Below are positions 1 to 38,986 of a DNA stretch of 38,986 bases, piece by piece. Source of the stretch: Chloroflexota bacterium (GTDB lineage: Bacteria; Chloroflexota; Limnocylindria; Limnocylindrales; CSP1-4); assembly GCA_025454515.1 (NCBI GenBank), contig JALOOH010000002.1:1-38986 (forward strand), given 5' to 3'. Numbering within the stretch: the stretch's first letter is position 1; each line of letters begins with the position of its first letter. The notes under the pieces are model-generated. The model searched no databases and had not been told where the DNA came from. It was given only the letters and a program-made list of their open reading frames with translations. The translations under genes and the position numbers were made by a program.

Positions 1-868
1 CGGGATCCCCGAGGGCGTCGTCTCGCTCGTGCTCGGCACGGGTGGCGACATCGGCGACCGGCTCGTGGAGGACCCGCGCGTCGCCGCGATCACGTTCACC
101 GGGTCGGTCTCCGTCGGGGCGCGGCTCTACGGGCTCGCCGCGCCGCGCCGGGCTCGCGTGCAGCTGGAGATGGGCGGGAAGAACGCGCTCGTCGTACTCG
201 ACGACGCCGACCCCGCCGATGCCGCCCGGCTCGCCGCGGCGGGCGGCTTCGGTCTCACCGGCCAGGCGTGCACGGCGACGAGCCGCGTCATCTGCACCCG
301 GGCCGTCTCGACGCGGTTCGTCGAGGCATTCGAGGCCGAGAGCGCCCGGTACGCGCCAGGCGACGGCCTGGACCCGGCGACCGGCATGGGCCCCGTCGTC
401 TCGCTCGAGCAGGGAGCCGTCAACCTCTCGTACCTGGACGAGGCGCGGTCCGCCGGCCGCAGGATCATCGCGGGGCCGTCGGGCGAGGGTGCCCTTCTGC
501 AGCCCCCCACCATCGTCACGGGCGTCCGGCCCGAGGATCGGATCGCGCAGGAGGAGGTGTTCGGGCCCGTCGTGAGCGTCCTCGAGGTCGAGGACCTCGC
601 GGAGGCGATCGCCGTCGTGAACGGGAGCCGATACGGGCTCTCGGCGGGCATCGTGACGAACGACCTCGCCGCGGTCCACCGGTTCAGCCGCGAGGCGCAC
701 GTCGGCGTCGTGAAGGTGAACCAGCCGACGAGCGGTGTCGAGCTCAACGTCCCGTTCGGCGGCGTCGGCGACTCCTCGACGAACACCTACCGCGAGCAGG
801 GGAGCATCGCGGTGGAGTTCTCCACCTGGACGAAGAGCGTGTACGTCTCGTCCCCGCCGTGGCGCTGA
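1..868 (+). CDS. Aldehyde dehydrogenase, C-terminal part (5' end outside window)
   Basis: The open frame runs in from the left edge (reading from base 2), so roughly the first 200 residues are missing. What remains is the second half of an NAD(P)-dependent aldehyde dehydrogenase. It opens in the GIPEGVVSLV stretch that precedes the TFTGS nucleotide-binding segment. The general-base Glu is in QLEMGGKN, the catalytic Cys is in GQACTATSR (codon at 269-271), and EEVFGPV and the PFGGVGDSST...REQG tail follow. That tail resembles the alpha-ketoglutarate-semialdehyde dehydrogenase branch (sugar-acid, hydroxyproline and related catabolism), but substrate is not proven. The stop overlaps the next gene by 10 bases, so the two are probably translationally coupled and the aldehyde may arise in the same pathway. 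Family assignment is firm; substrate is inference. Confidence 0.88.
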   Translation, partial: GIPEGVVSLVLGTGGDIGDRLVEDPRVAAITFTGSVSVGARLYGLAAPRRARVQLEMGGKNALVVLDDADPADAARLAAAGGFGLTGQACTATSRVICTRAVSTRFVEAFEAESARYAPGDGLDPATGMGPVVSLEQGAVNLSYLDEARSAGRRIIAGPSGEGALLQPPTIVTGVRPEDRIAQEEVFGPVVSVLEVEDLAEAIAVVNGSRYGLSAGIVTNDLAAVHRFSREAHVGVVKVNQPTSGVELNVPFGGVGDSSTNTYREQGSIAVEFSTWTKSVYVSSPPWR

Positions 869-3801
869 CCGAGCCCCGCCGACCGCGGATCGCGTCGGCC
901 GACCTCGACAGGGCGAGCTGGCTCGAGCATCGGCTCGGCCGTCTTCTCGGGGCCGACCTGCGCGCGGACGCCGCGACCAGGGCGCTCTACTCCTCTGACG
1001 CGTCGAACTACCGCGTCGTCCCGCGGCTCGTCGCCTCGCCCCGGAGCGTGGAGCAGCTCGCCGAGGTCGTCGGGCACGCCGCCGAGGCCCGGATCCCGGT
1101 GACGATGCGAGGTGCCGGCACGAGCGTCGCGGGGAATGCGATCGGGCCGGGCCTGGTGATCGACACCTCCCGCCACCTCACGGCGATCCACTCGATCGAT
1201 CCGGAGGCGATGACGGCGACCGTGGAGCCGGGCGTCGTCCTTGACGAGCTGAACGCCGCGCTCGCGGGCCGCGGGCTGCGCGTGGGTCCGGACCCGTCCA
1301 CGCACGACCGATGCACGGTCGGGGGGATGGTGGGCAACGATGCGTGCGGGTCCCACTCGATCGCCTGGGGGACGACCGCGGCGAACACGGTGGGCCTCCA
1401 TGTCATCCGCTCCGACGGCTCCCGCGTGAGCGTCGGCAGCAACGGGGCGGGCGGCGGGGCGCTTCCCGGGCGGCTCGGCGACGATCTACGGTCCCTCGTC
1501 GCCGAGGGAGTCGACCTCATCCGGCGGGAGCTCCCGTACTGGCCGCGGCGGGTCTCCGGGTACGGCCTTGACCGGCTCCTCCCCGAGCGCGGCTTCGACG
1601 TCGCCGGGGCGCTCGTGGGGACCGAGGGGACGTGCGCGATCGTGGCGGCCGTCACGCTCCGCCTCGTCCCGGCCCCTGCCGCGCGTTGCCTCCTCGTCCT
1701 GGGGTATCCGGACGACATCGCCGCGGCGTCTGCCGCCGTGGCGCTCCTCCCCGCGGGCCCGGCGACCGTCGAGGGGATGACGAGCGAGATCGTCCGCCTC
1801 GCGCGCGACCGGCGCGCCGTGGAGCTGCTGCCGCACGGCGACGCATGGCTCTTCGTCGAGGCGACCGGCGCCTCCGCCGCTGCGGCCCGCGCACACGGGG
1901 AGACGCTCGCGTCGGCGGTCGGCCTCGCCCGGGACGACGCTCGCGCCCGGATGCACGAGGACCGTGCCGCGATGGCCGCCCTCTGGCGGATCCGCGAGGA
2001 TGGAGCCGGGCGCGCGACGCGACTGGCCGACGGCTCGCCGGCGTGGCCGGGACTCGAGGACGCGACCGTCCCGCCCGAGCGGCTCGCCGCGTACCTGGCG
2101 GACTTCCACCGCCTCCTCGCCGCTCACGACCTGCGGGGGACGACGTACGGCCACTTCGGCGAGGGCTGCGTCCACGTGCGGATCGGCTTCGACTTCGCCC
2201 CGCCTTCCGGTGTCGCGCGGTTCGACGCCTTCATGTCCGACGCGGCCGATCTCATCGTCGCGCACGGGGGATCGCTGTCCGGGGAGCACGGCGACGGGCG
2301 CGCGCGCAGCGCGCTCCTCGGACGGATGTTCAGCCCCGGCCTCCTCGACCTCTTCGCCCGGTACAAGGCGGCCTGGGACCCTGTCGGCATCCTCAACCCG
2401 GGGGTGGTGGTGGACCCTGCCCCGCTCGACCGCGACCTCCGCCCGGCCGTCCCGACGCGGGTCGATGCCCGGCCGGTCCATGCGCTCGCCGCGGATCGCG
2501 GCGACCTGCGCACCGCGGTCAGCCGGTGCGTCGGGGTGGGGAAGTGCGTGTCGAAGACGTCGGATGCCCTGATGTGCCCCAGCTTCCGTGCGACCGGCGA
2601 CGAGATGGATTCCACGCGGGGCCGCGCCCGCGTGCTCCAGGAGATGCTCGCGGGATCGCTCTCGACGGACGGCTGGCGCTCGCGCGACGTGCTCCGCGCG
2701 CTCGACCTCTGCCTCTCATGCCGAGGGTGCGCCTCCGACTGCCCGACCGCGGTGGACATGGCCCGGTACAGGTCCGAGTTCCTGCACCACCACTACGCGG
2801 GGCGGATCCGGCCGCGAGCGCACTACTCGCTGGGCCGACTCCCCACGTGGCTGCGGCTCACACGGCGCATCCCGCGGCTCGTCAACCTCGTGACGCACGG
2901 GCCGGTCGTCTCGCGGCTGTTCGCGCTCGCCGCCGGGGTCGCCCCCGACAGGACGATCCCCCTCCTGCCCCGGCGGACTCTCGTGAGGTCGCTCGACGCA
3001 CGCACGCGCGGCACCGGCGGGGTCGCGGCGAGCGCCACCCGCGGTGCCGCCGCCACGCGAGGGTCGGGCCCTCCCGCGTCCGCTGCCCGTGGCCGGATCG
3101 TCCTGTGGCCGGACACGTTCACGAACCACCTCGCGCCCGCGGCCGGTCTCGCCGCGATCGACGTGCTCGAGGCCGCCGGGTTCGAGGTCGTCGTGCCGCG
3201 GACGCCCGTCTGCTGCGGGCTGACCTGGATGACGACTGGCCAGCTCGACGCCGCGCGGCGCGTCGGCTCCCGATCGCTCGGCGCGCCGGAGCTCGCCGGC
3301 GACGAGCCGGTCGTCGTCCTCGAGCCCTCCTGCGCGACCACGCTGCGGGTGGACCTTCCCGACCTCCTGCCGGACGACGCGCGAGCGGGCCGCCTCGCCG
3401 CGCGCGTCCGGACGCTCGCCGAGATCCTCGACGGCGTGGACCTGCCGCTGTCGGCGGGTCCGCCGCTCCGAGCCGTGGTCCAGCCGCACTGCCACCAGCA
3501 AGCCGTCCTCGGGATGGAGGCGGACGGCCGCCTGCTCGCCCGGGCCGGCATCGACGTCGTCGAGATGGTGCGCGGCTGCTGCGGCCTGGCCGGGGACTTC
3601 GGGGCGGTGCGCGGCCACGCGGAGGTCTCGCGCGCGGTCGCGGAGCAACACCTCGTCCCGGCCCTCGTGAGAGCCGACGACGGCACGCTCGTCATCGCCG
3701 ACGGGTTCAGCTGTCGCACGCAGGTCTCGTTCGTCTCCGATCGTCGCGCGCGTCACCTCGCCGAGGTGCTGGCCTCGCGTCTCCGGGACAGCGACGCATG
3801 A
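859..3801 (+). CDS. FAD-linked oxidase fused to Fe-S (GlcD-GlcF-type) 2-hydroxyacid dehydrogenase
   Basis: A 980-residue protein that joins a glycolate-oxidase/D-lactate-dehydrogenase flavin part to a ferredoxin and CCG part. The N-terminal half has the PCMH FAD-binding fold (TMRGAGTSVAGNA, then DRCTVGGMVGNDACGSHS) and the FAD-oxidase C-terminal cap (GHFGEGCVHV, GGSLSGEHGDGRARS, DPVGILNPG). The C-terminal half has two Cys clusters for 4Fe-4S centres (CVGVGKC...MCPS and CLSCRGCASDCP) and CCG-type motifs (PVCCGLTW, HCHQQA, RGCCGLAGDFG). It likely oxidises a D-2-hydroxy acid and passes electrons to the membrane quinone pool. The GTG at 859 is chosen because it gives the usual family length and overlaps the preceding stop; the frame stays open upstream, but that part only shadows the aldehyde dehydrogenase. 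A low-complexity Ala/Thr/Gly linker lies between the two halves of the Fe-S part. Substrate unknown. Confidence 0.9.
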   Translation: MALTEPRRPRIASADLDRASWLEHRLGRLLGADLRADAATRALYSSDASNYRVVPRLVASPRSVEQLAEVVGHAAEARIPVTMRGAGTSVAGNAIGPGLVIDTSRHLTAIHSIDPEAMTATVEPGVVLDELNAALAGRGLRVGPDPSTHDRCTVGGMVGNDACGSHSIAWGTTAANTVGLHVIRSDGSRVSVGSNGAGGGALPGRLGDDLRSLVAEGVDLIRRELPYWPRRVSGYGLDRLLPERGFDVAGALVGTEGTCAIVAAVTLRLVPAPAARCLLVLGYPDDIAAASAAVALLPAGPATVEGMTSEIVRLARDRRAVELLPHGDAWLFVEATGASAAAARAHGETLASAVGLARDDARARMHEDRAAMAALWRIREDGAGRATRLADGSPAWPGLEDATVPPERLAAYLADFHRLLAAHDLRGTTYGHFGEGCVHVRIGFDFAPPSGVARFDAFMSDAADLIVAHGGSLSGEHGDGRARSALLGRMFSPGLLDLFARYKAAWDPVGILNPGVVVDPAPLDRDLRPAVPTRVDARPVHALAADRGDLRTAVSRCVGVGKCVSKTSDALMCPSFRATGDEMDSTRGRARVLQEMLAGSLSTDGWRSRDVLRALDLCLSCRGCASDCPTAVDMARYRSEFLHHHYAGRIRPRAHYSLGRLPTWLRLTRRIPRLVNLVTHGPVVSRLFALAAGVAPDRTIPLLPRRTLVRSLDARTRGTGGVAASATRGAAATRGSGPPASAARGRIVLWPDTFTNHLAPAAGLAAIDVLEAAGFEVVVPRTPVCCGLTWMTTGQLDAARRVGSRSLGAPELAGDEPVVVLEPSCATTLRVDLPDLLPDDARAGRLAARVRTLAEILDGVDLPLSAGPPLRAVVQPHCHQQAVLGMEADGRLLARAGIDVVEMVRGCCGLAGDFGAVRGHAEVSRAVAEQHLVPALVRADDGTLVIADGFSCRTQVSFVSDRRARHLAEVLASRLRDSDA

Positions 3802-3867
3802 AGTCGCCGCTCGCGCCCTGGCGCTCGCGCGTACGCGAACGCGTGCGCGCACGCGACGCGCGCGCCC

Positions 3868-3896
3868 TTGACCGGATCGCGGTCCGACGCTACTCT
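3868..3896 (+). promoter_or_regulatory. Sigma70-like promoter before the aldehyde dehydrogenase
   Basis: TTGACC at 3868-3873, a 17-base spacer, then TACTCT at 3891-3896. The predicted start point near 3903 lies inside the palindrome at 3900-3910, leaving a leader of only about 14 bases before the ATG at 3917. Inferred from hexamer match and spacing only. Confidence 0.55.
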
Positions 3897-3899
3897 ACC

Positions 3900-3916
3900 T
3901 GTCTCAGACACGAGAC
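3900..3916. promoter_or_regulatory. Candidate operator: TGTCT-C-AGACA palindrome plus second AGACA
   Basis: A perfect 5-1-5 palindrome, TGTCTCAGACA (3900-3910), is followed by a second AGACA just before the ATG. It sits on the predicted transcription start, where a bound repressor would block initiation. AGACA repeats also occur upstream of the genes at 16155 and 22052. The GntR family often binds short palindromes of the GT...AC type, so the regulator encoded at 19661 is a candidate; this link is inference. Confidence 0.45.
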
Positions 3917-5380
3917 ATGCTTGTGGGGACGCTCGTGAAGACCGAGATCGACGTGCAGCCCATGTCGGCGGGAGCGCCGGCCGCCGGCCCGGCCTGCCTC
4001 GAGGTGCTGGCGCCGGCCGACGGCTCCCTCGTCGGGACGATCGACGTCACGGCGCCGGAGGAGATCCCCGCCCTCGTGGCGACCGCGCGCGCCGGCCTCG
4101 CCTCGTGGCGGCGCGTCCCGCTCGGCGCACGTGCGGCGATGATCGAGGCCGCCGCCGCCGCCCTGTCGCCGCGGGCGGACGAGCTCGGCCACCTGCTGGC
4201 GCGCGAGAGCGGGAAGATCCTTGCCCAGGCCACCTTCGAGGTGCGCGGCGCCATCGGGCTGATGCGCGGCAACGGCGAGCACGCGCGCGGGCTCGAGGGC
4301 CGCCTCATCCCCACGGCGTCGTGGCCGGGGAACGAGCGCGACCTGGCCTGGGAGGAGCGCGTCCCGCTCGGCGTCGTCGCCGCGATCGTGCCCTTCAACT
4401 TCCCTGTCGAGCTCGCCGTGGAGAAGGCGGCGGCGGCCCTCGTCATGGGGAACACCGTCATCCTCAAGCCGCCGGGCGAGGACCCCCTCGCGATCCTCGA
4501 GGTGGTCGCCGCGCTGCACGCAGCCGGCGTCCCGCGCGACGCGCTCCTCGTCGCGGCCGGACCCGGGGTCGGCGCGGCGCTGGCGGCGGCGGAGGGCATC
4601 GACGCGGTGAGCCTGACGGGCTCGACGCGCGCGGGCATCTCGGTCGCGTCATCGGGCGCTCCGTACCTGCGCCGCCTCCACCTGGAGCTCGGCGGGAACG
4701 ACGCCCTCGTGGTCCTCGACGACGCCGACCTCGACTTCGCCGTCTCGGAAGCCATCCGCGGCCGACTCATGATGAACGGCCAGACGTGCGCGTCGAACAA
4801 GCGGATCATCCTGCACCGCGCGATCGCCGAGCGGTTCCGTGACGCCCTCGTCGAGCGCGTCGCGGCCATCCGCGTCGGCGATCCCGTGGACCCGGAGACC
4901 GAGATGGGCCCGCTCATCGACGCCGACGCCGCCGCGACCGTCGCGGGACAGGCCCGCCGTGCCGTCGAGGAAGGTGCACGTCTCGTCCTCGGCGACCTGA
5001 CGCCGCGTGGCGCGTTCCTCGGGCCGCACGTCCTCGCGGACGTGCCGCCTTCCGCGGGGGTCGCCCGCGACGACGAGGTGTTCGGGCCCGTCTTCACGCT
5101 CGTGACCGTCGACGACGACGACGACGCGGTCGAGGTCGCGAACGCATCCATGTACGGCCTCATGGGATCCGTCTTCAGCGCTGACGTGGCGCGGGCGCTC
5201 GCGGTGGCCGATCGCCTGGAGACCGGGGGCGTCGTGGTGAACGGCACCGGCAACTACCGGCCGCCGTTCATCCCGTTCGGGGGCGTCAAGATGAGCGGCT
5301 ACGGCCGCGAAGGGCTCGGGTACACGCTCGAGGAGATGAGCCAGCTTCGGTTCACGGTGATCCGTCGCCTGCGGCGCTGA
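3917..5380 (+). CDS. NAD(P)-dependent aldehyde dehydrogenase (semialdehyde type)
   Basis: A full-length (487 aa) ALDH-superfamily enzyme oxidising an aldehyde to an acid. Visible motifs are VPFNFPVEL, the nucleotide-binding VILKPPGEDP and SLTGSTRAG, catalytic Glu257 in HLELGGND, nucleophile Cys291 in GQTCASNKR, DDEVFGPVF and the C-terminal IPFGGVKMSGYGREG. The last motif and the overall layout suit succinate-semialdehyde, lactaldehyde or salicylaldehyde-type dehydrogenases; I cannot separate these. The cofactor motif reads KPPGED where KPSE is usual. The ATG at 3917 has no clear ribosome site; GTG at 3935 (preceded by GGGGAC) or ATG at 3962 could be the true start, costing only N-terminal residues. 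It has its own promoter and begins the catabolic island; the importer operon starts 88 bases downstream. Confidence 0.88.
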   Translation: MLVGTLVKTEIDVQPMSAGAPAAGPACLEVLAPADGSLVGTIDVTAPEEIPALVATARAGLASWRRVPLGARAAMIEAAAAALSPRADELGHLLARESGKILAQATFEVRGAIGLMRGNGEHARGLEGRLIPTASWPGNERDLAWEERVPLGVVAAIVPFNFPVELAVEKAAAALVMGNTVILKPPGEDPLAILEVVAALHAAGVPRDALLVAAGPGVGAALAAAEGIDAVSLTGSTRAGISVASSGAPYLRRLHLELGGNDALVVLDDADLDFAVSEAIRGRLMMNGQTCASNKRIILHRAIAERFRDALVERVAAIRVGDPVDPETEMGPLIDADAAATVAGQARRAVEEGARLVLGDLTPRGAFLGPHVLADVPPSAGVARDDEVFGPVFTLVTVDDDDDAVEVANASMYGLMGSVFSADVARALAVADRLETGGVVVNGTGNYRPPFIPFGGVKMSGYGREGLGYTLEEMSQLRFTVIRRLRR

Positions 5381-5468
5381 GGGAGAACCAGCGCAGGGCG
5401 ACCCGGCAAGGGCGCGGCGGCCGGAGGGCCGTGCGGTCCGACAGGGCACACGTGGAGGAGGACTGACC

Positions 5469-6617
5469 ATGTCGCTTCGACCGCAGACGAGGGGACGGCC
5501 GCAGGCGTCCCGGATGCTGGGTCTCGCCGCGCTCGGCGCGGCACTCGCGATCGCCGTCTCGGCATGTTCGTCGAGCGGCGCGACCACCGCGCCGTCCGCT
5601 GCGCCCGCGACGCAGGCGCCCGCCACCGCCGCACCGGCCACCCAGGCCCCCGCGACAGCGGCCCCCGCGGATTCCGCGGCGCCGTCGGCGAGCACGCTCG
5701 CATGTCCGCCGCCGAGCTCGCCGGTCCAGCGGACGCTGATCCTCGACTACCTGCCGAACGCGATCCACGTCCCGATCTACAACGCTCTCGCCAAGGGCTA
5801 CTACCGGGAAGCGGGCATCGACCTGAAGATCGAGACGCCGACCTCCACGTCGGACACGATCAAGCTGATGGCCGCGGGCAAGGCCGACTTCGGCATCACC
5901 TCGATGCTCGACTTCCTCACCACCTTCCAGCAGGAACCCTCGGTCCGGATCTTCTCGGCCCTCGAGCAGTCGCCGCTCGGCTCGATCGTCGGGTTCCAGA
6001 AGACCGGGATCACGCGGCCCAAGGACCTCGAGGGCAAGCTCGTCGGCGTGACCGGCGTGCCGAGCGACCTCGCGGCGCTGAACTCGATCGTCGCCTATGA
6101 CGGCGGCGACCCCACGAAGGTCGAGAACATCACGATCGGCTTCAACGCGGTCCAGAACGTCGTGAGCGGCGCCGTCCAGGCGGCCATCGGCTTCTGGAAC
6201 TCGGAGGGCGTCCAGCTCCAGGCGATGGAACCCTCCTTCATCTTCCGCCTCGACGAGTTCGGCGCGCCGACGTACCCCGAGCTCATCTTCTTCGCCCGCA
6301 ACGAGTTCCTCGACGCCGATCCGTGCACGGCCCAGGCGTTCGTCGACGCGACGGCCAAGGGGTACGCGGACATGGTCGCGGACCCGGACGCGGCTCTTCA
6401 GACCCTGCTCGACCAGACCCAGGGGCTCGCTCTCAACGAGTCCAGGGCCCAGCTCGAGGTCCTCCTGCCCGTCTTCCGAGGCGACGCCCCGGTCTTCGGA
6501 CACGTGAACATGGACGCGCTCGCGGCGTACCTCGTCTGGGCGAAGGATGCTGGGATCCTCGACATGTCGAACCCACCGACCGACTTCGCGACGGACGCGT
6601 TCACCGCGGCACAGTAG
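5469..6617 (+). CDS. THI5/NMT1-type ABC transporter substrate-binding lipoprotein
   Basis: A 382-aa extracytoplasmic solute-binding protein. Residues 1-35 form a lipoprotein signal with lipobox AVSAC, followed by an Ala/Pro/Thr/Ser linker to about residue 75. The mature domain starts with LDYLPNAIHVPIYNALAKGYY, the hallmark of the NMT1/THI5-like group that binds pyrimidine precursors of thiamine, taurine, sulfonates, riboflavin and other heterocycles. Later motifs (MAAGKADFGITSMLDF, GVPSDLAALNSIV) match the same fold. GGAGGAG lies about 9 bases before the ATG. The ATPase and permease genes follow with 2-base and overlapping junctions, so this is the first gene of an importer operon. The ligand is unknown; given the downstream deaminase-type amidohydrolase and aminotransferase, a nitrogen heterocycle or amine is plausible. 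Confidence 0.9.
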   Translation: MSLRPQTRGRPQASRMLGLAALGAALAIAVSACSSSGATTAPSAAPATQAPATAAPATQAPATAAPADSAAPSASTLACPPPSSPVQRTLILDYLPNAIHVPIYNALAKGYYREAGIDLKIETPTSTSDTIKLMAAGKADFGITSMLDFLTTFQQEPSVRIFSALEQSPLGSIVGFQKTGITRPKDLEGKLVGVTGVPSDLAALNSIVAYDGGDPTKVENITIGFNAVQNVVSGAVQAAIGFWNSEGVQLQAMEPSFIFRLDEFGAPTYPELIFFARNEFLDADPCTAQAFVDATAKGYADMVADPDAALQTLLDQTQGLALNESRAQLEVLLPVFRGDAPVFGHVNMDALAAYLVWAKDAGILDMSNPPTDFATDAFTAAQ

Positions 6618-6619
6618 CC

Positions 6620-7408
6620 ATGGGGTCGGCGAAGCTCGAGGCCCGCGGTCTCGGCAAGCGCTTCAAGACCCGCGGCCAGGTGGTCGATGCCCTTCTGGGC
6701 GTCGACCTCAGCCTGGGGGACCGCGAGTTCGTGAGCGTCATCGGTCCGAGCGGCTGCGGGAAGTCGACGCTGTTCAACATCTTCGCGGGCCTCGAGACGC
6801 CGACCTCCGGCGACGTCCTTCTCGACGGCAGGACGACCGTGGGAGCCGACCTGCTGGGCCGCGTGGGATACATGCCCCAGCAGGATCTGCTCATGCCGTG
6901 GCGGAACATCCTCGACAACACGATCCTCGGTCTCGAGGTCGCCGGCGTGTCGAAGAGGGTGGCGCGCGAGCGCGCGCTCGACCTCTTCCCGCTCTTCGGG
7001 CTGTCGGGGTTCGAGAAGCGCTACCCCGACGACCTCTCGGGCGGCATGCGCCAGCGTGCCGCCCTCCTCCGGACGTTCCTCGCCGGCCGCGACGTCATCC
7101 TCCTTGACGAGCCGTTCGGCGCGCTCGATTCGCTGACCCGCGCCGGCATGCAGCAGTGGCTGCTCCGGATCTGGGAGGAGCACCGGAAGACGATCCTCTT
7201 CGTCACCCACGACGTCGACGAGGCGCTCTACCTCTCCGACCGCGTGTACGCGATGTCGAAGCGGCCGGGGCGGGTGACCCAGATCCTCGAGGTGGACATC
7301 CCGCGGCCCCGGGCATACGACGTCATCACCTCGGAGCCGTTCATCGAGATGAAGCAGGTCCTCCTCGAGCAGCTCCGGCTCGCGCACGGACCGGGGAAGG
7401 CGGCATGA
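6620..7408 (+). CDS. ABC transporter ATP-binding protein (SsuB/TauB/ThiZ class)
   Basis: A 262-aa cytoplasmic ATPase that powers the importer formed with its two neighbours. All motifs are intact: Walker A GPSGCGKST, Q-loop YMPQQDLLMPW, signature LSGGMRQRA, Walker B VILLDEPFGALD and switch His in FVTHDVDEAL. The PWRN sequence after the Q-loop and the LDEPFGALD box are typical of the nitrate/sulfonate/taurine/pyrimidine-precursor branch. The ATG at 6620 is two bases after the preceding stop. The stop overlaps the permease start (ATGA), pointing to coupled translation. No odd residues seen. Confidence 0.94.
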   Translation: MGSAKLEARGLGKRFKTRGQVVDALLGVDLSLGDREFVSVIGPSGCGKSTLFNIFAGLETPTSGDVLLDGRTTVGADLLGRVGYMPQQDLLMPWRNILDNTILGLEVAGVSKRVARERALDLFPLFGLSGFEKRYPDDLSGGMRQRAALLRTFLAGRDVILLDEPFGALDSLTRAGMQQWLLRIWEEHRKTILFVTHDVDEALYLSDRVYAMSKRPGRVTQILEVDIPRPRAYDVITSEPFIEMKQVLLEQLRLAHGPGKAA

Positions 7409-8271
7409 CCGGCACGCAGAGGGAGGCGGCCGCCCCGATCGCGAACGGCGCGGCCAGCGTCGCACCCCCGGCCGAGGACAGGCGGGACACGCGGCGGACG
7501 ATCCGGCGATGGGTGAAGGCCGTCACCCCGCCCCTCCTCTTCGCGGTCTTCGTGCTCATGCTCTGGGAGGCCCTCGTCTGGATCACCGGCATCAGCGCGC
7601 TGCTGCTGCCGGCTCCCTCGCAGATCGCCCTCTCGCTGATCGAGAACGCGGGACTCTTCGCCCGGAACGCGGTCGTGACGCTCAGCGAGATCCTCATCGG
7701 GTTCGCGCTGGGTGCGCTCGTCGGGGTCGGCCTGGGCATCCTCCTGTCCTACTCGCGGATCTTCGAGCGATCGGTCTACCCGTGGCTGGTCGCGTCCCAG
7801 ATGGTCCCGATCGTCGCCGTCGCGCCCATCCTGGTGGTCTGGTTCGGCTTCACCCTCGTCCCCAAGGTGCTCGTCGTCGCCCTGATCAGCTTCTTCCCGG
7901 TCGTCGTGAACACCGTGGACGGGCTGCAGTCGGTGGATCGGCAGATGATCGACCTCATGCGGACCCTCGGCGCGTCGCGGGTGAAGATCATGCGGGCGGT
8001 GCGCATCCCGTGGGCGATGCCGTTCGTGTTCTCGGGCCTCAAGATCGCGATGGCCCTGGCCGTCGTCGGCGCCGTCTTCGGCGAATGGGTCGGCTCCAAC
8101 GCCGGACTCGGCTACCTCATGCTCGCGTTCAACAACCAGCTCGCCACCACCGACCTCTTCGCGGCGGTCCTCGTGCTGTCCGCGATGGGCATCGCGCTCT
8201 TCTTCCTCGTCGGGGGCGTGGAGCGACTGGTGATCCCGTGGCACCACGACAAGCGACAGGGAGGACGATGA
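7405..8271 (+). CDS. ABC transporter permease (SsuC/TauC/ThiX class)
   Basis: A 288-aa inner-membrane permease with a soluble N-terminal extension of about 40 residues and roughly six hydrophobic segments (first VTPPLLFAVFVLMLWEALVW). The EAA loop that docks on the ATPase is visible as MIDLMRTLGASRVKIMRAVRIPWAMPFVF. The WVGSNAGLGYLM segment is characteristic of the nitrate/taurine/pyrimidine-precursor permeases. The start overlaps the ATPase stop and its own stop overlaps the aminotransferase start (both ATGA), so the importer and the enzyme are made from one message. Start chosen by this overlap; the open frame further upstream is antiphase shadow. Confidence 0.93.
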   Translation: MTGTQREAAAPIANGAASVAPPAEDRRDTRRTIRRWVKAVTPPLLFAVFVLMLWEALVWITGISALLLPAPSQIALSLIENAGLFARNAVVTLSEILIGFALGALVGVGLGILLSYSRIFERSVYPWLVASQMVPIVAVAPILVVWFGFTLVPKVLVVALISFFPVVVNTVDGLQSVDRQMIDLMRTLGASRVKIMRAVRIPWAMPFVFSGLKIAMALAVVGAVFGEWVGSNAGLGYLMLAFNNQLATTDLFAAVLVLSAMGIALFFLVGGVERLVIPWHHDKRQGGR

Positions 8272-9509
8272 CCGGCACCCACCCCCTCGAGCCGGCGGTC
8301 GCCGACCGTTACCGCGACGAGTTCCTCCGATACCTCAGCCAGACGGTCCCCGGCAGGAAGGAGCTCGTCGTCACGGCGGCGCACGGCTCCACCGTCGTGG
8401 GCTCCGACGGGACCGAGTACATCGACCTGACCTCCGGGATCGCCGTCGCGAACGTCGGCCATGCGAACCCGGACGTCGTCGCGGCCGTCCGGGAGATGGT
8501 CGAGACGATGACGCACGTGAACGTGTACGGCCGCTACGTGATCCCCGCGCAGGTCGACTTCGCCCGGGAGCTCGCGTCCATCACGCCCGCCGACCTCGAC
8601 GTCTCCTTCCTCACCAACTCCGGCGCGGAGGCGATCGAGGGCGCGCTGAAGCTCGGCCGCAAGGCGAGCGGGAGGCCGGGCATCCTCGCGTTCGAAGGGG
8701 CCTTCCACGGCCGGACGATGGGCGCTCTCTCCGTCACGTGGAAGGAGCAGTACCGGCGCCCCTTCGAGCCGCTGGTCCCCGGCGTCCGGTTCGTGCCGTT
8801 CGGTGACCTCGAGGCCGCCGAGGCCGCCATGACGGACGACGTGGGCGTCGTGATCGTCGAGCCGATCCAGGGCGAGGCCGGCGTCGTCATCCCGCCCGAC
8901 GGATTCCTCGCCGGCCTCCGGCAGCTCTGCGACGACCGGGGCGCGATCCTCGTGTTCGACGAGGTCCAGGGCGGCATGGGCCGCTCCGGCCGCTGGTTCT
9001 CGCTCGAGCACTGGGACGTGACCCCGGACGTCATCGTCTCTGCGAAGGCGCTCGGCGGCGGCCTGCCGCTCGGCGCCTTCACCGCGCGGGCGGCGCTGAT
9101 GGCGACGCTGCTCGACCCGCCCCTCTCGCACCTCACCACCTTCGGCGGCAACCCGGTGAGCTGCGCGGCCGGACTCGCGGCGATCCGCTTCATCAAGCGC
9201 AACGGCCTCGTGGAGCGCGCGGCGGAGCTCGGGACGCACCTCGCCACCCGCCTCGATGCGATGGTGGACGCGGGGATCGGCGTCGCCAGGTACCGCGCCC
9301 GCGGTCTGTGGACGGCGATCGACCTGGTGGACCCGTCGATCACGAACACGGTCGTCGCGGAGGCGCAGCGCCGAGGGGTGCTCGTCGGGTCCATGCTCCA
9401 CAACGCGGCGACGATCCGGATCGTGCCGCCGCTCGTCATCGAGCGCGACCAGCTCGACCGGGGGCTCGACGTCCTCGCGGACTCCGTCGTCGCGATCGCG
9501 GGGCGCTGA
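8268..9509 (+). CDS. Class III PLP-dependent aminotransferase (GABA/omega-amino acid type)
   Basis: A 413-aa fold-type I aminotransferase that moves an amino group from a terminal or alpha amine to a keto acid. The PLP site is intact: SNSGAEAIEGALKL-like phosphate loop (here TNSGAEAIEGALKL), AFHGRTMGALS, Asp231 in VFDEVQGGMGRSG (pyridine nitrogen) and Schiff-base Lys260 in VSAKALGGGLPLGA; TTFGGNPVSCAAG follows. These motifs match 4-aminobutyrate, beta-alanine and 2,2-dialkylglycine-type enzymes, which often feed a semialdehyde to an aldehyde dehydrogenase; two such dehydrogenases are encoded nearby (3917 and 27895). It begins inside the permease stop and the amidohydrolase follows three bases after its own stop, so it belongs to the importer operon. 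Substrate not determinable. Confidence 0.92.
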   Translation: MTGTHPLEPAVADRYRDEFLRYLSQTVPGRKELVVTAAHGSTVVGSDGTEYIDLTSGIAVANVGHANPDVVAAVREMVETMTHVNVYGRYVIPAQVDFARELASITPADLDVSFLTNSGAEAIEGALKLGRKASGRPGILAFEGAFHGRTMGALSVTWKEQYRRPFEPLVPGVRFVPFGDLEAAEAAMTDDVGVVIVEPIQGEAGVVIPPDGFLAGLRQLCDDRGAILVFDEVQGGMGRSGRWFSLEHWDVTPDVIVSAKALGGGLPLGAFTARAALMATLLDPPLSHLTTFGGNPVSCAAGLAAIRFIKRNGLVERAAELGTHLATRLDAMVDAGIGVARYRARGLWTAIDLVDPSITNTVVAEAQRRGVLVGSMLHNAATIRIVPPLVIERDQLDRGLDVLADSVVAIAGR

Positions 9510-9512
9510 CCC

Positions 9513-10883
9513 GTGAGCACGATGGAGGCGGAGGTCGTCGTCCGGGGTGGGCACGTCCTCACCATGGGACCGGCTGGGACCATCACGGACGGCGCCGTGG
9601 CGATCGGCGGCGGCGGGATCGTCGCGGTCGGTCCCGCCGCGGAGGTGCTCGCCGCCCATCCGGCGGCTCCGGTCGTCGGTGGTGACGAGGGGATCGTCAC
9701 GCCGGGGTTCGTGAACGCCCACACCCACCTGTCCGAGGCCCTGGTCCCCGGGATGGGCGAGGACATGACGCTCTTCGAGTGGGGGGCGCGCGTCGTCGGC
9801 CGGGCCGGCATGCACATCACCCGCGAGATGGCACGCGTGGGGACCCGCCTCAAGGCCGCCGAGATGCTGCTGTCCGGCGTCACCACCGTGAACGACATGT
9901 TCTGCCACACGAACATGGGCACGTTCGCCAGCCTCGGCGCGATCGACGGCCTGGAGGACATCGGCCTCCGGGGCGTGGTCTCGTTCGGCGCCGAGGACGT
10001 CCTCGACCCGCATCCCGTGGCCGCGTTCCTCGAGGAGCACGAGGCGCTCGCGGACCACGCGGCCGGCGCGCGCCTCGTCGGATACCGCATGGGTGTGGGA
10101 ACGGTCCTCGGACAGACGGATCCCCTCCTCGAGGCGTCCGTGGACCTCGCGCGCCGCCGCGGCTGGTCGGTGCACACGCACCTCGCGGAGGTCCGCGAGG
10201 AGGTCGTCCAGGCCCGGCTTCGCTGGTCGCGCGACACGGTGGAGCGCGCCCTCGACGTCGGCCTGCTCGATGTCCCGGTCATCGCCGGCCACTGCATCTG
10301 GGTGGGCAGGGTGGACGTGGGCATCCTCGCGGATCGGGGGGTGGCGGCCGCCCACAATCCAGTCGCGAACATGATCCTCGCATCGGGAGTCTGCCCGGTC
10401 GGCGAGCTCCAGGGAGCGGGCATCCCGGTCGGGATCGGGACCGACGGGGCGGCGTCCAACGACAGCCAGAACATGCTCGAGGCGATCAAGGCGGCCGCCC
10501 TCCTGCAGAAGGTCCACAGGCTCGACCCCCGGGCGCTGACGGCGCCCGAGGCGCTTCGGATGGCGACGATCGAGGGCGCGCGCGCGCTGGGCCTCGACGA
10601 CCGGATCGGGTCGCTCGAGGTGGGGAAGCGCGCGGACCTCGTCCGCTTCCATGGCCGGGGCATCGGCCTCGCCACCGTCCACGACCCGTGCCAGCAGCTC
10701 GTCTACTGCGCGTCCCCTGCGGACGTCTCCGACGTCTGGGTGGACGGCCGGGCGCTGGTCCGCGACGGCGCCCTCGCCGAGGTCCGCCTCTCCGACCTGG
10801 TCGCGGGATCGCGCCCTCTCGCGGACGAGCTCGTCACGCGGGCGGGCATGCAGGACCTGTCGTGCCGCGCGCGGCCGTCGTAG
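9513..10883 (+). CDS. Amidohydrolase, ATZ/TRZ (chlorohydrolase/SAH deaminase) family
   Basis: A 456-aa TIM-barrel metal hydrolase of the group that deaminates or dechlorinates N-heterocycles (S-adenosylhomocysteine, guanine, cytosine, triazines). The mononuclear metal site is complete: His70/His72 in NAHTHLSEA, His221 (HTHLAEV), His260 (GHCIWV) and Asp311 (GIGTDGAASND). The C-terminus returns to the beta-sandwich (GSLEVGKRADLV). The GTG at 9513 lies three bases after the aminotransferase stop; ATG 9522 is an alternative. It is clearly paralogous to the minus-strand gene at 20555-21937; long stretches agree, including NMILASGVCPV and SLE.GK.AD. Its stop overlaps the next gene by 22 bases. Reaction is probably hydrolytic deamination of an imported heterocycle, but the substrate is inference. 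Confidence 0.9.
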   Translation: MSTMEAEVVVRGGHVLTMGPAGTITDGAVAIGGGGIVAVGPAAEVLAAHPAAPVVGGDEGIVTPGFVNAHTHLSEALVPGMGEDMTLFEWGARVVGRAGMHITREMARVGTRLKAAEMLLSGVTTVNDMFCHTNMGTFASLGAIDGLEDIGLRGVVSFGAEDVLDPHPVAAFLEEHEALADHAAGARLVGYRMGVGTVLGQTDPLLEASVDLARRRGWSVHTHLAEVREEVVQARLRWSRDTVERALDVGLLDVPVIAGHCIWVGRVDVGILADRGVAAAHNPVANMILASGVCPVGELQGAGIPVGIGTDGAASNDSQNMLEAIKAAALLQKVHRLDPRALTAPEALRMATIEGARALGLDDRIGSLEVGKRADLVRFHGRGIGLATVHDPCQQLVYCASPADVSDVWVDGRALVRDGALAEVRLSDLVAGSRPLADELVTRAGMQDLSCRARPS

Positions 10884-12469
10884 GGGCGGGCCACAATGGC
10901 CTCGTCTGCGCGGCGTATCTCGGCCGCGCCGGGTTCGACGTCACCGTCCTCGAACAGGCGGACCGGCCCGGCGGCTGCGTCCTCACCGAGGAGCCCGTCC
11001 CCGGCTTCCGGATGAACATCGGCGCGATCGAGATCGGCGGGATCGTGGAGAGCGGCATCGTGGACGAGCTCGACCTCCGCTCGCTGGGTCTCCGTCTGGC
11101 GGCCCAGCCGGAGATCGCGGTCATCCACACGCCCGGGCCCGCACTCGCCTTCCACCGCTCGCTCGACGCGACCACCGCGCACCTCGCCGACGCGCTCTCT
11201 CCCGCGGCGGCCGCAGAGTGGGCCCGGTTCACGGCCCTCGCCGACGGGGTCTGGGGTCTCTTCTCGCTCGTGGATGACGTCCCGCCCCCCTCGTTCGGCG
11301 AGCTCGCCAGGATGGCCCAGGACGCGTACGGGGACCGCGGCAGTCGCATCTTCGAGGCGGTCCTCTCGCCGGCCGATTCCGTCCTCCGGGCGAACCTCGC
11401 CGATGCCGACCTGCGCGCGGCGGCCGCGGCCTTCGGGGCGCACGGGGAGATCCCTCCGTGGCTCCCGGGGAGCGGCGTCTTCGCCTTCCTGCTCCCGGGC
11501 GGGCACGGCGGCGTCGGCGCACGACCGGTCGGCGGCTCCGGCGCCCTGGTGGACGCGCTCGTGATGTCCATCGAGCGCGCCGGAGGTCGGGTCCGGTGCG
11601 GCGCGCCCGTCGCGCGGGTGCGGCTCTCCGAGGTCGGCGTCGCAGGCGTGACACTGGCCTCGGGCGAGGAGGTCGACGCGGACGTCGTGGTGTCCACCAT
11701 CGACCTCCGGCGCCTCGGTGCCATGCTCCCGGCGGACGAACGCACCGCGGCCCTGCGCCTGGGTGGAGAGCGCACGCACGGCGGCCTGTGCAACGTCGCG
11801 GAGCTGAAGGTGGACCTGGCGCTCGACGGCGAGACGGTCCTCGCGCGTGAGGCGCCGTGCGACCCGGGCGCGCTCCGGATGCTCGTCCCCGACCTCGACG
11901 TCGGCGCGGCCTTCCGTGCCATCGTGGACGGCAGGATCCCGGACCCGATGCCGGTGATGTTCTCCATCCCGTCCGCGTCGGACCGCACGATGGCGCCGAC
12001 CGGACGGTCCGTCGGGTGGGTCTCGGCGTTCGTGCCGGCGGTGCGCGCCGACGGCAGGACGTGGCCAGAGGGCAACGACGACGCCGTGCGTGCCGCGCTG
12101 GCCACGGTCGAGCGGTTCGCGCCCGGGACGACCGCGCGGATCCTCGGGACGGTCGTGACCGGGCCGGCCGAGTGGGAGGCGCGCACCGGGAACCCGGGCG
12201 GCAACCCGAACCACATCGACCTGACCCTGGACCAGATGCTCGGCTCGCGACCCGCCGCCGGACTCGCCCGCTACGAGACGCCGGTCCGCGGCCTGTTCCT
12301 CTCGGGCGCCGGCACCCATCCGGGTGGGGGCGTCACCGGTCGCCCGGGTCGGAACGCCGCCGTCGCGGTGACGGGGGCCGGCGGCCGCGGTGTGCGGCGG
12401 ATGCGGGCGCCCGGGCTGCGCCTCGCCGATGCAGCGCGCGGGTATCTCCGCATGCGGGGGGCCTTGTGA
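10862..12469 (+). CDS. FAD/NAD(P)-binding oxidoreductase, phytoene desaturase/PYROXD2-like
   Basis: A 535-aa flavoprotein of the CrtI/PYROXD2 group (COG1233-like). It opens with the dinucleotide motif VVGAGHNGLVCAAYL, then VLEQADRPGGCVLTEE, and ends with the FAD-binding LFLSGAGTHPGGGVTGRPGRNAA. The middle has the VDADVVVSTIDLRRL return to the FAD domain. Members desaturate carotenoids or oxidise poorly known substrates. Here no carotenoid genes are nearby and the gene sits between an amidohydrolase and an O-methyltransferase, so oxidation of the imported compound or a product is more likely. GTG at 10862 is chosen because it directly precedes the FAD motif and overlaps the upstream stop; its stop shares a base with the next ATG (TGATG). 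Confidence 0.87.
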   Translation: MPRAAVVGAGHNGLVCAAYLGRAGFDVTVLEQADRPGGCVLTEEPVPGFRMNIGAIEIGGIVESGIVDELDLRSLGLRLAAQPEIAVIHTPGPALAFHRSLDATTAHLADALSPAAAAEWARFTALADGVWGLFSLVDDVPPPSFGELARMAQDAYGDRGSRIFEAVLSPADSVLRANLADADLRAAAAAFGAHGEIPPWLPGSGVFAFLLPGGHGGVGARPVGGSGALVDALVMSIERAGGRVRCGAPVARVRLSEVGVAGVTLASGEEVDADVVVSTIDLRRLGAMLPADERTAALRLGGERTHGGLCNVAELKVDLALDGETVLAREAPCDPGALRMLVPDLDVGAAFRAIVDGRIPDPMPVMFSIPSASDRTMAPTGRSVGWVSAFVPAVRADGRTWPEGNDDAVRAALATVERFAPGTTARILGTVVTGPAEWEARTGNPGGNPNHIDLTLDQMLGSRPAAGLARYETPVRGLFLSGAGTHPGGGVTGRPGRNAAVAVTGAGGRGVRRMRAPGLRLADAARGYLRMRGAL

Positions 12470-13458
12470 TGGGATGGGGAGAGCTGTACGGGACGCTGAC
12501 CGGGTACCAGGGGGCGGCCGCGATCATGGCCGCCGACCGGTCGGGCCTCATCGCCGCCCTCGCCGGGGACGGGGGCTCGCTCGACGAGCTCGCCGCGCGG
12601 ACGGGGGCGTCGGCGCGCGGGGTCGACGCGCTCGTCCGCGCTCTCGTGGCCATGGGCATCGTGGAGAGCATCGGCTCGGCCTATCGGCTCGGCCCGACGG
12701 GTGCGCCTCTGGCTGCCACCGGGCCCGACGGCCTGGACCGCCTCATCCGCAAGGAGGCGGTCTTCTACGCGCTGTGGGCGCGGCTCGACGGCGCGGTCCG
12801 CACGGGCGACGCACTGCTCGCGCCGTTCGCCGAGCGCGCCCGCACCGAGCCGGCGGCAGCCGAGGCCTTCCTCCTCGCCCTCAACGATCTCGCGGGTCGC
12901 GTCGCTCCGGACCTGGTGCCGGCGGCGCGCCTCGAGGGCGCACGGTCGCTCGTGGACGTCGGCGGCGGCGGCGGCGCCTATGCCCTCGCGTTCTCCGGGG
13001 CCGACCCGGGACTCGACGTGACGATCGTGGAGCAGCCCTCCGTGGTGCCGCTGACCGAGCGGGCGCTCGCGGCTGCGGGCGCGGCCGGCACGCGCATCCG
13101 CGTCGTGGCGGGAGACGCCACGCGCCGGGGCCTCGGGCTCGATGAGCGCTTCGACGCCGCGCTGGTCTCCCACCTGCTCCATGACATGGACCCGGAGGCG
13201 GCGCGTGCCGCCGTCCGCGGCGCGGCTTCGGTTCTCGGACCGGGCGGCGTCCTCCTCGTCCACGACGTGTTCCGCGAGCAGGGGGACACGGATCCGGTCG
13301 TCGCCCTGTTCGACGTGATGATGCTCGTGGAGAACCAGGGCGGTCGCACGCACTCCCTCGCCGACCTCCGCGGATGGCTCGTCGAGGCGGGCATGGGCGA
13401 GCCAGAGGTGCACTCGCTCGGCTTCACGACGCTGCTGCGGGTCGAGGCGGCAGGGTAG
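12469..13458 (+). CDS. SAM-dependent O-methyltransferase (plant-type, winged-helix N-terminus)
   Basis: A 329-aa class I methyltransferase. Residues about 10-90 form the dimerisation winged helix seen in plant caffeate-type and bacterial polyketide O-methyltransferases (GSLDELAARTGAS, VRALVAMGIVE). The SAM site is LVDVGGGGGAYAL, followed by TIVEQPSVV, VVAGDATRRG and the SHLLHDMDPEAA segment, where His-Asp is the usual catalytic neighbourhood. GGRTHSLADLRGWLVEAGM is the conserved C-terminal lobe. It is the last gene of the plus operon and shares a base with the preceding stop. The acceptor is unknown; its presence in a catabolic-looking operon is unusual. A hairpin follows the stop. Confidence 0.9.
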   Translation: MGWGELYGTLTGYQGAAAIMAADRSGLIAALAGDGGSLDELAARTGASARGVDALVRALVAMGIVESIGSAYRLGPTGAPLAATGPDGLDRLIRKEAVFYALWARLDGAVRTGDALLAPFAERARTEPAAAEAFLLALNDLAGRVAPDLVPAARLEGARSLVDVGGGGGAYALAFSGADPGLDVTIVEQPSVVPLTERALAAAGAAGTRIRVVAGDATRRGLGLDERFDAALVSHLLHDMDPEAARAAVRGAASVLGPGGVLLVHDVFREQGDTDPVVALFDVMMLVENQGGRTHSLADLRGWLVEAGMGEPEVHSLGFTTLLRVEAAG

Positions 13459-13472
13459 GCCCCGCGGCGGGG
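13459..13472. terminator. GC hairpin between convergent genes
   Basis: CCCCG (13460-13464), loop CGG, CGGGG (13468-13472), in the 18-base gap between the methyltransferase stop and the stop of the opposing aldolase-like gene. It has no U-tract on either strand, so termination is only suggested by position. Confidence 0.35.
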
Positions 13473-13476
13473 ACCG

Positions 13477-14154
13477 TCACGACCCGTAGGTGGCGACGAG
13501 CCACGTCCAGAGGCGTGCCGTCTCCTTCTCGTACCAGCGGTCCCGGCGCGCGAGGTCTCCCGGCGTCAACGGGATGCCGGCGCCGCCCGACCGCTCCGCG
13601 ACCTCGCACCGATCCTCCAGGCACCACGCCCGGGCAGCCGCCTCCGGTAGATCGTGGCCGACGACGAGGCCACCGTTGCCGCGGAGGAGGATCGCGGGCG
13701 CCGCCCCCAGCGTCGCGGCCACGCCCGCCCCCGCCTCCGCGTCCGCGACGAGATCCGGATCGGGCCACATCGCGACCGGCTCCACCATGCCCCCGAACCC
13801 GTGGAGCAGGGGAGGCGGCTCCGGCCGTGACGCCCACGCCGCGGCGGCCCGGCCGTGGATCCGACAGATCGCCGCGACGTCCGGCCGCGCCGCGTACACG
13901 GCCGCGTGCATCGGAGCCTCGAGCGGGACGCGTGAGCGGTCCCCGTCGCGTGGCGAGCCGTCGGCCGCGAGCGACCGGACGTCCGGGGCGTCAAGGGCGC
14001 CGAGCGGCGGCACCACGGGCGTGAGGAGGAAGCCGTCGTCGGCCCGCGCGCTCACGTGGCCGAACGCATGCACGAGGCCGGCGCGGGCCAGGATCCGCGC
14101 GACGAGGACGACGCCGGTCCGGGCGTCGGCTCCGACCCGGTCCGCCGAGCTCAT
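13477..14154 (-). CDS. Class II aldolase/adducin-fold protein with altered metal site
   Basis: A 225-aa protein of the fuculose-phosphate-aldolase/adducin fold. Recognisable features are GHVSAR (residues 32-37), PLEAPMHAAVYAARPDV with Glu79 and His83, and the LLRGNGGLVVG strand. In active class II aldolases zinc is held by two His in an H-x-H motif and a third His in a GHG/NHG motif. Here these read Arg98-Ile-His100 and G-N-G, so two of the three ligand His appear replaced. It may bind a different metal, use another chemistry, or be a non-catalytic partner. The ATG overlaps the stop of the DUF1989 gene (ATGA), so it is the last gene of a three-gene minus-strand operon. Fold assignment is good; activity is unclear. 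Confidence 0.8.
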   Translation of the reverse strand: MSSADRVGADARTGVVLVARILARAGLVHAFGHVSARADDGFLLTPVVPPLGALDAPDVRSLAADGSPRDGDRSRVPLEAPMHAAVYAARPDVAAICRIHGRAAAAWASRPEPPPLLHGFGGMVEPVAMWPDPDLVADAEAGAGVAATLGAAPAILLRGNGGLVVGHDLPEAAARAWCLEDRCEVAERSGGAGIPLTPGDLARRDRWYEKETARLWTWLVATYGS

Positions 14155-14819
14155 ACCGCCGGCCGAAGAACGCGGAACGCCATCTCCGTGATGACGTACC
14201 CGTTGCACGCGGTGAGGTCCTGCGGACACGAGCTGGCCACGACCCCGAGGTCGTCGAGCACGTCGAACTCGATGTAGCTCCCCGCTGGGTGCGGCGGCTC
14301 GACCGTCAGGATGGCCCCGTCGGGCTGGAGCTGGTTGTTCATGAACACGTTCCACGCAAGCTCGGCGCGCGGTTCCCAGGTCTCGCCCGCGAGCTCGAGG
14401 CCCTCGCGGATGTTGCCGAGGCACGACCGGTGATCGGTGAGCCCGTAGTCGCGCTCGTAGCGCTCCGGGTCGCAGCACGGCACGATCAGGTCGTGACGGC
14501 CGACGGTGTCGCGACGGATCCGCAGGATGGGCCGGCGGTGGTTCGAGAAGATCTCCTCCCCCTCGCGCGGGACGAGATGCGTAAGACACGAGACCGTGTG
14601 CCCCGGCGAGAGGTACTCGTCGGGGTCTGCCAGGCGCCAGGCCATGACGTCCGTCACCTGCTGGCCGCGGACGTCCACGATCTGGAGGATCTCGCCGGCG
14701 GAGACCCGGACGGACCGCCCGTGACCGGCCGGGATGAGGATCTCCCTGCCCGCGACGTAACCGTCCGGGATCGGGGTCGCCGGGATCGTCGCCGGCCCCT
14801 GCGGCGCTGGCTTCGTCAT
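14151..14819 (-). CDS. DUF1989 (urea carboxylase-associated) family protein
   Basis: A 222-aa protein of the DUF1989 family, annotated elsewhere as urea-carboxylase-associated protein or wrongly as aminomethyltransferase. Typical sequences are GREILIPAGHGRSVRVSAGEILQIVDVRGQQVTDVMAW near the start, CLTHLVPREGEEIFSNHRRPIL, the Cys-rich LIVPCCDPERYERDYG...HRSCLGN that probably holds a metal, and WNVFMNNQ. Relatives occur with urea or guanidine carboxylases and with amide-utilising genes; no carboxylase is in this window. The start overlaps the stop of the enamidase-like gene and its stop overlaps the aldolase-like gene. Its role is unknown; the company suggests handling of an amide or carbamoylated intermediate. 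Confidence 0.85.
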   Translation of the reverse strand: MTKPAPQGPATIPATPIPDGYVAGREILIPAGHGRSVRVSAGEILQIVDVRGQQVTDVMAWRLADPDEYLSPGHTVSCLTHLVPREGEEIFSNHRRPILRIRRDTVGRHDLIVPCCDPERYERDYGLTDHRSCLGNIREGLELAGETWEPRAELAWNVFMNNQLQPDGAILTVEPPHPAGSYIEFDVLDDLGVVASSCPQDLTACNGYVITEMAFRVLRPAV

Positions 14820-16021
14820 CGTGCCCCTCCTGACTGGACCGTGGCCTCCCGCGCGGGCGCGGGCGTGTTGCGGCTCTTGAGCGCCCGGACCTGGCCGTCG
14901 ATGACGACGCCGCACATCCCCGGGATGTCCCCGTTCTCGATCGCCGCGAGGGGGTCGGAGCGCGTCCCGCCGAGGGGCTCCTGGACGAGGACGAGGTCGG
15001 CGGGCCGTCCGGGCTCGAGGATGCCCTCCCTCACACGGAGGACGCGCGCCGCGTTCCCCGTCGCCATGGCGAGGACGTCCGTCGCGGGGAGGCCCCCGAG
15101 CGACGACAGCTCGCAGACGGTCTTGATGACGCCCATCGGCATCACGCCGGTCCCGGACGGCGTGTCCGTCCCGAGGATGACGCGAGCGAGCGCATCGTTC
15201 GCCGCGGCGGCCCGAAGGACGACGAGCGCCGACCGCAGGTTGCCGGCCTGGACGATCTGGAGCGCCATCGACGAGCTGGCGACCAGGCGGCCGACGTCCT
15301 CGTCCGGCATGCTCGAGGTCCCGCCGTTGACGTGTCCGGCGATGTCGGGCTGCATGGTGAGGAGGTGATCGACCGTGATGGGCTTGGAGCCCGAGATCGA
15401 CGCGCCGCCCGAGTGGGACATCACCACGAACCCGGCGGCGCGTGCCCACGCGACCTGCGGTGCGGCATCTGCCGGGTCCGTGAACGCGCCGAACCCGACC
15501 TTCATGAACCGGACGCCCTGCGCGGCGAGCCATGCGAAGTCCTCTTCGCGGAGGACCGGCTCGCAGATCACGGACCCGCCCCGCACCTTCACGCCTCCCG
15601 GCCGGAAGCCGGTGAAGGCGCGCTGCGCCGCGACCGCGAGCGCCTTCACGCCCTCGCGGTCGGACGGCCGGCCCGGCAGGTGGACCTCCGACGCGGACAT
15701 CGCCTGGGTCACGCCGCCGTGCATGTAACTCTCGATGAACCCGATGGTGTTCTGGCGGGGCGTCCAGTCGCCGAAGACGACGTGGAGGTGCGTGTCGAAG
15801 AGTCCGGGGATCGCGACGGCTCCATGCGCGTCCACGACGACGTCCGCTGGCCCCGCGGCGCCGCCGATCGAGGCGATCACGCCCGCCTCGGCCCGGATCG
15901 TCTCGGCCGCGACCACGGGCTCGCCGAGACGCCCCGTGACGATGCCCCTCAGGTTGCGGATCTCGATCGACCCGTCCGCCGGTCCGAACGCCCCGGGCTG
16001 GAATGTCTGATCCCAGGTCAT
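14816..16021 (-). CDS. Amidohydrolase resembling enamidase
   Basis: A 401-aa amidohydrolase-superfamily enzyme. Metal ligands are His78/His80 in LFDTHLH, Lys174 in FMKVGFGAF as candidate bridging residue, His203 (MSHSGG), His230 (GHVNGG) and Asp286 (GTDTPSGTG). From memory, the runs DTH.H...D..PRQ, HLPGRPSD, GVKV.GG, ATGN.A and ALKSRNTPAP match enamidase of the anaerobic nicotinate pathway, which opens the ring of 6-oxo-tetrahydronicotinate and releases ammonia. I infer a similar hydrolysis of a cyclic enamide or lactam; true nicotinate use is unproven because no nicotinate hydroxylase is seen. First gene of a minus-strand operon, with GGGAGGG upstream of the ATG and a promoter that faces the opposite operon. 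Confidence 0.82.
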   Translation of the reverse strand: MTWDQTFQPGAFGPADGSIEIRNLRGIVTGRLGEPVVAAETIRAEAGVIASIGGAAGPADVVVDAHGAVAIPGLFDTHLHVVFGDWTPRQNTIGFIESYMHGGVTQAMSASEVHLPGRPSDREGVKALAVAAQRAFTGFRPGGVKVRGGSVICEPVLREEDFAWLAAQGVRFMKVGFGAFTDPADAAPQVAWARAAGFVVMSHSGGASISGSKPITVDHLLTMQPDIAGHVNGGTSSMPDEDVGRLVASSSMALQIVQAGNLRSALVVLRAAAANDALARVILGTDTPSGTGVMPMGVIKTVCELSSLGGLPATDVLAMATGNAARVLRVREGILEPGRPADLVLVQEPLGGTRSDPLAAIENGDIPGMCGVVIDGQVRALKSRNTPAPAREATVQSGGAR

Positions 16022-16056
16022 CGCTCGTCGCCCTCCCGGTGCCGGCCCCCGCGGGG

Positions 16057-16084
16057 TTGACCCCCGCCGCGCGACGCCTATGAT
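16057..16084 (+). promoter_or_regulatory. Plus-strand promoter for the dihydropyrimidinase-like operon
   Basis: TTGACC at 16057-16062, a 16-base spacer, and TATGAT at 16079-16084. This is one of the best -35/-10 pairs in the window. Predicted start near 16091, just upstream of the AGACA repeats; leader about 64 bases to the GTG at 16155. Confidence 0.6.
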
Positions 16085-16109
16085 AGCGAGGACCTATTGT
16101 GCGAGACAA
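16080..16109 (-). promoter_or_regulatory. Overlapping divergent promoter for the enamidase-like operon
   Basis: Read on the minus strand: TTGTCT (16109-16104), an 18-base spacer, TATCAT (16085-16080). Its -10 lies on top of the plus-strand -10, and its -35 is the first AGACAA of the repeat cluster. One bound regulator could therefore control both operons. Inferred from hexamers only. Confidence 0.45.
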
Positions 16110-16116
16110 GACACAG
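16097..16116. promoter_or_regulatory. Candidate operator with AGACA repeats (divergent control region)
   Basis: TTGT-GCGAG-ACAA (16097-16109) is an imperfect palindrome, and AGACA, AGACA, AGAC follow each other between 16104 and 16116. The cluster lies between the two opposing operons. Compare 3900-3916 and 22006-22025. The regulator is not identified by sequence; the GntR protein at 19661 is the nearest candidate. Confidence 0.45.
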
Positions 16117-16154
16117 ACGCACGGCGGCCGGGCCACCTGACGAAGGAGGAGCAC

Positions 16155-17696
16155 GTGAGCAGCGAAGTCGATCTCGTCCTCAAGGGCGGGCGCGTCGTGA
16201 CCGGCGACGGGGTCTTCGAGGCAGGGGTCGCGATCCGGGACGGGAAGATCGTGGCGGTCGCCGCGGACGAGCTCCTTCCCCCCGCGAAGAAGGTCATCGA
16301 CGTGAAGGGCAACCACATCCTGCCCGGGATCGTCGACTCGGAGGCCCACCCGGGCTGCTACGTCCCGTTCGACTACGACATCCGGACGGAGAGCAAGGCC
16401 GCCGCGTGCGCCGGAGTGACCACGTGGGGGATCCAGGCGCCGTCCACCCGGCTCGGGACCAAGCCCTTCAAGGAGTTCGTCCAGGCGTCGGACGTCGTGC
16501 CGTTCTCGCAGTCGTTCGGCGCGGCGAAGGAGATCCTCGACTCGATCTCGGCGGTGGATGCATTCCTGACGTTCATGGTCGAGACCGATGCGCAGGCCGA
16601 GGAGATCCCGCTCTACTGCGAGGAGTACGGGGTCACCTCGTACAAGCTGTACATGCAGGCGCGACGGATCCCGGCCGAGGACCACAACTGGCCGAGCCGT
16701 CGTGCAGGCCTGGGCGTCGGGATCGACGACGGCGTGCTCTACCGCGTCTTCGAGCAGGTCGCGCGTTACGGCGCCCCCGCCATCTGCTCGATCCACCCCG
16801 AGAACTGGGAGATCGCCCGCGTCTTCGAGGAGCGCGCTCGCGCGTCCGGGCGGACCGACCTCGGGGCGTGGACGGACCGCTCGCCGCACATGCTCGAGGC
16901 GCAGCACGTCCGCGCGTACGCGTACATCGCCGAGAAGCTCGGCACCCGCATGTACATCCAGCACGCGACGACGCCGGCCACCTTCGCGGAGATCCGTGAG
17001 GCGCGCTCGCGCGGCGTCGAGATGTACGCCCAGACGGGTCCCGCCTGGCTCGGGTTCACGCCGAACGATGGCTGGCGGATCAACGTGCCGCTCCGCTGGG
17101 AGGACGCGCAGGAGGAGCTCTGGAAGGCGCTCGCCCGCGGCGACGTCGACGTCGTCGGTTCCGACCACGTGGTGGCCTGGGAGCCCGCCGACCGCGAGTC
17201 GATGTACAGCGCGAACATCTGGGATTGCCGGACCGGGTTCTCGCGCGTCGAGACGTTCCTGCCGGTGATGCTCACCAAGGGCGTCCACGAAGGGCGGATC
17301 AACCTGCAGCGGCTCGTCCAGGTCAGCTGCGAGAACCCCGCGAAGATCTACGGCCTGTTCCCGCAGAAGGGCGCGATCGCCGTCGGCTCGGATGCGGATC
17401 TCGTGGTCGTCGACCTGTCGCGCGAGGTGAAGGTGGGCAAGGAGCACCTGAACACGCGCTCCGGCTGGTCGATCATGGAGGGGCGGACCTACCACGGCTG
17501 GCCCGTCATGACCGTCCTCCGCGGCCAGGTGACGGCCGAGTGGGCGGATGACTCCCCGGGGATGCGTCCGGTCGGCGAGCCGATCGGCAGGTACCTCCCT
17601 CGCTCGGTCCGGCCGGACGTCCCCGCGGCGCCCACCGACCGCCTCGTGCGCACGGGCCCGAACGCCACCCTCGAGGGCATCTCCGCCGGCGTGTAG
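16155..17696 (+). CDS. Dihydropyrimidinase/hydantoinase-like amidohydrolase with altered first metal motif
   Basis: A 513-aa protein of the dihydropyrimidinase, hydantoinase, allantoinase and dihydroorotase group, which hydrolyse cyclic amides. It keeps the candidate carboxylated Lys164 (TSYKLYM), His214 (SIHPENW), His270 (YIQHATTP) and Asp337 (VGSDHV), as well as the C-terminal GAIAVGSDADLVVVD. The first motif, normally D-x-H-x-H after the LPG turn, reads Asp61-Ser-Glu63-Ala-His65: Glu replaces the first metal His. It may still bind metal through Glu, or act differently. GTG 16155 is chosen because AAGGAGGA lies five bases before it and the protein then begins at the usual beta-sandwich (VDLVLKGGRVV). 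First gene of an operon with an amidase-like and a DUF5591-like gene. Ring-opening of a hydantoin, dihydropyrimidine or related lactam is inferred. Confidence 0.85.
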   Translation: MSSEVDLVLKGGRVVTGDGVFEAGVAIRDGKIVAVAADELLPPAKKVIDVKGNHILPGIVDSEAHPGCYVPFDYDIRTESKAAACAGVTTWGIQAPSTRLGTKPFKEFVQASDVVPFSQSFGAAKEILDSISAVDAFLTFMVETDAQAEEIPLYCEEYGVTSYKLYMQARRIPAEDHNWPSRRAGLGVGIDDGVLYRVFEQVARYGAPAICSIHPENWEIARVFEERARASGRTDLGAWTDRSPHMLEAQHVRAYAYIAEKLGTRMYIQHATTPATFAEIREARSRGVEMYAQTGPAWLGFTPNDGWRINVPLRWEDAQEELWKALARGDVDVVGSDHVVAWEPADRESMYSANIWDCRTGFSRVETFLPVMLTKGVHEGRINLQRLVQVSCENPAKIYGLFPQKGAIAVGSDADLVVVDLSREVKVGKEHLNTRSGWSIMEGRTYHGWPVMTVLRGQVTAEWADDSPGMRPVGEPIGRYLPRSVRPDVPAAPTDRLVRTGPNATLEGISAGV

Positions 17697-17739
17697 GCCG
17701 AGGCGAGCCACCCCCCCACACACACGCGGAGACAGTGAG

Positions 17740-18501
17740 ATGCCCATCTGGGACGACGTCCTGTCCGAGACCGACCGCAGGGTGTTCGAGGCCGCCGGCT
17801 GGGGCCGGACCGCGGGACCCGGCGACCGCCCGGTCCTCATGGTCATCGACGTCAACTACAACTTCGTCGGCGACCGGCCCGAGCCGATCCTCGAGTCGAT
17901 CAAGCGCTGGCGGTTCTCCTGCGGCGAGCGGGGCTGGCAGGGGGTGGCGGCGACCCGGCGGATCCTCGACGAGGCCCGCCGCCTGCGGTTGCCGGTGATC
18001 TACACGACCAACCCGCGCCGACCGGACGGCTTCGACCTCGGTGTCTGGAACCTGAAGAACTTCCGGGCCGAGGAGGAGGTGGACGTCCAGGGCCACATGG
18101 GCAACGAGATCGTCGCGGAGGTCGCGCCACTGCCGGGGGACCTCTTCATCGAGAAGAAGAAGCCATCGGCGTTCTTCGGGACGCCGCTGGTGAGCTACCT
18201 GACGGCGCTGAAAGCGGACACGATCATCCTCACGGGGACCACCACGAGCGGCTGCGTCAGGGCGAGCGCGGTGGACGCGATCTCCGACAACTTCCGCGTC
18301 GTCATCCCCGAGCAGGCCGTGTGGGACCGCGGCGAGCTCAGCCACAAGGTCAACCTCTTCGACCTCCAGCAGAAGTACTGCGATGTCGTCGAGCTGGATG
18401 ACCTGCTCCGCTACCTCGGCGGGCTGGAGGCCGGCCTCTTCGACGACGTCTGGCCGCCGGCGCGCGAGGCTGCGGCGGCCGATGGGGCGCTCGCCCGATG
18501 A
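17740..18501 (+). CDS. Isochorismatase-family cysteine hydrolase (N-carbamoylsarcosine amidase-like)
   Basis: A 253-aa cysteine amidohydrolase. The triad is visible as Asp37 (VLMVIDVNYNF), a Lys in FIEKKKPSAFFGT (most likely Lys139) and Cys172 in LTGTTTSGCVRASAVDA. The TTSGCVRA signature and SAFFGT are typical of N-carbamoylsarcosine amidase and related carbamoyl or amide hydrolases (ureidoacrylate and maleamate amidases are cousins). Acting after a hydantoinase-type enzyme, it would remove the carbamoyl group of an N-carbamoyl amino acid, giving the free amine, CO2 and ammonia; this order is inference. A weak GGAG lies about 9 bases before the ATG. Its stop overlaps the next start (ATGA). 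N-terminal 30 residues are an extension with no known domain. Confidence 0.87.
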   Translation: MPIWDDVLSETDRRVFEAAGWGRTAGPGDRPVLMVIDVNYNFVGDRPEPILESIKRWRFSCGERGWQGVAATRRILDEARRLRLPVIYTTNPRRPDGFDLGVWNLKNFRAEEEVDVQGHMGNEIVAEVAPLPGDLFIEKKKPSAFFGTPLVSYLTALKADTIILTGTTTSGCVRASAVDAISDNFRVVIPEQAVWDRGELSHKVNLFDLQQKYCDVVELDDLLRYLGGLEAGLFDDVWPPAREAAAADGALAR

Positions 18502-19523
18502 GCGACATCGAGACCCGCGACGGACGGTTGGCGGAATCCCGCGTCAAGATCGTCCCCCCGTTCCTCCTCGACGATTCGATGCGGTTCTACAGCCCCCAGG
18601 ACAACCTCGATGCGCTCGAGCACCCTCGCGTCCGCCCGTTCTACGAGCACGTTCGCGACGCCTATGTCCCGGACCTGCCGCCGGGTCGACACGTCGCGCT
18701 GCTGATCCCGTGCACGAAGACGAAGCCGTACCCGTTGAGCATCGAGCACCAGCGCATCAACGGCGCGCTCCTCGCCGCCGGGTACCGGCCGGTGCCGGGC
18801 GCACCCGAGACCGCCCCCGACCCGGCGTGGCTCGAGAGGCTCGAGGCGGGCGCCGACCCCGAGGTCCTGCGCGTGACGCCGCTCGTCCGCGGCGATGCCG
18901 TGGTGCACCGCTACGTCGTGTCCGAGCCGATGGGCCTCGTGCCGTACGAGTTCGTGTACCGGTGGCGCGGCGAGCAGTCGCCCGCGAGCTCGTACGACGA
19001 TCCCGGGCTGTTCGAGCATCGTGGCACCGCCGTCTCTCCCTGGCGTCCGGACAACACTGGCACCCGGGCCGCCGACGGGACCTGGCGGTGGGGGGACAAC
19101 GAGAAGGCGGCGTACGTCGACGTCCACAACAGGCTGACCGCCATCATGGCGGCGGAGATCTCGCGGCTCCGGCCCATGTACGAGAGGATCATCGCGTGGG
19201 TCGCGCCCGGGCTCACCCACCGGAGCTTCATGATGGCCGCCGCCGAACGCGGTCCCGAGGGAGTCCCGGCGTCGAGGGTCGTGGCCGGCCGGCGTCTCCC
19301 GTTCGTAAGCGTGAACGACCTCACGGGAGGTGCGGTCGAGGTCCACCCGACGCGACGCGAGGCGGACGGAGCCCTCGACCGACTCCAGGCGCACCTCGAG
19401 CGCGACGATCCGGCGACGACGCGGAAGTCCGCCCAGGCCGTCTACGCGCGGGGTGGCGGCGGGGCCACGCCGCTCGCCCTCCAGGAGATGCTCGAGGTGC
19501 TGACCGGCCTGCTGGATCGATGA
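18498..19523 (+). CDS. Protein resembling the DUF5591 (archaeosine-synthase-type) domain
   Basis: A 341-aa protein of uncertain function. Residues 43-110 (HPRVRPFYEHVRDAYVP, then VALLIPCTKTKPYPLSIEHQ around Cys72) and YVVSEPMGLVPYEFVY further on resemble the DUF5591 domain of archaeal ArcS/TgtA2, where LLPCS..KPYS.S..H and S.PLG.VP.E are conserved. ArcS itself works on queuosine-family bases in tRNA. No tRNA-guanine transglycosylase, PUA or radical-SAM partner is seen here. The C-terminal half (ISRLRPMYERIIAWV..., PFVSVNDLTGG) is not recognised. It is translationally coupled (ATGA) to the isochorismatase-family gene, so a role in the same catabolic route is likely. The resemblance is judged by eye and needs a profile search. 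Confidence 0.6.
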   Translation: MSDIETRDGRLAESRVKIVPPFLLDDSMRFYSPQDNLDALEHPRVRPFYEHVRDAYVPDLPPGRHVALLIPCTKTKPYPLSIEHQRINGALLAAGYRPVPGAPETAPDPAWLERLEAGADPEVLRVTPLVRGDAVVHRYVVSEPMGLVPYEFVYRWRGEQSPASSYDDPGLFEHRGTAVSPWRPDNTGTRAADGTWRWGDNEKAAYVDVHNRLTAIMAAEISRLRPMYERIIAWVAPGLTHRSFMMAAAERGPEGVPASRVVAGRRLPFVSVNDLTGGAVEVHPTRREADGALDRLQAHLERDDPATTRKSAQAVYARGGGGATPLALQEMLEVLTGLLDR

Positions 19524-19528
19524 CGGCG

Positions 19529-19607
19529 GACCGGCCGGTCTCGGACCGATGTCCGACGACCTGACCGGTCCGCCGCCGATGGTCCAATATCGGGCGGAAC
19601 GACCGGT
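19529..19607. promoter_or_regulatory. Palindrome cluster and possible promoter before the GntR gene
   Basis: GACCGGCCGGTC (19529-19540, perfect 12-base palindrome), TCGGAC-CGAT-GTCCGA (19541-19556), and ACCGGT at 19564-19569 and 19602-19607. A possible promoter, CTGACC (19561-19566), 18-base spacer, CAATAT (19585-19590), lies between the two ACCGGT boxes. This may be an autoregulatory operator; the first hairpins could also end transcription of the preceding operon. Confidence 0.4.
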
Positions 19608-19660
19608 GCCGACATGGCAGGGGGTGCACGACGAACCAGACCACGCTCACCGCCCAAGCG

Positions 19661-20548
19661 GTGGAAGAGGCGCTCGAGGAGCGGATCCTCAAGGGCGTCT
19701 ACCCGGTCGGCAGCGCGCTGCCTTCGGTGCGCGAGCTCGCGCGCGAGCTGGGGACGAGCCCGAGCACGGTGAGCCGCGCCCTTCAGGGCCTTGAGCGTCG
19801 AAGCTGGGTCAACGTGACCGACCGGCGCGGCGCGTCCGTCGCCTCGACCATCCCCCGCGACGAGGGACCGGACGAGCGGACGGCCGAGGCTCTCCTCTCG
19901 CTCGCATTCCGCTGGCGGCTGTATGGCCGGTCCGCCGAGGAGTTCCTCGCGCTCGTCGCGCACGTGCTGGATGACGCCTTCCGGCCCGCACCATCCGCCT
20001 TCTTCGTCGAGTGCAATCCCGTCGAAGTGGCAGCCATGAGCCTCCGCGTCGCCCGTGAGGTCGAGATCCGGATCGAGCCGCTGCTCCTGGAGGAGCTCCG
20101 CGCGAAGCCCGGCCGGGTGCGGGGTGGACTCGTCCTCACGCCCTTCTTCCATCTCGCGGAGGTGCGGGGCATGGTGGGCGACGCCGCGGAGATCATCCCG
20201 CTTGCCGTGGTGCCGTCAGAGTCCGCGATGCGCGCGCTGGCCGAGGTGCCCCGCGACGCGGCGGTCGTCGCGGTCGGCCACGACGAGCGCACGGCGCAGC
20301 AGATCGCGGGGCTCGCGAGCCACTATGCGCTGACGCGGGCGGTCGGCGTGAGCCTCACGGATCCTGCTCGCGCCCGCGCCCTGATCGATGGGGCGGACGT
20401 CGTGGTCGTGACGAACGCCACGGACATGCCGCAGGCGCTCCGGGAACGCGCTCGCCGGATCGTGGTGGTCGAGTTCGAACTGGAGGCCGGGGGTCTCGAG
20501 TCCGTGCGTGCCGCGGTGCGCTCGGCAGAGGCCGCGCTCATCGAGTAG
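19661..20548 (+). CDS. GntR-family transcriptional regulator with an uncommon C-terminal sensor
   Basis: A 295-aa regulator. Residues 1-62 are a GntR winged helix (ALEERILKGVYPVGSALPSVRELARELGTSPSTVSRALQGLERRSWV). The C-terminal 200 residues are not FCD, UTRA or aminotransferase. They contain FFVECNPVEVAAMS, LVLTPFFHLAEV, VVAVGHDERTAQQIAGLA and ADVVVVTNATDMPQAL, an alternating alpha/beta pattern like a periplasmic-binding or Rossmann-like ligand sensor. GTG 19661 is the first usable start; the frame also reads well for about 10 codons upstream (NQTTLTAQA) without an ATG or GTG, so the true start is uncertain. It lies among the catabolic genes and probably controls them through the AGACA-type sites or the palindromes in front of its own gene. 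Ligand unknown. Confidence 0.85.
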   Translation: MEEALEERILKGVYPVGSALPSVRELARELGTSPSTVSRALQGLERRSWVNVTDRRGASVASTIPRDEGPDERTAEALLSLAFRWRLYGRSAEEFLALVAHVLDDAFRPAPSAFFVECNPVEVAAMSLRVAREVEIRIEPLLLEELRAKPGRVRGGLVLTPFFHLAEVRGMVGDAAEIIPLAVVPSESAMRALAEVPRDAAVVAVGHDERTAQQIAGLASHYALTRAVGVSLTDPARARALIDGADVVVVTNATDMPQALRERARRIVVVEFELEAGGLESVRAAVRSAEAALIE

Positions 20549-20549
20549 T

Positions 20550-20566
20550 GCGGGTCAGGCGCCCGC
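20550..20566. terminator. Hairpin between convergent genes
   Basis: GCGGG (20550-20554), seven-base loop, CCCGC (20562-20566). It lies between the GntR stop and the stop of the opposing amidohydrolase. No U-tract; weak candidate. Confidence 0.3.
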
Positions 20567-21937
20567 GGGTCGCGCGACCGTCTCCGGCGTGAACAGCAGC
20601 GGGTGATTTCGCAGTCCTGCCTCTGAGACCAGCTCGGCAGCGAGCTCGCGCGCCTCGTCGATCACGGCGTCGAGGTCGATGCGCGTGGGCCGTCCGGCGA
20701 CCAGGACCCGCTCGCCCTGGATCCAGACGTCCGAGACCGCCCGGCTCGTCGTGCAGTAGGCGACGGCCTGGTACGGGTCGTGGGTGACCGCCAGCGCCGG
20801 CGTCCGGCCGTCGAGCAGGACGACGTCGGCCTCCTTGCCCGGCTCGAGCGAGCCCGTGACGTCATGGAGACCGAGCGCCCGCGCGCCGTCGATCGTGGCC
20901 ATCCGCAGGACCTCTGGCGCCGTCATCGCGGTCGGGTCGAGCCGATCGACCTTCTGGAGGAGGGCGGCGACCTTCACCGCCTCGAGCATGTCCTGACCAT
21001 CGTTGCTCCCCGGGCCATCGGTGCCGATGCCGACAGGGATGCCGGCGGCCTGCAGGCGGCGGACCGGGCAGACTCCCGAGGCGAGGATCATGTTCGCGAT
21101 CGGGTTGTGCGCGACGCGCACATCGTGGGCCGCGAGGATCTCGACGTCGGCGTCGCTCAGCCAGATGCAGTGGGCAGCGAGGACCTCGACGTCGAACAGG
21201 CCCTCACGTGCGGCGTAGCCGATCGTCGTGAGCCCGTGGAGCTGCCGGGACGCGACCACCTCCTCGCGCACCTCGTGGAAGTGCGTGTGCACGCGGCAGC
21301 CGCTCTCGTGCGCGCGCCGCACCGATGCCGCGAAGAGCGCGTCGCTCTGCGCGAGGACCGTCGCGAGGCCCATGCGGAAGCGGCAGCGCCGCGAGCCCGC
21401 CGCCGCAGCCTCGAGCGCGTCGTGCTCCGCGAAGATCTCCTCGACCGAGCGCGGATCGTTGCGATCCTGTGCGCCGAAGGCCACCTCGCCGCGGAGCCCA
21501 AGACGCTCGAGGCCGTCGACGACCCCGGGCGTGACCGGCGCCTCCGGGTGTGGCGAGCACACGAACAGGTCGTTGACGGTGGTGACGCCCGACGCGAGCA
21601 TCTCGGCGCCCCGCAGGAGGGTTCCGACCTCCGCCATGCGCCGGGTGAGATGCGGCCCGACGGGGGCGACGAGGTGCTGGATCCACTCGAACAGCGTCAG
21701 GCTCTCGCCCATCCCGGTCACGAGGGCCTCGGAGAAGTGCCCGTGGGCGTTCACGAGGCCCGGAAGCACCACCCCGGTCCCGTCGCCGACGACCTCGGCC
21801 TCCGGGTGCGCCGACATCAGCCTCTCCCACGGCCCGACCTCGGCGATCGTCCCGCCGTCGACGCGCACGGCGGCATCCCGGAGGGCACCCGCCGGCCCGG
21901 AGGTGAGGACGGATCGGCCACGGATCAGGGTCGTCAC
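20555..21937 (-). CDS. Amidohydrolase, ATZ/TRZ (deaminase) family, second copy
   Basis: A 460-aa TIM-barrel hydrolase, paralogous to the plus-strand gene at 9513-10883. Metal ligands are in NAHGHFSEAL, HTHFHEV, AAHCIWL and GIGTDGPGSND. Both copies share FEW, GVTTVND, ANMILASGVCPV, VGIGTDG, LLQKV.RLDP and GSLE.GK.AD. The HGH in place of the HTH seen at 9513 keeps both His. GTG at 21937 is chosen because the beta-sandwich (TTLIRGRSVLTSGP) starts there and GGAG lies upstream; the long open frame above it is antisense to the lipoprotein gene. It stands alone on the minus strand, divergent from the BMP-type importer, which suggests it acts on the compound that importer brings in. Deamination of a nucleobase-like ring is the inferred reaction. 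Confidence 0.9.
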   Translation of the reverse strand: MTTLIRGRSVLTSGPAGALRDAAVRVDGGTIAEVGPWERLMSAHPEAEVVGDGTGVVLPGLVNAHGHFSEALVTGMGESLTLFEWIQHLVAPVGPHLTRRMAEVGTLLRGAEMLASGVTTVNDLFVCSPHPEAPVTPGVVDGLERLGLRGEVAFGAQDRNDPRSVEEIFAEHDALEAAAAGSRRCRFRMGLATVLAQSDALFAASVRRAHESGCRVHTHFHEVREEVVASRQLHGLTTIGYAAREGLFDVEVLAAHCIWLSDADVEILAAHDVRVAHNPIANMILASGVCPVRRLQAAGIPVGIGTDGPGSNDGQDMLEAVKVAALLQKVDRLDPTAMTAPEVLRMATIDGARALGLHDVTGSLEPGKEADVVLLDGRTPALAVTHDPYQAVAYCTTSRAVSDVWIQGERVLVAGRPTRIDLDAVIDEARELAAELVSEAGLRNHPLLFTPETVARPAGA

Positions 21938-21976
21938 TAGGAGACTCCACTGCGCTGGCTCGACGCAGGTGATCGC

Positions 21977-22025
21977 TTGACACGATGGTACATCATGCCC
22001 GCAGGGTCTTGTGAAAGACAGGAGA
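21977..22025. promoter_or_regulatory. Divergent control region with GTCTT-GTGA-AAGAC palindrome
   Basis: GTCTT-GTGA-AAGAC (22006-22019) is a perfect 5-4-5 palindrome, and AGACA occurs at 22016-22020 and 22023-22027. On the minus strand CTGTCT (22021-22016), 18 bases, CATGAT (21997-21992) could be the promoter of the amidohydrolase, the same arrangement as at 16080-16109. A TTGACA lies at 21977-21982 and GATG-GTA-CATC at 21984-21994, but no convincing plus-strand -10 follows the TTGACA. Confidence 0.4.
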
Positions 22026-22051
22026 CAGGGACGCAGGGAGGAGAGGTCCCG

Positions 22052-23098
22052 ATGCGACACGGATCCGTCAGGCTGGCCGCGGTGGCCGCCATCTCGATCG
22101 CGCTGCTCGCGGCCTGCAGCGGGAGCGGCGCGACAAACGCGCCGGCGGAGAGCCAGGCACCTGCCGAGAGCGCGGCGCCGAGCGCCGCCGCGCTGAAGGT
22201 CGCGCTGGTGCTGCCCGGCCCGGCGTCGGACAAGGGATTCAACCAGTCCGCCTACGAGGCTCTCGCGGAGTTGGAGTCGAAGTTCGGCGCGGAGACGGCC
22301 TACACCGAGAGCGTCGCACCGAACGAGTTCGAGACCGCCTACCGCGACTACGCAGGCAAGGGCTTCAACGTCATCATCGGCCAGGGCTTCGAGTTCGGGG
22401 ACATCGCCGCCAAGGTCGCCCCTGACTACCCGGACGTGAAGTTCCTCGTGACCAACAACAACGCTCTGAGCGGCCCGAACGCCGAAGGGCTGCAGCCGAA
22501 GTCGCAGGACGCCGCATACCTCGCCGGTGTCGTCGCGGGCATGGCGACCAAGAGCGGCAAGGTCGGCGGCATCGCCGGAATGCAGTTCCCGGTGATCGTC
22601 GCGCAGATGGAGGCCTACAAGCTCGGTGTCCTGTCCGTCCGCCCGGACGCGCAGGTGACGCTCACGTACCTCGGGACATTCGACGACGTCGCCAAGGCGA
22701 AGGAGACGACCCAGGCGATGATCGATTCGGGGATCGACGTCATCTACCACATCGCCGACGCGGCAGGCGTGGGCGTGATCCAGGCCGCCGACGCCGGCAA
22801 GATCCTCGTCATCGGCTGGGGCAAGGACCAGAGCGAACTCGCGCCGAACGCGGTCGTCACCTCGCAGATCGTCGACCAGAAGGAGATGATCGTCGAAGCC
22901 ATCGGGCGGATCGTGAACGGCCAGTTCGCTGGCGAGCCGCAGTTCTTCGGCCTCGACACGCCGGTCCTCGGGCTCGCCCCCATCGGTGCGGTGGACACCG
23001 ACACCGCCGCCAAGATCCAGGCGAAGGTGGACGAGGTCGAGGCTGCCATCCTGAGCGGGACGACCGAGGTCCCGTTCATCCCCGAGCCCTCCAACTAG
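22052..23098 (+). CDS. BMP/PnrA-type ABC transporter substrate-binding lipoprotein
   Basis: A 348-aa solute-binding lipoprotein of the basic membrane protein (Bmp/PnrA/Med) family, whose studied members bind purine nucleosides; other members bind different small molecules. Residues 1-21 are the signal with lipobox LLAAC, followed by an Ala/Pro/Ser linker. The mature start KVALVLPGPASDKGFNQSAYEAL and later NVIIGQGFEFGD, DAAYLAGVVAG, GGIAGMQFPVI and GVGVIQAA match the family. ATG 22052 has AGGGAGGAGAGG just upstream; starts farther left are in frame but would add residues before a good signal peptide. The ATPase and two permeases follow. Together with the divergent deaminase-like gene, the ligand is probably a nucleoside or nitrogen heterocycle (inference). 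Confidence 0.92.
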   Translation: MRHGSVRLAAVAAISIALLAACSGSGATNAPAESQAPAESAAPSAAALKVALVLPGPASDKGFNQSAYEALAELESKFGAETAYTESVAPNEFETAYRDYAGKGFNVIIGQGFEFGDIAAKVAPDYPDVKFLVTNNNALSGPNAEGLQPKSQDAAYLAGVVAGMATKSGKVGGIAGMQFPVIVAQMEAYKLGVLSVRPDAQVTLTYLGTFDDVAKAKETTQAMIDSGIDVIYHIADAAGVGVIQAADAGKILVIGWGKDQSELAPNAVVTSQIVDQKEMIVEAIGRIVNGQFAGEPQFFGLDTPVLGLAPIGAVDTDTAAKIQAKVDEVEAAILSGTTEVPFIPEPSN

Positions 23099-23136
23099 GC
23101 GGGGCGCCGCACCGTCCAGAGCCTCGACGGAACCAG

Positions 23137-24762
23137 GTGATCCTTCCGCTCGGGTCCATGGGCGCACCGCAGCCCGACGCTCCCGCCCGCATCGGTGCGG
23201 ACGGGAGCGTCGCTGCCGTGCCCGGCGGGAGCGGCGCGACACCACTCGTCGAGCTGCGAGGGGTCACGAAGACCTTCGGTGACATCGTCGCCGACGACGA
23301 CGTCCACCTCGCCATCGCGGAGGGCGAGATCCACGCCCTCCTGGGCGAGAACGGTGCCGGCAAGACGACCCTCATGCGGGTCCTCGCCGGGCTCACCCGC
23401 CCCGACGACGGCGACATCCGGTGGCGCGGGGCACCCGTCCACATCGGGTCGCCCGCCGATGCGATCGGTCTCGGGATCGGCATGATGCACCAGCACGACA
23501 TGCTGGTCTCCACGCTCACGGTGGAGGAGAACTTCGAGCTCGCTCGACCCCGGCCGCCGCTCGCCCTCGGCCTGGCGGACACGCGCGGTCGCGTGGCCGC
23601 CCTCACGCAGCGCTACGGCATCGACGTCCGGCCCGACCAGCGCGTCGAGACCCTCACCGTCGGCCAGCGGCAGTGGGTGAACCTGCTCCGGATCCTCGAC
23701 GGTCCCGAGGTCCGTCTCCTGATCCTCGACGAGCCGACCGCCTCCCTGACCCAATCCGAACGCGACGACGTCTTCCGGACGCTGCGCCACCTCCGGGCTG
23801 GCGGTGTCGCGGTCATCCTCATCGTCCACAAACTCGGCGAGGTCTTCGAGATCGCGGATCGCGCGACCGTCATGCGCGCCGGTCGGGTGGTCGCGACGCG
23901 GCCCGTCGCCGAGACGTCCAAGGAGGAGCTCGCGGCCCTCATGGTCGGCCACGCGGTCGAGACGCGGCTGGCGGGCGCGACGAAGGCCCCGGGCGAGGTC
24001 ATCCTCTCCGTCGCGGGACTCCAGACGACCGGTGCAGCGCGCGATCTCGTCGACGTCTCGTTCGAGGTCCGACGGGGCGAGATCGTCGGCGTGGCGGGAG
24101 TCGACGGCAACGGCCAGCGGGAGCTCGGCGAGTGCCTCGCCGGCATCCGGCGCCCCTCGGCGGGGCGGATCGAGGTCCGCGGGGGCGACGTCACCGGCAC
24201 GACGCCCCCCGAGCTCACCCGGCTCGGCGTCGCGCGCGTGCCGGAGGATCGCCAGGAGCACGGCCTCGCACTCGGGCTGCGCATCTGGGAGAACATCCAT
24301 CTCGGACGGAGCGCGAGCCGGCACCTCGTCCGGCGGGGCGTCGTCGACACCGCTCGGGCTCGGCGCCTCGCGGCCGACCTTGCCGCGCGCTTCGACGTGC
24401 GGGCACAGGACCTCGAGCATCCCGTGGGCGAGCTCTCCGGAGGCAACCAGCAGAAGGTCATCCTCGCGCGCGAGCTGGGCGACGATGCCGACCTCGTGGT
24501 CGCGATGAACCCGACGCGGGGACTGGACATCTCCGCCACGCAGTTCGTGTACGAGCAGCTCGCGGCGGCTCGCTCCCGCGGAGGCGGGGTGCTCCTCGTG
24601 TCGTTCGACCTCGACGAGCTCCTCGGGATCTGCGACCGCGTCCTCGTGATGTCCGGGGGCCGGATCGCCGGCGAGGTCTCCGGAGCGGGCGCCGACCGCA
24701 CTCTCATCGGCATGCTGATGGGCGGCGAGCACCACGTGGTCGCCGGGGACGTGGCGCTGTGA
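23137..24762 (+). CDS. ABC transporter double ATP-binding protein (nucleoside/BMP class)
   Basis: A 541-aa ATPase with two nucleotide-binding domains in tandem, the form used by sugar and nucleoside importers. The first domain has Walker A LGENGAGKTT, a modified signature LTVGQRQWV, Walker B LLILDEPTASL and His switch IVHKLGEV. The second has the usual degenerate P-loop GVDGNGQREL, signature LSGGNQQKVILARE and MNPTRGLDIS, where the catalytic Glu is replaced as in the family. GTG 23137 is given as start; ATG 23158 is equally possible because neither has a strong ribosome site. Its stop overlaps the first permease start. No damage is seen. Confidence 0.93.
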   Translation: MILPLGSMGAPQPDAPARIGADGSVAAVPGGSGATPLVELRGVTKTFGDIVADDDVHLAIAEGEIHALLGENGAGKTTLMRVLAGLTRPDDGDIRWRGAPVHIGSPADAIGLGIGMMHQHDMLVSTLTVEENFELARPRPPLALGLADTRGRVAALTQRYGIDVRPDQRVETLTVGQRQWVNLLRILDGPEVRLLILDEPTASLTQSERDDVFRTLRHLRAGGVAVILIVHKLGEVFEIADRATVMRAGRVVATRPVAETSKEELAALMVGHAVETRLAGATKAPGEVILSVAGLQTTGAARDLVDVSFEVRRGEIVGVAGVDGNGQRELGECLAGIRRPSAGRIEVRGGDVTGTTPPELTRLGVARVPEDRQEHGLALGLRIWENIHLGRSASRHLVRRGVVDTARARRLAADLAARFDVRAQDLEHPVGELSGGNQQKVILARELGDDADLVVAMNPTRGLDISATQFVYEQLAAARSRGGGVLLVSFDLDELLGICDRVLVMSGGRIAGEVSGAGADRTLIGMLMGGEHHVVAGDVAL

Positions 24763-25880
24763 CGGACGGAGCGACCGCCGCCGGGCGAGGTGCGACGATC
24801 GTGGCCGCGGCCGGCCGGATGGCGCGCGCCACCGCGATCAACGGCTTCATCGTCCTCCTCGGGCTGGTCGTCAGCGGGACGCTCCTCGCGCTCACGGGGG
24901 CGGATGTGGCCGCTGCCGCCGAGGCCCTCGTCGGCGGGTCCATCGGCAGCCCCGAGGCGATCCGGCAGTCGCTGGTGCAGGCGACCCCGATCCTCATCGC
25001 CGGTCTCGGCGTCAGCTTCGCCCTGCGGGCCGGGCTCGTGAACATCGGTGCGGACGGCCAGCTCTACATGGGCGCCCTCTTCGCCTCGGTCGTCGCGATC
25101 TTCGGCCCCCAGCTGCCCTGGCCGATCGCATCGATCGTCATGCTCGGCGCCGCGCTGGTCGGCGGGTTCCTCTGGGGCGCACTCCCGGGCTGGATGCGCG
25201 CGCGTCTGGGGATGAGCGAGGTCATCACGACCCTGCTCCTCAACTTCGTCGCCTTCTGGATCGTGAGCTGGGCGGTGCACGACCCGATCCGCGATCCGCT
25301 CGGCGGCGGCTACCCGTGGACCCCCGAGGTCCCGGACGCAGCCCGACTCCCCGCCCTCCGGATGGGCGGCCTCATCATCCCGTCGGGGATCCTGCTGGGC
25401 CTGGCCATCGCCGCCGTCATCTCGTTCGTCCTCCACAGGACGCAGTTCGGCTTCGAGCTCCGTGTCCTCGGGGACAGCCCCGCGGCGGCTCGGTGGTCGG
25501 GGATCCCCGTCTCGCGCCGGATCGTCGCTGCCCTCGCGATCAGCGGCGGCCTCGCCGGGCTCGCGGGTGCCGCCGAGCTCGCGGGCAACCAGCTTCGTCT
25601 CTCGGACTTCTTCTCCCCCGGCTTCGGCTTCACCGCGCTCGTCGTCGCGCTCGTCGGGCGCGCGACGCCGTCCGGGACGGTCGCGGCCGCTCTGTTCTTC
25701 GGGGCGCTCGCCGCCGGCGGGGGCTCGATGGAGCGGGTCGCGCAGGTGCCCGCGTCGACCGGGCTCGTCGTCCAGGGGACGGTCATCGCGATCCTCGTCG
25801 CGTCGCGTTCCGCCGCTGCCCGGTCCCTCGCCAGCCGCGTGCGTCGCCTCGTCGCCCGCCCGAGGGTCGGGGTCGCCTGA
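24759..25880 (+). CDS. ABC transporter permease 1 (nucleoside/BMP class)
   Basis: A 373-aa inner-membrane permease of the BPD_transp_2 family (YufP/NupP-like). About eight to ten hydrophobic segments are visible, with the marker sequences LRAGLVNIGADGQLYMGALFAS and MSEVITTLLLNFVAFW, and GFELRVLGDSPAAARWSGIPV, which faces the ATPase. The GTG at 24759 overlaps the ATPase stop by four bases. It pairs with the following permease as a heterodimer, normal for this class. The basic C-terminal tail (VRRLVARPRV) is short. Confidence 0.92.
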   Translation: MTDGATAAGRGATIVAAAGRMARATAINGFIVLLGLVVSGTLLALTGADVAAAAEALVGGSIGSPEAIRQSLVQATPILIAGLGVSFALRAGLVNIGADGQLYMGALFASVVAIFGPQLPWPIASIVMLGAALVGGFLWGALPGWMRARLGMSEVITTLLLNFVAFWIVSWAVHDPIRDPLGGGYPWTPEVPDAARLPALRMGGLIIPSGILLGLAIAAVISFVLHRTQFGFELRVLGDSPAAARWSGIPVSRRIVAALAISGGLAGLAGAAELAGNQLRLSDFFSPGFGFTALVVALVGRATPSGTVAAALFFGALAAGGGSMERVAQVPASTGLVVQGTVIAILVASRSAAARSLASRVRRLVARPRVGVA

Positions 25881-26812
25881 TGGACGATCTCATCACGATC
25901 TTCTGGTCCTCCGCGTTCATCGCGGCGGCGATCCGCTTCTCCATCCCGATCATGCTCGCCGGGATCGGTGAGGCGATCTCGGAGCGGGGCGGCGTCATCA
26001 ACATCGGCCTCGAGGGGATGATGCTCGCGGGCGCATTCGGCGCGGTCGTGGGCTCGGATGTCACCGGGAACGCCTGGCTGGGCCTCGTCTTCGGGATCGG
26101 CGCAGCCGTGCTCATCACGCTTCCGCACGGGTTCATCTCGATCAACCTCGGCGGCGACCAGATCGTGAGCGGCGTCTCGCTCAACCTCGTCGCGCTCGGG
26201 CTGACGACGTTCCTCTTCCGGCAGATGTTCGGGATCACAGACCAGCCGCAGGTCGAGGGGTTCGAGCCGCTCGAGATCCCCGTCCTGTCCGACCTTCCCG
26301 TCCTCGGCCCGGCGGTCTTCTCCCAGTCGATCCTCTTCTTCATCGCCGTCGGACTCGGTCTCGTCTTCTGGGCGGTGCTGTTCCGGACCCGTCCGGGCCT
26401 CCGATGGCGGGCCGCCGGCGACGACCCGGCTGCGCTCGACAGCGTGGGCATCCCGGTCTCGCGCACGCGCTGGGGCGCGCTCCTCCTCTGCGCGGCGCTC
26501 GCGGGGATGGCGGGCGCGGCGATCTCGCTCGGCCAGCTCTTCACGTTCATCGAGAACATGACCGGCGGGGCGGGTTACGTCGCACTCGCGCTCGTGATCG
26601 TCGCCAGATGGAACCCGCTCTGGGCGATCGTCGTCGCGGTGGCGTTCGGCGCCGCGGAAGCGATCGCCGTCCGCATCCAGGCGGGCGGGATCACGCTCAT
26701 CCCGTACCAGCTCTCCCTCATGCTGCCGTACGTGCTCACGCTCGTCGTGTACGCCCTCGCTGCCCGGTCCGGCCACGCGCCGCGTGCCCTGGGGAAGCCG
26801 TTCGTCAAGTGA
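25880..26812 (+). CDS. ABC transporter permease 2 (nucleoside/BMP class)
   Basis: A 310-aa second permease of the same importer (YufQ/NupQ-like). Markers are ISERGGVINIGLEGMMLAGAF, INLGGDQIVSGVSLNLVALGLTTFLFR and GLRWRAAGDDPAALDSVGIPV. Roughly eight membrane segments. The ATG shares a base with the preceding stop (TGATG), and its own stop overlaps the GTG of the hydroxyacid dehydrogenase. That coupling shows the dehydrogenase belongs to the importer operon. Confidence 0.92.
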   Translation: MDDLITIFWSSAFIAAAIRFSIPIMLAGIGEAISERGGVINIGLEGMMLAGAFGAVVGSDVTGNAWLGLVFGIGAAVLITLPHGFISINLGGDQIVSGVSLNLVALGLTTFLFRQMFGITDQPQVEGFEPLEIPVLSDLPVLGPAVFSQSILFFIAVGLGLVFWAVLFRTRPGLRWRAAGDDPAALDSVGIPVSRTRWGALLLCAALAGMAGAAISLGQLFTFIENMTGGAGYVALALVIVARWNPLWAIVVAVAFGAAEAIAVRIQAGGITLIPYQLSLMLPYVLTLVVYALAARSGHAPRALGKPFVK

Positions 26813-27819
26813 CGGGCACGCCCGCGGGTCCGCCCAAGCGCCGGTCACGTGGCGCGCTGCCCCTCGTTGTCCTCCTCGACGACTGGCAGCGCTCGGCGCT
26901 CGGCTCCGCCGACTGGGAGCGGCTGCGCGGCCGGGCGCGGGTCCGGGCGATCGCCCGGCCGCTCCCCGACGCGGACGCGGTCGTGTCCGCGCTGCGCCAC
27001 GCGACCGTCGTCGTCGCGATGCGCGAGCGGACCCCGTTCACCGCCGGGCTGCTCGCCCGGCTGCCCGAGCTCCGACTCCTCGTCACGACCGGCGCCCGGA
27101 ACGATGCGATCGACTTCCCCGCGGCCGCCGCACAGGGGATCGTCGTATCGGCCACGCAGTCGGCGCCCGTGGATGCCGCGGAGCTCACGTGGGCGCTCAT
27201 CCTCGGCGCGCTCCGCGCGATCCCGGCGCAGAGCGCCCGCCTCCGGCGCGGCAGGTGGACGGGCCCGCTCGGCCGCTCGCTCTCCGGTCGGACGCTCGGC
27301 GTCGTGGGCCTCGGCCGGCTCGGTGGTCACGTGGCGCGGGTCGGCCTGGCATTCGGGATGGACGTCGTCGCCTGGAGCGCCAACCTCACCGATGCGCGCT
27401 GTGCGGAGGTCGGCGTGCGGCGCGCCCCTGCGCTCGCGTCGCTCCTCGAGACGAGCGACGTCGTGACGATCCACCTGCGCCTCTCGGACCGGACCCGGGG
27501 ACTCATCGGGGAGGCCGCGCTCCGGCGCATGCGGCCCGACGCGACCCTCGTGAACACGAGCCGCGGAGCCATCGTGGACGAGGCTGCCCTCATCCGCGCC
27601 TGTCGCGAGGGATGGATCGCCGGCGCGGCGCTCGACGTCTTCGACGAGGAGCCGCTGCCGCCGGATCACCCCTTCCGGCGGCTGCCGAACGTCCTCGCCA
27701 CCCCGCACCTGGGGTACGTCGCGGACCGTTCGTGGACGAACTGGTACGCGGAGGCCCTCGAGGCCGTGGAGGCGTGGCTCGACGGTGCCCCGATCCGTAC
27801 GCTGACCGCGGGCGACTGA
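26809..27819 (+). CDS. D-isomer-specific 2-hydroxyacid dehydrogenase
   Basis: A 336-aa NAD(P)-dependent dehydrogenase of the PGDH/hydroxypyruvate-reductase type. The Rossmann motif is GVVGLGRLGGHVA; the catalytic set is Arg in VNTSRGAIVDE, Glu in DVFDEEPLPPDHP and His in ATPHLGYV. VTTGARNDAIDFPAA is the substrate-domain marker. It reduces a 2-keto acid or oxidises a D-2-hydroxy acid; the FAD/Fe-S enzyme at 859 could act on the same product class, but this is speculative. GTG 26809 overlaps the permease stop by four bases. It is the last gene of the importer operon, facing the minus-strand genes. Substrate unknown. Confidence 0.9.
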   Translation: MTGTPAGPPKRRSRGALPLVVLLDDWQRSALGSADWERLRGRARVRAIARPLPDADAVVSALRHATVVVAMRERTPFTAGLLARLPELRLLVTTGARNDAIDFPAAAAQGIVVSATQSAPVDAAELTWALILGALRAIPAQSARLRRGRWTGPLGRSLSGRTLGVVGLGRLGGHVARVGLAFGMDVVAWSANLTDARCAEVGVRRAPALASLLETSDVVTIHLRLSDRTRGLIGEAALRRMRPDATLVNTSRGAIVDEAALIRACREGWIAGAALDVFDEEPLPPDHPFRRLPNVLATPHLGYVADRSWTNWYAEALEAVEAWLDGAPIRTLTAGD

Positions 27820-27848
27820 GGGTCCCGGGGCCCCTGGGCCCGCGACGC

Positions 27849-27876
27849 TCAGCGCCAGGCCATCAGCGCCAGGTCA
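27849..27876. repeat. Tandem 14-base repeat in convergent gap
   Basis: TCAGCGCCAGGCCA followed directly by TCAGCGCCAGGTCA (13 of 14 identical), between two convergent stops. The same gap begins with GGGTCCCGGGGCCCC, which is hairpin-prone. It may help end transcription from both sides; no U-tract. Confidence 0.4.
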
Positions 27877-27894
27877 CGGGACGGGCGGCCCGGC

Positions 27895-29385
27895 CTATCC
27901 CCAGCGCTTCACGACCACCTTGCGCTCGGTGAAGAACAGCACCGACTCTGACCGGCCGTGGAGGTCGCCGTACCCGGTCTCCTTCATCCCGCCGAGGGTG
28001 GCGTACGCGGCAGTCGCCGCCACGCCGACGTTGACCCCGATGTTCCCGGTGGTCGATTCGTGCTCGAAGCGTCGCGCCGCCGATCCGCTCGTCGTGAAGA
28101 GGATCCCGGTGTGGCCGAACCGGCTGCGCCGGATCAGGCCGATGGCCTCGTCGAGCGAGTCGGCGCGGATGACGCTCGCGACCGGCCCGAAGACCTCCTC
28201 CTGGGCGATCGTCATCTCCGGCGTCACGTCCTCGAGGATGGTCGGTCCCACGAAGGAGCCGTTCGGGTATCCGTCCACCTCCGGGTGCCGCCCGTCGAGG
28301 ACCTCCCGCGCCCCCTGCTCGAGCGCCGTGTCGATCATCCCGACGATCCGGGCCCGCGCCCTCTGCGTCACGACCGGTCCGAGGTCAACGGTCTCGTCGA
28401 GTCCGTTGCCCAGCTTCATCGCGCGGGCGGCAGGGAGGAGCCGTTCCATGAGCGGCCCGTAGACGTCGCCGACGGGGACGAGGACCGACCCGGCGAGGCA
28501 CCGCTGCCCGGCCGCGCCGAAGAACGAGCTGATGATCGCCGGCACGGTGATGTCGAGGTCGGCGTCGGGCATGACGACGAAGTGGTTCTTCGCGCCGCCG
28601 GCGACCTGTCCGCGCTTGCCGAGCGCGGCGGCGTCCGCGTAGAGCTTGGCGCCGACCGGGCTCGACCCGACGAACGAGAAGCCCTGGGTGAGCGGATGCC
28701 GCATCAGCGCATCCACCACGTCGTGACTGCCGTGCACGAGGTTGATGACGCCGGGCGGGAAGCCGCAGCGGTCGATGAGCTCGAAGACCTTGACCTGGGA
28801 GACCGGGACCGTCGAGCTCGGCTTGTTCACGTAGGCGTTGCCGCAGGCGACGGCATACGGCAGGTACTCAAGGGGGACGAGCATCGGGAAGTTGAACGAG
28901 GGGACCATGAAGAAGACGCCCATCGGGACGTTGGTGACCTGGAGGTCGATGTTGGGCGAGACCGTGTCGTGGACGTACCCCTTCATGAGCGACGGGATGC
29001 CGCACGCGCATTCGACCTCCTCGATCGCGCGTCGAAGTTCCATCCGCGCGTCGGAGATCGTCTTGCCCATCTCCTGGACGAGCGTGCGCGACAGCTCCTC
29101 GAGGTTCTCCTCCATGAGCTGCTTGAGGACGAAGAACGGCCGGGCCCGCTTGACGGGCGGCTCCTTCCGCCAGGACTCGAAGGCCTGCTGTGCGACGCGG
29201 GCGGCCTCGTCCACCTCGTCGGCCGTCGACATCGGCACGCGCGCCACGACCTCCCCGGTCGCGGGGTTCACGACGTCGCGGATGTCGGCCGAGCGGGATT
29301 CGACCCACCTGCCACCGACATAGTTGCGCAGCGTTCCGTGGTGCGCCTGGGGGACGGGCAGCAGGCTCGGATCAGGCGTGGTCAT
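27895..29385 (-). CDS. Methylmalonate-semialdehyde dehydrogenase-like (CoA-acylating ALDH)
   Basis: A 496-aa aldehyde dehydrogenase of the MMSDH branch. It has GAKNH where most ALDHs have LGGK, nucleophile Cys296 in GAAGQRCLAGS, FSFVGSSPVGAKLY, EEVFGPVASVI and C-terminal GMKETGYGDLHG, all typical of MMSDH, which turns malonate or methylmalonate semialdehyde into acetyl- or propionyl-CoA with NAD and CoA. The cofactor strand VNKPSSTVP differs from the usual VLKPSE. AGGAGA lies before the ATG. It could finish a route in which an omega-aminotransferase (8268) makes malonate semialdehyde from beta-alanine. It follows the AA_synth gene by 53 bases and is probably co-transcribed. Confidence 0.9.
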   Translation of the reverse strand: MTTPDPSLLPVPQAHHGTLRNYVGGRWVESRSADIRDVVNPATGEVVARVPMSTADEVDEAARVAQQAFESWRKEPPVKRARPFFVLKQLMEENLEELSRTLVQEMGKTISDARMELRRAIEEVECACGIPSLMKGYVHDTVSPNIDLQVTNVPMGVFFMVPSFNFPMLVPLEYLPYAVACGNAYVNKPSSTVPVSQVKVFELIDRCGFPPGVINLVHGSHDVVDALMRHPLTQGFSFVGSSPVGAKLYADAAALGKRGQVAGGAKNHFVVMPDADLDITVPAIISSFFGAAGQRCLAGSVLVPVGDVYGPLMERLLPAARAMKLGNGLDETVDLGPVVTQRARARIVGMIDTALEQGAREVLDGRHPEVDGYPNGSFVGPTILEDVTPEMTIAQEEVFGPVASVIRADSLDEAIGLIRRSRFGHTGILFTTSGSAARRFEHESTTGNIGVNVGVAATAAYATLGGMKETGYGDLHGRSESVLFFTERKVVVKRWG

Positions 29386-29438
29386 CGGGAGATCTCCTGT
29401 GAAGGCTCGTTCGAGGGCCCGATCGGATGGCGGCACGA

Positions 29439-30011
29439 TCAGCGGAGTCCGTCCTCGCCCTTCGCGTCCTCGATGGTCAGGCCCCCGAGGCGGAAGTTCG
29501 GGCGGCCGCGGCTCGAGCCGGCGAGGACGACGACGACCTCGTCCGGCTCGGGCGCATCCGCGATGCGGACGGTGATCGTGTCGTAGTGCGAGCGCACGAA
29601 CAGCGCGTCCTTGTAGGCGAGCGGGACGTCGAGTTCGGCGCCCATCGCGCCGCGCTTGCCGGTGGAGGAGATCCAGGCCTTCCCGCCGCCGACCGCCTCG
29701 CGGAGCCGGTCCGCGAGGACCGACGTGAGGAAGGCGTGCGTGTGCTCGACCTCTCCGCTCGTGCCGACGAGTGCGGCCTTGCCGTATCCCTGCACCGGGC
29801 CGCCCATCGCCTCGACGAGCATGCGGCCGAGCGTCACGCCGAGCTCGCGGCTCGGCTCGACGATCTCCGACAGGTCCTCGGAGTAGCGGCCCGCGTACGG
29901 GTTGCGCACGACGGCCGCGACCGCGACCTTGCGCAGCGGCGGGTCGACATCGATCCCGGTCTCCTTCACCACGTCCTCGACGACCGTGACGAACTTGCGG
30001 ACCTCGATCAT
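29439..30011 (-). CDS. AA_synth (DUF1185) family protein
   Basis: A 190-aa protein of the family called amino acid synthesis (DUF1185). Family sequences visible are VVRNPYAGRYSEDLS, GKAALVGTSGEVEHTHAFLT, AWISSTGKRGAMGAELDVPLAYKDALFVRSHYD and ADAPEPDEVVV-like tail (here IADAPEPDEVVV). The true reaction is not known to me; the family name rests on weak evidence. GGAGGAG lies about 7 bases before the ATG. It leads a two-gene minus-strand unit with the semialdehyde dehydrogenase, so it may act on an amino acid or amide intermediate of the same island. Confidence 0.85.
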   Translation of the reverse strand: MIEVRKFVTVVEDVVKETGIDVDPPLRKVAVAAVVRNPYAGRYSEDLSEIVEPSRELGVTLGRMLVEAMGGPVQGYGKAALVGTSGEVEHTHAFLTSVLADRLREAVGGGKAWISSTGKRGAMGAELDVPLAYKDALFVRSHYDTITVRIADAPEPDEVVVVLAGSSRGRPNFRLGGLTIEDAKGEDGLR

Positions 30012-30054
30012 GCGACTGCTCCTCCGCCGGCGGGCGACGGGACGCTCCGTGCAC

Positions 30055-30081
30055 TCTGTGCCGTACAGACGACAGATTACA
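30055..30081 (-). promoter_or_regulatory. Possible promoter/operator of the AA_synth-MMSDH unit
   Basis: On the minus strand a TGTAAT (30081-30076) could be a -10; no clear -35. Just downstream lies an inverted repeat TCTGT...ACAGA (30055-30059 / 30072-30076) containing ACAGACGACAG, which loosely resembles the AGACA sites at 3900, 16104 and 22016. Weak evidence. Confidence 0.3.
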
Positions 30082-30126
30082 CGAAGCGATGGGAGGACAC
30101 GATGCCCGGGCCCCGGGAATCACGGA

Positions 30127-30149
30127 CCCCGCCGGCCTTGCCGGCGGGG
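30127..30149 (-). terminator. Strong GC hairpin just downstream of tRNA-Ala
   Basis: CCCCGCCGGC (30127-30136), loop CTT, GCCGGCGGGG (30140-30149): a perfect 10-base-pair stem starting four bases after the tRNA CCA end on the minus strand. There is no U-tract, but position and stability fit a tRNA transcription end. Confidence 0.55.
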
Positions 30150-30152
30150 CGG

Positions 30153-30228
30153 TGGTGGAGATGAGGGGACTCGAACCCCTGACCCCCGCGATGCGAACGC
30201 GGTGCTCTCCCAGCTGAGCTACATCCCC
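30153..30228 (-). tRNA. tRNA-Ala (anticodon CGC)
   Basis: Read on the minus strand the 76-base gene begins GGGGATG and ends CATCTCC, A discriminator and an encoded CCA. The acceptor stem has one G-U pair. The D arm is AGCTCAGCTGGGAGAGC, the anticodon stem CCGCG/CGCGG closes loop TTCGCAT (anticodon CGC, reading GCG), and the T arm has GGTTCGAGTCC. The variable loop is short. All elements are regular. Confidence 0.95.
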
Positions 30229-30241
30229 ACGAGGCCGGCGG

Positions 30242-30250
30242 ATTCTAGCA
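30242..30250 (-). promoter_or_regulatory. Extended -10 promoter for tRNA-Ala
   Basis: TGC-TAGAAT on the minus strand (30250-30242) is an extended -10 with predicted start about seven bases before the mature tRNA 5' end at 30228. No -35 match seen. Confidence 0.45.
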
Positions 30251-30308
30251 CAGGGACGCCGGCGCGCCCGTCGGGACGAGCGGTCCGGCGAGGTCCACGA
30301 TAGGACCG

Positions 30309-31268
30309 ATGGGAGATGAGACCGGACTCATCCTCGGGCTTCTCGCCGCCGTCGTGTGGGGGAGCCAGGACGTCCTCGTAGCGTTCGCCGGGCGCCGCGT
30401 GGGCGGCGTCGTGTCCGCGCTCGGCATCGTCGGCACCTCCTGCTGCATCATCGTCGCGCTCGCGGCCGTCCAGGGCGTCGCTCCGCCCTCCGAGCCCGCC
30501 GTGCTCGCCGCATCGATGGCCGCGGGTGCGATCTCGGCCTTCGGGTTCGCCTGCTTCTACACCGCGCTCAGGCTCGGGCCGGTCTCGGTCGCCAGCCCGA
30601 CGGTCGCAGTCTACGGGGGCCTCGGGGCCCTCCTGGCGGTCGTCTTCCTCGGCGAGAGCCTCGGTCCCGCACAGGCCACCGGGGTGGTCGCCGCCACCCT
30701 CGGGATCGCCCTCGTGGCGGTCACCGTCGCTCCCGGCGAGTCGAGACCGCGGTTCACCGGCCCGGGCGTCCCGTTCGCGCTCGCCGCGCTCGTCGCATGG
30801 TCGGTCAGCACCGTGGTGCTCACGACGGCGATCCGGGAGGTCGGGTGGCTCTCGGCGGCGGTCGCCCAGCGTCCGACGAACGTGCTCGTCCTGGTCGCCA
30901 TGCTCGCGGTCATCCGGTGGCGTGGTGCTCGTCAGGAGGACCTGCCCCCGCTCGCCCCCGAGCCGGAGCCGGTCATCGACATCGCGGCTGCTGCGGCGGA
31001 CGGCCGCGGCGCCCGGATCTCCCGGAGCCTGTCGGCTCACCCCTACCGGATCCTCGTCGTCGGTGGGACGTTCGAGAGCATCGGGTTCGTCGCGTTCGCG
31101 TACGGCCTGCAGATCGCTCCGGCCTGGCTCGTCGCGCTCGCGAGCTCGCTCGGCCCGATGGTCACGATCGCCGCCGGCGTGGTCCTGTTCGGCGAGAGGC
31201 CGCGCCGGGTGCAATGGGCCGGGATCGGGCTCGTGTTCGCGGGGATCGCGCTCGTGGCCGTGGGCTGA
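30309..31268 (+). CDS. EamA/DMT-family transporter, copy 1
   Basis: A 319-aa inner-membrane protein with about ten hydrophobic helices arranged as two EamA repeats, the drug/metabolite transporter fold that exports or exchanges small metabolites. Markers are AAVVWGSQDVLVAFAGRRVGG, CFYTALRLGPVSVASPTVAVYGGLGALLAVVFLGE and, in the second half, SLGPMVTIAAGVVLFGERPRRVQWAGIGLVFAGIALVAVG. A charged loop (EPEPVIDIAAAAADGRGAR) separates the halves. ATG 30309 lies six bases after CCACGATA, a sequence repeated in front of the next gene; the leader seems very short and no ribosome site is seen. It is a tandem duplicate of the following gene. Substrate unknown. Confidence 0.88.
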   Translation: MGDETGLILGLLAAVVWGSQDVLVAFAGRRVGGVVSALGIVGTSCCIIVALAAVQGVAPPSEPAVLAASMAAGAISAFGFACFYTALRLGPVSVASPTVAVYGGLGALLAVVFLGESLGPAQATGVVAATLGIALVAVTVAPGESRPRFTGPGVPFALAALVAWSVSTVVLTTAIREVGWLSAAVAQRPTNVLVLVAMLAVIRWRGARQEDLPPLAPEPEPVIDIAAAAADGRGARISRSLSAHPYRILVVGGTFESIGFVAFAYGLQIAPAWLVALASSLGPMVTIAAGVVLFGERPRRVQWAGIGLVFAGIALVAVG

Positions 31269-31300
31269 GGCGCCCCCGGCATCCCGGCGGGCGGCGATGG

Positions 31301-31316
31301 CGCCACGCGTGTGGCG
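31301..31316. terminator. Hairpin between tandem EamA genes
   Basis: CGCCAC (31301-31306), loop GCGT, GTGGCG (31311-31316). It falls between the first EamA stop and the second start and argues that GTG 31311 is not the real start. No U-tract. Confidence 0.35.
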
Positions 31317-31337
31317 TCGACCCGCCACGATACGTGG

Positions 31338-32303
31338 ATGGATCCCGCCGCCGGTCTCTTCCTCGGCCTCGCGGCAGCCGCGTCGTGGGGATCGCTCGAC
31401 GTCCTCGTCGCGTTCGCGGGTCGCCGCGTCGGCGGGGTCATCTCGGCCGTGTTCGTCGTCGTTGCATCGTGCTTCATCCTCGTCCCGGCCGGGCTCCTGC
31501 ACGGCCTGGTGTTCCCCGCCGAGCCACGGTTCGCGCTCGTCGCGGCCGGGTCGGGCGCGATCCTCGCGCTGGGCTTCCTGTGCTTCTACACGGCCCTCCG
31601 CATGGGGCCGATCTCGATCGTCAGCCCGATCGCCGGCCTGTATGGCGGGCTCGGCGTGCTCATCGCGGTCGTCTTCCTCGGCGAACGCCTGGCGGGCGCC
31701 CAGGTCGTCGCGGTCGTCGCCGCCACTGCCGGGATCTTCCTCGCCGGCCTCACGCTCGAGCCCGGCGCATCCCGGCCGCGCTTCTCGGGCCCCGGCGTCC
31801 CGCTCGCGCTCGTCTCGCTCGTCTGCTGGGCCGTCGGCATCGTCCTGCTCTCGGTCCTCGTCCGGGGGTCCGACTGGCTCACCGGCCTCGTCGCGCAGCG
31901 CGTCTCGAACGCCCTGGTGCTTCTGCTGGTGTTCGCCGTGCTCCGGGCACGGGGCGCGCTGGCGGCCTCGACGACGCCGCCGCTGTCGCCCGAGCCGGAG
32001 CCCGTGCTCGACGTGGCGCGCGCGTCGGCGGCAGGCGACACGGCCGCGCGAGTCTCCGGCCTCCTGTCGCGCCGGCCGTACGCGACGCTCCTCGTTGGTG
32101 CCGTCCTCGACGTCGTCGGCCTGGCGGCGTTCGCGTACGGCCTCGGTGTCGCGCCGGTCTGGCTCGTCACCCTCGTGAGCTCGCTCGGCCCGATGGTCAC
32201 GGTCGCGGCGGGCGTGCTGCTCCTCGGGGAGCGGCCACGGCGGGTGCAGTGGGCGGGGATCGGGCTGGTCTTCGCGGGGATCGCGCTCGTCGCGGTGGGT
32301 TGA
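31338..32303 (+). CDS. EamA/DMT-family transporter, copy 2
   Basis: A 321-aa ten-helix transporter closely similar to its neighbour: shared runs include DVLVAFAGRRVGG, FLCFYTALRMGP/FACFYTALRLGP, VFLGE and the last 25 residues (GERPRRVQWAGIGLVFAGIALVAVG). Both halves of the EamA fold are present, with a charged loop EPEPVLDVARASAAGD in the same place. ATG 31338 is chosen, five bases after CCACGATA exactly as in the first copy; GTG 31311 is in frame but lies in the hairpin. The pair arose by tandem duplication and may differ in substrate or form a heterodimer. Confidence 0.88.
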   Translation: MDPAAGLFLGLAAAASWGSLDVLVAFAGRRVGGVISAVFVVVASCFILVPAGLLHGLVFPAEPRFALVAAGSGAILALGFLCFYTALRMGPISIVSPIAGLYGGLGVLIAVVFLGERLAGAQVVAVVAATAGIFLAGLTLEPGASRPRFSGPGVPLALVSLVCWAVGIVLLSVLVRGSDWLTGLVAQRVSNALVLLLVFAVLRARGALAASTTPPLSPEPEPVLDVARASAAGDTAARVSGLLSRRPYATLLVGAVLDVVGLAAFAYGLGVAPVWLVTLVSSLGPMVTVAAGVLLLGERPRRVQWAGIGLVFAGIALVAVG

Positions 32304-32334
32304 GCTCGGGCGGCGCCCCTGGCCCCCGCTGCCC

Positions 32335-33318
32335 CTACCAGCGGGTGTGGACGTGAGGCGCGATCAGCTCCCTGTAGACCTCCCGGATCGCGTCCATCGT
32401 CGCAGGCGACAGCGGCGGCATCGCCGACGCGGCCGCGTTCGCCCGTGCCATCGCGGGATCCTTCGCGCCCGGGATGACCGTGCTCACGCCGTCGTGCATG
32501 AGGACCCAACGGAGGGCCATCTGCGCGATCGACCAGCCCTCCGGCACGAGCGGCCGGAGCTCCTCGACCGCCGCGAGGCCCACCTCGTAGGGGACTCCGC
32601 CGAAGGTCTCTCCGCGGTCGAACGACTCACCCTGCCGGTTGTAGCTCCGATGATCGTCGGCGGCGAAGACCGACCCCGCGGCCAGCTTCCCGGTCAGCAG
32701 GCCGGACGCGAGCGGCACGCGAACGATGACGCCCACGTCCGCCGCCCACGCTGCCGCGAGGAAGCGCTCGGTCGGGCGCTGGCGGAACGCGTTGAGGATG
32801 ATCTGGACGGTCGCCACCCCGGGGTTCTCGATCGCGATCAACCCCTCCTCGACCTTCTCGACCGAGACGCCGTAGTGGGCGATGACCCCCTCGGCGACCA
32901 GGTCGTCCAGGGCCGCGAAGACCTCGGGCGTGTAGTAGACCTGCGTGGGCAGCGTGTGGAGCTGGACGAGCGGGATCGTCGCGAGGCCCAGGTTCTCGCG
33001 GCTCCGGTCGAGCCACCCGCGAAAGGCCTCGGTGGTGTAGCTGGCCATCGTGAGGGGCGCGCGACGTCCCATCTTCGTCGCGACGACCACGCGCGGGTCC
33101 GACCGCTCGCGCAGGAACCGGCCCACGATCCGCTCGCTCCGCCCGTCGCCGTAGACGTCGGCGGTGTCGATGAAGGTCACGCCCGCGTCGGCGGCCGCGT
33201 GGAGGGTGGCGAGGGCCGTCGGCTCGTCCACCTCGCCCCAGTCGGCGCCGAGCTGCCAGGCCCCCAGCCCGACCTCGCTCACCATCCAGCCGGTCTTCCC
33301 GAGGCGCCTCTCGCGCAT
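32335..33318 (-). CDS. Aldo/keto reductase
   Basis: A 327-aa NADPH-dependent oxidoreductase of the AKR superfamily (TIM barrel). The catalytic tetrad is visible: Asp and Tyr in FIDTADVYGDGRSE, Lys in VVVATKMGR and His in VQLHTLP. The cofactor end has STVIPGAKDPAMARANAAA, which binds the NADP phosphate. RLGKTGWMVSEVGLGAWQLG is the normal N-terminal hairpin. GGAGGTGG lies before the ATG. It is divergent from the SDR gene; substrates of this class (sugars, aldehydes, quinones) cannot be told from sequence. Confidence 0.92.
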   Translation of the reverse strand: MRERRLGKTGWMVSEVGLGAWQLGADWGEVDEPTALATLHAAADAGVTFIDTADVYGDGRSERIVGRFLRERSDPRVVVATKMGRRAPLTMASYTTEAFRGWLDRSRENLGLATIPLVQLHTLPTQVYYTPEVFAALDDLVAEGVIAHYGVSVEKVEEGLIAIENPGVATVQIILNAFRQRPTERFLAAAWAADVGVIVRVPLASGLLTGKLAAGSVFAADDHRSYNRQGESFDRGETFGGVPYEVGLAAVEELRPLVPEGWSIAQMALRWVLMHDGVSTVIPGAKDPAMARANAAASAMPPLSPATMDAIREVYRELIAPHVHTRW

Positions 33319-33423
33319 CGTCCACCTCCTCCGGGCCGATGCTACGCTCGACCGTGGACGACAGCTCGACCGATCCGTCGGGGGCGACCGCCCCGACCGC
33401 GAGCCGTCCGCCGGGAGCGACCG

Positions 33424-34203
33424 ATGGAACCCGCACCCTTCGTCCAGCCGAGCTTCGACCTCTCCGGGCGCGTCGCGCTCGTGACCGGCGCGGGCCGCGG
33501 CATCGGCCACGACCTCGTGCTGGGGCTGGCGGGCGCGGGCGCGCGTGTCGCCGCGGGTGTCCGGCGGGTCGCGGATGCCGACGAGGTCGTCGGGGCCGTC
33601 CGCGCGTCGGGCGGCGACGCGATCGCCGTGGCGCTCGACGTCACGGACGCCGCCTCGATCGATGCCGCCGTGGCGACGACCGTGGCGAGCTTCGGACGGC
33701 TCGACATCCTGGTGAACAACGCCGGGCTCGGCACGAACCACGACGCGCTCGACGCGACCGAGGAGGAGTGGGACGAGCTGTTCGCGGTCAACGTCCGCGG
33801 GCTCTTCTTCGCCTCGCAGGCCGCGGCGCGACGGATGGTGCCGCAGGGCTTCGGGCGCATCGTCAACGTCGCCTCGCAGGCCGGCATCGTGGGGATCCGC
33901 CGGCACGCCGCGTACAGCGCGAGCAAGGGCGCCGTGATCACGCTGACGAAGGTGCTCGCCTTGGAATGGGCGCCGGCGGGCGTGACGGTGAACGCGATCG
34001 CCCCCACCTGGGTCCTCACGCCGGGGACCGCGGAGCGTCTCTCCGACCCGGACTTCCTCCGGAGCGTCCTCGACCGGATCCCGCTGGGGCGCGTGGGGAC
34101 GACCTCCGAGCTGGCGGGCGCGGTCGTCTACCTCGCGTCCGACGCCGCGGGGATGGTGACCGGGACGACGCTCGTCATCGACGGGGGTTGGACCGCGCAG
34201 TAG
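33424..34203 (+). CDS. SDR-family oxidoreductase (3-oxoacyl reductase-like)
   Basis: A 259-aa classical short-chain dehydrogenase. Cofactor motif TGAGRGIG, NNAG (as LVNNAGLG), and the catalytic Ser, Tyr and Lys in NVASQAGIVGIRRHAAYSASKGA; the ending GTTLVIDGGWTAQ is typical. Members with this pattern act on gluconate, mannonate, alcohols or acyl substrates. GGGAGCG precedes the ATG at 33424. A TACGCT at 33343-33348 could be its -10, but no good -35 is seen. Divergent from the aldo/keto reductase. Confidence 0.92.
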   Translation: MEPAPFVQPSFDLSGRVALVTGAGRGIGHDLVLGLAGAGARVAAGVRRVADADEVVGAVRASGGDAIAVALDVTDAASIDAAVATTVASFGRLDILVNNAGLGTNHDALDATEEEWDELFAVNVRGLFFASQAAARRMVPQGFGRIVNVASQAGIVGIRRHAAYSASKGAVITLTKVLALEWAPAGVTVNAIAPTWVLTPGTAERLSDPDFLRSVLDRIPLGRVGTTSELAGAVVYLASDAAGMVTGTTLVIDGGWTAQ

Positions 34204-34230
34204 GGCGCCGGGGCGGCGGGCGGGGGCGGG

Positions 34231-34435
34231 GCGGGGCGGCCGTTCGGTCGCTCGCGTCGCCGCGCATCAGCCCGGGGACTTCGAGACGCTGGATCGTGGC
34301 CGGGTATCACGCAGGCGCCGATCCCGGTGACGACGGGGCCGTCCGTTGAGCGTGGAATCGCCGCCCGGTGCTGGCGATCGCCCTCCCTGCAGTCCCCGGG
34401 CTGATATCCGGTGACGGAGCGGGGGCGGGGCGCCG
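34231..34435. repeat. Inverted-repeat-bounded element, copy 1
   Basis: A 205-base unit shared with 35615-35827. Its core, 34266-34405 (140 bases), is bounded by a perfect 15-base inverted repeat, ATCAGCCCGGGGACT on the left and AGTCCCCGGGCTGAT on the right. Conserved flanks are GCGGGGCGGCCGTTCGGTCG before and ATATCCGG.GACGGAGCGG after. The inner 110 bases are about three-quarters identical between copies. No protein is encoded. It looks like a REP/BIME- or MITE-like element. It fills most of the 249-base gap between the SDR gene and the frameshifted gene. Confidence 0.75.
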
Positions 34436-34452
34436 GCGACCCGCACGCTCGC

Positions 34453-35458
34453 CTACGGCACCACCAGCTCCATGCGTGCCCGCGCCGGCCAGTAGGTCGC
34501 ATCGCCGGCGTACTCGGCGAGCAGGCGGTAGCGACCCGACTCCAGCGTGGTCGTCGACAGCGACCAGGCGCCGGTCGGATCGGTCGCGGCCGAGCCGACC
34601 GCGATCGGCTGAGGCGTGAGCGGGTGGATGTCGCGTCGGGTCTCGACCGACTGGAGGAAGATCGGCGCGACGTACGCGCTTCCGACGGACGCCTCCGGCA
34701 CGCGAACGGCGACCCAGAGCCGGTATCGCGCCCCGGGGGTCACCGGATAGGCCGCGGACTCGAGGCCCACGTCCTGGTCGGGCGTGAGCACGAGGCGGAG
34801 CGGTCCGACGCAGCTGCGCGATGCTCACGCTCTCGTCGACGGCATCCGGGTAGAGCATGAAGACGTGGGTCCTGCCGGCGACCCGGGACCACGGCGCGTT
34901 CGGGGCGAAGAGGGCGTCGTAGTCGTCCGCCCCGCCCCGGGGACGCCACGAGAACGAATGGTCCGGCAGAGGCCCGAACCAGATCCGCGGGGTCACGGCG
35001 AGGGACTTCGCCAGCGTGCCGCATCGGGCGGCGGCTCCAGCGCCGACGACGAGCGAGACGCGCTTCGTCCCGATCGCGGCGCCACGGACGGCGGCCGCCT
35101 GGACGCCGGTCAGCGGCAGGGTCGCCGTCCCGGCACCCTTCGACGTGGCGCTGATCGAGCCGAGTGTCGCGAGGGTCGCGCCGAGCCTCGTGCACTCACC
35201 GGCGCGGATCGCGACCGGGTGCGACGCCGCCGGGCGGAACCCTCGGATCGCGACCGAGGCGGTCCCGGCGCCCGTGTCCAGGACCCTGACGGTCGCCGTC
35301 CCGTTCGCACCCTTCGCGCCGAGCGACGCCGTCCACGCCTGCTCGACGCGATGCGTCGCGGCGGATGCGCCCGGAGCCGTCGTCGACGCCGAGGCGACGA
35401 GGATGGACAGGGCGGTCAATCCCGCCGGGACAGCCCGCCACCGCGATGACCCGCGCAC
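34453..35458 (-). pseudogene. Secreted protein of unknown function, frameshifted near 34805
   Basis: From GTG 35458 (GGGAG seven bases upstream) the frame gives a signal peptide (ends near ASTTAPGASA), a beta-rich domain with two Cys, then PRIWFGPLPDHSFSWRP and THVFMLYPDAVDESVSIAQL, after which it degrades into antisense-like Arg/Pro/Ala sequence. A second frame picks up at about 34805 with PLRLVLTPDQDVGLESAAYPVTPGARYRLWVAVRVPE and runs to a stop at 34453 with a beta-sandwich look (GAWSLSTTTLESGRYRLLAEYAG). One gene disrupted by a frameshift or by an internal deletion that removed a middle domain explains this best; the VF.LYP phrase looks like the entrance of a larger catalytic domain. A sequencing error is the simple alternative. 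It lies between the two repeat copies. Confidence 0.55.
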
Positions 35459-35501
35459 GGCCACGCTCCCGGGACGCCTTCCGTCGCTCTCCGGCCCTGT
35501 C

Positions 35502-35575
35502 GACCCGATCGGGTCGCTCCACTGGCGGCGCCGGGTCGGAGCGATGGGTCCCATGTGCCATGACCCGGCCGGGTC
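35502..35575. promoter_or_regulatory. Three palindromes upstream of the secreted-protein gene
   Basis: GACCCGATCGGGTC (35502-35515) and GACCCGGCCGGGTC (35562-35575) are perfect 14-base palindromes whose starts are exactly 60 bases apart; ATGGG-T-CCCAT (35544-35554) lies between. They sit in the 411-base gene-free stretch 35459-35869 and could be operators for the minus-strand gene. Apart from these, that stretch holds only the repeat units listed next. Confidence 0.4.
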
Positions 35576-35593
35576 GGCCAGTGCCGTTCGTCG

Positions 35594-35614
35594 CCGCGCA
35601 TCAGCCCGGGGACT
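35594..35614. repeat. Solitary left arm of the repeat element
   Basis: CGCCGCGCATCAGCCCGGGG plus ACT, identical to the left end of the full copy that begins 58 bases downstream. Only the left inverted-repeat arm is present, as if a copy had been truncated or a unit partly duplicated. Confidence 0.6.
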
Positions 35615-35827
35615 GCGGGGCGGCCGTTCGGTCGCTCGGTCGCTCGCGTCGCCGCGCATCAGCCCGGGGACTGCCAGGAGCCGGATCGTCGCCGTGTATC
35701 ACCCGGGCGCCGATCCCGGCAACGACCGGGCCGACCCGGTGAGCGTGCGATCGCCGCCCGGCGCCGGTATCGGCCTCCCTGCAGTCCCCGGGCTGATATC
35801 CGGCGACGGAGCGGGGGCGGGGCGCCG
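35615..35827. repeat. Inverted-repeat-bounded element, copy 2
   Basis: Second copy of the unit at 34231-34435, same orientation. The core is 35658-35797, again exactly 140 bases between the outer ends of the perfect 15-base inverted repeat. The left flank carries an extra GTCGCTCG (8-base tandem duplication). It lies between the frameshifted gene and the epimerase gene, so the two copies bracket the frameshifted gene. Confidence 0.75.
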
Positions 35828-35869
35828 CGCCCGGGTCGGCCAGTGCCATTCGGCGCAGGCGCCGCCAGG

Positions 35870-36676
35870 TCAGCCGGGTGCACGGTCCTGCGGCACGAAG
35901 CCGAGCGCCCGCGCACCCTCGAGGCCCCAGAACCGTCGCGGGTTGTCGCTCACGCCGTAGGCGATCGCGAACCGGACGTCCGCCTCGAGCGCGCACCGGA
36001 TCAGCTCGGCGCAGTCCCGCTGCGAGAGCCACGTCGCGCGGAGCCGCGCCCGACGGTCGTCGTCGGTGAGCCACGGCATCCAGCCCGCCGTGGCGCGGAT
36101 CGCCGGCCCCGTGGGGTCGTCGTCCGGCAGGACGCTCCCGATCCGCAGGCAGACGACGCGCATCCCGAACCGGTCGGCGTACATCCGCCCCATCGCCTCC
36201 ATGAAGACCTTGGAGACGCCGTAGTCGGAGTCGGGCCGGACCTCTGCGCGCTCGTCCACGACCCGCTGATCGTCCAGGGCATAGATCGCCGGCGCGGACT
36301 CGATCTCGTACGTCCCGACCGCGTGGTTCGACGACGCGAGGACCACGCGCCCGACGCCCGCCTCGCGTGCTGCCTCGAGGACGTTCCGCGTGCCGACGAT
36401 GTTGCTGTGGAGGACCTCCTCCCAGGACGACGAGACGTGGGGCGTGCCGGCGAGGTGGACGACGGCCTCGACACCGACGAACGCGGGCCGGATGGCGTCG
36501 AGGTCCGCGATGTCCGCGGCGTGGCTGGGGAAGGCGGCGGGGGCCCGGGTGAGGCAGCGCAGGTCGTACGCGTCGCCCAGGCGCTCGCGGAGGACCGTGC
36601 CGATGACGCCCTCGGCGCCGGTGACGAGGACGCGGCGGGGCGCGACGGGGGACGGGGGATCGACCGGGAGCCTCAT
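35870..36676 (-). CDS. NAD-dependent epimerase/dehydratase family, uronate dehydrogenase-like
   Basis: A 268-aa extended SDR. It has the Rossmann motif VTGAEGVIGTVL, VVHLAGTPHVSSSWEEVLHSNIVGTRNVLEAA, Ser in LASSNHAVGTYE and the catalytic YGVSK. The pattern RIGSVLPDDDP followed by RRARLRATWLSQRDCAELI and the end RRFWGLEGARALGFVPQDRA resembles uronate dehydrogenase, which oxidises glucuronate or galacturonate with NAD; I infer that or a close sugar activity. The ATG begins one base after the antiporter stop, so the two genes are co-transcribed although functionally unlike. Confidence 0.87.
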   Translation of the reverse strand: MRLPVDPPSPVAPRRVLVTGAEGVIGTVLRERLGDAYDLRCLTRAPAAFPSHAADIADLDAIRPAFVGVEAVVHLAGTPHVSSSWEEVLHSNIVGTRNVLEAAREAGVGRVVLASSNHAVGTYEIESAPAIYALDDQRVVDERAEVRPDSDYGVSKVFMEAMGRMYADRFGMRVVCLRIGSVLPDDDPTGPAIRATAGWMPWLTDDDRRARLRATWLSQRDCAELIRCALEADVRFAIAYGVSDNPRRFWGLEGARALGFVPQDRAPG

Positions 36677-36677
36677 G

Positions 36678-37835
36678 TCACGCGCCCTCCGCGACGGCCG
36701 CGCGTGCCGGCCCCACGGCCCGCACGAGCACCGTGCTCGCGGCGATCGTGACGGCCACGGCCGAGATCACCGCCACGTAGAGGTCCTGGGGGATCGCGCC
36801 GGCCATCGCTGCCGCGGCAGCGAGGACGAAGCTGAACTCGCCCATCTGGCCGAGCCCGATCGCGAGCTGGGCGGGCCGGGCGTCGAGCCGGGCGGCGCGC
36901 GCGATCGCCCAGGCGACGAGCGCCTTGGCGACCACGACGAGGCCGAGCAGGAGGGCCAGCCAGCCGAGACCGGAGGCCAGCCGTCCCGGGTCGACCAGCG
37001 TGCCGATCGTGACGAAGAACAGCACCGCGAACAGGTCACGGAACGGGACAAGGCGCCGCCGGGCCTCGGCCGTGTCGGGACCCTCGCTGATGGCCAGGCC
37101 GGCGACGAACGCCGCCAGCGCGAGCGGCGCGCCGAAGACGGCCGAGCCGACGCCGGCGAGCACCAGCCCCACCGAGACGGAGACGAGCAGGAAGATGTCC
37201 GGCTCGCCGCGCACGAGCCGCAGGACCCGCGGGAGCACCTCCGCAACGATGAGCGCGACGATCACGTAGGCGACGATGCCGACGATGGTCTCCACGAGGG
37301 GCCGCCCGGAGACGCCGAGCAGGGTGAGGAGGACGGCGGCGATCGCGACGCCGAAGACGTCCTGGATGACGCTCCAGCCGAGCAGGGCGTGCTCGGTCGA
37401 TCGGTCGGTCGTCCGCCGGCGGCTGCGGGTGATGTTCACGATGACCACGGAGGACGACAGCGCGACGGCCAGGCCGACGATCGCCGCGGGGAGCGGCTCC
37501 AGTCCGGCCAGGACGAGGACCCCGCCCGCCACGAGGAGCGTGATCACGACCTGGAGCGGCGCCGCCCAGATGAGCTGGCGCTGCTCCCGGCGGATGCGGC
37601 CCAGGTCGATCTCGATCCCCACCTCGAAGAGCAGGAGGACGACGCCGAGGTCCGCGAGGAGCTGGAGCTGCTCGCGGTCCGCCACGTAGCCGGGCGTGAA
37701 CGGTGACACGAGCAGGCCGACGGCGAGGTACCCCAGGACGGCCGGCAGGCCGGCGCGGCGGGCGAGCCAGCCCGCGGCGGCCGCGGCGAGCAGCAGCGCG
37801 CCGATCTCGAGGATCGAGGTCGCGGTGAGGTCCAT
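36678..37835 (-). CDS. CPA2-family cation:proton antiporter (KefB-like membrane domain)
   Basis: A 385-aa inner-membrane protein with about twelve hydrophobic helices. Features of the Na+/H+ exchanger fold are GYLAVGLLVSPFTPGYV, LGVVLLLFEVGIEIDLGRI, VALSSSVVIVNI and GWSVIQDVFGVAI with the transport Asp, and GQMGEFSFVLAAAA. The RCK/TrkA domains found in KefB/KefC are absent, so this is the membrane domain alone, which is common. It probably exchanges K+ or Na+ for protons. First gene of a two-gene unit with the epimerase. Confidence 0.92.
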   Translation of the reverse strand: MDLTATSILEIGALLLAAAAAGWLARRAGLPAVLGYLAVGLLVSPFTPGYVADREQLQLLADLGVVLLLFEVGIEIDLGRIRREQRQLIWAAPLQVVITLLVAGGVLVLAGLEPLPAAIVGLAVALSSSVVIVNITRSRRRTTDRSTEHALLGWSVIQDVFGVAIAAVLLTLLGVSGRPLVETIVGIVAYVIVALIVAEVLPRVLRLVRGEPDIFLLVSVSVGLVLAGVGSAVFGAPLALAAFVAGLAISEGPDTAEARRRLVPFRDLFAVLFFVTIGTLVDPGRLASGLGWLALLLGLVVVAKALVAWAIARAARLDARPAQLAIGLGQMGEFSFVLAAAAAMAGAIPQDLYVAVISAVAVTIAASTVLVRAVGPARAAVAEGA

Positions 37836-37904
37836 GCGCCTCGATGGTATCCGCCATCTCCGGCGGAGGCCGGCGGCGGGCGGCAGGGTCGCGCGCGTAC
37901 CGGG

Positions 37905-37910
37905 TACGCT
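37905..37910 (+). promoter_or_regulatory. -10-like TACGCT placing transcription start at the GTG
   Basis: TACGCT ends six bases before GTG 37917, and no ribosome site is present. The spacing fits a leaderless message. No -35 seen. Confidence 0.3.
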
Positions 37911-37916
37911 CGCCCC

Positions 37917-38306
37917 GTGGGAGCGGGCGGGGTGATCCACGAGGTCCGGCGCGCGTCCGACGGCGAGCTCGAGGGGTATGTCGCCGCCGACGGCGACGCG
38001 TGGCTCGCGTTGACCGTCTTCCACGGCGTGCTCGGCCGCGCCATGAGCGCGCAGGAGGCGCGGACGATCGTGCATGCCCGGGGCCTCGCGTCGATGGCCG
38101 AACGGTGGTGGTGGATGTCGCGTGCGGCGGGGGAGTGGAGGGTCGTGGTGCCGCTCGAGTCGAGCCCGGGTCGCGTCCGTGTCGCCCTCGGGTACTACTC
38201 GCTCCCCGGGATCGGGACGGCGTGGGTCACCGCCGCGGACCTCGCCGCGGGCGACCGCCTCGTCCTGGAGCCGCCCGAGGGCGTCGAGGTGGATCCGGGC
38301 GGCTGA
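37917..38306 (+). CDS. Small protein of unknown function
   Basis: A 129-aa soluble protein I do not recognise. It starts IHEVRRASDGELEGYVAADGDAWLALTVFHGVLG, a two-strand hairpin-like pattern, then an Ala/Arg-rich helix, an aromatic WWWMSRAAGEWRVVVPLESSPGRVRVALGYYSLPG stretch, and an acidic end. No signal peptide, membrane segment or Cys. Codon use matches neighbours, which supports a real gene. The start GTG is 7 bases after a TACGCT box and may be leaderless. It faces the small membrane-protein gene. Confidence 0.65.
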   Translation: MGAGGVIHEVRRASDGELEGYVAADGDAWLALTVFHGVLGRAMSAQEARTIVHARGLASMAERWWWMSRAAGEWRVVVPLESSPGRVRVALGYYSLPGIGTAWVTAADLAAGDRLVLEPPEGVEVDPGG

Positions 38307-38334
38307 TCCGGGCCGGCCTCCGCATGTCTGGCGG

Positions 38335-38697
38335 TCAGCCGCTCGCTGCAGGCTGCTGCTCCCGCCATGCCCCGATGCCGACCCCGACGAGCGCGGCGTT
38401 GTACGCCGCGAGGAGCAGCGGCCACGGCGATGGCAGTCCCGCCCAGGCTCCGATGACCGCGAGGCCGACTCCGGCCGCGGCGGTGAGGATCGCGAACGCT
38501 GTCACGGGGCGGATCCGGGCGAGCACGCCAGCCGCGAGAAGAAGGCTGCCGGCGAGCACGGTGAGCAGCCCGATCGGGAGCAGGTCCGAGCCTCCGAGCG
38601 GTCCGCCCTGGGCCATCGGCACGATGAGGATCGGGCGGAGGGCGAGCCCCGCCGCCAGGATCGTCGTCCATCTCCGGGAGCCGGATCGGGGGCGCAT
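38335..38697 (-). CDS. Small membrane protein, about four helices, unknown function
   Basis: A 120-aa hydrophobic protein. Helices can be seen around TTILAAGLALRPILIVPM, LLPIGLLTVLAGSLLLAAGVLA, VTAFAILTAAAGVGLAVIGAWAG and LLLAAYNAALVGVGIGAW. The N-terminus is basic (RPRSGSRR), so it is likely inside. No known family recognised. It is divergent from the LexA-box gene, with about 90 bases between the starts. Confidence 0.7.
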   Translation of the reverse strand: MRPRSGSRRWTTILAAGLALRPILIVPMAQGGPLGGSDLLPIGLLTVLAGSLLLAAGVLARIRPVTAFAILTAAAGVGLAVIGAWAGLPSPWPLLLAAYNAALVGVGIGAWREQQPAASG

Positions 38698-38748
38698 GGT
38701 CCACCCACATCGTATGCCGCGTGAGACTGTCCCACGGTCGTTCGGACC

Positions 38749-38776
38749 TTGACAAGTAGAACAGATGTTCTATCTT
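38749..38776 (+). promoter_or_regulatory. Promoter with embedded LexA-type SOS box
   Basis: TTGACA (38749-38754), 16-base spacer, TATCTT (38771-38776). The palindrome TAGAACAGATGTTCTA (38757-38772) fills the spacer and contains GAAC-N4-GTTC, the LexA box of Gram-positive-type bacteria; both seven-base arms are perfect. GGAGGG (38778-38783) is the ribosome site. A LexA repressor bound here would block RNA polymerase. Confidence 0.8.
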
Positions 38777-38787
38777 TGGAGGGTCCC

Positions 38788-38986
38788 ATGAACACCTCGA
38801 CCGACCGTCTCGCCACCCTCGCGGACCTCCGCTCCCGGTGGGGCGCGGCCGCCCCCCGGCCGGCCGTGGAAGTCTTCGGTGCGCTCGCCATCGCGCCTCT
38901 TCCGGCCGTCGAGCCGAGCGGGCCCGGCGCCGTCCCCGGCCACGGACCAGCCGAGGGCCCCGGCCGGCCGATCCCCCTCCCGGGAG
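38788..38986 (+). CDS. Start of a probable SOS-regulated gene (3' end outside window)
   Basis: Sixty-six codons are visible from ATG 38788, with GGAGGG four bases upstream and no stop before the edge. The product begins MNTSTDRLATLADLRSRWG and continues Ala/Pro/Gly-rich without a recognisable domain. The LexA box in its promoter suggests a DNA-damage role. A leading LADLR-type helix before a RecA-like core would fit an ImuA-like mutagenesis protein, but this is a guess; LexA itself is less likely because no helix-turn-helix is visible at the start. Confidence 0.6.
   Translation, partial: MNTSTDRLATLADLRSRWGAAAPRPAVEVFGALAIAPLPAVEPSGPGAVPGHGPAEGPGRPIPLPG

What the first reader, a model, noticed from the sequence alone, without database searches (positions are those of the whole stretch)
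13477..16021. Three-gene enamidase-like / DUF1989 / aldolase-fold operon
All junctions overlap by ATGA, so the three products are strongly coupled. DUF1989 proteins are usually linked to urea or guanidine carboxylase; here there is none, and the partner is a ring-opening enamidase-like enzyme. It is a chance to learn what DUF1989 does.
Basis: partly seen in the sequence, partly recalled or inferred. Interest (0 to 1): 0.6.

Follow-up and report, generated by a model that had tools for sequence, protein, structure and literature searches.

The report
Conserved ring-breakdown cluster with DUF1989
Three overlapping genes, a true enamidase relative, a metal-binding DUF1989 protein and an altered aldolase-fold protein, are one stretch of a larger gene cluster kept in at least 19 bacterial genomes that probably imports and takes apart an unidentified nitrogen-ring compound, which gives DUF1989 a new and testable setting.

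Summary
On the minus strand, Ena-like amidohydrolase (16021-14816), DUF1989 (14819-14151) and a class II aldolase-fold protein (14154-13477) overlap by ATGA at both junctions. The stated refutation (trio not conserved) fails: DUF1989 orthologs lie in the same setting in 19 loci from the window's genus and from actinobacteria. Ena directly precedes DUF1989 in 16 of 19; AldII directly follows in 17 of 18. The trio is only part of a unit: hydantoinase-like, isochorismatase-type amidase, AA_synth, aldehyde dehydrogenase, SsnA-type deaminase, ThiY-like ABC importer, CrtO-like oxidoreductase, methyltransferase-fold protein. Two genomes keep DUF1989-AldII without a local Ena, so Ena is a common, not obligatory, partner. 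No tested genome has urea/guanidine carboxylase. DUF1989 is not functionally blank: carboxyguanidine deiminase and TMAO demethylase are members. The window protein is neither: its clade is separate (100/100), with a complete Asp/Cys3/His/Asp site like TMAO demethylase, which deiminase subunits have lost. AldII has lost two of three canonical metal histidines in all 16 orthologs. Best reading: a catabolic cluster for an N-heterocycle, possibly an aminopyrimidine, in which DUF1989 cleaves a C-N bond after ring opening. Substrate and reaction are inferred, not shown.

The parts
14816..16021 (-). Enamidase (Ena)-like amidohydrolase, 401 aa, metal-ligand motifs kept (HxH, K, H, H, D)
   Evidence: Pfam PF01979; PDB 2VUN E 3e-100; conserved motifs in 15 orthologs; tree
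14151..14819 (-). DUF1989 protein (PF09347), 222 aa, complete metal site D57/C116/H130/C133/C198/D201
   Evidence: AlphaFold pLDDT 90, best PDB match 3siy E 5.6e-18
13477..14154 (-). Class II aldolase/adducin-fold protein, 225 aa, altered metal site (R98-x-H100, N160 instead of HxH...H), E79 kept
   Evidence: Pfam PF00596; nearest solved fold 2z7b, TM 0.86; 16/16 orthologs share the altered site
16155..17696 (+). Hydantoinase/dihydropyrimidinase-like amidohydrolase, divergent from the trio; first His of HxH is Glu in all 17 orthologs
17737..18501 (+). Isochorismatase-fold amidase of the N-carbamoylsarcosine/maleamate amidase type
18498..19523 (+). DUF5591-containing protein, also in the cluster in L004 and L080
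19661..20548 (+). GntR-type regulator, also in the cluster in L077 and L080
9513..10883 (+). SsnA/TRZ-ATZ-type amidohydrolase (deaminase-like)
   Evidence: in cluster in L003-L008, L057, L058, L080
8259..9509 (+). Class III aminotransferase, also in cluster of L080
5469..6617 (+). ABC substrate-binding protein, NMT1/THI5/ThiY type
   Evidence: best PDB 3ix1 ThiY E 9e-31; LD..P...H motif conserved in 11 orthologs
6695..7408 (+). ABC transporter ATPase
7399..8271 (+). ABC transporter permease
3917..5380 (+). Aldehyde dehydrogenase of the cluster
10892..12469 (+). CrtO/CrtI-like FAD oxidoreductase of the cluster
12448..13458 (+). O-methyltransferase-fold protein of the cluster
29439..30011 (-). 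AA_synth (PF06684/DUF1185) protein; elsewhere directly upstream of Ena or DUF1989

Best explanation
The trio is part of a conserved catabolic cluster that imports and degrades a nitrogen heterocycle, possibly an aminopyrimidine. Proposed order, inferred: a ThiY-like ABC transporter takes up the compound; an SsnA-type amidohydrolase removes an amino group; oxidoreductases trim the side chain; hydantoinase-like and Ena-type amidohydrolases open the ring; the isochorismatase-type amidase and DUF1989 remove the remaining nitrogen; the AldII-fold protein and aldehyde dehydrogenase process the carbon skeleton. DUF1989 is most likely an active metal enzyme (Zn on three Cys, possibly a second metal at His/Asp) that cleaves a C-N bond (amidine, enamine or ureido type) of a ring-opened intermediate made by the amidohydrolases. 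Shown: gene content, conservation, homology, retained or lost metal residues. Inferred: pathway order, substrate class, DUF1989 reaction.
For: Same gene set in 19 loci. Ena similarity 339 bits; a Sulfitobacter Ena sits in a nicotinate cluster with 6-hydroxynicotinate reductase and two AA_synth, so Ena plus AA_synth is a ring-opening module used elsewhere. Transporter: best solved relatives ThiY and THI5. Amidase: N-carbamoylsarcosine amidohydrolase type. AldII: nearest fold is the vitamin B6-pathway pyridine-dicarboxylate decarboxylase 2z7b. DUF1989: all six metal-site residues of TMAO demethylase kept in 18/18 orthologs, confident model matching 3siy. Known members act on C-N bonds in small nitrogen compounds, and other DUF1989 genes lie with amidases, agmatinases and nucleobase-type transporters.
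Against: No biochemical data. Sequence cannot order the steps. The hydantoinase-like enzyme has Glu for the first HxH His in all orthologs and AldII lacks two of three canonical metal His, so their textbook reactions may not apply. Ena relatives can do other chemistry: KpiC, 28% identical to enamidase, is a dioxygenase (PMC7356986). No riboswitch names the substrate.
Confidence: 0.55

Rival explanations
1. The DUF1989 protein is a carboxyguanidine deiminase-type enzyme or half-enzyme and the cluster serves guanidine use.
For: Same Pfam family; TIGR03424 matches at 80 bits; G333 carries a second, divergent DUF1989 gene beside AldII, reminiscent of the CgdAB pair.
Against: No urea/guanidine carboxylase in nine cluster-bearing genomes; score far below the 284.7-bit cut-off; UAAP1/UAAP2 form their own group away from the window clade; UAAP2 has lost His130 and Asp201 equivalents and UAAP1 the Cys, while the window clade keeps all; no guanidine riboswitch in the six stretches scanned.
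Confidence: 0.05
2. The DUF1989 protein is an N-oxide or N-methyl demethylase like TMAO demethylase, releasing formaldehyde from an N-methylated ring product.
For: Best NCBIfam score is to Tdm (108 bits); metal-site residues identical to Tdm.
Against: No GcvT domain, no N-terminal extra domain, no methylamine or formaldehyde genes in the cluster; Tdm is a separate clade.
Confidence: 0.12
3. Substrate is nicotinate or another pyridine, the trio performing the Ena step and downstream decarboxylation of a 2-formyl diacid.
For: Ena homology; AA_synth-Ena pairing in a nicotinate cluster; AldII nearest a pyridine-dicarboxylate decarboxylase.
Against: No nicotinate dehydrogenase or 6-hydroxynicotinate reductase in the clusters; hydantoinase-like and carbamoyl-type amidase genes do not fit; window Ena lies outside the Sulfitobacter nicotinate Ena group.
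Confidence: 0.15
4. DUF1989 and/or AldII are non-catalytic companions, for example a complex scaffold or sensor.
For: AldII has lost two of three canonical metal His in all orthologs, as I recall adducin-type members have; the deiminase subunit CgdA is a degenerate DUF1989 partner.
Against: DUF1989 keeps the full site in 18/18; AldII keeps E79, H83, H100, H118 invariant, so a changed active site is as likely as none.
Confidence: 0.13

Closest known systems
TMAO demethylase Tdm (DUF1989 + GcvT; PDB 9q59)
   Same: DUF1989 domain with Asp, three Cys, His, Asp site all kept; best NCBIfam score
   Different: Window protein is a lone 222-aa DUF1989 without GcvT; separate clade; no methylamine genes nearby
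Carboxyguanidine deiminase CgdAB (UAAP1/UAAP2)
   Same: Same Pfam family; known reaction is C-N hydrolysis
   Different: Single gene in most clusters, no carboxylase, complete metal site, separate clade
Enamidase Ena of Eubacterium barkeri (PDB 2VUN)
   Same: Full-length homolog of the window amidohydrolase, metal motifs kept
   Different: No nicotinate fermentation genes; set beside hydantoinase-like, amidase and ThiY-like importer genes
3-hydroxy-2-methylpyridine-4,5-dicarboxylate decarboxylase (PDB 2z7b)
   Same: Nearest solved fold to the AldII protein, TM 0.86
   Different: 22% identity; HTH and the H of RHG in 2z7b are RxH and N in the window clade
Hydantoin/creatinine-type routes (hydantoinase + N-carbamoylsarcosine amidase)
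   Same: Homologous ring-opening and carbamoyl-amidase genes side by side
   Different: Variant metal motif in the hydantoinase; extra Ena, AA_synth, DUF1989, AldII

Membership tests
DUF1989 (PF09347) | Pfam gathering score and fold | tested here: met
   144.7 bits against cut-off 27; model matches 3siy, TM 0.82
Carboxyguanidine deiminase CgdAB | TIGR03424/TIGR03425 equivalog score | tested here: not met
   80.4 vs 284.7 and 55.6 vs 205.95 bits
Carboxyguanidine deiminase CgdAB | Falls in the CgdA/CgdB clade | tested here: not met
   UAAP group and window clade are separate, each one side of a branch in 100% of bootstrap trees
Carboxyguanidine deiminase CgdAB | Linked guanidine carboxylase | tested here: not met
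   No match over cut-off in nine genomes
TMAO demethylase Tdm | DUF1989-GcvT fusion and equivalog score | tested here: not met
   107.8 vs 1100 bits, no GcvT domain
TMAO demethylase Tdm | Metal-site residues D198, C263, H276, C279, C343, D346 | tested here: met
   Equivalents D57, C116, H130, C133, C198, D201
Enamidase Ena | Full-length homology to 2VUN with metal motifs | tested here: met
Enamidase Ena | Hydrolyses 6-oxo-1,4,5,6-tetrahydronicotinate | not testable with these tools
   needs an enzyme assay
Class II aldolase/decarboxylase | Metal triad HxH...H | tested here: not met
   RxH...N in 16/16 orthologs
Class II aldolase/adducin fold | Fold | tested here: met
   PF00596 96.7 bits; foldseek 2z7b TM 0.86
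Nicotinate pathway | Nicotinate dehydrogenase and 6-hydroxynicotinate reductase in the cluster | tested here: not met
   Pfam of window genes and cluster gene content of relatives

The most novel reading that the evidence does not exclude
A third DUF1989 enzyme type: a stand-alone metal-dependent C-N hydrolase that deiminates the ring-opened product of an aminopyrimidine (for instance the pyrimidine half of thiamin), inside an undescribed vitamin- or nucleobase-like catabolic pathway shared between distant bacteria.
Probability: 0.22. Interest if true: 0.75.

Novelty: new variant of a known kind. Interest (0 to 1): 0.5.

Why it matters
DUF1989 activity is described for carboxyguanidine deiminase and TMAO demethylase. 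A monophyletic third group with an intact metal site, tied to one conserved gene cluster, gives a bounded set of substrates to test and could define a new reaction for the family. The cluster also ties AA_synth (PF06684), a family with solved structures but no known reaction that I could find, to enamide ring opening.

Tried and rejected
Guanidine route: rejected on missing carboxylase, clade and metal residues. Direct nicotinate route: no dehydrogenase or reductase in clusters. Riboswitch search for a substrate clue over 141 kb: only a tRNA. Literature: few papers name DUF1989 or enamidase, and no bacterial pathway for the thiamin pyrimidine turned up; the CgdAB source paper is not held. AldII homologs on plasmids: none at E 1e-12; nearest hydantoinase-like genes on plasmids are only about 34% identical. 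NCBIfam gave no equivalog over cut-off for any trio protein. A first batch of gene coordinates was out of frame and was redone. Residue numbers printed are shifted by one; those are right.

Full report
Observation. The three genes are real, on the minus strand, at 16021-14816, 14819-14151 and 14154-13477, each junction an ATGA overlap. Pfam assigns Amidohydro_1, DUF1989 and Aldolase_II. The amidohydrolase is a full-length homolog of E. barkeri enamidase (2VUN, E 3e-100; next best PDB hit E 2e-5). The window is a whole contig (C244) of a 2.76 Mb assembly in 301 contigs with one DUF1989 gene.

Conservation. A scan of genome contigs found seven Solirubrobacterales loci, and all carry the trio plus a collinear set of other window genes as far as their contigs reach. 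Searches of whole genomes added G058 in the same genus, six further genomes from the class of G303 and four more from its phylum. In total 19 loci have a DUF1989 ortholog in this setting. Ena immediately precedes DUF1989 in 16; in G339 an aldehyde dehydrogenase lies between; in G415 and G502 Ena is absent from the cluster and DUF1989 overlaps AA_synth by about 4 bases instead. Those two genomes hold an Ena elsewhere, 49-50% identical, of the Mesorhizobium/Mariluticola type, and the Ena inside the G523 cluster belongs with Thermomicrobium/Rhodococcus-type Ena. So the Ena function seems to be supplied from different sources, while DUF1989 and AldII travel together (directly adjacent in 17 of 18; separated by one gene in G523).

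The larger unit. In Solirubrobacterales the order is aldehyde dehydrogenase, IclR regulator, hydantoinase-like, isochorismatase-type amidase, AA_synth, Ena, DUF1989, AldII, NMT1-type binding protein, ABC ATPase, permease, SsnA-type amidohydrolase, CrtO-like oxidoreductase, methyltransferase-fold protein. L004 has a DUF5591 gene where others have IclR. The window has the same genes rearranged around the divergent trio, with AA_synth 13 kb away. G523 joins nearly all window genes, including the aminotransferase, the DUF5591 gene and GntR, in one stretch. G515, 75-82% identical in Ena, hydantoinase-like and amidase, repeats the divergent layout.

What DUF1989 is. Its PDB relatives are 3oru/3siy, Tdm (9q59) and 3di4. 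Tdm binds Zn by C263, C279, C343, with D198, H276 and D346 close by (PMC12560246). The window protein and all 17 aligned orthologs keep the equivalents D57, C116, H130, C133, C198, D201. In the carboxyguanidine deiminase subunits sampled, UAAP2 keeps the Cys but has Met/Leu for His and Leu/Ile for Asp, and UAAP1 has lost most or all of the Cys. C115, E119 and E153 are invariant in the window clade; E153 was not seen outside it and C115 in one protein only (L029). The tree puts the 18 cluster proteins in one clade (100/100), apart from UAAP (100/98) and Tdm (100/100). A model from 17 sequences has mean pLDDT 90 and matches 3siy. G333 has a second, divergent DUF1989 gene next to AldII with part of the site.

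What the neighbours suggest. The binding protein's best solved relative is ThiY, then 4nmy and THI5; in Solirubrobacterales 4nmy and ThiY. The ThiY-like LD-P-H motif is conserved in 11 orthologs. The amidase is nearest 4l07 and N-carbamoylsarcosine amidohydrolases and keeps Asp, Lys, Cys. The hydantoinase-like protein is nearest an L-hydantoinase but has Glu for the first HxH His in all 17. AldII is nearest a pyridine-dicarboxylate decarboxylase in sequence and fold but carries RxH and N in place of HxH and H. AA_synth sits beside Ena in other clusters without DUF1989, and in the same gene block as Ena in a Sulfitobacter nicotinate cluster. These point to a nitrogen-ring substrate; the ThiY relationship points to pyrimidines but does not prove it.

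Mechanism. My best account is import, deamination, ring opening by hydantoinase-like and Ena enzymes, and clean-up of residual nitrogen by the amidase and DUF1989. DUF1989 acting on an amidine, enamine or ureido C-N bond is inferred from the known members' chemistry and from its intact metal site. Other DUF1989 genes lie beside amidases, polysaccharide-deacetylase-fold hydrolases and nucleobase-type transporters, or agmatinases, without carboxylase in the stretches seen, so a general role in C-N cleavage is plausible.

Limits. Substrate, step order and the AldII reaction are not shown. The organism's name is withheld; that the window's phylum differs from that of the Solirubrobacterales is likely, because the two phylum samples shared no handles in the lists shown, but it was not proven. 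CgdAB and Tdm references in the tree are plasmid-borne homologs chosen by annotation, not the characterised proteins themselves.

Noticed in passing
window 16155-17696: Hydantoinase-like protein has Glu in place of the first His of the HxH metal motif, invariant in 17 orthologs.
   Followed up: partly
window 13477-14154: AldII-fold clade has lost two of three canonical metal histidines (RxH...N), invariant in 16 orthologs.
   Followed up: partly
L057 11133-11714: Second, divergent DUF1989 gene beside AldII in G333, with part of the metal site.
   Followed up: partly
window 18498-19523: Protein with a DUF5591 match (a domain I recall from archaeosine synthase) that co-occurs with this catabolic cluster in window, L004, L035 and L080; role unknown.
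   Followed up: no
window 20555-26812: A second SsnA-type amidohydrolase next to a BMP/PnrA-type ABC transporter; the same block lies beside the cluster in G058 and its transporter part in L004.
   Followed up: partly
L014 3713-12999: Sulfitobacter plasmid nicotinate cluster with 6-hydroxynicotinate reductase, two AA_synth, UPF0280 and Ena: links AA_synth to enamide ring opening.
   Followed up: partly
L083, L084, L085, L086: Other DUF1989 genes close to polysaccharide-deacetylase-fold proteins, several also with amidases and nucleobase-type transporters: a second carboxylase-free DUF1989 context.
   Followed up: no
L096 3133-4615: DUF1989 gene next to a GntA-type N-hydroxylase gene on a Deinococcus ficus plasmid.
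   Followed up: no
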